A stretch of 64,000 nt of DNA from Craspedostauros australis (lineage: Eukaryota > Bacillariophyta > Bacillariophyceae > Mastogloiales > Achnanthaceae): positions 124,001 through 188,000 of the forward strand of contig JAMXDE010000066.1 in assembly GCA_026770025.1 (NCBI GenBank), given 5' to 3'. A model generated the notes under the pieces. That model searched no databases and was not told the origin of the DNA. It saw nothing but the letters and a program-made list of their open reading frames with translations. Shown one piece after another: positions 1 to 64,000 of the stretch (its first letter is position 1; every line of letters starts with the position of its first letter). The translations under genes were made by a program, and so were the position numbers.

Positions 1-2425
1 ACACATCAACGCACACCAAGGCGAAGAAGACCAAGGCAAACAGTACAAGCAGAAACAGAAGTAGAAGCAATAGTCGAAGTAGCCACAGCCAACAGCGCCA
101 CGGCCGCCGCAAAGCAGCATCCCGCGACTCATCCGCTGCTTCTTCTTCTCTTCCTCCTTCCAAAGAAACAAACGATGATACTGATCCAAACGTCAACACA
201 GACGTCGACGACTGTGGCTTCAAACGAACCAACAGACGAACTGGACCTTACACGCACAAAGGCTTCAAACGACACTACGCAACCCACAACTACCATGACT
301 ATTCATACATCACGCCGCAGCAAGCCATGGCATCCTTATCTTTGCCCAACTCAAAGACCGCCAATCGCAACAAGGGCGGCAAAGGCAACAACAGCAACAA
401 CAGCAGCAGCAACATGTCAGCCAGCACCATCCGCCAGCATCTGCAGCTCCAGCTTCCCACCACCGTCCGCGGCGGTGTCCAAACCCCCTTCCCCTTCATC
501 CTCCACCAGATGCTCGAGGATGCATCCAAGCGGGGACACGAAGTCATCGTCAGCTGGCAACCGCACGGACGTGCTTTCCTCATCCACAACCCCAAGCAGT
601 TCGCTGTCACGGTGCTCCCCACCTACTTCAAGCACTCCAAGATGTCCTCCTTCCAGCGTCAGCTCAGCCTGTACGGTTTCACAAGGTTGACGAGCAACAC
701 CACACCAGACCGTGGCGGTTACTACCACGAGCTGTTCCTTCGGGGACGCACCTTCCTATGTGCCTACCTGCAACGCACCCGCATCAAGGGAACGTGGATC
801 AGGAAGTCATCATCTCCGCAGTCGGAGCCTGACTTTTACACGATGGAGCCAGTGCCAGATCTTGTGCCGGCTTCTCCCATCGGCGCTGGTGATGTCGACG
901 AAGACATGAACAACGACACAGTGAGCGCAAGGATGAGGCACACACGCAGACACAGTGAGAACACTTCAAGCACTACCGATGTCTCTGTCGCTTCTGCTGG
1001 CGCTCACATCAGTCGCCAACACAGGAGGCGATCAACCGGAGTCGTTCCCAACTCGACATCCATGTCCACCATGTCCATGCCGACGCCAAGTCCGTTGCGC
1101 ATGCCAATGTCGATGGCAATGCCCACTTCTACCTTGACCTTCACAGGTGTCTCAGCCGGCGCTAATGCCACCGCTGCGACCACCACCGCGACCACCACCA
1201 ACGGAAATAGGAAGGACAGCACGGAAGACACACAGGAGACAAGCCTGGCGGACAGCCTCAAATCCCTCTCCTCCGCGTACATGGCAGAGCTTTCCAAGGC
1301 AAGATCAGCAGCAATGTCGATGGTGACCTCGACATCGGGATCTCGGCCCAGATCGATGTCGGTGCCAACTTCTATGACTGTATCGTCGCCAGCATCCGCA
1401 TCAGCACCAGCATCGTTGGATACTGATCATCACATGTGTGCTGGTGATGCTGTCGGTGTCCATCTCCATCAATCGACAAGAAACAAGAGCGTCAGCAAGA
1501 TCGGCGAGTATTCCACGACGAAACACACGATGCTGCAACCATCAAATCCATACGAGTACCAGTACCAGTACAAAGGTAAGTGAGCACCACCACCACCATT
1601 GTGATTATGATTATGACGATGATCATCACTATGGTCTGTTTCTACTTCCTTCCGATGAGCAGCATCTGCGAATGACCAGCGCAGAAGAAGACGGGTGCTT
1701 CACAGACGAGTATTGTACAGTCGGACGACCGCCCCCACAGAATACCAAACTTATGAATACCAAGGCCATCCACTCACGTCGCCTCTCCACAAAACCACCC
1801 ATCTTCATCACCCATCTACTAATACTCGCTCTGATTGACGATACAAACAGGCATGCCGCTGCAGATGATGCCGGCGCTGCATAGCCTAACACCACCGCAG
1901 ACTCTGAGCAATGCCAATGTGAAGATGTCCGAATTCAGTATCGACACGGCAACATGCGCTGGAAGCATCGTGATGCACAATCGGAACAAGCACGCCCAAC
2001 ATACATCATCCCAATACGAGGCGCAGCCGCATGACTCCTCAAACCAGAGCACAGACCACACAGCCAATCATTCCGGTGTGAGGAGCGCTGCTGCAACAGC
2101 CAATCACTCAGACACGAACGCGAACACCACAACGAACGCAAACAACAGCAGCAGCAACAACAACAACAACGATCAGCTGTGCGATGCCATTGATCATGTG
2201 CTGGAGGCCATGGAGACGTTGGAAGACATGGGCGATAACGATGGTAACGGCGATCATTCAGGCACGCACATCGACCAGCACGACAGACGCGTGCAGGCAA
2301 CCGGGGCATCAATGGAAGGGGGGATCGTCAAATCAGGATCGTTCATGTCGTATGGGGCTGAATCCGGTCTCGATACCTCCTTCGGCGAGAGTCTCGACTT
2401 CGATCCGATCGTCTTTTCGGTGTGA
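1..2425 (+). CDS. Heat-shock transcription factor, copy 1 (5'-truncated by window edge)
   Basis: DNA-binding transcription regulator of the HSF family. The reading frame is already open at base 3, so the N-terminus lies outside the window. Exon 1 runs to 1575 (donor AAAG|GTAAGT), the intron is 1576-1850 (acceptor AAACAG|GC), and exon 2 is 1851-2425 ending TGA. The HSF winged-helix domain is encoded at about 470-800: PFPFILHQMLEDA, W-PHGRAFLIHNPKQF, LP-YFKHSKMSSFQRQLSLYGF, GGYYHELFLRG. It is followed by a GTWIRK / EPDFY block typical of stramenopile HSFs. The rest is low-complexity Ser/Thr/Met-rich sequence. Exon 2 ends in an acidic region with a short helix (LEAMETLEDMGD) and a D/F-rich tail that could be an activation domain (inference). 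It is nearly identical to the inverted copy at 41.5-44.5 kb. Splice sites are supported by frame continuity and by the paralogue. Confidence 0.88.
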
Positions 2426-3624
2426 TGAATCTATCGGGCAAGGCCTGCCAATTCATCACTCAATGATACACTCCACTCCATACTGTTGTTACATTACACA
2501 CCCTACTTCATTTAGAAATCCACATTTCATTAGCCCCCACCGGTATGTACCACATGTGTTTGAGTTGCGTCTTGTCGCGTCGCTGTGGTGTACCAGGGAG
2601 CTGTAGCTGTTGTCTCGCTCCCAATGTTCTCGCTCTCACGGCTGTGTCGGGCGTTCATCCACCAGCGCTCAACGTGTGGTATCCGACGACACGGTCTCGA
2701 GATGGAAGTGTCATGTGATGGAGATGGACAACGTAGAGCAGAGTGGATTACTCCACTCCAGTGCACTGCATAGTGTCACAGACTGTTGATGGCGTGGCAT
2801 TGGAGAAAACCACGGCGCTGAGGAAGAGATGTCGTGGGGGGATGGGGGGGGGGCGCTCAAGTAATGGTTTCATGCCGTTTGTCGTACCCAGGTATGGGTT
2901 TGGTGGGTCGGCGTTGAGACAAAGTGTCTCCAAAATACCAACTCATCATTGCTGATAAAGAACTCAATCCTGCAGACGCCTCGCGGCGCCACAGGATGGA
3001 AGGATCTTCATTACCTGTGTGATCGTTTAGTGCGGGCGGGTATGTGTGCCGCTGAGAATTCGGGAACTGCTCGTTCGAAATGGATATCGCGAATCTTCAA
3101 CGTTCTGCGCAACGTCCGAAATGGCTCCTCATCAACCGTGAATCAATCATGTTGACAGGATTCAAATTGGTATCTTCTTCTGTTTCTTGTCAAGGATGTC
3201 GCCAGCCGGTGAGGTCAATGTTGATCTCGTGCCTTCCACGCACCTTCGATGATGACGATGTCTCGCTCCAGATGAAGATCTCATGGTTATCTTGCGTGTG
3301 TGCGCGTTGCGATGTCGAGGTTTCGTTTTTTCATTTGTCCTCTCTTGTGAAATGGGTGTCCGCTCGATCTTCCTTGACTTCGTTGCCGGTGCCACCGGCA
3401 ATCATGGCGCTATGTGCAAGCTGCACACTTTGCTGATATCGATATCAATTGCGATTTCAATACCCACCGATGCGTTTGACTTCATTCCATTCCATACATT
3501 TCATCAGAACGTTTAGCCCACGTTGGTATTGTGAGCACCTCTTCTTTCTCGCCATCTCCACTTTCCTTTCCCTTTCCTTGGACATTACACCGCACCGTAC
3601 CGTACTGCACCGTACCGCATCATA
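2426..3624. other. Intergenic, no gene recognised
   Basis: This is the spacer between the HSF stop and the convergent DnaJ gene. The first 25 or so bases are shared with the flank of the inverted HSF copy (TGATGAATCTAT-GGGCAAGGCC). After that similarity ends, which marks one edge of that duplication. Only short, unconvincing ORFs are present. Confidence 0.6.
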
Positions 3625-4656
3625 TCACATGACAGAACATCCAACATCCGCGCTCATGCCGTTGAACGGTTTGTAAACACGGCCGTTGGAGCCTTTGGAC
3701 ATGCCCATTAGTTCATCCTCTTCCTGCTGACGCTCCAGAGTCTGCCGGTCGGTGCGACGCGAGTGAAGATCCACCACTACCTTCTTCTTGCGATTCAGCA
3801 CATTCTTGGCGTCGGACAGGTAGCCCTCCTCGTAATTGAACTGCACCGTCGGAGGACCCTGCTCAGCTTTGGAGTAGGGATTCTTTTCGTACGAATTGCT
3901 GCTATACGTGTTGTGACTGCTCTTGTCGGACGTATCATGATCGAACGTGAATCCTTTCCCCAGCGGAGAGTGGTAGTCGAAATCACCGCGCTTCTTGGCT
4001 CTGGCGTATGCTCTCTTTACCGAGTCTCTGTACATGCCATCCCCGTAGTGCATATCGTAGTGCTTCTGCGCGTCGTTCCATTTGCCATCCGGCGGTGCGT
4101 GCGGCGTGTAGACCTTGCGGTAATTGGGCGGTGGCGCGTGGCGGCGATTCTTGTTGTGCCAACCGTGCGGCACGCGGTCTCCCCATACGTTCGCCATGTC
4201 GTACTGTCGCCGCCGCTCATTGTCGATGAGGATATTGTACGCCTCCGACGCCTCCTGGAATGCCTTCGTCTTGGCTCTGTCACCCTTGTGCCGGTCCGGA
4301 TGCAACGACAGCGCCAGTTTGCGGTACGCTATCTTTATTTCGGCGGTGGTTGCCGTCCTGGAAGAGAGAGAGAGAGAGAGAGAGGGAAGAGGATGCATAG
4401 TATGGGTGGAGAATCGCAAGCATGGAGGTGCGAGTATTGGTGCAGAAAGAGAGGAGTTGCGGTGACGCATCAGTATGGTTGTTCGATTGCAACATCCCGC
4501 GAGTACCCATCTTGCAGAGTACATGGAGTGTTGAACGAGTAGTCTAACTCGACACAATCGCCATTGACTCCATACAATGCATCAACGGTGGCAACAAGCA
4601 GCTGCTCACCTCGATATCCTGAGGATCTTGTAGAAGTCTCTGGTTTTCGTCGACAT
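3625..4656 (-). CDS. DnaJ (Hsp40) domain co-chaperone, two exons
   Basis: J-domain protein predicted to stimulate Hsp70 ATPase activity. Exon 1 is 4656-4610 on the minus strand (ATG at 4656, donor CGAG|GTGAGC). Exon 2 is 4357-3625 (acceptor CTTCCAG|GACGG). The join is in frame and gives 259 residues. The J domain covers about residues 6-69: [10 protein letters not shown], then [17 protein letters not shown] with the essential HPD at 35-37, then [21 protein letters not shown]. The first helix would be missed without the small 47-base first exon. The remaining 190 residues are charged, with Lys/Arg-rich and Tyr/Ser/Asn-rich stretches. They lack the Gly/Phe and zinc-finger regions, so this is a class C (J-domain only) type. 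It lies next to a heat-shock factor gene and is divergent from the cyclophilin-like gene. Compartment is unclear because no signal sequence is evident. Confidence 0.85.
4361..4390. repeat. GA/CT microsatellite at intron acceptor
   Basis: A run of GA dinucleotides on the plus strand. In the sense of the DnaJ gene it is a CT tract directly before the CAG acceptor, so it acts as an unusually long polypyrimidine tract. Confidence 0.8.
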
Positions 4657-5744
4657 CTTTTACAGAGTGCTCGTATTGGTATGACGATGCGTTGCTGTGT
4701 ATTTGTGAACTTGAAAGTGGATGGACGAGTACAATATATAATATAATAGATCGGAGCAGAGCAGTCTCCAGACAAGAAGCTGAGAAGCTGGGAAGCTGAC
4801 ACCTGCAGATCTTCGTGATCGCAGAGATGTCTCTTGACTGTCGTTGCTGACGTTGTTGTTGCTATTGCGCCTGTTGACGCTGATGATGGACTATGACAAC
4901 CACCCAGCAGATCCTTGAGTGGTGAAGGTCAATACGGACACGGATGCAGCTGTTGATGTGAATGCCGATGGTGGAGTGTTGATGGGCGTCCTCGTTGGCT
5001 TGCAATCACTCTCATTCGTGCCCTTCTCCCAAGTGAGGTATTGGAAGCATCCACTTCGTTCTGCACATCGGATTGGCTGTCGTCATTGCGTTTTTCCTCG
5101 ATGTCGGTTCTCGTTGTTGTCAGCGTTGTCGCCAGCGTTGTTTGTGCTTGCTCAGCTCTCCACATGGTGTTTGTGTTCGTTTTGTCTCTTTTGTGTGTGT
5201 CACTCCGATGATTCATTCACGAACACGCGATTAGTGTCTCAACCAACAACCATTCCCGCGAGTGTCGATAAATTCGATCGAAATTGAGCGATGCACATGG
5301 AGAATTCTCTCAAAACGTGCGCCGTGACATGGTTTCGGCGATCGGTGCTCACAATTTGTGCTTCGTGATTGCATCGCGTGCGCAGTGACAACGCAAGAGT
5401 GGAATTTCATGCTCGATTGCAAATGGAAGCCTGAAACGAAATTCATGTCGCTCTCGTCCGTTTCAACCGTTGTGCAGCTCTCGTTTCGCACAAAGCGATA
5501 AAGGTCCACGCTCCGTGTTGCGCACAACAGGAAGCCGACTTCGTGTTTGCATCATCATTTGTGAAAGACGAGCTGGAGACCAACACCAATTTCCTGATCG
5601 ATTCATGCGCCCGAACGAAGACAAAGGCAAGACACTTCCGTTGTGACAGCGCCTGGTTGACAAGGACATCAAAGTCGACCCACGGGCAATCAACCTCACT
5701 CACAAACCAAAACGAACCAAAACGAACCAACAACAACACTGACA
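4657..5744. promoter_or_regulatory. Shared upstream region of two divergent genes
   Basis: About 1.1 kb separates the start codons of the DnaJ gene (minus) and the cyclophilin-like gene (plus), so both promoters must lie here. I did not find a convincing GAAnnTTC heat-shock element array by eye. The 5' leader of the plus gene contains AACGAACCAAAACGAACCAA repeats just before the ATG. No coding region is supported. Confidence 0.4.
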
Positions 5745-7719
5745 ATGACATCCATCCGCCGACGAGACTCGCTGACCCCGATGACGGTGCTTGGTGCCAA
5801 CCTGACGCCAGGAACGGTGGCTTCAATGCCTCTATCTCCAGGATCCGCGACATCGTCGTCATCGTCATCATCATCCATGACACAAGCAACGTCTCCAACG
5901 AACAGCGTCAAGGAGAATTGCTCTCGGCAGATGCGGTCGCCGTTCGGAGCAATGTCGGCCTCTCGCCGATCCAGCGCGCCGGTGGTCTTCCGAAGCGTTG
6001 ACAACATCAACACTGGTGCCATCAGTAGTTCTCTCAACAGCAGCATCAACAACAGCAACAATGCAGCAATCGCAGGAGGAAAGTCGAAGCACAGTGCGAC
6101 AACACCGCTGCGCAAGTCCACGATGGGTTCAACTGGTCCAACATCCAGGTCGGTGTTTCCGTCGCCACGCGTGTCTGCAAGGAGCAAGTCCGACACCTTC
6201 ACTCGTGAGCTCGATGCAGCGCACGTTCTCAGCAGCAACAACGCCAGAAATGGCAGCAATCCAAGCCATTGGCAGAATGCTACAGCTCCACGGCAACGAA
6301 TCTCGACAGCTACAAACGGGAACGTCGCGAATGGCGCCGCGACGAGTGCTGCTTCATTGCCGCTGGCAATTCCGCATCGCAAACCATGCATGAACGCACC
6401 CTCATCTTTCCACCAAAGTCGACAACAGCAGCAGAGTCGGTCCACGCCAACCAGCGCGATGAGCATCATGGCCGTGTTGAAATACCTGCCTGCTATGCTG
6501 CTGATGACATTGCCGTGGATCCCAACTTCCGAGCTTTCCGCAACGGTCGCAACCAAACAAGATGAATCATTCCGTCTGCACCTTGAACATAATGAGGTGC
6601 TGTCCAAGCTGGAGAAGCTCACGCACGACATGCACGAGAAGGAACGACAGCGCCAGCAGCTGGAACGAACCAATCATGCCTTGTTCCAAGCCTTGCATCC
6701 CAAGATCTCCGCCGAGCTGTTGGCGCAAGAAAAGTACTCCGAGCTGGAACGTGTCGAAACCGCCATGCTGGGACGCATCGACGGCATGGAGAAGCAGATT
6801 CAGGACAGCGCACGTCGCAAGATGGAGCAGCGGTACGTCCATTGGAGGCTGATTGTTGTCGTGATCAATTGTTGGTGTTGCTGGCTTTCTTGCTTGAGGG
6901 CTGTATGATTGTTCGTTTTATCGAACTGTTCTAACCTTCCTCGCTTCACCACCTTCGCACGCAACTTTCATTTGAAATGGCATCACCCTTGCGAATCCTT
7001 GAAACAACTACACTGATACACACTGCAGATTTGGCAGGGGTCCGTATCATATCGAGATGATGGTCCGCAAAGCAGAAGGGGGCATTCTGTCTGGCCAATT
7101 GCACAAGGTGGTTCTGGAGACGGCGCTCACCACCGAAATGCCACACGCCATCCACCATTTCCTTCAGATGATCGACACAACGCTATGGGAAGGCATGACG
7201 CTGATGAAGGGTGACATGCGCCATGCATCATCATTATCATCACCATCCACAATCACGGTGACGCCCATGAAGTTCGTATCAACATCAGGCGGACAGCAGC
7301 AGCATCACACAAGCGGGCAGAGTAGCAAAGCAGCAACTGCGATGCCCACCTTGGCGAATCGCAGAGTGTTGGGAGATGGCATCGCAGAATTGCAGTCAGC
7401 GCGACAGCAGTTCGTTGATGCCGAGCTCACCCATCTCGCATTCGAAGAGTTCTCAGACACGTTCCCTCCACCACATCACAACCGAAGGTATTCCGTGGCA
7501 TTCCCATCCCACAGCGGGCCGGATTGGACCATCCAGATGGATGAGGATGACACCAGCAAAAGCAGCAACAGCCACCGCAATCACATGTCCACCTTTGCGA
7601 TGGTCGTCGAAGGAAGTCACGTACTGGAAGAGTTCGTGTCATCGCCCTCAGCTGCGGAGACCGCATTGGATGGCAGCGGCGACTCTGTCCTCGTCATTCA
7701 CAGCATCAAGATGCTGTAG
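5745..7719 (+). CDS. Membrane-anchored coiled-coil protein with cyclophilin-like C-terminal domain
   Basis: Exon 1 is 5745-6832 (donor CAGCG|GTACGT) and exon 2 is 7029-7719 (acceptor CACTGCAG|ATTTGG). The frame is maintained, giving 592 residues. Residues 1-235 are Ser/Thr/Asn-rich low complexity. A single hydrophobic segment lies near 240-262 (MAVLKYLPAMLLMTLPWIP). A coiled coil (LEHNEVLSKLEKLTHDMHEKERQRQQLE and onward) spans about 273-362. Exon 2 starts FGRGPYHIEMMVR and continues with TEMPHAIHHFLQMID--LWEG. This matches the beta-barrel start of divergent cyclophilin-like domains known in stramenopiles, and the C-terminal part GPDWTIQMDED ... VVEGSHVLEEF resembles the end of the cyclophilin fold. 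The canonical catalytic Arg/Phe motif of peptidyl-prolyl isomerases is not apparent, so isomerase activity is doubtful. The domain order suggests a type II membrane protein with a lumenal or extracellular cyclophilin-like head (inference). Confidence 0.7.
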
Positions 7720-8140
7720 AGCAGACCCGCCACAAAGAGTGTGGTGAATGCTCCGATCGTTCGGCAAAAGCTAACATGGAAAACGAGCGCAAGCATCTTA
7801 CCGCACCAGAGGATGAAGCCGTCCTCTCTTCGAGACAAGTCAGCGCTGAGTGCGAGATAGAGAGGTCCCAGCTAAGCTAGGCCACGAAGCAAACTAAATT
7901 AATGCAAGACGATAGAAACGACTCTTCTCTCCAACGTATCAAGTCTCAACGCGATACCATGTCATGGTCAATACCTGTGCTAACTTGCAGATGCAAGGAA
8001 TGTGCTGTACATAAATACATTTATTAATTGACATTGGCCGGGGCTCATTTCGTTTGTCTCTCTCTCTCCCTCTCGTTGCCCCTCCCTATTCGCATGGCCA
8101 ACCTCTCCTGTCTGATACGTCCTGTATCATGCACCTTGCG
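7720..8140. other. Intergenic between convergent genes
   Basis: About 420 bases of shared 3' flank of the cyclophilin-like and LRR genes. It contains ATAAATACATTTATTAATTG, a plausible 3'-end or poly(A) region, and a CT-rich run. No gene is seen. Confidence 0.5.
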
Positions 8141-8917
8141 TTATCTATTCGGCAGCTGCCGCAGGAAGTAGAAGATGGACGAAGCATCGAGGTTGTGGAG
8201 GAAGTGCGGCAATAGCGCTGGCATGTGATAGATCAACGCCAGCTGGGATCTGCCCTGCCGGTTGGCCTTGACCAGGAATTGTATCCGATTGTAGTCCTCC
8301 AGCGGCACGTTCGGATTCCAATCCATCTTCAATCGAAGGAGGGTGGTGTTGCATCCCTCAAGGGCATCTACCAACGCTGCCGAGGCCTGCGGTCCCAAAT
8401 CGTTGAAGGATATGTCCAGCTCTCGCAGAGTCGAATTGCATTTCAGCATCCGCGCCAGCGCCACACCGCCTTCGTCGCCAATCTGATTGTCCTTCAACTG
8501 CAGCACCCTGAGTGTTGTGTTGTGACGCAGTCCATGTGCCACGGCCATCGCCGATTGCGCGTCGATGCGGTTGTAATCCATGTGCAGTTCCACGAGCTGA
8601 TTGTTCGTCTCGAGCGCGATGCCCAGAGCCGACATGTTCTGAATCTCATTGTAGGACAGGTGAAGGACCTTCAAGGATGGGTGGCTGGACAGCACGACGC
8701 CTGTCAACGGCAGTAGGCATCGATCTGATAGATGGATGAGGGCTGATGTGAGGTTGATGACCTCGATCTCCTCGTTTTCGTTGAGAGCCTCCACCAACGC
8801 CTCGAGGCAGGCTCTGTCCAACCGACGGATGTTGAGGTTGAGATTGAGGATCTTGCAATCGGTGGCCTTCAGCCGATAACACTGTTCCTGCAACCAGTTG
8901 GGAATGACGACAGACAT
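8141..8917 (-). CDS. Leucine-rich repeat protein (RNase-inhibitor type)
   Basis: Single-exon gene of 258 residues with ATG at 8917. It contains at least five consecutive 28-residue leucine-rich repeats of the ribonuclease-inhibitor/NLRC class: LKVLHLSYNEIQ, LVELHMDYNRID, LRVLQLKDNQIGDEGGVALA and LRELDISFNDLGPQASAAL are clear copies. Such repeats form a horseshoe that binds other proteins. No kinase, NACHT, F-box or membrane segment is attached, so only a scaffold or binding role can be proposed. The C-terminal 45 residues leave the repeat pattern and may cap the solenoid. It is convergent with the cyclophilin-like gene. No signal peptide is seen, so it is probably cytosolic or nuclear. Confidence 0.82.
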   Translation of the reverse strand: MSVVIPNWLQEQCYRLKATDCKILNLNLNIRRLDRACLEALVEALNENEEIEVINLTSALIHLSDRCLLPLTGVVLSSHPSLKVLHLSYNEIQNMSALGIALETNNQLVELHMDYNRIDAQSAMAVAHGLRHNTTLRVLQLKDNQIGDEGGVALARMLKCNSTLRELDISFNDLGPQASAALVDALEGCNTTLLRLKMDWNPNVPLEDYNRIQFLVKANRQGRSQLALIYHMPALLPHFLHNLDASSIFYFLRQLPNR

Positions 8918-10245
8918 ATCGCTGGTTGGAAATGTTGAGAGTTGGTTTTCGAAGAAGATGCGGATGGAAGATGTCTTGGGATTGTGCCTTCGTTGATATC
9001 TTTACTTGTGTGCTTGCTTGTTTGACTTCACCAATGCTTCCTCTTTGTGTTTCATGCTCCGCTTGATGTCAATACTCACACCTCTACCATCATCGTGTGC
9101 TGTCTCTGTCACTGTTGGTCTGGATGTTGGTCTGTACCCTCATGCGGATGTTGACACTGCAGATTTGCGAGTACGACCTGTGTGGTTGATGGCTCTGAGA
9201 CGTTGATGTGTTTGCGTCCGTGCTTGTGGCGGAACAATTGAGAAAAAATGACACGGATCGTGGTCTTAATGGAATTTGGATGGTGGATGTTCGATTGTTC
9301 TTTTTCGACATCTGATTGTCCAATCAGAATCGCTGATGTTGTCTTGACGATTGACTACCGCGATCATCGCGCAATTCCCACTATTGCTCTAATAGTCACC
9401 TGAAACGTCTGTACATAACACGTGTGGACACCGAAATAAATGGCCTGACGCCACCTCATCGAAACAATGAAGGCAAATAGGCTACTCCAGACAGATGACG
9501 TGTGGGCTTCATCATGGTTCACCGTTGTGATCTTTTGTGCTGTCCTGGGAAAAGTCTGGAGCAAATCGTCAAACGTGAACCTTGGCGCTGTGATGGAACC
9601 AACCAACAAAAACACGGCCACAACACTCGTGATGAACTGAAAGAAACAATGTCGCGTGGGATTAGTCGTACACATGCAGTACGAGGACGGCGATCGTACT
9701 GCGTGAGCTGCACGTCTGTGCGCTGTGCCGTGTAATGACTCGGTGATACGGATACAACACGCGCGAGCACAGCACCCGCAGCACCCACAGCATAAGAGCG
9801 GAAGTGGGAGCACTCCACGACACGACACAACACGACGAAGAGCTGATTCAGTCGAGATTTCGCCATGACATCGGTCACCACCGCTCAAACCCTCCATCCC
9901 ATACCATCCCAAACTCAACAAAACAAAACGAAACTAAAAGAAATCAAACACAAGGAGAGTTTCTCATGAGAGCACGCCCATACTCCTCCTATTCTGCACG
10001 AATAGGGAATTGATATTAGCCGTAATGCGCAAGGTGCATTCACCGGTGATGTGGTCGTGACACACAAAGCAATGTTGGCTCGGGCTTGATTGCGGTGCCA
10101 TCCTGTGTTGTGCAACTGACCATCCTGGTTCACAAGGTATCGACACACTCCACCATCTTCGCCAACGGAATTCTACGTGGCGATTTATGAGTGAATGTTG
10201 GTGTGCGATCTTCCCGTTTCTTCGGTGTGGGCGTATCAGTGACTT
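8918..10245. other. Intergenic, one doubtful ORF
   Basis: No convincing gene. A minus-strand ORF at 9364-9921 (185 codons) has a second half with a hydrophobic segment (SVVAVFLLVGSI). A good acceptor (TTTCTTTCAG) near 9645 could begin a terminal exon there, but there is no homology I recognise. The region ends where the SOD-gene duplication begins. Confidence 0.4.
9364..9921 (-). CDS. Hypothetical ORF or terminal exon, low support
   Basis: Open frame of 185 codons. The first 95 codons are Cys/Arg-rich and do not look like a protein. The last 90 contain a plausible transmembrane segment and end at TAG/TGA near 9364. A splice acceptor on the minus strand at about 9645 would make only the last 90 codons coding. 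No family was recognised. It could equally be a chance ORF in non-coding DNA. Confidence 0.2.
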   Translation of the reverse strand: MLSLGWYGMEGLSGGDRCHGEISTESALRRVVSCRGVLPLPLLCCGCCGCCARACCIRITESLHGTAHRRAAHAVRSPSSYCMCTTNPTRHCFFQFITSVVAVFLLVGSITAPRFTFDDLLQTFPRTAQKITTVNHDEAHTSSVWSSLFAFIVSMRWRQAIYFGVHTCYVQTFQVTIRAIVGIAR

Positions 10246-12613
10246 TTTGATCGCAGCGAACGGTGAGCAAAGTTCGAGGGCAACAAAAGTGCCAGAAGCA
10301 CAAGGACATATTTTTTATCGTGACATATCGCAAGGCGCTTTGCGTGTTGGATATAGTATGCTTCGAGCAATGACATAGACAGGGCTATTCAATACGCATC
10401 AACGTGTCTGATGGACAAGGAGAAATTGGATTCGCGCGCAGTGAGTTCGTTGGTGGTGAAGCAAACTGCCCCAGCTCCAATGGATTTGCAACAAGATCAA
10501 AGGCTCAAAAGCCTCCGTGGTGCCGCATACCTTTCGTCGACGATCTCACTCACTCAATCGCATCTATCTATTCTCATTTTTTGAACGGTAGAACGCAAAC
10601 TTCGCAAGGTGCGAGCTACCGGCGTTGATTCCGTCGTCAGCGTGATAGTTGTGTGAGGTGCGAACATACTTGGTGTTGTTGTCGAGTTCCTCTTCGCTTG
10701 GAGATGAGCGACAATACGCGCCAGTTGCATGTTCGGTAGTTGTTGGTTGAGGCATTCGACTCACACAGGACACCATGAAACCTCTCTGATTCGAAATCTT
10801 GCACAGATCCGACACAATTCCCTCATTCGCACAATTTCGAGCATCGCACACGACGCAGACAAAAGCAACAGCACAGCACAACACAACAGCAACCATGGTC
10901 TCCTTCCTCAAATCCTCCACCTCCGCTGTCGCGCTTGCTGCGTTCACCGCCTTGGCCTCCGTCGCCGCCGAGCCCCACGCAGATGAACATGAGACCCCAA
11001 AGGCCTACAAGGCCGTGATCACCGAGATCCCAGGCAGCAACTCCGGTGTCGCCGGTATCGTCACCGTCTTTTCTTCCACGGATGAGACTACTGTCGGTTA
11101 CGGTGGCTTCCTGACCGGTCTTGAGGCCAGCCTCGAGGCTTCGTCCGCCGCCTGTTCTGCCACCAACGGCTGCGGTGTGCACGTGCATTCCGGCATGAGC
11201 TGCGCCAACGCCACTGCACAGGGCGGGCACTACTTCGTTGATCCTGTCATGGAGGATCCATGGGCTGATGCCCGCTACACCTCCGATGCCGAGGGCAAGG
11301 CCACCTTCGCTAACATGCGCAGCATCGGAACCGACGACCTTGAGGGACGTCCATTCATTGGTAAGTGCGATATCACCAGTGCCGATGATTGTGATGTGGT
11401 TGCCGTTGCCCGTGAATGATTGTGGCTTCCAGTCACCCACTCCTTCCTCATTTCGCATTGCTCACTCCTCGCATCCCCATCGTTCTCTCTCTCTATTCCA
11501 ACTGCCTACCTGGTTCTGCTCCACTGCTGCAAACCTCACGCAACAACAGTCCACGCCGCCGACGGAAGCCGCGTCGGATGCGGCCTCTTGACCGCTGTCG
11601 CCAAGGCTGACACCCTCCCAACCGAGCTGGAGGCCCTGACCGACGCCGGGGTGAACGGAACCGTCAATGCCGTCGCAATTGACGAGAACAAGGCCATCTG
11701 CTATTTCGGCGACGCCAACAAGCTCGAGGCCAACCTCAAGTCCATCCACGCCGATGATGGCACCGCCACCTCCGCCGCAACCGACTGCACCGCCAAGAAC
11801 GGATGCGGAACCCACGTCCACGCTGGAATGGACTGCACCAACTCCACCATGCAGATGGGACACTACTACAACATGGACATGCTGACGGCCGATCCATGGG
11901 CCATCATCGGTTACGAAGCCACCACCGACGCTGGCTTCGCCCACTACGTCGGATGCGTCGAGACCGGACACACCGAATACAAGGGCAAGGCCTTCATCGT
12001 CCACGCCAACGACGGAAGCCGCGTTGCCTGCGGTCTTATGGGAGAGGAAGACCATGACAGTCACGACAGCGATGAGTCCGCCGCCACAGCACGCTCCTCG
12101 CAGATGGTTGCCCTCGTCGTAACTGCCGCTGCTGGAATCCTCTCCCTCGTCGCTCTGTAAGCCACTCTCGCTTGCGGTAAGTTCAAGAACAGCATGGTGC
12201 ATACATCCATCTCTATCATTCCGCCCACATGGGGAACATCAATACTGATTCACAGGAAGTATAATAGGAATCCACTTTGTACAATACACAAGCACACATT
12301 TATTCCAACACCGCTCCCTCTCGAGAGAGCACAATACAACAATGCCCCACGCGCAAATTGTGCCTGTGCACGTGCAATAGCAGGCATTGTACTTTTTGGA
12401 GTATCGTGCTGTCATGCGTGTCGAGCGCCACGCTCTTGAATGGATGGATGTGCTGGTCTGTTGTGTTCTTCGTTTCATCCTGGCGCGGATTTGTGTTCGT
12501 GTGCGTTGCGATGTGGTGCGATCTTGAAACGTCCTTCTGAATCATGAGTGCACTCAACTTCAATTCGAAATACGAATGGTGTACATGTTTAGGCTTCTTT
12601 GTGAGTTGCGCGC
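10246..12613. repeat. Direct duplication, copy A (SOD-like gene with promoter and 3' flank)
   Basis: From about 10246 (GCAGCGAACGGTGAGCAAAG) to about 12613 the sequence is homologous to 22466-24668 plus 39462-39600. It includes about 630 bases of upstream sequence, both exons, the intron and about 450 bases of 3' flank. Divergence is highest in the intron and upstream region and lowest in the exons. The copy is intact, so it shows the pre-insertion state of the LINE target in copy B. Confidence 0.85.
10895..12160 (+). CDS. Two-domain Cu-only superoxide dismutase-like protein, GPI-anchored, copy A
   Basis: Exon 1 is 10895-11360 (donor CATTG|GTAAGT) and exon 2 is 11550-12160 (acceptor AACAACAG|TCC), giving 358 residues. 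Signal peptide is residues 1-25. Two tandem SODC-type domains follow. Domain 1 has the copper ligands H96-V-H98, H112 (GGHYF) and H157 (FIVHAADGSRVGCG). Domain 2 has H244-V-H246, H260 (MGHYY) and H307 (FIVHANDGSRVACG). The disulphide cysteines C103/C166 and C251/C316 and the active-site Arg of the SRV-CG motif are present. The zinc-loop His and Asp ligands of Cu/Zn SOD are absent, as in the extracellular Cu-only SODs known from fungi and oomycetes. The C-terminus is a short HDSHDS stretch and a hydrophobic tail (MVALVVTAAAGILSLVAL), fitting a GPI-attachment signal. Predicted role: cell-surface superoxide dismutation. Family fit is strong from the ligand order and spacing; activity is inferred. 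Confidence 0.85.
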
Positions 12614-13535
12614 AAGCAGAGATACATGTGAAACCGTTGAGATGGCGTTGCGAAGAGAACACGGACGCGATCACAAGGGAAGCCGGCAGTAGAGCACACC
12701 AACGCACAGGTGCGATACGATAAGACTCATAATCTGCATCCTTATGGATCTTACACCTTAATTTGGGTTCAATGCTTGTCATGACTTGGTTTATCATATC
12801 CATCTGCTCATGTGAGCACGTGCAAGTATGCAGGGACCGCCCGAAGAGGCGACGAAGATACTGGGGCCGCTCTCCGAGGGTGGACCGTCACCATTCCGGC
12901 ACTACTTGTATTGTGCTGCATCCCCTTTGACCATGATGTTCTGATGCATAATGACCGGTGTCGGAGGGATGTAATCCCATCGTTCGCTTTTGCGAGGTGT
13001 GGATGACAAACAGTGGACGCACCGACGGTAGGTCATATTAGGTCAAAAGTCTATATTCACCTTAGTATACGTCTAATCTTGTTCTCCATGGAATGCGTCA
13101 GGTCACGCATAGAACTATTGGTCCTGAACCGTTTTCTCTTTCTCTGTTGACATCATTTACTGCAACCTCTGACGGTCCTCAGATACCTGTCTTGGTGTCT
13201 GAGGATGGTGGCAAGCCAATACATGGACGTCAGGCCCTGACTGTCATCATCCTTATGTGCACATGAACATGTATGTCTGCATCCCTGTGGATCCACCTTC
13301 ACAGGGCATGTCTACTGTCTTGATGAGTGAACATATCTGAGCATCTTGGCTCAGATATAAGGCTCAGCAATCCCATCAAAATTGGCAAGATCGCATTTCT
13401 GCAATGATTGGATTTGTTGTTGGGATGTATATGTGTATGTGCATTGCTCACCCATTATCCTTCTACCCGCCATACAAGTGATGTTGATATATATTCGATC
13501 TACGAGCAACAACCAGATGAAACACATCACAGACT
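12614..13535. other. Intergenic, no gene recognised
   Basis: Unique sequence between the end of duplication copy A and the target duplication of the Copia element. No coding region is supported and the ORFs present are short. It probably continued directly into 20737 and beyond before the Copia element inserted. Confidence 0.5.
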
Positions 13536-13540
13536 TGGTA

Positions 13541-14170
13541 TATTAGCGCACGCTAAATCTCTAACAATAGCGACACCCGTCGACCAATCAGAAATCTCCA
13601 CTTTTCTTACCTTTTCCGTTCCGAACGGAAATTTTGGTCGAAAATCCGTTGTGTCAGATTTGTGTCGCATTTCGCGTCGCAAGAATCGTTTTCCCTCAAT
13701 CACAGATCCAAAAATGTCGTGGAAATTGATTTCTTGCCAAGATGAGCCAATCTGCCCAATCAGGACAGACTTGGATCTTGGGTGTGACACGTGCGAATCT
13801 TGTCCTGACCTTCTCAAGTGAATACGATCAATCGTGTGATCGTACTACTAGCAACATCGTGAGAAGACGTAATTTACAACACGGGCTATCGCGGTGTTTT
13901 GTTCATTGACTTTTGCACCTCATCTTCACGCAGTAACACGCACATTTGTCGTGTTGTCTCCGTGTTATTTTTACTTGCAATTGCATGAGATCATGTCATG
14001 CCTCTCTCATGCTCACAGTTCCAAGAAGACAATCTTGTGAGCTCGACAGCATTCCTACTACCATACGAATAACACAGTAAACAAACACTCTCCTCACCAA
14101 CAACAACGACTTGATCACTCTACGTTCTCGGTGCGGTATCTTCAAACCCATCTACGATTACGTTCTAACA
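13541..14170 (+). repeat. 5' LTR of Copia element 1 (630 bp)
   Basis: Starts TATTAGCGCACGCTAA and ends CGTTCTAACA; the same length and sequence recur at 20102-20731. It contains short perfect palindromes (TTAGCG-CA-CGCTAA at the start, TTTCCGTTC-CGAACGGAAA in the middle, CGATCA-ATCGTG-TGATCG late) that may serve as regulatory or RNA-structure elements. Confidence 0.93.
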
Positions 14171-14490
14171 GATTAACAGTCGCAAGCTTTCACCTACTGA
14201 ATTGATTGCGTGACAATCCATCCATCCTTCATCCCTCGTCCATCCACGAGCGATCCCTTCACCTTCCATCACGTGACGACGTGATTTCGGCTTTCCTTCG
14301 GCTTTCTCGCATCCGCAGAACGCCCTCCTTCCGGTCCCTCTGCTGAGTTCGGGCCTTCCCACTCAGCCATCCAAGACTTCCTGCAGCACCCTCCCGCACC
14401 AGAAGACGATCCAGTCAGTGCACCCCAGCCTCAGCTATCCTTCAGCCTCCAGCATCTGCATCCACTCTCTCCATCCATCCATCGCCAATC
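14171..14490 (+). other. Untranslated leader of Copia element 1
   Basis: 320 bases between the 5' LTR and the gag start codon. It begins GATTAACAGTCGCAAG, where a primer-binding site is expected, but I could not assign a tRNA. It contains no ORF of note and should be part of the packaged RNA. Confidence 0.5.
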
Positions 14491-17400
14491 ATGTCGACTC
14501 CTGAGATGGACCTCGCCACCTTGGATCACATCCTCGGTGTCATCGGCATCCCTTCGGACTCCACTCCTCGCGACATCATCGCCCATGCGGACATCGTCAG
14601 CCCTCTTGACCTTGTCTCGCTCACCGAAGATGATCTTCGCAGCTTCCAACTTCGCGATGAGATCGATGATGGCGAGACCATCGTCGCCGTACTCGGAGTG
14701 AACCACATCCGCAAGATCCTCAACCTTGGCAAGTGGTACCTCACCCAAGCCATCCTCGACGACAACACCTGGAACGATCTCGATCGTACCTCGTTCATGG
14801 CATTCACAGCTGAGCAGAACAACCCTTCCCTTCCGTCTTCGCACTCGCATTCGACTGCAAGCTCTCCCATTCCGTCTCCGATGGGCATGGGCCACCACAC
14901 CACCACTCCAGCATCCGCATTCCGTCCGGTGCCTGAAGAGCCTCCGCATGTGAACTTCGCATTCGATCCTTCGGCTTCAGTGCCTGATCCTGCCTTCCCG
15001 CAACCACCTGTGACTCCATCCATGGCACCCTCTTCCAACTTCCAAGGTGTCCAAGCCATGGAGCTTCCAGCTGACTACGTCAAGGAGTTCAGCAAGGCAA
15101 CCAAGCGAGAGAGTCTGTCGCTCCCAACACTGAAGGACGACAAGCACTTCCTCACCTTCATGCGGACCTTCGAGACTCTTTCCTTCTCTCATGGACTCAA
15201 CCACCATCTCGATATGGACTTCATGCCAGCACCCAAGGACGAGGCCTTCTTCGCGAGCCAGAATCGCTACCTCTTCGCCGTGCTCACTGAGCATGTCAAG
15301 ACTTCCAAGAGTCGGCGCATCATCCGTGCCTACAAGAAGTCTTGCGATGGCCGGGCGGCCTACGCCGATCTCGTCGATAGCTACACCAGTGGCGTCGTCG
15401 GCGAGACTCTGTCCATCAAGTACAGAGATGCCATCGTCGCCTTCCGTCTGGACCAGACTTGGACCAAGACCCGCGAGCAATTCCTCGATGCTTGGGAAAC
15501 CAAGCTCGACGACATCGAGGAGCTCGATGATGCATGCGTTGACGAGGCAGTCAAGCAGCAATGGCTGCGTACCGCCATCGGTCCCGATGTTGACTTGACT
15601 CGGGCCTACACCAACGTCAAGTCCAACTCCCGCCAACGTCACAAGCAATCTCGCGGCTTCATCAAGGTTGGTGTCTCCTTTGAAGACCTCCTCGAGTTCG
15701 TCCGCGATGAGGCGCAGTCCCTTGATGCCAACCAGCCTCGCACCACATCTCGGCGCAAGGTCAACAACGCCAAGACCAGCGGCTCTGCTGGCAAAGGCAA
15801 TGGCAAGGACTATGCCAAGGACGACCGCCGTTCCATTCCCAACGACGAATGGCGTGAGATGTCCAAGGATCAGCGCAAGGCATTCCTCGAAGCAAAGGGA
15901 AAGTGGCGCAAGAACAAGGGCAAGGGCAAGGCTGACTCCCACCGAGCTGCCAACAACGCTGCCACATCTTCGGGCACCACCGACACTCCTTCCGCAACCC
16001 CGTCCGCTGGCAACACGGACTCTTCCAAGGCTGGTGACCAGTCCACTGCCATCGATCGCCTTCTCGCGCAGACCAAGTCCACCTCTTCGTCTGACGATAC
16101 TCCTCAACTGGTCTACAAGGGCCAGACCTGGCGCCTTGCCAACTCCACGGTGGTCCGGTACAGCTTCAACAAGCTTGTCAAGGACCACTCTGGCTCTCTC
16201 GTCGACAGCGGTGCCAATGGTGGCCTGGCTGGCGATGACGTCCTCGTTCTCTGCAAGACAGGACACACCGCCGACGTCAGTGGCATTGGTGACTCTGCCA
16301 TCGCCAACCTCGACATCGGTACGGTTGCTGGTCTCATCCAGACCACCGAAGGGCCCATCATTGGTAAATTCCACCAATATGCGCTCTACGGAAAGGGCAA
16401 GACCATCCATTCATCCAACCAGCTTGGTGCCTTCGGAATGGATGTCAACGAGCGCCCACGGAATCTCCCTGGAGGTCGCCAGACCATCATCACACCAGGA
16501 GGCCACATCATCCCACTGGCTGTCCGGCAAGGCCTGTCCTACATGGACATGGCCAAGCCCACCCGCTCCGAACTCGACAAGTATCCACATGTCGACTTCA
16601 CCGCGGACGACGAATGGGACCCTTCTTCCCTCGACCAGGAGATGAACCTCGACGACGTCGACGATGATGACGCCGCAGCACTCCAGCGCCGCGAGAACAA
16701 CTCTACCGTTCTCACGGCCTACACTGGTGCTCGCCAAGCCGACATCGCTGACAACCCGGGCAGCATCATTGCCACTCGCAAGCCTGCCGACTACGAGGCT
16801 CTCCGACCCCACTTCGGCTGGATTCCAGCTCGTCGCGTTCGCGACACTCTTCGGTGTACCTCCCAGTGGTACCGTACCGCCGAGCGCTTCTCCATGCGCA
16901 AGCATTTCAAGTCTCGGTTCCCAGCGGCCAACGTCGACCGTCTCCATGAGACGGTTGCGATGGATACGCTCTTCTCCGATACCCCTGCTCACGACGACGG
17001 GGTTCCCGGCCATGGCGGCTGCACCATGCTTCAGGTGTACGTCGCTCTCGACTCTCGGTTCACGGCCGGCTTTCCCATGCCATCCGAGAGCCGCATCTCC
17101 GACACTCTCCGTGACTTCATCCGACGCCACGGGGCTCCCGACCTACTGATGTCCGACAACGCCAAGGCGCAGATCGGTAACAAGGTTATGGAGATCCTCC
17201 GGCAGTATCACATCCGTGATCACCAGAGTGAGCCGGAGCATCAACACCAGAACGGCGCGGAACGCCGGATCCAGGATATCAAACGCACAACCAACGGTGT
17301 GATGGATCGCACGGGTACTCCCGACCGCTTCTGGCTGATCTGCACGCTCTATGTGATTGATCTCTTCAACCACATCGCGCAGGTCACCGCTGGCTCCATC

Positions 17401-20077
17401 ACCCCCCCTTCAAGCCGCCTTCGGACAGCAACCGGACATCTCCAAGTTCCTGTCCTACCGATGGTGGCAACCTGTCTACTACCGGGTTGACAACCCCACC
17501 TTCCCCAGCCAGTCCAAGGAGCGCAGTGGACGCTGGGCCGGTCCCTGCCTTCACAAAGGCGATGATCTTACCTTCTGGGTCCTCGACGACGAGACCCAAC
17601 GACTTCTTCCTCGGTCTGCCATCCGACCTGCCGACGACTCTGCCACCCGCAATCTTCGTGCGGACTTCCCCTTCCCCATTGTTGGGGAGGACGGTGGCTC
17701 TGATGCCATGAATGTGACGAATGGGGAGCCAGACGACGACATCTCCGTCCCTCCTGACTCCGACCCCATCGTACACTCCCTCGCTGATTCCATCCTGGCT
17801 GACCGCCGCGGCACAGACCCTGAAACAGTGGGGAATGCCAAGGTCCACATCCCGAAGTTCTCTCCTGAGGATCTCGTTGGGATGACCTTCATCCACGAGA
17901 AGGATGGCCAGCAAGTCAAAGCGGAGGTGGTGCAAAAGGTCAATGACCTTGATGCAGCCAACCACCAACGCATCAAGATGCTACTCGCACTGGCTGATGG
18001 GGAGACGCATGACCTCATTTCCTACGTTGAGCTCGCCGACATCATCGAACGGCAACAGGAGCACAACGACGACCCTGACGCCAAGTGGGAGTTCGACTCC
18101 ATCATCGGACATGAGGGTCCCCTCTCATCTTCCTCTCCCTCCTACAAGGGATCGAGCTTCAACGTCATCGTCAAATGGGGAGACGGCTCCACCTCCACCG
18201 AACCCCTCTCCATCATGATTCAGGATGATCCTGTCTCCTGCGCTGCCTACGGCCGCCGCCACGAGCTGCTCGACGAGCCTGGCTGGAAGCGCCTCAAGCG
18301 CCTCGCCATCCGCACCCATCGTCTCGAGCGCCAGGTCCACAAATCCAAGACCTTCAACCACGCTCCCACCTTCCAGTTCGGCGTCCAAGTCCCCCGCAAC
18401 CACAAAGAAGCGCTGCGACTCGACGATAAGAACGGCAACACTCTCTGGGCCGATGCCGAGAAGAAGGAGATGGACCAACTCTTCGGGTACCACACCTTCA
18501 AGTCTCTCGGCAAAGGCGCCCCTGTCCCCTCCGGCTTCCAGAAGATCCGCCTTCAATGGGTCTATGCTGTGAAGCATGACCTCCGCCACAAGGCGCGCTG
18601 CGTCGCTGGTGGTCATCTCACCGACCCCTGCAAGGATGCATCCTACGCAGGTGTGGTCAGTCTTCGCTCTCTCCGCCTCTCCCTCCTCGCCGGTGAACTC
18701 AACGGCATTCCAACATGGGTTGGAGACATCGGCAATGCGTATCTTGAGGCCTTCACTCAAGAACGCATCTGCTTCATTGCTGGTGACGAATTCGGTGACT
18801 TCGCTGGTCATACCATGCAGATAGTCAAGGCACTCTACGGCCTGCGCACATCGGGCGCCCGATTCCATGAGGCTCTCGCCGACACCCTTCGCGACATGGG
18901 TTTCCTCCAATGCCGCTCCGATCCCGACGTCTGGATGCGTGACGCCAACTCCCATTGGGAGTATGTCTGCGTCTACGTCGATGACCTCACCGCGACGATG
19001 GCCGATCCCAAGGCTTTCTTCGACATCCTCTCTTCGAAGTACGGGTACCAGCTCAAGGGAGTTGGTCCTATCAAGTACCATCTCGGTGCTGACTTTGGCC
19101 GTGATCCCGACGGCACTCTCAAGCTCTCCCCGCAATCCTACATCAAGCGGATGATGGAGAACTACGAACGCATGTTCGGCGAGCTTCCCCGCAAGATCAG
19201 CTGCCCTCTCGACAAGGCCGACAGTCCGGAGCTCGACACCTCTTCCGAACTCAGCGAAACCGACAAACGCAAGTTCATGTCGCTCATCGGTGCACTCCAG
19301 TGGTGTATCTCCCTCGGACGGTTTGACATCTCTGTCGCCGTCATGACGCTGGCACGCTTCCGCTCAGCTCCTCGCCAAGGTCATCTGGATCGCGCAAAGC
19401 GCATCTACGGATATCTTCGCAAGCATCCTGATGCTGCCATCCGCTTCCGCACCTGCGTCCCCCGCTTCGATCTTCACTACGAGGTTCCCAACCATGATTG
19501 GATCTACTCCGTCTACGGGAAGACCTCTGAGGAGATTCCGGACGACATCCCCGAGCCGAAAGGCAAACCTGTCCGAACCACCACGTTCGTCGACGCCAAC
19601 CTTCTCCACTGCCAAGTCACTGGTAGATCCGCTACCGGTGCTCTCCATCTGGTCAACCAGACACCCATCGAATGGTTCTCCAAGCGTCAAGGCACGGTTG
19701 AGACCGCCACCTACGGGTCCGAGTTCGTCGCTGCCCGTCAAGCTACGGAGCAGATCATCTCCCTCCGTCTTGCCCTTCGTGAAATGGGCATTCCGATCGA
19801 CGGCCCCAGCTGGATGCTGGGTGACAATCAGTCCGTCATCACCTCCTCCACGGTCCCCAAGAGCATGCTCTCCAAGCGCCACAACGCCCTGGCCTACCAT
19901 CGCGTCCGGTCCGCTGTCGCCGCTGGCATCCTCTACTTCATCAAGATCCCCGGCACGCAGAACGTCGCCGACGTGATGACGAAGTTCCTTCCATGGGCTG
20001 TCTTCTGGCCCCTCGTGAAGCCCATCCTCTTCTGGAAAGGACACACCGAGTCCTCTTCCCCGACCTACAAGACCTGA
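14491..20077 (+). pseudogene. Gag-Pol polyprotein of Copia element 1, frameshifted
   Basis: Encodes capsid-like Gag, aspartic protease, integrase, reverse transcriptase and RNase H. The first frame runs 14491-17490 and the second continues to 20077. The Gag part has a long Ser/Pro linker and a Lys-rich NAKTSG/KGKGK region but no CCHC zinc knuckle. Protease is at about residue 571 (LVDSGANGG). Integrase has its catalytic Asp in VAMDTLF, then MSDNAK (889) and NGAER (924). After the shift come YRWWQPVYYRVDNP, the RT palm with YVDD at 18974-18985, and RNase H (TTFVDAN, TYGSEFVAARQATE, MLGDNQS). A seven-C run at 17402-17408 puts the downstream part one base out of frame. One base fewer restores a continuous protein, so this is either a homopolymer sequencing error, a disabling mutation or, less likely, programmed +1 frameshifting. 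Confidence 0.88.
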
Positions 20078-20101
20078 ATGTCCGGGACACGCTTTGGGGA
20101 G

Positions 20102-20731
20102 TATTAGCGCACGCTAAATCTCTAACAATAGCGACACCCGTCGACCAATCAGAAATCTCCACTTTTCTTACCTTTTCCGTTCCGAACGGAAATTTTGGTC
20201 GAAAATCCGTTGTGTCAGATTTGTGTCGCATTTCGCGTCGCAAGAATCGTTTTCCCTCAATCACAGATCCAAAAATGTCGTGGAAATTGATTTCTTGCCA
20301 AGATGAGCCAATCTGCCCAATCAGGACAGACTTGGATCTTGGGTGTGACACGTGCGAATCTTGTCCTGACCTTCTCAAGTGAATACGATCAATCGTGTGA
20401 TCGTACTACTAGCAACATCGTGAGAAGACGTAATTTACAACACGGGCTATCGCGGTGTTTTGTTCATTGACTTTTGCACCTCATCTTCACGCAGTAACAC
20501 GCACATTTGTCGTGTTGTCTCCGTGTTATTTTTACTTGCAATTGCATGAGATCATGTCATGCCTCTCTCATGCTCACAGTTCCAAGAAGACAATCTTGTG
20601 AGCTCGACAGCATTCCTACTACCATACGAATAACACAGTAAACAAACACTCTCCTCACCAACAACAACGACTTGATCACTCTACGTTCTCGGTGCGGTAT
20701 CTTCAAACCCATCTACGATTACGTTCTAACA
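20102..20731 (+). repeat. 3' LTR of Copia element 1 (630 bp)
   Basis: Direct copy of 13541-14170 with the same ends and length, followed at once by the TGGTA duplication of the target. Confidence 0.93.
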
Positions 20732-20736
20732 TGGTA

Positions 20737-22465
20737 TGTCCGCCCATCTGAAGTTTCATTGAAAACTTGTCACGACTCACTTCTGAGAGCATGAGATATT
20801 CGGTGTGGCCGCGATCCGGCAAACATGTGACGTCGAGTTTAAGTTGATCTACTTCCCAACTAAACCTGAAGTGACACCACCCTCGACAACCTCAAGCATT
20901 ATCAATGGAATGTGGAATTGACAGAGCCATGGAGCTGTGACGAGTGACATCGACGCAGAAGACGTCATCGCCACATCATGGGTCATCTCCACATCAGAAC
21001 AAGATTACAAAGATGCAATGACCAAGATCAGACAAGATCTTTGAAAGTGCAACATGAGAACCATGCAAAACATCTACAACTACATGTACAGCAAGATGCC
21101 AATATATGAGAGATGAACAACAACGCGTAGAGCACGCGTACAATTACCACGAGAGAGAGACTCATAGAGACAGAAATGCAAGAGAGCATCTTGCGTGAAC
21201 TCATAGTTGAGTAATCAAGAGAGATTGAGCGAACACTCGAACGAGAGCTATCCGCAGAGGTACTCAACCACCCACATAATGAAATAGCAAACAGAAGCAG
21301 CAAATGCATCACCGTCTATCAGTAGGGAGTTTCCAGGCGCGGAACCCGCCAACATGAGGTCTTCAGACTTCAAAGGGATCGATCTTGTTTGCGTTCTACT
21401 GCTCTTGCTTGACTTCACTTTGTTTGGAAAGTGTGCAGTGAAGTTCGATCCAGGCTTTTGAGAAGGCTAGCACTTGGTCAGCGAGTACTGTTGATGCTTG
21501 CTTTGGCAGAGGCTACTGAGGTCCAACATTTGGTCAGGTGTGTTCAGTTGGGACCTTTGTCCTCTTGAGTGGCTCGGTTTTCAAGCAATAGAGTCTGATG
21601 TTTGATCAGATGCATCCAGGTGGGACTTTGGTCCACGGAAGTTACTCGGTTTGCAAGCGATGCCTTTGGGCTTGGTCTTAAAGAGACGTATGCAATCTGT
21701 TAGCAGAGGAAGATGCTCGACGGAGTGGTGAGAGTATATGAACCACTCGCAGCTACCAGTTGGAATTTGTGCTCTGTTGATGACACGATTCGGTGGGGAA
21801 TGCCTCACAAACTGCCGGTTTCAGGATAGCTGTGCAATGCAGTTCAAGAGGAGTGAACTTGCAGAAGATGTATTCCTGTAATGATGAGTAGAGTAGTGCT
21901 GTTTGTACTATTCTTGGCTTGTGATATTAGGGTTAGTTTGTAGTCTTGGTAGGACAAAGAAATGATGTCACACAACTGACACGGCCCTGCCCTGATAGAT
22001 TTACTTTGTTCAGTGCTTGAGGGCAGACATTGCTCCTTGCTCTTGTTCATCTCTCCATGTGTTGTTGCATCGCAATGTAGAGCATAACAGCTCAGCACTT
22101 TATTGAAGTTGAGGATGCAACAGCAGTTGTGGTTGGAATTCACCATCGGATTCCCTGCTTGGGTTGAAGCAGGTTGGATATGCATGCCATGACTACGGCA
22201 ACAAGGCAGTGGTAATAGTCATGGAGGGAATCGAGGCATGTTGCAATCGAAAGGATCTGAGGAGCATATAGCTCTCAGGGCAACTGGAATCAGGTTGATC
22301 GTGGCATTGAGCAAGCGTGGATTCGTGAATGGGAAGAGAAGAAGAGGAGAGGAGGGTGCTGCGTTCGTTGAAGCTGGAAAGTTTCGCGTCAAAAAGGGAA
22401 GTTTCAGGCATCAGCGGGAAGCACCATGAGGTGGAGATAGTCTGTCCCTTATTCAGCTTCAACTG
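20737..22465. other. Intergenic between Copia element 1 and duplication copy B
   Basis: No gene recognised and the base composition is unremarkable. It includes a degenerate tandem repeat at about 21521-21664. Similarity to duplication copy A begins near 22466 (GCAGCGAACGGTGAGC). Confidence 0.5.
21521..21664. repeat. Degenerate tandem repeat, unit about 72 bp
   Basis: The unit starting GTCCAACATTTGGTCAGG at 21521 recurs as GTCTGATGTTTGATCAGA at 21593. Both copies continue to CTCGGTTTTCAAGCAA / CTCGGTTTGCAAGCGA. A more diverged third copy may precede them. Function unknown. Confidence 0.5.
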
Positions 22466-23032
22466 ATCGCAGCGAACGGTGAGCAAAGTTCGAGTGCAAC
22501 AAAAGTGCCGGAAGCACACGGACATCTTTTTATCGTGACATGTCGCAAGGCGCTTTGCGTGTAGAATGAGCCTAACCCAACGATATATATAGGCCATTCA
22601 TCATTCGCGTAAACATGTCTGATGGACAAGGAGGAATTCGGTACGGGTGCAGTGACACAGCCGATGGTTAAGTAAACTGCCCAACCTCCGATGGAATCGC
22701 GACGAGATCAAAGGCCCAAAAGCCTGCAGGGCGCTGCAGACCTTTTGCCGACGATCTCACTCAATCACATCCACGCATTCTCGTTTTTTGAACGGCGGAA
22801 CGCAAACTTTGTGGGGAATGACAAGGCGCGAGTTGTTGGCGTTGATTCCGTTCACTGGAAAAATGAGCAACGATGCGCCCAGTTGAACGTTCGGTGGTTT
22901 GTTGGTCGAGGCATTTGGCTCACACGGCACACCATGAAACCTCTCCGATTCGAAATCTTGCGCAGATCCGACACAATTCCCTCATCCGCACAATTTCGAG
23001 CATCGCAGACAAAAGCAAAAGCAACATCAACC

Positions 23033-24341
23033 ATGGTCTCCTTCCTCAAATCCTCCACCTCCGCTGTCGCGCTTGCTGCGTTCACCGCCTTGGCCTCCGT
23101 CGCCGCCGAGCCCCACGCGCATGAACATGAGACCCCAAAGGCCTACAAGGCCGTGATCACCGAGATCCCAGGCAGCAACTCCAGCGTCGCCGGTATCGTC
23201 ACCGTCTTTTCTTCCACGGATGAGACTACTGTCGGTTACGGTGGCTTCCTGACCGGTCTTGAGGCCAGCCTCGAGGCTTCGTCCGCCGCCTGCTCAGCCA
23301 CCAACGGCTGCGGTGTGCGCATGTATTCCGGCATGAGCTGCGCCAACGCCACTGCACAGGGCGGACACTATTTCGTTGATCCCGTCACGGAGGATCCATG
23401 GGCCGATGCTCGTTACACCTCCGATACCGAGGGCAACGCCACCTTCGCTGACATGCGCAGCATCGGAACCGACGATCTTGAGGGACGTGCCTTCATTGGT
23501 AAGTGCGATATCACCGGTGCCGATGATTGTGGTGACGATGATTGTGATCTGATTGCCGTTGCTCTTTCCTCGTTGCGCATTGCTCACTTCCCGCATCCCC
23601 GTCTTTCTCTCTCCATTCCACTGCTGCAAACCTCACGCAACAACAGTCCACGCCGCCGACGGAAGCCGTGTCGGATGCGGTCTCTTGACCGCTGTCGCCG
23701 AGGCTGACACCCTCCCAACCGAGCTGGAGGCTCTGACCGACGCCGGGGTGAACGGAACCGTCAATGCCGTCGCAATCGACGAGAACAAGGCCATCTGCTA
23801 CTTCGGCACTGCCAACAAGCTCGAGGCCAACCTCAAGTCCGTCCACGCCGATGATGGCACCGCCACCTCCGCCGCAACCGACTGCGCCGCCGCGAACGGA
23901 TGCGGAACCCGCGTCTACGCTGGAACGGACTGCACCAACTCTACCACGCAGATGGGACCCTACTACAACATGGACATGCTGACGGCCGATCCATGGGCCA
24001 TCATCGGCTACGAAGCCACCACCGACGCTGGCTTCGCCCACTACGTCGGATGCGTCGAGACCGGACACACCGAATACAAGGGAAGGGCCTTCATCGTCCA
24101 TGCCAATGACGGAAGCCGTGTTGCCTGCGGTCTTATGGGAGAGGAAGAACATGATAGTCATGACAGCCACGACAGTCATGATAGTCACGACAGCCATAGC
24201 AGCCATGACAGTCACGATAGCCATGACAGTCACGACAGTCATGACCACGGCGATAAGTCGGCCGCCACAGCACGCTCCTCGCAGATGGTTTTCCTCGTCG
24301 CGACTGCCGCTGCTGGAATCCTCTCCCTCGTCGCTCTGTAG
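23033..24341 (+). CDS. SOD-like paralogue that lost its copper ligands and gained a His-Asp-Ser tract, copy B
   Basis: Exon 1 is 23033-23498 and exon 2 is 23647-24341, with splice sites identical to copy A, giving 386 residues. Signal peptide, two SODC-like domains and GPI-type tail are conserved, as are the disulphide cysteines and the SRV-CG motifs. The copper site is dismantled. In domain 1 H96/H98 have become R96/Y98 (GVRMYSG), while H112 and H157 remain. In domain 2 H244/H246 have become R/Y (GTRVYAG) and H260 has become P (MGPYY), while H307 remains. Before the GPI tail it carries eleven His-x-x triplets, nearly all HDS, where copy A has two. The frame and splice sites are intact, so it looks like a functional non-enzymatic paralogue (inference) rather than a decaying pseudogene. 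Its 3' flank is interrupted by a LINE 327 bases after the stop, which may affect mRNA 3'-end formation. Confidence 0.82.
24150..24248 (+). repeat. Coding nonanucleotide repeat CAY-GAY-AGY (His-Asp-Ser)
   Basis: Eleven 9-bp units encode HDS five times, HSS once, HDS four times and HDH once. Codon positions vary (CAT/CAC, GAT/GAC, AGT/AGC), so the array is not a perfectly homogenised slippage product. It sits in the stalk between the second SOD-like domain and the GPI signal. Confidence 0.92.
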
Positions 24342-24646
24342 GTAACTCTCGCTTGCGGTACGTTCAAGAACAGCATGGTGCACACATCCGTCTTTATCAT
24401 TCCGCCCACATGGGGAACATCAATACTGATCCACAGGGGAGATATAATAGGAATCCACCTTGTACGATACACAAGCACACATTTATTCCAACACCGCTCC
24501 CTCTCGAGAGAGCACAATACGACAATGCCCCACGCGCAAATCGTGCCTGTGCAAGTGCAATAGTATCATATAATAGGCATTATGCTTTCTGGAGTGTCAT
24601 GCTGTCATGCACATCGAACGCCACACCCTTGAATGAATGGATGCGC

Positions 24647-24668
24647 TGGTCTGCTGTGTTCTTCGTTT
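24647..24668. repeat. LINE target-site duplication, left copy (22 bp)
   Basis: TGGTCTGCTGTGTTC and the next seven bases recur exactly at 39440-39461. Copy A of the duplication has a single, uninterrupted equivalent near 12451-12472. Confidence 0.92.
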
Positions 24669-24714
24669 AGACGGTCCGAAAGGGAGAGACGTTGATGTAA
24701 CGACCAAGACCCTT

Positions 24715-25155
24715 ATGGAACTGCACGCAAGGAACAAAGACAAGGACTTCATGGATGGCGCAGAAGAAGGGTCGATGTCGGATGTGTCTATGGGCTCAGA
24801 TACGCTATATCAAGGGAATGTTTGCGATCCAAACGCCGAGGTAGTCAACCTGGTGGACATCTCATCGGACGACGGATCGGCAGGGTCAACCCCCCAGTTG
24901 ACCACCAGGAAAATGAGGACCAGAGGCCAAGCCAGGCAACAAGCAAAAGGAGCCGGCGAAGTCAACGCAGGCGACCCCGGCCGTGATGATGGTGGGCCCA
25001 AGCGAACGGTTAGCCCAACGAAAAAGGCAAGACCAAAGAACAACCTAAACGCAACGGAGGCGCGGCCACTCGTGAGGCCAACAGAGCAGACAGGAACATC
25101 TGCAACAAAGAAAAGTTCTACAGCCAGCGACGGAAAGATCGCAGGCCAAGCATGA
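24715..25155 (+). CDS. LINE ORF1
   Basis: 146 residues from the first ATG inside the LINE; the frame is also open upstream into host sequence, but that part is not LINE. Hydrophilic and rich in Lys, Thr, Gly and Asp. No CCHC knuckle, RRM or coiled coil is seen. The basic second half (KKARPKNN and similar) could bind RNA. The motif EVVNLVDISSDDGS at about residues 41-55 resembles a SUMO-interacting motif followed by acidic and Ser residues. The stop codon overlaps the ORF2 start as ATGA at 25152-25155. In LINEs an ORF at this place normally encodes the RNA-binding ORF1 protein. Confidence 0.65.
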   Translation: MELHARNKDKDFMDGAEEGSMSDVSMGSDTLYQGNVCDPNAEVVNLVDISSDDGSAGSTPQLTTRKMRTRGQARQQAKGAGEVNAGDPGRDDGGPKRTVSPTKKARPKNNLNATEARPLVRPTEQTGTSATKKSSTASDGKIAGQA

Positions 25156-28100
25156 GGGTCCCCTTGGGGATCAACAAGGGTGGACAGCCGCGACAGGAGT
25201 CCACCCAACTGGTTCGAGGGCGGAAGAGTCAGGCAGCAAGGCTGCGGGGCGAAGAACCAACAGCAGTAGTAGGACAATATACAAACAACACGAGGTGCCC
25301 AGAAGCACAGGCGACGAACACAGTTATGACGCGAGCACCGGCAGTCCCAGCAGCAACCACCGGGATCAACAAAAACAGGCAGCCGTTAACGACGGTTAAC
25401 TCAACTAACGCCACTCAGCAGAAAAGCAACGCGATGACAAGCAGGAACACGACGAACAACCCAATACAACCAGAACGCATCCCCCGACCCAGCGGTCTGG
25501 ACACAGAGAGTGGAGCGCGACGGGAACCAGCGACGACGAACGGGAGGCCGACAGACGCAGCGCATGAGAGACCTGAAAGCGGGGTTTTTGGCAACACAAT
25601 GAGGAAGCCGAGCACAGGGGTGATTCGCCTGGCCTTCCAAAATATCGGCAGGCTGCCAGTGGAACCTTGGAAGCACAAGAACCACCAGATCGGCGAAGAG
25701 CTCCAACGGAGGAACATCGATATTCTCACGGTGGCGGAGATTGGAATAAACTGGAGGGTGATGAAGGATACGGACTCGTGGCACCAACGAGTACACAAGT
25801 GGGGTAGGAACATCAGAACGCTAGTGGCCTACAACCTCAACAGCGAGTCCACGAGAAAGGTGCAATTTGGCGGCACGGGAGTCATCACGACCAAGTCGCT
25901 TGCTCGGCGCGTAGTCGATGAAGGGGTAGACCCATCCAACCTGGGAAGATGGGCTTGGCAGCGGATTGAGGGTAGGAAAGGCAAGCATTTACGGGTGGTG
26001 GCGGCATACAGAGCATGTACATCCAGCCGCCCCACCTCCACGTGGGCACAACAGCGCACCTACTTGCTACAGAGAGGTGATCACAGGGAGCCACGGGAGG
26101 CCATGCTTCTTGACCTCATGCGGAGCATACAGGAATGGAAACAGGAAGGAGACAGCATGGTCGTTGGCATCGATGCCAATCAGGACGTCCAGAGCGGCAG
26201 ATGCGAAGAACTGTTCCTACAAGTGGGCATGCGCGAAGTGATCACACATTTACATCCAGACCTCCACCAACAAGCGACCCAGCACCGCAACCAGCAGCAC
26301 ATACCAATCGACGGCATATTTGCGACTAGCGACGTAGACGTCCAAGAGGCAGGCTATGTGGAATTTGGGGAAGCAATCGACTCTGATCACCGCATGCTTT
26401 GGATTGACGTCAAGGAGTCCAGCACCATTGGAACATTGAACCCCTTGGCAGGAGTGGAACCACGAAGACTACGCATGCAGGACGCCCAATCGGTACGGCG
26501 GTACCAGGAAATGCTGTGGGAGAAAGTCCAACAGCAGGGATATCATTGGCGCATGGAGGAGCTGGAAAAGGCGGTCAGAATCCAGGGCACAGTCACCGAG
26601 GAGCTCGCCGAGGAATACAATGCCATCGATGCCGGCATGGACAAGCTGCGAATCGAGGCAGAAGAAGGGTGCCGTAAGCTCAAAATGGGGGCATTGGAGT
26701 GGTCACCCACCCTAAAGCGATTGCGCGACGAAATCAAGTTGTGGACGGCAGTTTGGAAAAAACAAAACAACATGCACATCAGCTCGTCTCTCATCAGGCG
26801 TTTAGCCAAAAGGCTGGGAATACAGCACCCGCGACAAATGGATCCAGAGGTAATCAAGGCAAGAATGGCAAAGGCAAGGGCGGACTACGACAAGGCCAAG
26901 CCAGAGGCATCGCAGATGCGGGACCAGTTCATGGCGCACAAGAGCGAGCAGGAGGCAGTACGATGGGGAACAGCGGTGGAGAACACAGCAAGTCACGTCA
27001 GAAGGGCACGCGAGAAGCAGATCAGGGACAACAGACGGCTGAAGACATGCCTTAAGCCCAAGCAGACGCTGGCCACCAAGGTCACGGTCACCAAAAGCGA
27101 CGGAGAGATCGTGGTGTGCGACAGCAAGCACACCATCGAGAGAGCTTGTATCAAAGAGAACCGGCAGCGTTTTAACCAGACCTCTGGCACCCCGTTTATG
27201 ACCGGAAGTCTTCGGCGCAGGTTCAGCTTCCTCGCTGACACAAAGGAAGCCGACCGAGTCTGTAACGGAGAATGGCAGCCCTCCTCTCAACAGGGAGGGT
27301 ATCCGAACATGCTGCTAACGCAACTGGGCTCCGCCCTGTCGGCACCACCAGATTCCTCATTCACAGTGCAAGACCACGTTGACGGGTGGGCGAAGCAGAA
27401 GGAACGCACGTCATCCGAGCCGTCGGCCCCCCACTTTGGTCACTTCAAGGCGGCCGCCCAGCATGAGGGACTTGCGGCCATCGACTGTCGTCTGCGGCGG
27501 ATCCCGTACGAAACCGGTTTCTCCCCAGCATCGTGGGCGATCATGACTGATTTCCAGATACTGAAGAAAGCAGGAGTGTTCGACGTCACCAAAATGAGGA
27601 CTATCCAGTTGTTTCACCCAGCCTTCAACATGAATAATAAGAAGCTGGGACGAGACCTGATGAAGGTGGCAGAACGGGAGCGACGAATGGCCACAGAGCA
27701 GTTTGGGAGCCGCAAAGGACACAAGGCGTCGACGGCCGCGCTGTGCAAGCGTGTGGTGGTCGGTGTGATGAGACAGAAGCGGCAAGACGGAGCCATTTGC
27801 TCGAACGACGCGAAATCATGCTACGACCGGGTAGTCCACAGTGTGGCATCCATGGCAATGGTGCACGCAGGAGGGCGAAGGTCAGCGGTGAAATCCATGT
27901 TCAGCACCTTGCAGAAAGCACAACATCACGTCCGCACGGCATACGGGGTATCATCGCAGACGTACGGTAACACGGGTTGGACACCAATGCAGGGACTGGC
28001 CCAAGGCAACGGCTGTGGACCAGCTGCCTGGGCAGCCATCAGCTCGCCAATGTTCGAAGCCATGCGTGCCCAGCGACATGGGGCGCGGTTCGAATCGGCG

Positions 28101-28787
28101 CTCAGCCACCGGGTTGTCAGCCTTGTGGGCCTTAGCTTCGTGGATGGTGCCGACCTCATGATATCGCAGCCAGGCGCTGACTTCGAGATGGTAGCACATC
28201 AAGCGCAGCAGGCCTTGGAGGACTGGGAAGGGGTTCTCCGCGTGACCGGGGGAGCGCTGGTGCCGGCCAAGAGCTTTTGGTGGGGTGTAAAATTCGACTA
28301 CACGGCAGGGAGGTGGAAGATGAAATCGGTTCGGGCGGCGCCAGCGAAAGTCAAGGTGCGCGATGCGCTCGGCGTCAACAGAGAACTGCGGAGGCTGGAA
28401 CCTGGAGATTCGGAACAGACTCTCGGCGTGTTCATGAACATGACAGGGAAGTCCGACGCCCAAGTGCGGTACCTGCGACAGAAGGCCGATGATTTTGCTG
28501 ACAAAGTGGTCGCAGGAGGGCTCACGCCGGACCTGGTTTGGTTGGCGATATCCACACGGATTACCAAGACACTGGAGTATCCGATGGAAGCGGTTACGCT
28601 TACCCAGCGACAGTGGGACTACGTCTACGCGCCCGTTTGGACCAAAGCCCTACCACGAGGCGGCTTGGCCCGGTCCTTCCCGAGGGCGGTGCTGTATGGG
28701 CCCAAAGCCCACGGGGGAATTGGCATGCGTAATCCTATGGTGTGGCAGCTGTCCATACAAATACAAGCAATGGCCCATGAGGTCAGC
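25152..28787 (+). pseudogene. LINE ORF2, 5' part: endonuclease and reverse transcriptase
   Basis: 1,212 codons up to the Copia insertion. An AP-endonuclease-like (EEP) domain covers about residues 156-420: IRLAFQNIGRLP, ILTVAEIGINW, VVGIDANQD, and SDHRMLWIDV with the catalytic SDH. The reverse transcriptase is at about 770-1090: FGSRKGHKAS, motif A SNDAKSCYDRVVHS, motif B GLAQGNGCGPAAW, and motif C written LSFVDGADL at 28137-28154. Motif C normally reads F-x-D-D, but here the second catalytic Asp is Gly (GGT instead of GAT). That alone should impair polymerisation. The frame continues seamlessly after the Copia element at 36718. The short extension 28788-28961 is translation into the Copia LTR, not LINE protein. 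Confidence 0.88.
28782..28787. repeat. Copia element 2 target duplication, left copy (GTCAGC)
   Basis: GTCAGC directly precedes the left LTR and recurs at 36712-36717 directly after the right LTR. Six matching bases instead of the usual five of Copia elements; one may be coincidental. Confidence 0.85.
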
Positions 28788-29578
28788 TGTTGGCAAGTTC
28801 CGCGCACGGTAACCTACGATCGTGGAAGATGGTGTTGGTTGATAGTCGTCTGTTTGCTATTTCATTACTTGGCTACTCCGATGCTCTCGGTGTACGCCCG
28901 TTCTCTTGCCCGATGCTCTCGGCGCTTCAATCTGTTTCGTAGATTCGGTCTCCGACTATGAGTCGGTACGCGAGATCCTCTCTCGCTCCTCTCTGTATTC
29001 TCTCTCTCTCTCTCAACATCGTGTGCTCGTGCTACACGATGCTTCGTGTTCGATGCGTACTCTGCATTCGACACTCTGTTCATTCAGTACTGGCTTCTAC
29101 TCCATGAGTACTTACCATTTGAAGTTCACCTTCAGTATCCATGATCTTCATGGGTCATCGTATCTTCGCCTCCTGCTCTGACTTGGAGACAGCTGTCGAT
29201 GTGGTGACATGTTGACATCCTGTCGACGTCAGTAGGCGTCCTTCTGCTCTCCAGATGTCACGTTCCATTGGTGATGCAGTAGTCTGTCAGATGATATCGT
29301 CATCTGAGGTTTAGTTGGGAAGTACCTCGAGATTCTCTTGGTACCATTGATGCATGGACGGACGATTTTCTGATTCTTCCAGAAATCGTTATTTGCAAAT
29401 TTCCTCCAGAAATCTTGCCCCTTTTTGTGTGTTCCATTTCCCCTGTAATTCTGACGAATCACAGCATACTATCGACACGAGTATAGTTATACCGTCCAAG
29501 TGCGTATGAGAGAATAGCGGGTGAACGATGCACATATACACGTACATCTTGATATATACTCACATGTACATCTCGACA
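28788..29578 (-). repeat. 3' LTR of Copia element 2 (791 bp)
   Basis: Direct repeat of 35921-36711 with the same length and the same embedded short ORFs. Contains a CT microsatellite near 28990-29010. Confidence 0.93.
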
Positions 29579-29598
29579 CCCTTCCTGTGTGCATTCGG

Positions 29599-32500
29599 TC
29601 ATTCGAATGTTCTCGATGTGTCAAGGTACGACTTCTCATGTTCACGTTGCAAGTCGGCCTTGATGTTCTTGGTGAATCCGTCGCTTGTGTTCTGCTCGGA
29701 TTTGACGAAAATGATTTCGATGGTTTTGTTGATTACCATGTTCCTCACGTAGTGATGGCGCACGTCGATGTGCCGCGATCGTTGGGATGTTGATGGGTTC
29801 TTGGCGATGAAGATCGCCCCGATGTTGTCCACGCGGACCTTGATCGGTGTCTTCACTGGGACGCCCACACTTTCGAGTAGCTGCATGACGAAGAAGATCT
29901 CCTTTGCCGCTTCGGAAAGGGCAACGTATTCTGCTTCGGATGAGCTGAGTGTGACGGCCTTCTGTGCCTTGGATCGCCAAAGGATTGGTACCTTGCACAG
30001 GTATAGGATGAATCCCCCTACGCTGATTCTTGTATTCTTGTCTCCTGCATATTCGCTATCGCAGAAGAGCTCCATGTCCCAGCCGTCGTCATCTGGACGC
30101 GCTGGATGGATCTTCAATCCATAGTCCTTTGTATCGATCACATACTTGATGATCCAATACATCTCCTTCATTGCAGCCTTGGTGGGCCCGATCAATACCT
30201 TGGAGAGTTCCCTCACAGGGTTCGCGATATCTGGTCGCGAGTGCTTGATGAGGAAGAGTAGCATACCGACGCCTCGGCGGTATTCGGCATGTTCTTCCGG
30301 TCCGACCTTCTGCAGTCCGTTGTCTTCGGATGGTCGTACGATGATTTGACCCGGGGTTCCCGGTGTCCCATAACGTTGCATCTTCTCAACCTTGGCTCCG
30401 AATTCCTCGATGAGGTGTCGGATGAGATGTGGTTGACGCAATGTCGCTCTAGTCTTGTCATGGTTCAATTCGATGTTGCAGCTGAGGTAGTCTCCGAGTC
30501 CGCGCTCGATTGTCACCTTGAATTTGCTGCCTTGGATGTCCTTCAGGAATGTCTCCAGTGCCTTGGAGTCTCCGCAACAGAAGCAATCGTCCACGTAGAT
30601 GGCCACGATCATGCTTCCTTCGTTCGTCTTCCTGTAGAACAGGCACGGGTCTGCTGCGCTCTGTTCGAAGTTGATATTCTTGAGGGTCGATACCAACATC
30701 TTGAACCATTGCCTGGCGCTCTGCACAAGTCCGTAGATTGGCTTGTGTAGGGTCAGGGCTTCGTCTGGTTGATGATCCATCCCATTGGGACAGTTCATGT
30801 AGATCTCCTCGTCGAGGTCTCCATGTAGGAATGCCGTTACGACATCGACGAGTGCGCAGTCCATCTTCTTGATTAGCATGATCACCATCATGACCCGATA
30901 GGTCACGTCATGGATGACGGGTGAGTAATGCTCTTGGAAGTCTACTCCTGCAACTTGTGAATAGCCACATGCAACGAGCCGTGCTCGATGTGTGCCGTCA
31001 CGCTTCAGCTTGAAGACCCATTTGCACTTGCAGCATCTGCGGCCGCGTGGGATGGCGTCTCGTTTGATCTTGCTATACACCTTGCGTGTATCCATGGAGT
31101 CGAACTCCTTCTTGATGGCTGCTCGATATCCCTTCCGATGGATAGGATCTGGGTGATTGAAGGCTCCGTCGAACGTTGTAGGTTCGATGTGCTTCTCTGG
31201 TTCCTTGTTCTCGTCCTGCATCGACAATCCGATGTCGATCGCTGGTGATTCGGTAATGATTGCATTCATTCCGTATAGTCCTGTTGTGCTATGATGAGTG
31301 ATCTCGATCTCTTCATTTTCGTCTTCGATTTCTTCATCATCTGTAGTTTCGTTGTTGGAATCGTCGATCATCTCGTCGCTGAGTTCGTCACTCGCCTCAC
31401 TGGATGATGGATCGCTCTCATAGCCTTCTTCCTTTCGACCTCGTTCGTTGAAGTCTTCGAGCTCGCGCAGAGCTCTGGGAATACTCTTCCCTGTGGTTGG
31501 CTTGGGATTAGCTTCTCCCTTCCTGCCTCGTGCTTCGTGACGTCGGATCCTCTCCTTTCTAGCTATGTCACGCTTGTTTGGTTTGCTTGGTGGAGATCTA
31601 GATGGTGTGTCATGTGTAGACCTTGCTGGTGTGTTCGGAGGAGTGACACCTGTCTCGTCATCGGCTTCGTCGCCGGAGGGTAGGATTTCGTCATCCTCAT
31701 GATTGGATTCGCTCCGATCTTCCTCGTCATTCTGGATTAGTTGAGTCACTACTCCGTCGTCCTCATTATCCTCGTCATCACTGTCTGATAGAATGTAGTA
31801 CCTGTTGCTGTCAGCGAAAGATACTCTCTTCGCTTCCGATGTTTGACGCGTTGCCGTCCTTGGCGTTGCTCCCTTTCGTCCGATGGTTGTGAAGCCGTCT
31901 GCGTCCGTTGTTCCTGTTTCGTTGGATATGTTCGGTGCTGGTGCCCAACCACGGAACTGTCCGTATGATTGGTTGAGCCACTTGATGTCGCGTGAACAGA
32001 TGAGTGACTTGGTCGATGGTCTGTACATGTTGTAGACCCCTGATGCATGTTGGTGTGCATATCCGATGAACACCATCTCTTCTCCTCTGTTCTTGAGTTT
32101 GGCGGTAATCCCGCCGTAGGTAGTCTTCACAACACCCACCTCTCCAAATGTGCGGAGCGCGTTCGCATATGGTGGATCGTTGCCGAAGAATTGTCGATGT
32201 GGTGACTTTCTCTGGTTCTTCGCTACGGTGATGTTGGCGATGGCGGTGGCAGTGCTAGCAGCTGCTGCCCACAGGCCATGCCTATACTCTTCATCGAGCT
32301 GTGCTCCGTTGAGCATGGAGCGAATCTTGGTGTAGAGGTACGCGAACTTGCGTTCCACTCTTCCGTTCTGTTGCGGCGTGTTCGATGCCGTGTATTCGAA
32401 TTTCACGTTGAGTCCTGCATCGATGAGAATATCCTCCGTGGATTTGTTCTCTCCGCTGTTGTCACCTCGGAAGATGATCTGTTGGTCACCAGTCTGTGAC

Positions 32501-35500
32501 TTGATCGTCTGGATGAATCGTTTGATGTATCCTGGTTGATCACTCTTGTTCTTGAGAAAGAAACTCCAGCAGTGATCCGTGCAGTCGTCCACGATCAGGG
32601 TCCAGTAGCGTTTATCTCCGAAGCTTATGTGTTTAGTGTAACTAATGTCAATGAAGAACCGTTCGCCGCGGCGAGTAGCTCTTGGAATAGTTGCCTTCGG
32701 AATATTCTTCACTCTTGCGTTCGCGACCGCGCAGTCACGACACACCGGCATCTCGCCGATGATTTTCCATCCGTATTGAGCGGCCGTCCGCTTCATGGTC
32801 TCGAGTGGCGCGTGGCCGAGCATTCGGTGCAAGTTCACCGCGCTGATCTCCTTGGATGGATTCTTGACGATGGCTGTGCAAGCCTTGTCGTCGTCTGTTG
32901 GCATGATGGGATGCATCTGCACTCCCGTGATGAATCCGTTGGATGTGGGGAAGACTCGATCGAACACGATCTTCGTTCCGGATCCGTTGATGATGTCCAT
33001 CAGAATGCCGTTGTTACCAAGCTGGTAACCGTTGTACAGAGCCTTGTTCGTGGAGAAAAGGTTCACCGCCATCTTGGGTGTGTACTTCACATCATCGAGC
33101 CGGATGACGTGGCCAGTGTTGTCTCGCTGTTTGACTTTCAAGCGAATGGATCCCATCTTGGGAGAGTCCAGCTTCGTGCTGTCTCCCACTTGGACGAAGG
33201 ACTTGATGTGCCGCACGTTGAAGAGAGCGGCGTCCGAGTTGACGATGTGACACGAAGCTCCGCTATCGGCGAGCCAGGTGTCTTTGTTGACCTTGTCCTT
33301 GTACTTGGTGCTCAGTTCGTGGAGTTGCTCCACAGCTGCCGCAGCTATCTCGTCGTCGAAGCTGCCGTCGTCGTTGTCTTCGTGGACTCCATCTTCGTTG
33401 TATGGATGATGATGGTCTCCGTCATCCATGTCGTCGGGTAGTTGCGCGTAGTCCGATGGAATCGTAGTGTTCCGATGAGATCCTGTGGCTGGATCGTATG
33501 GGTAGACGCGTGATCGCTCTCGCAAGAGCACGCGCATGCATCCTCCAAGGATGTAATGCAGATCCGTATCTGGGATCGTTTCCGAGTCGTTCCCTTCCAG
33601 TATGCGGTTGACGATGATTGCATTGGCGAGGATCTCTTCGATTGAGTCGAAGTGCTCGGATAGGATGGATCCCATCATGTTCACCCATATTGGCATGAGT
33701 GCTCCTCGTGTCGTTCCTGGGAATACTCGCATTCCCGCTTCCATCACGGCGTCAAAGATGAGCTGCTTTTGGATTATCAATGCTGTTGCTGTTGCATTCG
33801 GGATGGTGCTGTGACGGAGGAGGTAGTCGACGCTATTGGGATTCTCAATATCCGGGAAGTCGATATTCGATGGATAGACGACACGCTCGTTTGGATTGAA
33901 GCTGTCGTCTGGATGATTGCCGTCCTCGGATTCGTCGCTGTCATCCTCGTCGAAGATGCCCGATCTGTTGTTCCCCGCCGCTGGAGGAGGCGGCGCCGCG
34001 GCGCGGCGCGTTTCGCCTTGATTGATGAAGGTTCCCGTTCTCTCGTATCTCCCAGCTTGAGGAGGAGGCAACTCGTCACGGTTCGCCTCGTCGTCTTCAT
34101 CTGCGCCGTCCTCGTCGGCGTCGTCGTCGTCGTCATCGCTCATGGCCTCTTCGATGTCGCTATCGTTGGCCTCGTCCATCTCAGCTTCGTCGCCGTATGA
34201 ACCGATCAGGTCGTGCGCGTTGAAGCAGCATTCGTAGCTCACTTCGCGTCTTGGATCCACCTCGTGGATGATTGGCTCCTCACTGAGCCACTCCGGGATG
34301 ATCTCATCATCCTGCACTTCGTCGTCACTCCCGACGTATTCGAAGTTATCGAAGAAGGAGTCTTCGATGTAGTCGTCGGACACCAACATGCAGAGCGGCA
34401 TGTCCTTTGCAGAGAGTACCATCTCGTGCCCGCTCTTGTCGTGTCCTTCCGTAGCCGCGTTGGCTTGTTCGTTGTTCTTCTTCTCGTTGAACTTCTTCTT
34501 TCGACATTCCGCCTCGCGATGTCCGAAGATGCCGCAGTAGTTGCACTTGCCCTTGAAGCCGCTTCCCTTGTTGCGCTTTCCGTTCATCTTGTTGTTGTTG
34601 TTGTTTTTCTTGTTGTTCGGTTTCTTGCGTTCTGGGCAATCGGCGGATCTATGGCCATACACGCCACAGTTGTGACAAGTACCCTTGAAGTTACCGGTGC
34701 TTGTGAAGCCGGTGTCGTTGCTCTTCGTGTTGCTGTCTTGGAAGTCGTCGACGTATGCCTTGCCTCCTCTGTGGGTGGCGTATGCAGTACGGAGTACTCC
34801 TCTGATCGCGTTGATGGTAACCAGTTCCGGATTGAACGTGAGTTGGTGTTGGAAGTTCACGACGTGGGTTTTGTATTCCACGCTCACCGTGCTGAGGATC
34901 TGCATGATCATTTCCTCGTCTGTGATCTCGTACTTGACATCGTGAAGACGCGATCGTAGACTCTCGAGTTGCGTGATGTAGATGTCGGGGTCCGTGTCTC
35001 TCTTCATCTTTTCGTTGTTGAATTGGCGCTTGAGTTTGATCTTCGTTACTGCGTCGGATGGTCGGAACTTCTCCGCGAGAACGTTCCACGCTCCGTGTGC
35101 GTCTCCTTCGGGGTAGTCGACGGAGATGCATTGGTTGATGTACTGGATGGCTTGCTTGCCCTTTCCTTTTTCTGCATCCATCATGAGGATCAGATCGCTG
35201 AAGCAATCGCATCCCAGCTCGTAGATCTCCTCCATCGCTTCCTTGTCTTCATCGGCGGCTGCCGCGATCTCGCTCACTGTTGGCACCTTGGTCTTGCCCA
35301 ACATCACGTCTCTCGTCTTCTGTGCACGAGCGTATGCCTTCGCTTGGGACTCCCATGCGCTGTAGTCTTCCTGTTCACCGCTGAACATCGGCGCCTTGAT
35401 GCGTCGCTTGTTCACGTTGGCTGATGTCGCCATGTTGATTCGTTGTTTCGTCGTTGGTGCGCTCGCGCCCTTGATTTCCGTCTGTTTCTGTGTTGTCGAT

Positions 35501-35838
35501 TCTTCGATTTTCGCCTGTTGTTGCGCGGAGATTGTTTTCGTCACAAATTCTCCTCCTGGTGGTGTCTCACTTTTCCCACCCTGTTTGGCTGTGCGAATGC
35601 TCTTCGTCACACCAGTCTCCTCTTGCTTGATCGCCTTGAGAATCCTCTTCTCCTTACGATGTAGTCTTGCAGACCGTTCTTCTTCGGTCTCGTCGATCGC
35701 GCTTGCGTCTGCGCTTGATAGGACAGTAGCCGCGGCTGCTTCCTTCTCTTCTCGTGGTGGAGTCTCACTCGCACCTTCTTCTCTCTTGATAGTCGGATTG
35801 GACAGAGGGATGTCTTTCAATTCCTCTTCCTCGCTCAT
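29599..35838 (-). CDS. Gag-Pol polyprotein of Copia element 2 (intact, 2,079 aa)
   Basis: ATG at 35838 and stop at 29599. Acidic/Lys-rich N-terminus, then a UBN2-like Gag (about 150-360). Two CCHC zinc knuckles follow at about 388 (CHNCGVYGHRSADC) and 431 (CNYCGIFGHREAEC). A long acidic region with an embedded helical segment spans about 480-840 and is not part of standard Copia proteins. Protease is at about 855 (LADSGASCH), then a GAG-pre-integrase segment (HRMLGHAPLETMKR). Integrase shows Asp in FFIDISY (about 1062), RGDNSGE and NGRVERK. Reverse transcriptase has YVDD at 30586-30597 (about 1748), and RNase H has FCDSEYAG, LSSSEAEYVALSEA and VRVDNIGA. The order PR-IN-RT-RH defines Copia. 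At 2,079 residues it is several hundred residues longer than usual, owing to the inserted region. All visible catalytic motifs are intact. Confidence 0.92.
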   Translation of the reverse strand: MSEEEELKDIPLSNPTIKREEGASETPPREEKEAAAATVLSSADASAIDETEEERSARLHRKEKRILKAIKQEETGVTKSIRTAKQGGKSETPPGGEFVTKTISAQQQAKIEESTTQKQTEIKGASAPTTKQRINMATSANVNKRRIKAPMFSGEQEDYSAWESQAKAYARAQKTRDVMLGKTKVPTVSEIAAAADEDKEAMEEIYELGCDCFSDLILMMDAEKGKGKQAIQYINQCISVDYPEGDAHGAWNVLAEKFRPSDAVTKIKLKRQFNNEKMKRDTDPDIYITQLESLRSRLHDVKYEITDEEMIMQILSTVSVEYKTHVVNFQHQLTFNPELVTINAIRGVLRTAYATHRGGKAYVDDFQDSNTKSNDTGFTSTGNFKGTCHNCGVYGHRSADCPERKKPNNKKNNNNNKMNGKRNKGSGFKGKCNYCGIFGHREAECRKKKFNEKKNNEQANAATEGHDKSGHEMVLSAKDMPLCMLVSDDYIEDSFFDNFEYVGSDDEVQDDEIIPEWLSEEPIIHEVDPRREVSYECCFNAHDLIGSYGDEAEMDEANDSDIEEAMSDDDDDDADEDGADEDDEANRDELPPPQAGRYERTGTFINQGETRRAAAPPPPAAGNNRSGIFDEDDSDESEDGNHPDDSFNPNERVVYPSNIDFPDIENPNSVDYLLRHSTIPNATATALIIQKQLIFDAVMEAGMRVFPGTTRGALMPIWVNMMGSILSEHFDSIEEILANAIIVNRILEGNDSETIPDTDLHYILGGCMRVLLRERSRVYPYDPATGSHRNTTIPSDYAQLPDDMDDGDHHHPYNEDGVHEDNDDGSFDDEIAAAAVEQLHELSTKYKDKVNKDTWLADSGASCHIVNSDAALFNVRHIKSFVQVGDSTKLDSPKMGSIRLKVKQRDNTGHVIRLDDVKYTPKMAVNLFSTNKALYNGYQLGNNGILMDIINGSGTKIVFDRVFPTSNGFITGVQMHPIMPTDDDKACTAIVKNPSKEISAVNLHRMLGHAPLETMKRTAAQYGWKIIGEMPVCRDCAVANARVKNIPKATIPRATRRGERFFIDISYTKHISFGDKRYWTLIVDDCTDHCWSFFLKNKSDQPGYIKRFIQTIKSQTGDQQIIFRGDNSGENKSTEDILIDAGLNVKFEYTASNTPQQNGRVERKFAYLYTKIRSMLNGAQLDEEYRHGLWAAAASTATAIANITVAKNQRKSPHRQFFGNDPPYANALRTFGEVGVVKTTYGGITAKLKNRGEEMVFIGYAHQHASGVYNMYRPSTKSLICSRDIKWLNQSYGQFRGWAPAPNISNETGTTDADGFTTIGRKGATPRTATRQTSEAKRVSFADSNRYYILSDSDDEDNEDDGVVTQLIQNDEEDRSESNHEDDEILPSGDEADDETGVTPPNTPARSTHDTPSRSPPSKPNKRDIARKERIRRHEARGRKGEANPKPTTGKSIPRALRELEDFNERGRKEEGYESDPSSSEASDELSDEMIDDSNNETTDDEEIEDENEEIEITHHSTTGLYGMNAIITESPAIDIGLSMQDENKEPEKHIEPTTFDGAFNHPDPIHRKGYRAAIKKEFDSMDTRKVYSKIKRDAIPRGRRCCKCKWVFKLKRDGTHRARLVACGYSQVAGVDFQEHYSPVIHDVTYRVMMVIMLIKKMDCALVDVVTAFLHGDLDEEIYMNCPNGMDHQPDEALTLHKPIYGLVQSARQWFKMLVSTLKNINFEQSAADPCLFYRKTNEGSMIVAIYVDDCFCCGDSKALETFLKDIQGSKFKVTIERGLGDYLSCNIELNHDKTRATLRQPHLIRHLIEEFGAKVEKMQRYGTPGTPGQIIVRPSEDNGLQKVGPEEHAEYRRGVGMLLFLIKHSRPDIANPVRELSKVLIGPTKAAMKEMYWIIKYVIDTKDYGLKIHPARPDDDGWDMELFCDSEYAGDKNTRISVGGFILYLCKVPILWRSKAQKAVTLSSSEAEYVALSEAAKEIFFVMQLLESVGVPVKTPIKVRVDNIGAIFIAKNPSTSQRSRHIDVRHHYVRNMVINKTIEIIFVKSEQNTSDGFTKNIKADLQREHEKSYLDTSRTFE

Positions 35839-35920
35839 TCAGCCTGCTGCTCTTGAATGATGTTCGTCTTCCTCGCACGATACGATTCGCGGGCTCGCCC
35901 TGATCTATCGTTTATAAACG

Positions 35921-36711
35921 TGTTGGCAAGTTCCGCGCACGGTAACCTACGATCGTGGAAGATGGTGTTGGTTGATAGTCGTCTGTTTGCTATTTCATTA
36001 CTTGGCTACTCCGATGCTCTCGGTGTACGCCCGTTCTCTTGCCCGATGCTCTCGGCGCTTCAATCTGTTTCGTAGATTCGGTCTCCGACTATGAGTCGGT
36101 ACGCGAGATCCTCTCTCGCTCCTCTCTGTATTCTCTCTCTCTCTCTCAACATCGTGTGCTCGTGCTACACGATGCTTCGTGTTCGATGCGTACTCTGCAT
36201 TCGACACTCTGTTCATTCAGTACTGGCTTCTACTCCATGAGTACTTACCATTTGAAGTTCACCTTCAGTATCCATGATCTTCATGGGTCATCGTATCTTC
36301 GCCTCCTGCTCTGACTTGGAGACAGCTGTCGATGTGGTGACATGTTGACATCCTGTCGACGTCAGTAGGCGTCCTTCTGCTCTCCAGATGTCACGTTCCA
36401 TTGGTGATGCAGTAGTCTGTCAGATGATATCGTCATCTGAGGTTTAGTTGGGAAGTACCTCGAGATTCTCTTGGTACCATTGATGCATGGACGGACGATT
36501 TTCTGATTCTTCCAGAAATCGTTATTTGCAAATTTCCTCCAGAAATCTTGCCCCTTTTTGTGTGTTCCATTTCCCCTGTAATTCTGACGAATCACAGCAT
36601 ACTATCGACACGAGTATAGTTATACCGTCCAAGTGCGTATGAGAGAATAGCGGGTGAACGATGCACATATACACGTACATCTTGATATATACTCACATGT
36701 ACATCTCGACA
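35921..36711 (-). repeat. 5' LTR of Copia element 2 (791 bp)
   Basis: Same sequence as the left LTR. In element orientation the promoter lies here, and 82 bases of leader separate it from the gag start at 35838. The expected primer-binding region begins CGTTTATAAACGATAGATC; no tRNA match recognised. Confidence 0.92.
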
Positions 36712-36717
36712 GTCAGC
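36712..36717. repeat. Copia element 2 target duplication, right copy (GTCAGC)
   Basis: Encodes the same Val-Ser codons of the LINE ORF2 as the left copy, so the LINE frame resumes exactly at 36718. Confidence 0.85.
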
Positions 36718-39345
36718 ACGGATTCAATTACGGGCAGAATGATATCACTGTCGATCGAACAGGCCAAACTGGAGACCGCAGGAGGAGGGCCTCTGTTTCA
36801 GCAAAGCTTCGTGGAGTGCGAGCAGCACATAACGACGTCCTGGGTGACGCAAGTGTGGGAGAACGCTCAGCGATTTGGGGTGGCGATAGTCGAAACCGGC
36901 GTGTCTATCCAAAAGCAACGGGTTGGGGACGTATTCCTTCTAGACAGCTGGCGCAACCAAGGCTACGGCGCGTCGCAAAAGCGGGTGCTTAATGAGTGCC
37001 GCATGGCGTTGGGGGTGCTTACGTTGGCTGACATGGTGACAGCGGACGGGACTCGAGTTCTGCGTTCGGCGTTCGACGGGCTGTCAGCGGGGGTGCTCCG
37101 ATCGAGGGGCCATCCACGCATGCCAGCGAAGTTGCCCCGAAGGCATTGGCTGCTATGGCAGGAGTGGATCGAGGGATTCACAGAGGACAGGCACCTCCGT
37201 TTGCGGCGCAGAATGCAAGCATGGGTTAGAGAGGACCGGGAGTGGACTTGGTGGAGGGATCCAGATGATGATTCAGTGGCATGGAAGCGGGTAGGAACGG
37301 AAATCCAAACGTGGCGTCGAGTGCAGGGCAGGCGGGCACGAAGGTCTGAGTTCCAAGCTACAGCGGAGGTGAGGCCTGCGGTGCCAGCTGGCGCACGACG
37401 GACTTCAGCACTGGGCCAAGGTCCCCTTGGGGTGACACTTGAGTCGTTGGAATTGCAGCGTATGGGCGAGACACTGCCAGTCCACCTTCGGCGAGACACG
37501 AACGAATCTACACAGTATTGGGAACGAGGCTGCATTTCCGGCGACGCCACGGATGCGGAGCTGCGCGCTGCCCTTCGCAGGGGTGACGTTCTGGCCGTCA
37601 GCGACGGGTCGTTCAAACAAGGATTTGGTACTTCGGCTTACGTGTTGAGCGTGCTTGACACGGGGGTGCAGCGCACAGGACGCAATGTGGTGCCGGGTGC
37701 AAGTTCAGTGCAATCCGCGTACCGCAGCGAGCTAGCGGGGGTGGCAGGAATACTGCGGGAGTTGCTGGAACTAGAACATGGTGGTGACCTGGGGCCGGGA
37801 CCGGTGGTCATTGGCCTGGACGGATTGAGGGCAATGGAGAATTGCCGTGACGGGGTGGCCCAGGTGCATCGACCTTCATTTGACTTGCTCGACCACATCA
37901 AGGCCCTACGCCAACAGCTGTCCATCGCGGTGTGCTTCCGGTGGGTCAAAGGGCACCAAGATGACGGCCAGGAGGCGCTGGATCGTTGGGCGGTCCTAAA
38001 TGTGCACTGTGATTTGGAGGCCAAACGCCACTGGAGCGCCATGGTGACGAGCACACGACCGACATGGTCTGGGTGTGGGACCTTCCAGTGGAGATTGCGG
38101 GTGCAGAGTCCGAAATCGTCCTGGTCGGCTGCCGACATCCATGACGACATAGTGGGTCGGGTGGTGGATCGATACTGGGCGAAGAAGATGGGGCCGGTTC
38201 AGCAGGCCTGTGACTCCGTCGCCTTCCAAGGGCGTCGAAAGGCTTACGGTCGGGCTTCATGGCAACAACGGCTCTTCGTGGCGAAGATGTCTACCGGCTT
38301 TATTGGTGTGGGGGATAAGCTCAAACAATATGGGTCCGAGGAGCGATGTCCATGGTGCGGTCAGGCTGAGTCGGTGGTGCATGTGGTACAGTGCTCAGCG
38401 TCGGGGCAAGCGTGGGAAACGTGCTTCCAACAGTATGTGGATGAATTGGAGCTTATTGGCACAAGCGGACCGCTGGTCAGCCAAGTATTCGCAAGCTTAC
38501 GATCTTTCAGTGGTCGCTCCGTGCGAGAGGGTTTCAGGGAGGCGACGCCGGTGCGATGGTGGCCAGTGCTGATGGGCTGGATCCCCGACGACTGGTGCGC
38601 ACAGCAGCAACAGTGGTTTGAGGCATACGGCACAGGGAGGAGGTTTTACACCGTGGAAGCGTGGGCAAGGGACGCAATACTTGCAGGCTGGCGGTTTGTA
38701 AGTGGGGTGTGGCGATGCCGTAACAGGGCCAAGAGCATAGCGGCGAAAGCGCAGGCAGAGGCGCAGGCAGCGGCGGACGCCCTTCAGGAGGAGAGTGAGC
38801 GAGCTACAGGTTTCGCGGCGTGGGGCCGGCTGGACAGAGCGGTGGCTATGCAGCGGCTGTGCGGTTCTGGGGCAGGCAGGTCCGATTCTCGAGCAGCGTG
38901 GCTTGGGTTTGTGCGGGCGGTACGGGAGGAGTCCGGTGAAACCGACGGCGGCGGCGCAGGGCAGGCGATACCGGGTATGGCCGGCACAGCTTCGCCAACA
39001 GGGTCCAGGGATGCCGATGCACCGAGGGGACCGAACCAGTGGAATGGCAGAATGACACCATCCCCAGCCTCTGGCTGGGCATGGTTGGAGATTAGGCAGC
39101 AGGTTCCGACGACGATGCGGCAGACAGCCCACGCCCCAGCCAAAGGCGCTCTGGCCCGTACCCGGGCCGCCCCGGCGGCCCGGGTACGGACAGAACACCT
39201 TTGGCTGGGGCAGTGGGCTGTTACTGCCTTTACAGGCGGCTACAAGTATGAGGAGGGGACAGGTGGTTCTTCGGCCCGGCGTCGTGGACGTGGGCGGGGG
39301 ATACGAGGACCTGCATTTGCGCGTGGTGGGCGCGGCTGTTTGTGA
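36718..39345 (+). pseudogene. LINE ORF2, 3' part: RNase H and C-terminal zinc motif
   Basis: Continuation of LINE ORF2 after the Copia insertion, 875 codons plus stop. RNase H is encoded at about 37590-37970: LAVSDGSFKQGFG with the first catalytic Asp, YRSELAGVAGIL with the Glu, VVIGLDG, and WVKGHQDDGQEALD. A CCHC-like zinc motif follows near 38350 (CPWCGQAESVVHVVQC). Next is an Ala/Glu/Arg-rich region and a C-terminus of Arg-Gly repeats (SSARRRGRGRGIRG) that may bind RNA. The uninterrupted ORF2 would be about 2,087 residues, large for a LINE. It is separated from its 5' half by 7.9 kb, so this LINE copy is inactive. Confidence 0.87.
39125..39220 (+). other. Long GC-rich hairpin near the LINE 3' end
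   Basis: Arms CCGTACCCGGGCCGCC and GGCGGCCCGGGTACGG pair perfectly over 16 bases with a CC loop. An outer stem GCCCCAGCCAAAGG / CCTTTGGCTGGGGC and then CAGCCCAC / GTGGGCTG extends it with one internal loop and one bulge. It lies inside ORF2, 125 bases before the stop and about 220 bases before the element end. Confidence 0.8.
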
Positions 39346-39439
39346 TACTCGGCCAGGCCGTGGCTGTACAGCACGGGCCGGCGAGTCTAAAGCCCTCGGG
39401 GCATCCCTTTATTGGGTTAGTCATTGTGGTTATTATTAT
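39346..39439 (+). other. LINE 3' UTR with TTA-repeat tail
   Basis: Only 94 bases separate the ORF2 stop from the target duplication. The element ends GTGGTTATTATTATT, a short trinucleotide repeat rather than a poly(A) tail, as in I-type and some other LINEs. Confidence 0.75.
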
Positions 39440-39461
39440 TGGTCTGCTGTGTTCTTCGTTT
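39440..39461. repeat. LINE target-site duplication, right copy (22 bp)
   Basis: Exact repeat of 24647-24668. The next bases (CATCCTG-TGCGGATTTG) continue the host sequence as in copy A at about 12473. Confidence 0.92.
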
Positions 39462-39600
39462 CATCCTGATGCGGATTTGTGTTCGTGTGCGTTGCGATGT
39501 GGAGCGATTTTGAAACGTGCTTCTGAATCATGAGTCCGCTCAACTCCAATTCGAAATACGAATGGTGTACATGTTTAGGCATATTTGTGAGTTGCGTGGA
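39462..39600. repeat. Direct duplication, copy B, remainder of 3' flank
   Basis: Matches copy A from about 12473 to 12613 (GGTGTACATGTTTAGGC is shared). Homology stops at TGTGAGTTGCG-G, giving the right edge of the duplicated segment. Confidence 0.8.
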
Positions 39601-39954
39601 AATATAACTTTATGTGGTTTTACGCCATTCGGACATTGCAGGTACGCATGTACAACTGGGACACCCAAGCAATCCAATTTCAACATGCACGACTTGGGCA
39701 TCAAGCTATATTTTTCAAACACGAAACAAAGACGGAAAAAGAGAAATCGTGTGCACAATCGCCACAAGAGGAACAACAACAACGACAACATCGACGCCAT
39801 GCAACGAGCAACAGGTATGCATACCATTTCCAAGCCGGAACGAGAAGAACGCCAGTGACAGCACCAGGCTCAACTACATCAGCAACTTGGATGGATCGTT
39901 GAAGGCTCTGCGCTCTTGTGATCGGCTCAAGTAATCTCGGCCAGCGAAACAGAC

Positions 39955-40809
39955 ATGTCGAACGATAGCGGCGATGATGATGGAGTGCAATGGTCATGCT
40001 GCAATGACACGCAAAGCCTCTTCCTGCTCTTCTACGTAGCATTCGTCGCGTTGGCGTGGCTGACGTGGAATTCGGTGGTGGCCAAGCCGATGCGGCTCAT
40101 GGCGGTCTTCGTGCACGAATGGTGCCACGCCGTGGCGTGCTGGATGACCGGCGGCAGCGTGCACGCCATCGAGGTCTACGAAAACGAAGGAGGCGTGACG
40201 CGGTACCGAGGCGGATGCCGGTGCCTCATCATCCCGGCGGGATACGTCGGCTGCGCCATGTGGGCCATGATTCTCGTCGTCATGTCGGGAGGTCGGAGGC
40301 TGGCAACGTTCGCGGCCGCCGTGTTTTCAATATCGTTGCTGACGACACTGTGCACGTCGCCGAATCGACTGCTGGTGTACATCTCGCTGGGATACACCGT
40401 CGTCACTGTGGCGGCCATCGCCATCGAATGGTACGTCTTCACGCCCATCGTGCAGTACCTCGTGCTGTACTACGGCGTGACGGTGGGCATCTTCGCAATT
40501 GCCGACATATACGCGGACACGGTGCTGCGAAACATCCAGGGCAGCGACTCCTACGCATGCTCGCACGAGGTGTGCATTTGCTGCCATGCGAGATGCATCG
40601 GCGTGCAGTGGGCCGCGCTTGCGATCATCTTCCAGATACTTGGCATCTGGATCGCTCTGGTCCAAATGTCCAACGAGTGCGACGATCTGAGTTGGTTCCG
40701 GTGCATGCGGCTATCTTGGGGAGACGACCTCATCGATTCCTGGGACAGCCTCTGGGACGGTGATCGCAATTGGGAATTCGATGGATTCTGGTCAGGGAAC
40801 GGACACTGA
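39955..40809 (+). CDS. M50B-type membrane zinc metalloprotease
   Basis: Single-exon gene of 284 residues with ATG at 39955. It has several hydrophobic segments (about 20-45, 85-110, 115-150, 155-190, 205-225). The zinc-binding motif HEWCH is at residues 54-58, within FVHEWCHAVACWMTGGSVHAIEVYENEGG, followed by the conserved PAGYVG turn. This pattern (HExxH close to the N-terminus, then TGG and AGYxG) is that of the peptidase M50B-like family, relatives of site-2 proteases that may cleave substrates within membranes. The C-terminal 75 residues form a Cys-rich (CSHEVCICCHARC) and Trp/Asp-rich tail without known function. The substrate is unknown. It starts about 350 bases after the edge of the SOD duplication and is unrelated to it. 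Confidence 0.85.
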   Translation: MSNDSGDDDGVQWSCCNDTQSLFLLFYVAFVALAWLTWNSVVAKPMRLMAVFVHEWCHAVACWMTGGSVHAIEVYENEGGVTRYRGGCRCLIIPAGYVGCAMWAMILVVMSGGRRLATFAAAVFSISLLTTLCTSPNRLLVYISLGYTVVTVAAIAIEWYVFTPIVQYLVLYYGVTVGIFAIADIYADTVLRNIQGSDSYACSHEVCICCHARCIGVQWAALAIIFQILGIWIALVQMSNECDDLSWFRCMRLSWGDDLIDSWDSLWDGDRNWEFDGFWSGNGH

Positions 40810-41462
40810 GTGCCCACCAAGCTTCATGCCCGTTCCATACATCAGCGTTGACCCAAGAAATTTCCATCAGATCGTGTGGGCCTGCTGCTTTTGCCTTGCC
40901 ACCATCCACGACGTTCACGATGATGTTCTAAAGGTTACCTCTGCTGTCTAACCATTGCGGAGAGCAGTGACGACAGCGACACGCAGTATCAGCGAACATC
41001 AATCCACATCAATCTCCAATGATGGCATGGCACCCAGTATTTGCTGATGAGACAGTCGGAGATCGTCTCGAACTGGAGGCATGCTTGCTGTTGTGAGCAT
41101 ACCGCGTGCTGTGTTGCTCCAACGCCGCAATGAATGAAGACCTTCCATGATCCTTCTACCGTGAACTTCGCTTATTGGTACGAGTGCAGTACCAATTGCT
41201 GCAATATTTTCTTCGTCGATTTTCTCGGCTGGGATAGGCGAAACGCGGTTCATTAAACGATGCTTTGTGCGACACCTTGAGTCGGAATCATACGCTCTCC
41301 CTTACTCTGCTTCACCCTACTTTGATGGCACACTCGAATGTCAAAGATGAAAACGTACCATCAATTAAATATAGAATAGAATGATGCACAGCTCGTCTGG
41401 AATATGAGTACTGCAAACCACATTGCCAATTGCATGTATGCCGGCCTTGCCCAATAGATTCA
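40810..41462. other. Intergenic between convergent M50B and HSF genes
   Basis: No reliable gene. A minus-strand ORF of 84 codons (40999-41253, ATG present) has no recognised similarity and is most likely chance. Similarity to the HSF copy 1 flank ends about 25 bases below 41463. Confidence 0.45.
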
Positions 41463-44400
41463 TCACACCGAAAAGACGATCGGATCGAAGTCGAGACTCT
41501 CGCCGAAGGAGGTATTGAGATCGGATTCAGCCCCATACGACATGGACGATCCTGATTTAACGAAACCCCCTTCCATTGATGCCCCGTTTGCCTGCACGCG
41601 TCTGTCGTGCTGGTCGATGTACGTGCCTGAATGATCGCCGCTACCATCGTTATCGCCCATGTCTTCCAACGTCTCCATGGCCTCCAGCACATGATCAATG
41701 GCATCGCACAGCTGATCGTTGTTGTTGCTATTTGCGTTCGCCGTGGTGTTCGCGTTCGTGTCTGAGTGATTGGCTGTTGTGGCAGCGCTCCTCACGCTGG
41801 ATTGATTGGCTGTGTGGTCTGTGCTCTGTTTTGAGGAGTCATGCGGCTGCACCTCGTATCGGGACGATGCATGCTGGGTGTGCTTGTTCCGATTGTGCAT
41901 CACGATGCTTCCAGCGCATGTTGCCGTGTCGATACTGAATTCGGACATCTTCACATTGGCATTGCTCAGAGTCTGCGGTGGTGTTGGGTCACGCAGCGCC
42001 GGCATCATCTGCAGCGGCATGCCTGTTGGTATCGTCAATCAGAGCGAGTATTAGTAGATGGATGATGAAGATGGATGGTTTGTGGAGAGGGGGTGTGAGT
42101 GGATGGCCTTGGTATTCATAAGTTTGGTATTCCATGGAGACAGTCGTCCGATTGTACAATACTCGTCTGTGAAATACTCGTCTATGAAACACCCGTCTTC
42201 TTCTGCGCTGGTTATTCGCAGATTCTGCTCATCGGAAGGAAGTAGAAACAGACCATAGTGATGATCATCGTCGTAATCATAATCACAATGGTGGTGGTGG
42301 TGCTCACTTACCTTTGTACTGGTACTGGTACTCGTATGGATTTGATGGTTGCAGCATCGTGTGTTTCGTCGTGGAATACTCGCCGATCTTGCTGACGCTC
42401 TTGTTTCTTGTCGATTGATGGAGATGAACACCGACAGCATCACCAGCACACATGTGATGATCAGTATCCAACGATGCTGGTGCTGATGCGGATGCTGGCG
42501 ACGATACAGTCATAGAAGTTGGCACCGACATCGATCTGGGCCGAGATCCCGATGTCGAGGTCACCATCGACATTGCTGCTGATCTTGTCTTGGAAAGCTC
42601 TGCCATGTACGCGGAGGAGAGGGATTTGAGACTGTCCGCCAGGCTTGTCTCCTGTGTGTCTTCCGTGCTGTCCTTCCTATTTCCGTTGGTGGTGGTCGCA
42701 GCGGTGGCATCAGCGCCAGCTGAGACACCTGTGAAGGTCAAGGTAGAAGTGGGCATTGCCATCGACATTGGCATGCGCAACGGACTTGGCGTCGGCATGG
42801 ACATGGTGGACATGGATGTCGAGTTGGGAACGACTCCGGTTGACCGCCTCCTGTGTTGACGACTGATGTGAGCGCCAGCAGAAGCGACAGAGACAGAGGC
42901 ATCGGTAGTGCTTGAAGTGTTCTCGCTTTGTCTGCGCGTGTGCCTCATCCTTGCGCTCACTGTGTCGTCGTCCATGTCTTCGCCGACACCACCAGCGCCA
43001 ACTCCACCAGCGCCGATGGGAGAAGCCGGCACAAGATCTGGCACTGGCTCCATCGTGTAAAAGTCAGGCTCCGACTGCGGAGATGACGACTTCCTGATCC
43101 ACGTTCCCTTGATGCGGGTGCGTTGCAGGTAGGCACATAGGAAGGTGCGTCCCCGAAGGAACAGCTCGTGGTAGTAGCCGCCACGGTCTGGTGTGGTGTT
43201 GCTCGTCAACCTTGTGAAGCCGTACAGGCTGAGCTGACGCTGGAAGGAGGACATTTTGGAGTGCTTGAAGTAGGTGGGGAGCACCGTGACAGCGAACTGC
43301 TTGGGGTTGTGGATGAGGAAAGCACGTCCGTGCGGTTGCCAGCTGACGATGGCTTCGTGTCCCCGCTTGGATGCATCCTCGAGCATCTGGTGGAGGATGA
43401 AGGGGAAGGGGGTTTGGACACCGCCGCGGACGGTGGTGGGAAGCTGGAGCTGCAGATGCTGGCGGATGGTGTTGGCTGACATGTTGCTGCTGCTGCTGCT
43501 GCTGTTGCTGCCCTTGTTGCGATTGGCGGTCTTTGAGTTGGGCGAAGACAAGGATGCCATGGCTTGCTGCGGCGTGATGTATGAATAGTCATGGTAGTTG
43601 TGGGTTGCGTAGTGTCGTTTGAAGCCTTTGTGCGTGTAAGGTCCAGTTCGTCTGTTGGTTCGTTTGAAGCCACAGTCGTCGACGTCTGTGTTGACGTTTG
43701 CATCAGTATCATCGTTTGTTGCTTTGGAAGGAGGAGGAAGAGGAGGAGGAGACGCAACAGCGGATGAGTCGCGGGATGCTGCTTTGCGGCGGCCGTGGCG
43801 CTGTTGGCTGTGGCTACTTCGACTATTGCTTCTGCTTCTGCTTCTGCTTGCACTGTTTGCCTTGGTCTTCTTCGCGTTGGTATGTGTCGATGTGTGTGTT
43901 GGTGTGGACATCGATATGGGGGATGCAGATCCATCAGAGAAGTCTGACACTTCGTGGAGTGAAGATGTCCGTGACTTCGTCCTGCCCGCAACGTTGCTGT
44001 TGTTGTGGTTTGTGAAGCTGCTGGTGGCGGTGGTGGCGCCATCTGCATCCGCAGTTGGACCTGCGTTGGCATTGGAGTTCGGGTTCGAGCTGGTGCTCGT
44101 TGTTCTGGCCAAAGCATCGAACCCGTCTTCCGCGGTTGTGAGCAATGGTTGGGAGAACGAAGACAGAATGGACGAATGCGGCAAGGATGGCATGTCCATG
44201 TCTGCTACTTCCGATCTCAGCTGCTCGTATCCATGGCCTTGTTGTGGGTGACCGTGATCGTAGGCAGTGGTGGCATGCTGCTGATGCCGGTGCTGATGCT
44301 GATGCTGATAGTGTTGAACGTGAGGAGAAGAGAAGTTCATGTTGCTTGCTTTGGGTTGTTGTGGGTATTGTCGTTGTCGTCGCCTGCTGGTGGATGTGGA

Positions 44401-44508
44401 TGTGGATACGGACGTGGGCATAGACGGGAGTGAGTGAGCGAGTGAGTGGGAGTGATTGTATACCGTACGTGTGGGCGCGACGGCAAGATGTGTATTGCGA
44501 ATTGACAT
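41463..44508 (-). CDS. Heat-shock transcription factor, copy 2 (complete)
   Basis: Exon 1 is 44508-42312 and exon 2 is 42022-41463 on the minus strand. The donor AAAG|GTAAGT and acceptor ACAG|GCATG match copy 1, giving about 918 residues from the outermost ATG (44508); the ATG at 44421 is an alternative start. The first 360 residues are low complexity (His/Gln, Ser/Arg-Ser, Asn runs). The HSF DNA-binding domain follows (PFPFILHQMLEDASKRG to YYHELFLRG) with the GTWIRK block, then Ser/Thr/Met-rich sequence. The C-terminus has the LEAMETLEDMGD helix and an acidic, aromatic tail. It differs from copy 1 mainly by small in-frame indels, for example an extra GAGGVGAGGVG and a shorter Asn run. The recognition helix SSFQRQLSLYGF is the same, so both should bind the same heat-shock-element-like sites. 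No obvious heptad-repeat trimerisation region is seen next to the DNA-binding domain. Confidence 0.88.
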
Positions 44509-45500
44509 CGACCAGGATGCGAATAAGCAGAGAGGCAGGGTGGAACACAACGATCAGATCTGTTCTCGGCAGCGGACGTTCCCTTCTTTCGCGTGCGAAT
44601 AGATGGTGGAGTTGTTGTTGTTGTGTTGTTGTCGTTGCTGTCGCAGATGGCGATGTTTCGGTACCGTCCAAAATGTCAGAAACAGATTGCGCGTCGTTGA
44701 ATTTGTCGCTTTATCCCTTTGCTTCTTTGGCTCTGTCGTTGTGGTCTTTGGCGACTGCCCAACTCGTGAAGATCGTGGTTGCAATACGCAGTTTCTCTCC
44801 ATTGCCTCTGCGCCGTCATTTCGATGATGTTGCGCCTCTCGTCGGTTTTCGTCTCGTTGCTGAGTGCACTCGATTGGCGCGATAGTAGTGTTGGTCTTCT
44901 CATCTGTGTCAGTGTTTTCGTCATCTTGGTTTGGTTTGCCTCTCTGCTTGGTTGTTGCTTTGTGTTCTGTTCCTTCTCTTCTTTCCGTTCTGTCGTCAGC
45001 GCCTCCTCTTCGAATCTCATGCGATCATGGCGCCATGGTGGTGTTGCTGCTTACCTTGCTGCCCTCGTGTGTTTGTGTGTGTGTTTGCTTGCTTGCGTAT
45101 TGTTGGTCTCCTTGATCTCTTGCTTGTCTGGTTGTTAGTCTGGCTACGGTTGTTTGATTGCTTGCTTACTCTTCTTTGCTTGCTTGATGTCGTTGGTGTT
45201 TGTGAGTTTTCCACTTTCGGATGTTCGTCGTCGTCTGTTTGTGACCATTGAGATCGCTGACGCAAACTCTCACCCTCTGCCTTTTCGTGTGTGTGAGTGC
45301 GTGTTGCTTGTGTGTATTTTCTCTTCCGCTTCTCTCCGCAGCGCGGAGCGTGGCATTGTAGTACAGAAGTACACGTAGTAGCAAGTACTCTCTCAAATAG
45401 TCGAACCGCTGCAGATCGTGCAATTGTGCTCCACAATCCCATCACGCAAGGGAGGAGACAAACAGGCAGCAAACTGACGAGCAACACAAAGCAACAGCGC

Positions 45501-45530
45501 CAACCAAACCAAACCAAACCAAACCAAACC
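45501..45530. repeat. CAAAC microsatellite
   Basis: About six tandem copies of a 5-bp CAAAC unit. Confidence 0.85.
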
Positions 45531-46209
45531 AGTACCTACGGAAAGGAAGGAAGGAAGATGGGAGAGGAACAAATGCCACGCACAACTGTACTCTCCACGA
45601 CAACAGTCAGAAACGCGCATAAGTGCTCGGACAGCGCAGATGTTATCGCCCTCACCATCCCGCGGACACGCCTGTCCCTGGATTCGTAACCGTAACCGCA
45701 ACCACAAACACACAATGAACACACAACCAACACAACACCCAAAGCCAGAAAACAGACAAAACCCTACAACGTCGAACAAGCCTCGGGTAACAGGCACGCA
45801 GTCCAATGATGGATTGTTAAGTGTTGTTGCTGGCTACTTGAACTTCTGATGCAAATGCGACATCTTCCAGCTGTTCCTGTTGCAGTAGAGAACATCCAAA
45901 CGCGTCATCGGCTACAGTAACAACACACACGACAAAGGCGAAACAAGCGATCCGAAGCCTGATTCTATTCGACAAATGTGACACCACATGACGCGACGCC
46001 ACACACATTACGAATATGATGTAGGGTGACACGGCGCAATGTAATGTCATGCAATGCAGTTGAACACAACACAACATGGTACAATGAGAGTAGAGGAGAG
46101 GAGAGGCACACTACTATGCTGCAATTAGCAGGATGGCACCAGTACAGCGAAGTAAAGTAGATCATCGAGCTCCAAATCTCCTGAGGGACAGCAACACACT
46201 ACACAACAT

Positions 46210-46240
46210 ACACCACACACCACACACCACACACCACACA
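46210..46240. repeat. CACCACA microsatellite
   Basis: About four copies of a 7-bp CACCACA unit, inside a longer A/C-rich stretch. Confidence 0.85.
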
Positions 46241-48747
46241 TCAATCCAATTCAATCACACGGGGGATCAGCACATCGTGGCCTTTCGTAATGTACTGAGC
46301 TCTGTGGCATCAAACACAATGGAAACTGCATGTATTCGTGAAACGATCAGAGACCGAGATGGTTTGATGATGTGCTGCTTTGATGTGGCGCAGATGTTCA
46401 TTGTTCGAAGATGCTGCTTCCGTTGCCATCTGCCGACGTTCAACACTATCCGATGGCGGAAAGCCTGCAACATTGATAGCACATGAGATGCTGAGAGCCG
46501 GTGAACATGCTCTGCCCAAGACCTGCCATCTGGCGTCTTCCATCACGCTTTGCCGGTGTTTCGTTTCCGGTTGTCCAGATGTCTGCGTTGTGACGGTGCT
46601 CATTGTTGTTTGGTTCTGATGAGTGAGTGACGAGGAGCAGAAGGGAAGAAGTGAAAGAAGTGAAGAAGTGAGGAAAGGAAGAAGCGTTGCCCTCTCACTG
46701 CCGTTGTCATCACTGTTGATGTTTCGTTTTGTGCTTCGGGGAGTGTCGGGAGTTCTGGATACAACATTCGGGTGTGGTGAGGACGACTATCGCGAGTGAG
46801 AACAGAGCGAAGGTGACAAACGAATGTTGCTCTGCCAGGCACCCGAACGAAGATCGGATTGACAATCAGTTACCAATGGTGGCGGCAGCAACACAGGCAT
46901 TCGCGCTGATGGTGGCGATTGGGATGATAAGTGTTGGTGGCCACAGAGACGAAGACCCACGACCACCTCAGACATGTGTTTGGACCATACCATACTTTGG
47001 AATGGAAGTAGCGGTGTGCCTCTTGGATTGGATTGAGTCACATCCAGTTGCGTTGAGCTGCATCTGTTGGATTAGATTAGATTGGATACGGTGGTCTCTG
47101 GGTGTTTGGAGAATTCACCGCCTGGAGTGGCTATTTGGTCGGATGGTTGGGCGACACCTGGATGGAGCAACATGGATGATAGAGGACATTGTCCTCACCG
47201 AGACTGATCCGAGAAGGACGGCCCGAAGCCGCCGGACATCCGCAGACGTGGGATAGAACACACACCCCACCCGGCTCCGGCATAGCTCGTACTCGTACAT
47301 AATCGTGGCGCTCTACTAGCTACGAGTACTCATGTTCTATCCATTCTTCCGCCGCTCTCTGCACCAGATCCCATTCCATCTGGCCTCCCTGCTATTGGTA
47401 CTCTGCTCTTTTGCTTTCGCTGTTGTTCTTGTACGACATTGGATGCAGGCGGCCCCGGCTCATGAGATGCAAAACGGCTCTGCCATCTGTTCACCAATCT
47501 GTCTATCCGTATGCCCACATACGCACGTAGACACGGAAGCACGCATGGCAGGGATGGATGGTTCATGACTGCACCCTATGTGGGAGAGATCGCGACACCG
47601 ATGGTCTGCCTTTCCTGTTTGTCAGACGAGGGCAGTTCCATCGAGGACATACGAGCACTACTCGTATTGTCGCACATCAGACCATCGTCGTCACCGTCGC
47701 CGTTGTTGTTGTCATCTCGTTCTCGCTCTCTCCCTTTCTCTTTCTCCATGACGCCGTATCATGTAGGTCGCACACTGCCAGCGACCATGACGACTGCACC
47801 AACATGTTAGCAGAATCATGCGAGAGGAGAATCAATCTCATGGCCGGACAAGTTACACCAAGAGACGGGTGAATGCAAGCGACAGCAACACAAGATAGAG
47901 GGGATAGTTGTCGCTGACGGCAAAGCGGAACATGCCAAATCGAGACCGCGAGAGGTTGGAGGCAAGACCAATTGAGATGGAACCACAGGAGCACCGATGA
48001 CAACCCGTAACGATCTGAATCCTGAATGGAAGAGATCTTGATTGCCTCCCCACCCAACACAATGATGCGATTCGTGGGCAAAAAACAAAAGATGAGGAAG
48101 GATCATGCGTTTGTGTTTACGAGACAGATGGCTCTTTTGCGAACCAATGAGCAAGGTTCTCTTGTGTGTTGTGGCGTGATGAAAACACGACCAGAAACGC
48201 ATCCAAACACACATAACGACAGAGGTCATAGCCGCTTCGCCTAGGCTGTTGGCGCCACGTCAGCCATGCCAGCGGCAAGTGAGCCCACGACACTTTCCAG
48301 TGGAACAGCTCTGATCAGAGTATCCCTTTTGAACGAAGAGTTTGATGAAAATGAAACGGCAGTTAGACTGACAAATGAAGACTAGATGAAAGCCGCCAGT
48401 GAATCGGAATCTGTCGATCGTGGGAAAAGTAAGTACAAGAGCATGCAGTTACAACGCAGATTCCGTGTCGATTGTTCTTCACCCATGTTACTGAAAGAGC
48501 TGATGGTGTTTATTGGTTTTGTATAAATGTATTGGTTGCGACGGGTACGTTTGGATCTGGACAGATTGGCACCATTCTTCGGCATGCATGATGACCATTC
48601 AGGAGCAATGGCAGTTCATCATGACGACTGGGATCAGAAGCAGAAAAATGAGCAGAGTTGCGAGTTATCTCGCGTCATTTTGGTTGCTGTTGCCGACATG
48701 GCTGTGGCATCCCATGCTTCGGTGCTTTCGAATGGCGTGGCCTCCTG

Positions 48748-51294
48748 TCATTTCTTGGTGGGCGCTTTTCGGTTGTGCTTCATGTGCGCTTGGACCAGGG
48801 TGTTGGCGGCAAGCGCGGAGAGGAGGCTGAGTTCGCCTGCCATCGTGGCCGCAGCAACGACCTGCGACAATTTCTGTGCGTTTTCACCCGGGTGGTTCTT
48901 TCCACCACCGCGGCATCCGACGGCGTCGAGACATGCGGCCTGCGCGGCCAAGGAGGTTCCTCCACCGACCGTGCCGACCTCGATGCTTGGCATCGTGCAG
49001 GACATCCAGAGATCTCCGTTGTCATTCTCCTCCATGAGGGTGATGCAGTTTGCCGATTCGACGACTTGCGCTGGGTCCTGACCGGTGGCCAGAAAGACGG
49101 CTGCGACGATGTTGGATGCGTGGGCGTTGAATCCTCCCAAAGCACCGGCCATGGCGGATCCGATGAGGTTCTTGTTGATGTTGGTGTGGATCAAGGCTTT
49201 GACGGTTGTCTTGAGAGTCTTTTGAACGATGGATTGCGGGATGACGCACTCCACCACGACGCTCTTACCTCTGCCCTCCAGCCAGTTGGTGGCGGCAGCC
49301 TTCTTGTCGGTGCACATGTTGCCGCTGAGGGCGACCAGCTGCATGTTCTCGAAACGTTCCTCGAGCAATTTGATGACCGCCAGGCTGCCCTTGCTGACCA
49401 TGTTCATACCCATGGCATCGCCCGAGAAGCACACGAGACGCAGGTATACATTGCGTCCCGCAACAGTGGGTTGGCAGGATTTGAGCTTGCCGAACGAAGT
49501 GGTGGACTCGAATGCCTCCTTGAGGAGAGCGAAGTTGTCCGGCTCCTCGCACCAGATCTTGAGCTTGGCGGCTTCCATGGCGGACGGCAACCTGACGCAC
49601 GGCGCACGTGTGATTCCATCCCTGATGATCATGGCTTGGGCACCGCCGCTCTGCGTGATGGCCTTGGCACCGCGGTTGGTGGAGGCGACGAGGCAACCCT
49701 CCGTGGTTGCCATTGGAACGTAGACGGTCTCCTCGTTCAAGGTGAGCGGACCCACGAGTCCCACAGGCAAAGGCACGTATCCCACAACGACCTCGCAGTT
49801 GGCGCCGTAGACCTTTGAATAATCGAGGGATGGCGTGGTTGGGAGGTTGTCAATGTTGCGTCCCAAGCTGGACAGTTTCTGCTTGACGACGAGACGCCTG
49901 ACTTCGACCGCACGGAAGGCATCAAGCCGCTTTTCCAATTCGTGGTCCTTCATCTGATTGTTGAGGACGAGCTGCGCAATCTCTTCATTTTCCAAGTTGG
50001 TGATATCCGCTGGTGCGGCGGCCTTCGTTCCGCTGGCATTGCTGTTGGTGCTGCTGTTGGTGCTGCTGGTGTTGTTCTTGATTGTGCAAGAGGAGACCGC
50101 GTCAGAGCACACTGGTGTCGATTGCGCTGGTGGGTGGATTGGCACTGACTTCTTCGCTGGCTTGACGATGCTGTTTTGCGAAGAGGGTGAGATGATGGCA
50201 TTAGTTGTTGTTGATGTTGTCGTTGCGTGGGCATTGCGATTGGATAAGGTTGGTGATGGATGGAGGTGATGCATGGACAGTACAGGGATTCGTTAGTGCG
50301 ATGTGTGTGGTTGGGCGTGTGTGTGGTTGTGACTGTTATTGTTGGCGATGTGCGCAGGCCTGATGGTCTGTGTTTGAAGTGGTTTGCCGTCATCCTCCCT
50401 CCAGAGCCATGGAGACATTCTCTTTTGTTCGCTTCATTCGAATCCAGACATCCCATCATCCAACCGTCACAACAGCAACAACAGAGCATTGGTGGTGGAT
50501 TCGAAATTGAAACGCTGACCCACGATGACACCAATGGCAGAACGCTGTCCCACAGAGCACCACGGAACAACAACGAAGACGACAAGCACGACTGTTGATG
50601 GAGGCTTCGCATTCGTTCCGCATCAAGAGCGGCAGATTTTGCCAATTTGGCGGAGTTGCGAACATCGCAGACACGACCTGACTCGAGCTTTGTTGGAAAA
50701 TCCATAACGGAACGTAGAATGAAGCAACACAGAGCAGGGCAGCATGACGGAAGTGTTGTGAAGTTGCTTGTCTGTATGAACGTACCTGGAGTCGATCTGC
50801 GGGACGTCTCGGGTCGTGGCCTCGGCCTCGGTGGCTTCCGTGTCAATGTCGTCATGAATGAAGGAGATGCCGAAGAAGCCCAGGAAGTAGATGAGGAACA
50901 TGGACCAGCCGATGAGGTACTTGAGGAGGACGCCATGGGAGTTCTCGAGGTACTCCGTGGCATTCAAGGCGAAGGACACGACGGAGGCGCCGAATGCCAG
51001 GAGGATGGCGGTGTTGATCCACTTGAACAGGAACCAGCGTGGCTGCGGCTGCGATTGCGATGAGAGCTCTGCCGACTTCTGAAGCCCCTCCTTCGCTGCG
51101 TCCGCATCGGCCGTCATTGGCGGCAGGAGATCCACGTGGCCTCCGCTGCCGATCAGGACGAAGCAGATCACGATGGAGGAGGCGACGATCAGGGCGTACA
51201 GCTGGTACGGAGGCAGGTCTCCCAGCTCCGGCGTCATCTTCTGCGCATGCTCCAGGAAGGCGTCGATCTTCTGTCCAACGGTGGCTGCGCTCAT
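48748..51294 (-). CDS. HMGR: HMG-CoA reductase, class I, membrane-anchored
   Basis: Converts HMG-CoA to mevalonate with two NADPH, the committed step of the mevalonate pathway to sterols and isoprenoids, on the ER membrane. Exon 1 is 51294-50786 (donor TCCAG|GTACGT) and exon 2 is 50170-48748 (acceptor AAAACAG|CATCG), giving 643 residues in frame. Hydrophobic segments at about 32-49, 93-109 and 120-142 form a short anchor without a sterol-sensing domain. A Ser/Asn/Thr-rich linker precedes the catalytic part. Conserved sites are VVVGYVPLPVGLVGPL, catalytic Glu327 (TTEGCLVAS), GDAMGMNMVSKG, Lys459 (DKKAAATNW), Asp535 (GQDPAQVVESANC), GTVGGGT, and His632 (LVQAHMKHN). Spacings match the class I enzyme (132, 76 and 97 residues). 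An upstream in-frame ATG in exon 1 was not used, because the chosen start gives a typical cytosolic N-terminus; the true start is uncertain. Divergent from the anchor-A gene. Confidence 0.94.
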
Positions 51295-52777
51295 GGTGGA
51301 TGTGTCAGAGGCGAAGCTGTTCAAAAGGATTTTGATATTGTGGGACACACTCGAACAGTATTTCGATGTTGCGTTGGATTGTGTGGGATTGCGTTGGATT
51401 GCGTTGCGTTGCTGGGGTCAATCGCAATGGCCCTTGCAATGTGATGTCACACAGTCGACGCTCTTGATTGCGTTCTGGTGTTTGTTGTGTGTTGCTTGTT
51501 GCGCAGTTGATGCGGAAGTTGACTCTGTGAATGGATCTTGTGTTGTGGTGGAGCCTCACCTCTCTTGTCTGATTCTTGATTTGCCAAAATGATTGGAACA
51601 CGACGGGCGACGTGTCGTGAGTGGCCGTGTGTTGGTCTTGTTGGTCTTGTTAGCGGGGTAGTTGGTGGTGGCGATGATCTATCGTGTTCTTCCACGCTTA
51701 TTCGTCCTTTTGCTGCCTGGTTTCCTCCGTTTCACTTCAATCCATTTCCCCTCGCTTCATTTCGCCCCGAATGTGGTGGCAATTTTTGCGGACAAGACGA
51801 AAAAGAAGCTGAAGCTCGCGGGGCAGGCTCGCTCAACGCAACGTCGATGTGTTTCGCGGGCTTCGTGCAGCAGAGCGCGCCAACCATCCGTATGTTTCCT
51901 CATTTCGAACAAGCGCAACCGTTCGACGACACGCGCCGGCCACACAATTCTGTTTTGTTATCTTGTCTGTGTCGATCATCCATTCGGGTGTGTCGAAACC
52001 GTGTGGTTCGTCATCCATATACATACAAAGTCCTTCTTACTCGTGACTCGTAGCATCACACATGAATCATGCTTACATTCGTGACAAAGAGACTCTTGAA
52101 TCACTTTTGACGTCATGTACTCAACGGTTCTCACAAAATCGAAACCGATTGCGCGATGTGGAACACAGACACAGTTGCAAAACTCCGAAACCGCTTCCCT
52201 GCGTTTACTGGTCAACACAAAGCCGCGCTTTGCCTCACACATCCACACTTCACCATTGGACACCAACATTGACAGCGAAGGATTGTCGCCATGGGCTTCC
52301 TGGTCCTTACCAAATTGGCATTTCAAGACTACAACAGGGACTCGAGCATTTAATACATCGCTCGTCGGTCACCCGTCCCAACATGACGGCGAGATGATCA
52401 CAAAGTCCGAAACCAGCCATTGCCGCCCATCATCGCGAGGAGAGGAGTGCATCGCCATCCCAACAACAGCCTTCATTTCGGACATTGTCATGAGGCCAAG
52501 TAATCGCAACAACAACGATGCTCTGGCGATCAAGCAAACACAAAGGTCCAAATGCAGATCAACTTCTCATAAATCAAACCAAACATCCAAACAAAGCAAA
52601 GCACAAACCCGATCAAAGCAGACTTGGAACTGAATCCTCGTCTTCTCTCCTCTTTCGAAACCAACAGACCAACCGACCGCAACCTCCATCCAGCTCATAA
52701 ACTCGACAAAATCGTCAAACCAACCAACGTTCACCAACCTATCAAGCAACCAAGCACCAACCAAGCCAAAGCTCAAG
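51295..52777. promoter_or_regulatory. Divergent intergenic region of HMGR and the anchor-A gene
   Basis: 1.48 kb between the two start codons. It must contain the promoters of both genes, but I recognise no specific element such as a sterol-response element. No coding region is supported. Confidence 0.4.
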
Positions 52778-53736
52778 ATGAAGTTCACCACAGCCATGCC
52801 GCTCCTCCTGGCATCTGCCATCCCTTCCGCCCGTGCCCTCTTCACCACTCCGCATGAGATCTGCCCGGACCTCGTCAACCTCGGTCCCACCATGAGCGGA
52901 CCCAGCGACCCCCTGGTCCGTCCCTCCGAATACCCTGCCTTGTCCAGCCCCATCCAGACACCATTCCTCTACGATGACAACACCTCCGTCTTCGTGGGTG
53001 GCACCCTCACCATGACGCCCGGCACGCTCATCGAAGGGAAGATCGTGGTGATGAACAACGTTTTCCTCGAGGCTTCCCCGCTGCCCGGTTCCGAAACCTT
53101 CTTGGGATACACCCCCACCGGCTCAGGCGCCATCCCATCGCAGGGTTCCGATGGCGTCCTGGTCGGAGGCAGCGTCTTCTCGTCCGGATCCGGCCCGATC
53201 AACGTCCTCTCCGGAATCCCGCGGACATCGGGATCCATGGTCTTCGGAGGCAGCGACTATGTTGAGGCCACCACAACAATCAACACCGGTGGCAACGGAC
53301 AGTTCCGCCACGACCCCAGCCTCGCCAACCAGCAGGCCAACACCGCTCTCCTCGACGAAATGAAGGCGCGATCCACCTACTGGAACTCCCTGCCAACCAA
53401 CGGCGTGGCCACGCGCCGCTCTCTCAACATCAATGGCGTGCAAGAAGACCACCTCCACCTCTCCGCCGCAACCATCAACCCGCCGTGTCATCAGGTCTTC
53501 CACCTCGATGCTGGGGCTCTCGATGGTACCAACATCGCGCCTCACATCAACTTCGCTGTCCGTTTCGATGGCACGCTCAACTTCGCCGCCATCATCATCA
53601 ACGTCAAAGCCGATGCGTATGGCACCGTCAACCTCGCGAATATCGCGTCCTTCATCGATCCCGAGGGCTTGGCGGACTCCGCCTTCAATCCCAGATACTA
53701 CTCCAGTATCATCTGGAACTTTCCAGACGCCACCTA
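52778..53736 (+). pseudogene. Choice-of-anchor A / PTS-repeat secreted protein, N-terminal half (split gene)
   Basis: Starts with a signal peptide (MKFTTAMPLLLASAIPSARA, about residues 1-20). It continues into a choice-of-anchor-A-type domain: early segment VFVGGTLTMTPGTLIEGKIVVMNN, a Gly-rich middle, and HQVFHLDAGALDG with SSIIWNFPDATY at the end. The reading frame is cut after codon DAT-Tyr by a Tc1/mariner-type element at 53737. The remaining half begins at 60787. Removing the element and one TA joins both halves in one frame of 641 codons. In place, translation runs on through the inverted repeat to 54076 and would give a chimeric protein ending in a hydrophobic stretch. Choice-of-anchor A domains occur in secreted and surface proteins; no enzymatic role is known. 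Confidence 0.8.
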
Positions 53737-53786
53737 CTACCTCCAGGTCGCAGTTGATGCACTCACGATAACACTAGTTGTGGAGT
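53737..53786 (+). repeat. Left terminal inverted repeat
   Basis: CTACCTCCAGGTCGCAGTTG and the following 30 bases are the reverse complement of 60735-60784, apart from T/G at position 2. Beyond base 50 the two ends diverge. Confidence 0.92.
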
Positions 53787-54072
53787 TTTGGCCCCTTGTT
53801 GCCACTGGTTTGCTCGCTTTTGGGAGAAACGGCGATTGGATATTTAGAGCTATTTCGTGTTTACTCTCGCTGATCCGTCTTCTACGTCACATGGAGCGGA
53901 TTCCACGTCATGAAAAACGAGTCACAACAGAGGAAGAGACATTGTGTGACTCTTCCTCCCCAAGACAAGATGATGACTGCGCGCGGCAACACCAACATGC
54001 ACCAGGCCATGACAGCCAACATGAGTCCTCGTTGACCGATGTCACAGCGGAAACCAACATAGTCCAATCGCA

Positions 54073-55740
54073 TTGACGAACGAAACAGCACAAGCCGCAA
54101 TCGCTGATGTCCACAATGACGCAGACGATTCCAAACGCGAAGACACATCCTTCCTCACCATCGATCCAAAGGACATCAATATCGTCAACTGTGACGAGCT
54201 GGATCTCGACGCAGCGAACGGCCGCGAACTCTCAGAGGGGAGAGGATGCCAACAGCATCCGAGAATCGACCTGCGCCGACACGTTCCGCGGTTCCGTCAA
54301 CATCATCGCCAACCATCGCAACACCCTGGTTGTCTTCCACAATCTGGGCGATCTCATGGAGGGTCAGGATGCCAACTTCCTGCAGGACCTCATGAACGAC
54401 ATCGTGTTGTCATGGTTGCTGAGCCTCAAGATCATCATCGTCACAGGATGCTGTTACCAGCTGCAGCAACATATCGCGGGGCAGGATTGGCATCGTGGCG
54501 TGGCGGTCACAGACCGTGATGCGTTGCGCGTCGTCAAGGAGGTGGTGGGATATATCCGATACAAGATCGAACGTCATCTGGCACGATCATTGCGCATGCA
54601 GGATGCCAACGACTTGCACATGCCATTGTCGAAGCAGACCGCGCATTTCGATTCGGAATATCAATCGAATGGCAATGGCAATTACCAGCACCGGCACCAG
54701 CAGTCCCCACCAAATGGATCCTATCAACACGGCGCAGCCATTGAACATCCTTGATGGTGTCGATTCTATATCCACAGGATTTGCGCGCCGCATCGACATC
54801 GAGAAGATCTGCCTGGTTCACAACTCCTGCGATATCGTCCTGCTCACAACATGGGGTATCAGCCCCAGCAATGAAGTCTTCAATGCCAATTCCAAAAGTT
54901 GGCAGGCTCGGTCGCAGGTGCCATGGATGCGAGCAAGATCATCTACTTCACAGAAGGCAACGTGCAGCTGTGGCACAATGTCCATGGCAAGCAGATCCAT
55001 CATCTGCGCGTCAAGGACGCCCACAACCTGCTGCGACACCGCACTGTCGACGTCCACAAGCGCGGTCTCGTCACCTTAGGCGAGAGCTGTCCCCAGGAAA
55101 GCGCCAAGCGCAACAAGCTCATCAAGATCGGCTGGGCAATGTATGCACTTGAGCAGGGCGTCTGACGTGCGCACATCATCTCACCACGGCATGGGGCGTT
55201 GCTGCAGGAGCTGTGCACACAAGACAGCAGCGGCACCATGCTCTCTCGCGAACTCTACAACAATATCCGCCAGGCCAAGATCGAGGACATCAGTGCCATC
55301 CATGAGCTCATCACACCGCTCATCCAGATGGGAACGCTAGTGGATCGGCCAAAGGCCATGTTAGAAAAATGTTATCCTCATACCACGTCTACACGCGCAA
55401 TGACCTCGTCGTGGTGTTTGGGCAGCTCAAGATGTTGGAGAACAGGTTCGCTAAGATCGCGTGCCTCGTCGTGGATCGCAGCTAATGCGCGCAAGGACTT
55501 GGTGATGCCATGCTTGGCTACATGGAATGTCTGTGTCTGCAGAAGGGGGCGTCCTGCGTCTTCGTTCTCAGCACGCAGACGACGGAATGGTTCATCGAAT
55601 GTGGATTTGACGAGGTCGATGTCAGCTGGCTGTCACCCAGCTATCACACCGCGTACGATACCAAGCGCAACATCATGATTTGCACGAAGATCACCAACGT
55701 TCGTCATCTGGATGCCTCCGAACTGTGGTGGAATAGGTAG
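54073..55740 (+). pseudogene. N-acetylglutamate synthase (kinase-like + GNAT) pseudogene inside the transposon
   Basis: Scattered over three frames is a full-length relative of N-acetylglutamate synthase, the first enzyme of arginine synthesis. The amino-acid-kinase-like part includes TFRGSVNIIANHRNTLVVFHN, SLKIIIVTGC, GFARRIDIEKICLVHNS and DIVLLTTWGISPSNEVFNAN. It continues with AGAMDASKIIYFTEG and, after a stop, RAHIISPRHGALLQELC. The GNAT part shows KIEDISAIHELITPLIQMG, KIACLVVD, GLGDAMLGYMECLCL, CVFVLSTQTTEWFIECGFDE and YDTKRNIMICTK. Lesions I can place: frameshifts near 54240, 54725, 54896, 55377 and 55485, and a TGA at 55163-55165 that looks like a CGA-to-TGA change. No introns explain the shifts. 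It lies wholly within the transposon, so it is best read as captured cargo that has decayed. Confidence 0.78.
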
Positions 55741-56514
55741 ATTACACAATAAAGGCACAGTGGATACAATGGGCATAATACATAGTCGTATGTATCGTAT
55801 TATAGGAGCTGCACTGGCACATCACATCACATCACAGCATAGTATAGCATACGAGCATTGTATGGTGTGGATTCGTTGCGCTCTGCTCTGCTCTACTCTA
55901 CTCTACTCTACTCTACTCTACTCTACTCTACTCTACCAATACATGACGATTGTGCTAGTGGCAGCGCCGTCGGCAGGGCACGAGCAGAGATGAATGATCA
56001 GAGGATGCATCGTTGGTGCTCCAGTGACGAGTACAGACGCTTGGACTTGATGGCAGCAACGATCGCGAGGGTTGCACATGTGTGATGAAGAGAAAGCGGA
56101 ATACTGGCATGGCACGATGTGGTACAGATGTACGAGTGCGGTACCAACCAAGAGGAGGCTTTGCCATTCCATTGGTTTGTGCGACACACACCGATTGTGC
56201 TGGCGCTCCGATCGACGCAGTTGGGGCCTTGGAGCGTTTTTGTGTGTGGTTCGGCTGGAATTTTTCCGACCAGAGCGGCACAACACAACGTGCCGGCTTC
56301 ACAACACGATGGCTCCACAACGCGATGGCTCCACGACGCACACCATTCACGACACAAAAAAACGGTCCGCGTCACACAATTCACACCACACATCACATCA
56401 CAAAACACACACCACACATCACAATCCTCCATGCCATCAAACAGACGATACGCACACAGGCACTCCAACCACAGGTGTGCCTATAACATATAATACTACT
56501 ACTTCGATTTGCAG
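55741..56514. other. Non-coding spacer within the transposon
   Basis: Between the NAGS remnant and the transposase stop codon. Holds the CTCTA array and CACA/ACACC-rich sequence; no coding signal. Confidence 0.5.
55881..55936. repeat. CTCTA microsatellite
   Basis: About eleven 5-bp units, first CTCTG then CTCTA, inside the transposon between the captured gene and the transposase. Confidence 0.9.
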
Positions 56515-59061
56515 CTACATCTCTGCTGTGTTGGTATCCTGCTCTGCTTTGCTGTGATGCTCGTCCTTGCCAACGAACATGGCCACTTCGAATGTGTTCA
56601 TGGTGGGTGCTGCTTCGGCTTTGCTGTTGTTGTTGCGAGGCTCAATGATGTCAGCTTTGCTCTTGCTGGGTTGCTTCTTTCTCTTCTCGTCTTTCTTCTG
56701 TTGCTCAGCCTCCTCATTGGCTATGGTTGTCGCAACGATTTGCTTCTCCAGCAACGGAATGAGGCTGCTGGTTGTTGGCAGATTCGTTTTCAGGCACTGC
56801 AGTCCACTGACAGCCATCACCTTGAGGGCATCATTGTACATACCTTTGATGTCGGGCTTGGCGTATTTGAAGCCAGCTGATTTGCCTTTGTTGCCTGTTG
56901 CAGTTGGTTTCTTGGTGGTCGCGCGGGTTGCCTCATCCTCCTCCAACACGAAGTCCGTGTGAGACACGGTAACGCCGATCTTGTTGCCCTCTTTGTCGAA
57001 TTCCGTGGACGTTTGTTTCCGCACATTCATGTGCAGTCCCTTGCGCTCCGTCACAAATTCGTCACCTCCTTTTGCAGCACAAATTGCGTAGGCAATCTGA
57101 TGGTGGCGAACATACGCGCTAGCCACCTTGTCCAGCTTGAATTGGTTCCAACAGGTTCCACAAGCATTCCACAATGCCTCAGTGGTAAGCAATCGGCTTT
57201 CGTGGTACTCACCTTGATACGCTGACACGTGTTTCGACATCGCTGGGAATATCGCATCGTCTTTCACATTCGTGATGGGAGAATTTGGTGGTTGCAGTCG
57301 TAAGTGCCATCCGCGACTGTCGAACTCCTCCTTGATGAACCTGAGCAGTTCCGTGTCTCTGTGTGGCCCCGCGCCATCCATCTGGTACCGAATCACCACG
57401 TTCTTGCCCGTTTCGGCCTTGATTTTGTTGGCGAGCGAATCCAGTGCAGGGATTTCTTTTTCGCGGAAGAATTTCTTGAGGCTGTACTTCGGCTTGGGCT
57501 TATCACGATGACCATCTGTTTCCTTGCTGCCTGTGATCTCCAGTGGTTGGAAATACAATTTACCCTTCTCCCGAGAGATTTTCTCGGGATCAGGAAGGTG
57601 CTTGTACTTGGTCGGCGAGACCCAAGTTCGCTTGTACGTGGTCTTCTGCGCTCGGACCATGCGCCCAACACGTTCGAAGTTCACCTTATACGCCTTTCCT
57701 CCTTTCGCAAAACAGTTATTTGTTGGGGCAAATGCTGTTGATGCAATTGCCATGGTCTTGTCAATGTGACACTTGTGATGCACAGTCTGCTTCACAAGCT
57801 TAACTCCCATCTGGGGCACATGTTTCAGATGCATGCGAGCGACAATGGAGTAGAACCACTTTTCGTCCATGTGGACAAGGACAACTTGCGTATTCTCAAA
57901 CAGCTCAGCTGATTCCCAGAACACACAGAAGTCCTTAGCCCAGATGTCGCGCTTTGCTGTAGTGGTGCCATTGATCAGAGGGAGTATTGTTGTAGAACGG
58001 TACTCACTGCCTTCCAATCCCATGACGAATTTGCGAATACACTTCGGACCAACGACTTGCGGGTTTCCGCTGCCTGCCAGTTTCCATGCAATTCTGTCCC
58101 ACGAGATTGCGCCATTGCACCGTCGCAACACATCCTGGAGCTCAAATTGCAGGAAGGGACCACGCTCCAACCACAAATCAGCCAGCACTTTTGCGGATGC
58201 CAGCTCTTCCGGCGAAGCAGAGGCATAGGCAGAAGCGATTTCGTCGTTCTTGAACTGTTGCTCTGGATGTCGAAGACGTAGTTGTTTCTCGAAGGCTGCG
58301 CGCGGCGTGAAGTACTGTCGTTGCTTGATGGGGCAGGTGAAGATGCTGCTGCCTGCGTCGCTTCGCTTCTTGCATTCAAGCGTCTCCGTTTGGAATTTCA
58401 AAATGTTGCGCCCTACTGTGGTGCGGTCGATACCCCATGCATGGGCGATCAATTTCGTGTTGGCTGGAATCGCACCCAAATTGAAATAGAGAACAGTGTA
58501 GTTCCGATTGTCTTCTTTGTCAAGGCGTTTGCTAGGATTACCAGGCTTAGCAATACTACGCCCTCCATCCTTTCACAACCATCCTTTTGTTTTCGCGCCT
58601 TTCTTCATCTGCTTCGTGAGCTGGGCGATTGCTGTTGCTTTCTGACGCCGCGAGACCTCGAGAAAAGCGGCGATTTTGGCTTCTTGCGATTCTGTGGTAG
58701 TTGGGGATGGTGTGGTGGGCTTAGCCTTGTTGTTGACACGCACGGCAGCGGCGGAGTGATGCTGGGGAGAAAGGAGGGAAGGCTGAGCAAGGCCACCAGC
58801 AGTGCGAGTCCGTGCGAAGGTAGCGAGGCTGTGTGGTGTGCACAGATCCTCGCGAACAACATACATTCGGCTCTGCCCCATCACTGGGGTCACCATGATC
58901 ATCTCCACCTCTCCTGGTGCAAGAGGCCCATCACGTTTGACAGTAGCGCCCTCAACAGTCAGCTTCATTGCAAACTCAACATGACATACGCCCAGGTCAT
59001 GGACCCTGCCACTTGAGCTCTGGTGGGGTGCCACCTTCACACAGTCGCCAGCGCGCAGCAT
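56515..59061 (-). pseudogene. Tc1/mariner-type DD38D transposase with in-frame TGA
   Basis: DDE transposase on the minus strand. The main open stretch begins after a TGA at 58575-58573 and ends at 56515. The same frame is open upstream from 59061 (162 codons), so one nonsense codon, or TGA readthrough, separates the N-terminal basic region (MKKGAKTKGWL) from the rest. Soon after the TGA is a helix-turn-helix-like segment (TKLIAHAWGIDRTTVGRNI). Catalytic residues, numbered from the codon at 58479, are D205 in VHMDEKWFYS, D368 in YQMDGAGPH, and D407 in QPPNSPITNVKDDAIF. The 38-residue gap between the last two and the DEKWF and QPPNSP motifs match plant- and oomycete-type mariner transposases. 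The C-terminal 150 residues are Lys/Glu/Gln-rich. At roughly 850 codons overall it is long for a mariner transposase. Probably inactive because of the stop codon. Confidence 0.83.
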
Positions 59062-60734
59062 GCTTGCAAGGTGAAGAGTACAGTGATTGCAGGGTGATGT
59101 GTGCTGTGTTGGTGGAGGCTGCAGTGTACTTCAAAGGGGCATCGCGACGCACACCAGAATCACGAGGACAGCATCACAGCGCACCGCATCATCAGCCATC
59201 GAAGCACAGCACGGCGCAGCGCGTCACAGGGGGCATGGGCAACATTGGATGGTCACAAGGTGCATTGTGTCGTCCGCTCTCTCCCATGTGGACAGTCACA
59301 GTCATTCTACATTGTTGTACAATCAGTGGCTACAAGCAACAGAGAATCAACAGCAGGTCGTCCCAGATGTGCAATGTTTCCGTTGTCCATTTTGTGAGGT
59401 CAGTTTTGTTGTTGTGGAATGGAGGCGCAATTCGGGACTCGAAAAGTGTTCCCATTGGTTGGCACATTCGGTAGAATTGTGGTTAATCTCCGTGGCCCCC
59501 AACAGCAAAAACTGTTTGAGAACACCAAACACAACACAACAACACGACAATGGAGAAACACAACAAAACTCCTCAAGCGCCGTCGAACGGCATCATCGGC
59601 ACTGCGACAACCAGCGGTCCAGTGTAAGATCCGAGGGAATAGGCGGAACCGCCATGGAAAGATTGGTGGATGAGCGAGAGGGGGATGCCATCGTGGTTGA
59701 TTTGGGGCCGTGGCAGGCCCACGCGCACACGACACGATTCGGAGGAACATCAGCTCATTGGATATGGTCTCTGCCTGGAATGCACAGGCCATTCCAACGA
59801 CTATTGATGGGCAAGACGTATCCAAGAGGATACGATGAAGATGCACACGAAGTTTGAGGGTCGGGAGTGGCCTGGAAGGTGCCCTCCGCAAGAAACAAGT
59901 TGAGGGCAAGAGTTTTTTGGTGGGTGGCGGCGGACCCATCACATGACTTCGGTGGTGATGGGTGCCGTTCACAAGTCACCCAAATCGCCAAGCCACTCAT
60001 ACAAGATGTGTTCGAAATCAACTCAAGATGGCTATGACGAAGTATCCTGCGCAGATACGGTCTGGAAGAGGCTGCAGCCTGGGATGCACAAAAAATGGTT
60101 TTTTTTGGGGTGTCGGAAAAACATCATGATGGCATCATCACATGGAGGTGTACCTTTGGAAGTACGAACTCCCCACCCATTCTGAACACATCAGTGTGTC
60201 GCCAGAGAATGTGGGAACGCATGAGGGGCATGTGGAGGAGCTGCAAGGATCGTATCGACGAGATACGGATCCAAATCCGAACGGCATCAGCATCGAAATC
60301 GTGTTTTCAAAAATTCTGCTTTTCAGTGCAGGGACAGTTTGGAGTATGAGATGAGCCTATCTGCGCAGGATCTTCATGGAGTGGATATATGGGGGGTATC
60401 CGGAGCCAGTGTGGTGCGCAGATTGTGAAAATGCCAGGGATGATAATGATGATCATGGGTGCTGAAGGTAGGGCAGCATGGTGGCACCCCGAATTTTTCG
60501 CACCCACCACCTGACAGACAGCAAGCCAAAACGACATTAAAAATAAAGTCCATACAAATTCAACTTTGATATTCAGAATAATCGATAGCCAAGCGTCCGA
60601 ATGCACTGTCTATTTTTAATTTTAAATGTTGTGGTGTCGAGATATAACATCATAAGCAGTTGTTTGGATGGTTTTGGGTGTGCTCTATTTTAGTCTACTT
60701 TATCACGACTCATCACGAGTAAAACTCAAAAAAC
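59062..60734. other. Right part of the transposon, degraded coding-like block
   Basis: Between the transposase start and the right inverted repeat. From about 59640 to 60354 the plus strand holds runs that look like worn protein-coding sequence in shifting frames: KTYPRGYDEDAHEV, RVFWWVAADPSHDFGGDG, QIAKPLIQDVFEINSRWL, LRRYGLEEAAAWDAQK and YRRDTDPNPNG. I do not recognise the family. It could be a second captured gene or part of the original transposon. Confidence 0.35.
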
Positions 60735-60784
60735 ACTCCACAACTAGTGTTATCGTGAGTGCATCAACTGCGACCTGGAGGTCG
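60735..60784 (-). repeat. Right terminal inverted repeat
   Basis: Reverse complement of 53737-53786 except at the second base from the end; followed by the target TA. Confidence 0.92.
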
Positions 60785-60786
60785 TA

Positions 60787-61753
60787 CGTCACTGCCGGGG
60801 CCTGCAATGTGCGGAACTGCAAGAAGGCATACCTGCCCGGAACCATTCTGGCCCCCTTCGCCAGCGTGTACTTCGGCATGCTAGGACAGATGGGCCGCAT
60901 GATCGTGGGCAGCGACCTCACCTTCGCAGACCCGAACGTGGTCCTCGCCAACTACGCCTTCGAACCCTTCTTCTGTCCGCTGCCAGCACCGCCGACATTC
61001 CCAGTGCCAGAGGCGTGCATTGGCGGTCCACCGACTTCGGCACCAACGTCGCAGGAGACCTTCGTCTACACCTTCGTTGACACCAACGAGCCCGACCCGA
61101 CTTCCATGCCAACCTCTGGACCGACATCTGGACCGACATCCGCACCCACTTCCGCGCCGACATCTGCTCCAACATCTGGACCGACTTCCGCACCAACTTC
61201 CGCGCCGACATCTGCTCCAACATCTGGACCAACTTCCGCACCAACATCCGCGCCAACATCTGGCAACGACGATGCGGTGAGATTGGCAGCGATGCACGGC
61301 AAGACCATGTGGAACAAGACGCCGCTCAACCCTCCATTCCGAGTCCTTGCATCCAACGTTGACACCGTCGAGTTTCAGTTCTTCAGCTCCGCATGGGGTA
61401 TGGATGAGGTCCTTCCCTTTGTGTACACTTCGTACAACAAGCCAGCATCCATGCCGGATCAAGAATGCGTGCTGGATGAGAACGTCTCATCCGCCGATGT
61501 CATCACCCACACTGCGCAGTGCAACTCCGCAACCAACACGGCCATCGTGGATCTGTTCATTGTCGACGGTCCAAACTTCGACCCCGCCACCGATGATGCC
61601 AACATCCCGCGTTGCTGCCATGCGGATGCGGAGTCTGCTCACGACGGTGCCGCGGTCGTGCAGTACGTGTTCGTGATCGACTGCACTCCATCGGGAGCTG
61701 ACGGCGCCGAAACTCCCAACCGCGTGCGTGGGTTGAGAGGAAGCAGTGCTTAA
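60787..61753 (+). pseudogene. Choice-of-anchor A / PTS-repeat secreted protein, C-terminal half (split gene)
   Basis: Resumes the frame of the gene cut at 53736: VTAGACNVRNCKKAYLPGTI, then LAPFASVYFGMLGQMGRMIVGSD, the closing strands of the choice-of-anchor-A domain. A Pro/Thr/Ser repeat region follows (61097-61264). The end is a Cys-containing globular domain of about 160 residues (TMWNKTPLNPPF, VEFQFFSSAWGM, CVIDC-like end VFVIDCTPSG), finishing RGLRGSSA. PTS repeats of this type are common in secreted and wall-associated diatom proteins. The half has no start codon of its own in the host sequence. The open frame continues upstream into the transposon to 60668, so a fused transcript could still be translated, without a signal peptide. 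Confidence 0.8.
61097..61264 (+). repeat. Coding 12-bp repeat (Pro-Thr-Ser-Ala/Gly), 14 units
   Basis: Fourteen tandem tetrapeptides PTSM, PTSG and PTSA, with codon variation between units. Probably an extended, O-glycosylated stalk between two globular regions. Confidence 0.92.
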
Positions 61754-62684
61754 AGCGATGGCGCACGAGCAGAAAAGATGACTCTGTCGTCATCAAAGCT
61801 TCATGAGGAAAGACGCATCGTCGAGCGGAGCATGATGGCGATCACATCACCAACCACTCTAATAATAGCATACACCATACAATAGAAAAAGGAAATGCAG
61901 TTATAACCAGCCACTAGATCTATGGAGCGCTCTCTGGAGAACATGATAACCTTCCTTGTCGGCTGTTGCAGTGACAGTGATGGAGAGGCATGCTGATGAT
62001 CGTCCCTTGTGTGCCAGCGGCAGCGTCATCTCTTCACGCCGCGAGAACACTCTCTGCCTTTGCTACTTCTACTCGCAGCTCAACCACGTACATGCAAAGA
62101 GTTCCTGGATGTGTGTTCACAATGCGTGGTTAGTAGTTATGAGAGTTAACGCTACTGGGGTGCTGTTGTTGCTGATAGTATTCGTGTCGCTGACGGCGCT
62201 TCGTCGTGTTGGTCGGAGGTGGAGGATCCACTGCGTCCTCTTTTCTTCCACCTCCGGCCAGACTGACCGCGACGATTCGGAGCGGCGGATGCAATTTGAT
62301 GGCCTCGACGCGAACTCACTGCCGCGATGCCGCCAAACTGCTTCGGGCGCTCAGTTCTCTCCTTTCGTGCTGTGGCGATATGTATTGCGTATTGTGCGTG
62401 CATAGACTGTGGTATGTCTTCATGCCCACGGAGCAGCGTCTTGCGCTGGCTGCCTCAAGGGGGCGCCTTGCGTTCTTGCTGTCGGCGGATGGATCGTGGC
62501 CTCTGTGTGGTGCTTCAGGTTCTCACCAGCGTCGTGTGCAGCCAGCCAAGTCGATGACGGCTGTCTGCACAAGAGGCGGTGCCTCGCAGCGCTTGTCGCG
62601 CCGCGGATTGTGCCAAGCGGTAATTCGTCGCTTGTTGGGTCGGGGTGGGTTGGTCTTGTGCGGATGTCACGTGGGGCAGCTTAC
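61754..62684. other. Intergenic, possible downstream exons of a minus-strand gene
   Basis: 3' flank of the anchor-A gene on the left. On the minus strand a good acceptor (CGCCTCTTGTGCAG) near 62561 and an Arg/Ser-rich ORF at 62152-62403 could belong to the gene whose first exon is 62685-63010. I could not join them in a consistent frame. Confidence 0.35.
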
Positions 62685-63010
62685 GGCGGAGGATTGTGAC
62701 AATCCTCCGGGGTCTTGCGCAGCGCAACGAGCTTGGGGACGGCATCCACCTCCATCGTGTCAGTGTTGGGGTCGATCCCCATCGGATTGGGATCAACATC
62801 GTTGAGCGTGGGCGCTGCTTTGACGGCGCGCCTCTCGAAAATCCCTTTTTGAGCCAGCGGCACATCCATGTCGATGAACTCCACCAAGTTGACACCAGCA
62901 GCATCGAACACAGGGAAGTTGTCATCAACAGCATCGAACACAGGGAAGTTGTCAGCTTGCTGTCTGGCGAAGACGGCTCGGCGAGCATGGAGTTGGGCTT
63001 CGTCGGTCAT
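62685..63010 (-). CDS. Hypothetical protein, first exon only
   Basis: ATG at 63010, 108 codons, ending at a donor CCGCC|GTAAGC at 62685. The product is acidic and helical (MTDEAQLHARRAVFARQQAD) with a duplicated block DNFPVFDA, encoded by a 30-bp tandem repeat (about 62900-62954), then GIDPNTDTMEVDAVPKLV. No family was recognised. The downstream exon structure is unresolved. A long plus-strand ORF over the same bases (62645-63442) is taken as its antisense shadow, because the minus-strand protein has the more natural composition and a splice donor. Confidence 0.4.
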
Positions 63011-63847
63011 GGTGCAGGTGAGGAGGATGGTTTGTTGCGGTTGTTGGTTACACTGGGGGTGATGTCCGGCTGGATTGTGGTTCGATTTGGTTTTTGTGTA
63101 ATTTCGTGTTTTTCCAAAATTCGTTCTCGTTGGTTCCACGACTGCGACAATGCGCGTTTCGAGAGGCGTGTGTGGCGGCGTTCATCTGCGAATCCGCGAC
63201 GACAACTATCGTTGTTTAGTGTTGAGACAAGTATTATTGTTGTAATTCTCGTATTGAAGGCCTACTACAGCACTTGCGTCACGATTGATGTCAAGGAACA
63301 GAATCTCCAACGAGAGTTTCGTCAGACGAAGATTCGTCTTGAGGGTGATTGGTCCTCTTTCGTCACAACAAGTTCCACAGAATCGCCGGAAGATACCTTA
63401 TCGGTTGCTTCGGACAGAATTCTGCGGACGCGGAAGAGATGACAGATGACGAACACGGCACAACTGCTGGAAGAACACAAATGCTGACGACAGATGGACA
63501 GCGTGAAGGGCCCACGATAATGCCCCACCGTGTGTATCGGTATCACGATTGTGGGTCATTTTTCATCATCCTCCCTCCAAGCTGCGCGCCTTTGGATCCA
63601 ACCGTTCATTCCTTCCTCCATCAGAGTTCGGTTTGCCACATCATGCCACATCACAACACCTCACGACGCACCTCTCATTGTGCCTCACTCATCTCCTTTC
63701 CACTCCATTGCATTGGCATTGCCCCTGTTGGTAGAGAGCGATGCAATTGTGGTGCATTGCTCACAAATCCGCCTCGGAAGTGAATTCGCCAGAACACGAT
63801 CGGCCATCACGCTGCTGCAACAATACTGCATAACAGCAGCCACAACA
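63011..63847. promoter_or_regulatory. Upstream region of two divergent genes
   Basis: 0.84 kb between the tentative minus-strand start and the plus-strand start at 63848. No element recognised and no reliable ORF. Confidence 0.3.
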
Positions 63848-64000
63848 ATGCCACCATCCAACAAGACCATGCTGCAAACGCCGGTGTACGGGTCAGTGGC
63901 CGTGGACGGTGATGACAGCGACGATGACAGCATCCACCAGGTGGAGGCCTTGCGGGAGCAGCTGCTGGCCAAGACGCACGCCTTCAAGCAGCCCTTCAAT
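63848..64000 (+). CDS. Start of an unidentified gene, truncated by the window end
   Basis: ATG at 63848 with good context (CACAACAATGCC), then 51 codons open to the last base. The visible part has an acidic stretch (VDGDDSDDDSIHQVE) followed by a helical segment (LREQLLAKTHAFKQPF). No domain can be recognised from so short a piece. Confidence 0.5.
   Translation, partial: MPPSNKTMLQTPVYGSVAVDGDDSDDDSIHQVEALREQLLAKTHAFKQPFN

Follow-up and report, generated by a model that had tools for sequence, protein, structure and literature searches.

A Tc1/mariner-type transposon of Craspedostauros australis with a captured N-acetylglutamate synthase segment and later cargo at the same internal place

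Introduction

The uptake of host genes by DNA transposons has been argued mostly from finished products. The locus described here, from the diatom Craspedostauros australis, raises the question of how a mariner-type element comes to hold a large piece of a host gene, and what becomes of that piece afterwards. The window, a stretch of 64,000 nucleotides on contig C64, contains at positions 53737–60784 a unit that an initial annotation, made from the sequence alone, had described as a giant mariner-type transposon carrying a captured N-acetylglutamate synthase (NAGS) gene. That description is largely borne out by searches that covered the genome of 74.8 Mb in 90 contigs. This one genome holds cargo-free relatives of the element, an intact donor gene, the first capture, further cargo set within that capture and apparent re-copying from the donor. 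With all of these stages present together, gap-filling models of capture become directly testable.

Results

Overall organization of the element

The element spans 7,048 bp, with boundaries that are exact to the base, and lies within a host gene. Its parts and immediate surroundings are as follows.

52634..53734, + strand: 5' part of the host gene that the element interrupts, encoding an ice-binding-like adhesive domain (Pfam pAdhesive_15)
53735..53736, no strand: left TA target duplication, from the ends read in the sequence
53737..53786, + strand: left terminal inverted repeat, identical to the right end at 49 of its 50 positions
53737..53982, + strand: left backbone, common to cargo-free copies and copies with other cargo
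53983..56182, + strand: captured NAGS segment, from about donor codon 235 to about 400 nt beyond the stop
54067..55474, + strand: amino-acid-kinase-like part of the NAGS remnant, frame-shifted, from protein matches on C64 and open frames
55486..55740, + strand: C-terminal end of the NAGS remnant with its GNAT part, named by likeness to Pfam-scanned copies
56183..56514, + strand: backbone from the captured segment to the transposase gene, from sequence comparison
56515..59061, - strand: gene for the DD38D transposase, which counts 848 codons from its ATG in the C10 copy and has an in-frame stop at 58573–58575 here
59062..60734, + strand: right backbone, where a scan of one reading frame recognised no gene
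60735..60784, - strand: right terminal inverted repeat, matched against the left end
60785..60786, no strand: right TA target duplication, from the ends read in the sequence
60787..61753, + strand: 3' part of the interrupted host gene, with PT repeats and DUF7633

The inverted repeats of about 50 bp and the TA duplications around 7 kb are thus as first described. The downstream frame beginning at 60656 keeps the register of the host open frame that begins at 52634, on the other side of the insertion (remainder 0 for both); the window copy is inserted in a coding gene. The genome also has two genes with heat-shock-factor DNA-binding domains, an HMG-CoA reductase, copia elements and families of PT-repeat proteins, a set that would fit a diatom or another stramenopile.

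The search for other copies with the same ends, which the initial annotation had proposed, recovered further copies; eight copies, that of the window among them, contain NAGS. Nine copies were measured at both ends (the window copy, L025, L026, L027, L029, L030, L033, L034 and L044), of which six carry NAGS and three the PT cargo. Their flanks differ, all nine have TA on both sides, and their length with cargo ranges from 7.0 to 9.6 kb. Two findings had been named in advance as able to overturn the description, namely transposon ends belonging to the NAGS remnant itself and inverted repeats belonging to two different elements. NAGS was not seen to be flanked by a second set of ends, and in every copy measured one element contains both the left and the right end, always in the same order.

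Transposase

Three aspartates, D399, D562 and D601, are invariant in all 11 aligned sister transposases, and 38 residues separate the last two, confirming the DD38D transposase of the initial annotation. The available part of PMC7325037 gives 34–41 residues for this last interval in described Tc1/mariner families. The element agrees with that group in its TA duplication, in inverted repeats found across copies with unrelated flanks, and in a triad interval within 34–41. Its target, ends and motif are the sole grounds on which we class it as Tc1/mariner-type; an AlphaFold2 model of 341 transposase residues (mean pLDDT 34) is too poor for use, and an RNase H-like fold is putative. A Pfam search returned no transposase family at cut-off and one helix-turn-helix hint (E 0.064), NCBIfam and PDB searches gave no match, and a PHROGs search gave nothing useful. 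Two scans for relatives on viral contigs produced 228 and 19 pattern matches, none of which was confirmed.

The window transposase is split by its single in-frame stop into frames of 185 and 685 codons, and the gene is open at 871 codons in C10, C38 and C31. An open frame of 848–887 codons is present in seven of the eight NAGS carriers, the window copy with its internal stop being the exception. At least 65 transposase matches occur in the genome (65 of 191 candidates scored). All 55 pairs among 11 copies, a set that excludes the window's own transposase, have dN/dS of 0.20–0.54 by NG86, a method that ignores transition bias. By this measure the transposases compared remain under selective constraint in the family. 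Intact copies of the element are probably autonomous.

Identity of the captured gene

The eight NAGS-carrying places lie on C64 (the window), C10, C38, C31, C1, C52, C72 and C33, with all 41 candidates scored. The nearest sister found of the window copy is that on C10, at 98.3% identity over 6,989 aligned positions. These two copies have most of their lesions in common, which agrees with the earlier suggestion that the decay of the cargo is older than the last jump.

None of four NAGS pieces from the window reaches the Pfam cut-off. The less decayed copies match Pfam AA_kinase and GNAT as well as the acetylglutamate synthase chain 2r8v (E 1e-32). Two curated NAGS models were scored on the donor gene described below and on the C52 carrier only. 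TIGR01890 (cut-off 202.85 bits) is passed by both, at 351 and 233 bits respectively, and NF003641 (cut-off 344) is passed by the donor (396), the C52 carrier falling below it (258). The NAGS identity and the frame shifts originally proposed for this remnant therefore stand, but not its full length: of the 891 codons in the donor's frame, those ahead of about codon 235 are all missing, and there is an internal deletion of about 170 nt.

An intact donor and a single capture

The intact parent gene, whose recovery had been suggested as a check, is found on C24. Positions 207361–210033 of that contig form one open frame of 891 codons with the first ATG at codon 90, and the 9 kb of sequence surrounding the gene showed neither a transposase nor ends of the element. 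The carriers are 82–89% identical to it. All eight match the donor from 2366–2368 to 4734–4735 of L031, with internal gaps. When 3.7 kb around the gene served as query (40 of 151 candidates scored), C24 alone among the 43 matches listed extended outside query positions 867–3236. The same two breakpoints in every carrier, set against one intact gene, indicate that NAGS was captured once. A second NAGS-like gene, on C8 and at 39–44% identity, was rejected as donor in favour of C24.

The captured piece comprises 2.37 kb of the host gene. It omits the 5' part of the donor frame and includes about 400 nt past the stop, so that the donor start and a likely targeting region would have been left out of the capture. 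The accompanying proposal to compare introns proved uninformative: the captured part of the donor is one open frame without an intron, and the comparison cannot separate a DNA from an RNA route.

Empty site and joints

The locus L042, on C3, is a cargo-free element of about 4.8 kb whose right end is inferred. With its left end and junction as query (293 candidates), 35 of the 40 places scored, L042 itself among them, cross the junction without an insert, at 79–100% identity, in matches that cover left ends and junctions only; the other five stop at or before the L042 junction. Exact loss of cargo between the short repeats of the two joints could account for some of the empty-looking copies, but the number and spread of empty junctions make an ancestral empty site the simpler reading.

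The empty site reads TGCGCAGCACACACC. The donor piece starts with GCAGCA (6 nt) and ends with GCAG (4 nt), and both occur in the empty site. Shared stretches of 6 and 4 nt together arose at a frequency of 4.5e-5 in 200,000 random joint draws, an approximate figure, since divergence has altered the sequences now compared and the position of each joint was the analyst's choice.

Later cargo stacked in NAGS

At least three further kinds of cargo occupy the same internal place: a methyltransferase, a PT-repeat gene and a Ser/Ala-rich piece. The NAGS capture of the initial annotation is thus real but incomplete as an account, being the first of at least four cargo kinds at one place. All copy numbers given here are lower bounds that duplicated contigs may nevertheless inflate, as C61 and C75 seem to hold the same PT pair.

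The methyltransferase piece belongs to the protein-L-isoaspartate type (Pfam PCMT, 4e-8) and is found at 15 places (15 of 15 candidates scored), in 14 of which it adjoins a NAGS 5' stub. The sole place without an adjoining stub, C2:2154972-2155250 (74%), is a candidate donor only. PT-repeat cargo was found at 75% identity or more in at least 46 of 94 scored places (1,375 candidates). The other 48, at 41–49% identity and with open frames that are mostly longer, we take to be host genes. A DNA search for this class (35 of 219 candidates scored) gave 38 matches in the list, 29 of which span the full 4.3 kb at 99–100%. The cargo gene itself has a stop between its 131- and 450-codon frames. A 919-codon open frame at C13:874703-876343 (79–85%) is again a candidate donor only.

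The six PT loci that were aligned all retain NAGS stubs on both sides, corresponding to donor 2366–2500 on one side and to 4086–4193 with 4383–4734 on the other (4086–4734 in L044). The methyltransferase and PT classes have in common 171 nt at 92% identity, immediately to the left of the NAGS 3' stub, on its cargo side (one methyltransferase locus read). The stubs and this common stretch give the order NAGS, methyltransferase, PT. The Ser/Ala-rich cargo, with a frame of 683 codons, is present in eight near-complete copies. Its donor at C24:284633-288225 lies inside a 5,037-codon open frame and matches only query positions 273–3807; in L043 the NAGS 3' stub alone remains beside this cargo. Seven places start at the 3806 boundary of this match and may hold a fifth kind of cargo.

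Exchange with the donor and mosaic elements

The NAGS core, corresponding to window positions 54301–55681, is donor-like in the carriers on C38, C52, C72 and C33, while their right edges group with those of other elements. In C38 the core has 153 sites at which donor and C38 agree against 26 at which C38 and the window agree, and the right edge has 14 against 61 (Fisher 2e-24); with both edges pooled, the contrast with the core gives 8e-23. The left edge of C38 is not clear by itself against the window (22 versus 23) and becomes clearer against the window and C1 together (2 versus 11). The right-edge test gave 7e-13 for C52, 2e-11 for C72 and 7e-11 for C33. The test was run on these four carriers, and C31 differs from C38 in one of 647 codons. 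Judged from these alignments, five carriers underwent a later exchange of their NAGS core with the donor, C31 being included through its near-identity to C38. We infer that the direction was from donor to element. Differing constraint in the donor was rejected as the cause of the donor-like cores, as it needs the decayed window branch to have evolved several times faster in the core than at the right edge.

Mosaicism extends to the rest of the element. Transposases of the L042, L028 and L041 types depart from the C27 copy chiefly across alignment columns 200–439 (57–85%, compared with 75–100% elsewhere), and copies of these types have different outer end sequences. On a tree of 16 transposases, NAGS cargo changes at least three times and PT cargo at least twice. 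Taken with the common NAGS breakpoints, these changes indicate that blocks of cargo or transposase were reshuffled between element lineages.

Discussion

Does the cargo work?

A working NAGS, benefiting element or host and kept by selection, is a distinctly unlikely explanation of the cargo. A 617-codon open frame over the kinase-like part is kept in three of the eight carriers (C52, C72 and C33), and dN/dS is 0.28–0.45 among C38, C31, C52, C72 and C33 (nine pairs with a ratio, C38 and C31 having no silent change between them). Such low pairs could mean some selection on the cargo; we set aside dN/dS below 1 as evidence for it, since those cores were exchanged with a constrained donor. Against function, all eight carriers are without the donor 5' part and have a deletion of 14 or 15 nt near the 5' edge, with a 1-nt deletion further on in six of them. 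The window and C1 copies differ at 49, 31 and 37 of the first, second and third codon positions over 575 codons, a near-neutral pattern with dN/dS of 0.79. The value is 0.77 for C10 against C1, and 0.36, on 17 differences, for the window against C10. Moreover, the PT class, with its internal stop, still has 29 near-identical copies among the matches listed. In the window lineage the cargo thus appears to drift near neutrally as a passenger and is probably non-working. This suggests that cargo can spread without working, and the family as a whole shows that several kilobases of host DNA can be carried by mariner-type elements that still have their transposase gene.

Origin of the cargo

The account that we consider highly probable combines a cut-and-paste mariner-type element with a single capture of NAGS by gap repair, serial refilling, exchange with the donor and passenger cargo. 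The anatomy is that of cut-and-paste movement at TA. For the capture, gap repair is the most likely route, as read from diverged joints: a break inside the element would have been filled by copying the NAGS locus, the copying having switched template where short sequences were shared. The carrier then multiplied, as its copies attest. Other genes refilled the cargo region on at least three later occasions, each within older cargo or at its edge; the stubs record these events, which presumably also went through gap repair. In stretches that still matched between the two, NAGS core sequence was copied again between donor and element, probably from the former to the latter.

Other origins fit the data less well. 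A filler of cDNA in place of chromosomal DNA, which is unlikely, would suit a donor that is one open frame in its captured part, and a 3' untranslated region might explain the approximately 400 nt that follow the stop. Against it stand a joint without poly(A), two ends internal to the locus, short shared sequences at both joints and the 3.5-kb piece taken from the 5,037-codon frame, all of them still compatible with RNA. The reverse direction, in which the C24 gene would be a host gene made from transposon cargo, is very improbable. The carriers are close to C24, and the cores of those tested are nearer to it than to the window copy, but its 5' part and flanks are absent from the other matches listed, the 9 kb around it showed neither transposase nor ends, all carriers stop at the same two points, and NAGS-free left ends are many and diverse. 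Least credible of all is a composite in which two solo ends of different elements flanked and mobilised host DNA. Large size and ends common to many other copies would be expected of it, against which stand the consistent pairing of ends in the copies measured, the TA on both sides and the transposase inside.

Building on gap repair with serial refilling, the fixed internal site may be a recurrent gene-exchange bay that took up at least four host genes in turn, each capture enabling the next and the cargo being refreshed by conversion from the donor. We hold this wider proposal to be evenly balanced between right and wrong. If it is true, the element both takes up host genes and leaves them open to exchange with the loci from which they came.

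Comparison with known systems

The initial annotation called gene capture unusual for Tc1/mariner elements. Non-autonomous Pack-Mariner elements of rice are already on record in PMC8903248. Searches of the open-licence PMC literature listed no paper on serial capture in a mariner element that has a transposase. The word mariner is absent from the main text, as available, of the reviews PMC6431247 and PMC13317346.

The available part of PMC8903248 describes Pack-Mariner and Pack-TYPE elements of rice and maize, defined as non-autonomous, in which mariner-type ends and TA surround pieces of host genes, some from several loci. The present element resembles them in this and in the Pack-TYPE property of a host-gene piece between the ends with the donor intact elsewhere. 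In contrast to that non-autonomous definition, seven of the eight NAGS carriers here have an open transposase frame, and the captures are stacked at one place, in a partly datable order, with cargo-free relatives in the genome. For the Pack-TIRs of animals, gap-filling and fork-switching models of capture are proposed in the portion of PMC8277862 consulted. The likeness lies in a short shared breakpoint sequence, an intact donor and, in some, later multiplication. Most Pack-TIRs are single-copy there, whereas here we find four kinds of filler, a transposase-bearing family and later exchange with the donor.

PlantMar elements (DD39D), as outlined in the available text of PMC7325037, are 2–6 kb long and have plants and stramenopiles as hosts. 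A D-D-D triad of similar spacing and the naming of stramenopile hosts recall the present element. Compared by description only, it differs in having DD38D and in its length of 7.0–9.6 kb with cargo, the cargo-free copy measuring about 4.8 kb with its right end inferred; we do not file it as PlantMar. Turmoil-1 of C. elegans, an animal DNA transposon, likewise took up coding sequence, from what is given in the available part of PMC2572040. There the acquired sequence lies inside the terminal repeats, whereas here it lies between the left backbone and the transposase gene.

Subfamilies and cargo classes of the mariner-type element

The copies that share one transposase type (L028, L041 and the cargo-free L042) differ from L033 and L025 both in outer end sequence and in the stretch of the transposase preceding the catalytic core. 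The two differences run jointly by subfamily, as if, to judge from the sequences, the DNA-binding part and the ends were changing as a pair.

The right backbone of L043, a copy carrying the fourth cargo, is common to seven more places, each of which starts exactly at query boundary 3806 (query L043:3600-7860, minus strand).

Places joining at boundary 3806
C23:600739
C59:27797
C31:242272
C26:536358
C7:1942550
C12:723224
C2:3615134

Since all seven match the right backbone but lack the L043 cargo to the left of the boundary, they may represent a fifth cargo class.

Copies with the PT-repeat cargo also occur as a head-to-head pair, separated by ∼50 bp, at C61:3608-12603 and C75:7824-16820. This is seemingly one and the same pair, which suggests that C61 and C75 are duplicated or haplotype contigs. 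Left and right ends are also paired at a distance of ∼18 kb (C42:306937-325005, C17:1160829-1179609 and C54:240814-258934). PT-cargo copies usually measure 9.6 kb, about half that distance, and later insertions may account for the extra length.

Donor of the fourth cargo and a second NAGS-like gene

The fourth-cargo donor (C24:284633-288225) sits within an open frame of 5,037 codons; C24 also holds the NAGS donor, ∼75 kb away. Another NAGS-like gene (L045, G000:C8:2147250-2148900) matches the NAGS cargo at 39–44%, and its fetched part scores under the NAGS model cut-offs.

Other features within the window

17357-20074, retrotransposon gene (domain matches)
25014-28958, retrotransposon gene (domain matches)
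29602-35838, retrotransposon gene (domain matches)
55881-55936, short CTCTA tandem run within the captured 3' flank of the NAGS donor

RVT_2 (copia type) was detected in two of the three retrotransposon genes, and a sub-threshold RVT_1 match in the other. Compared with the window, the CTCTA run is missing 20 nt in C10.
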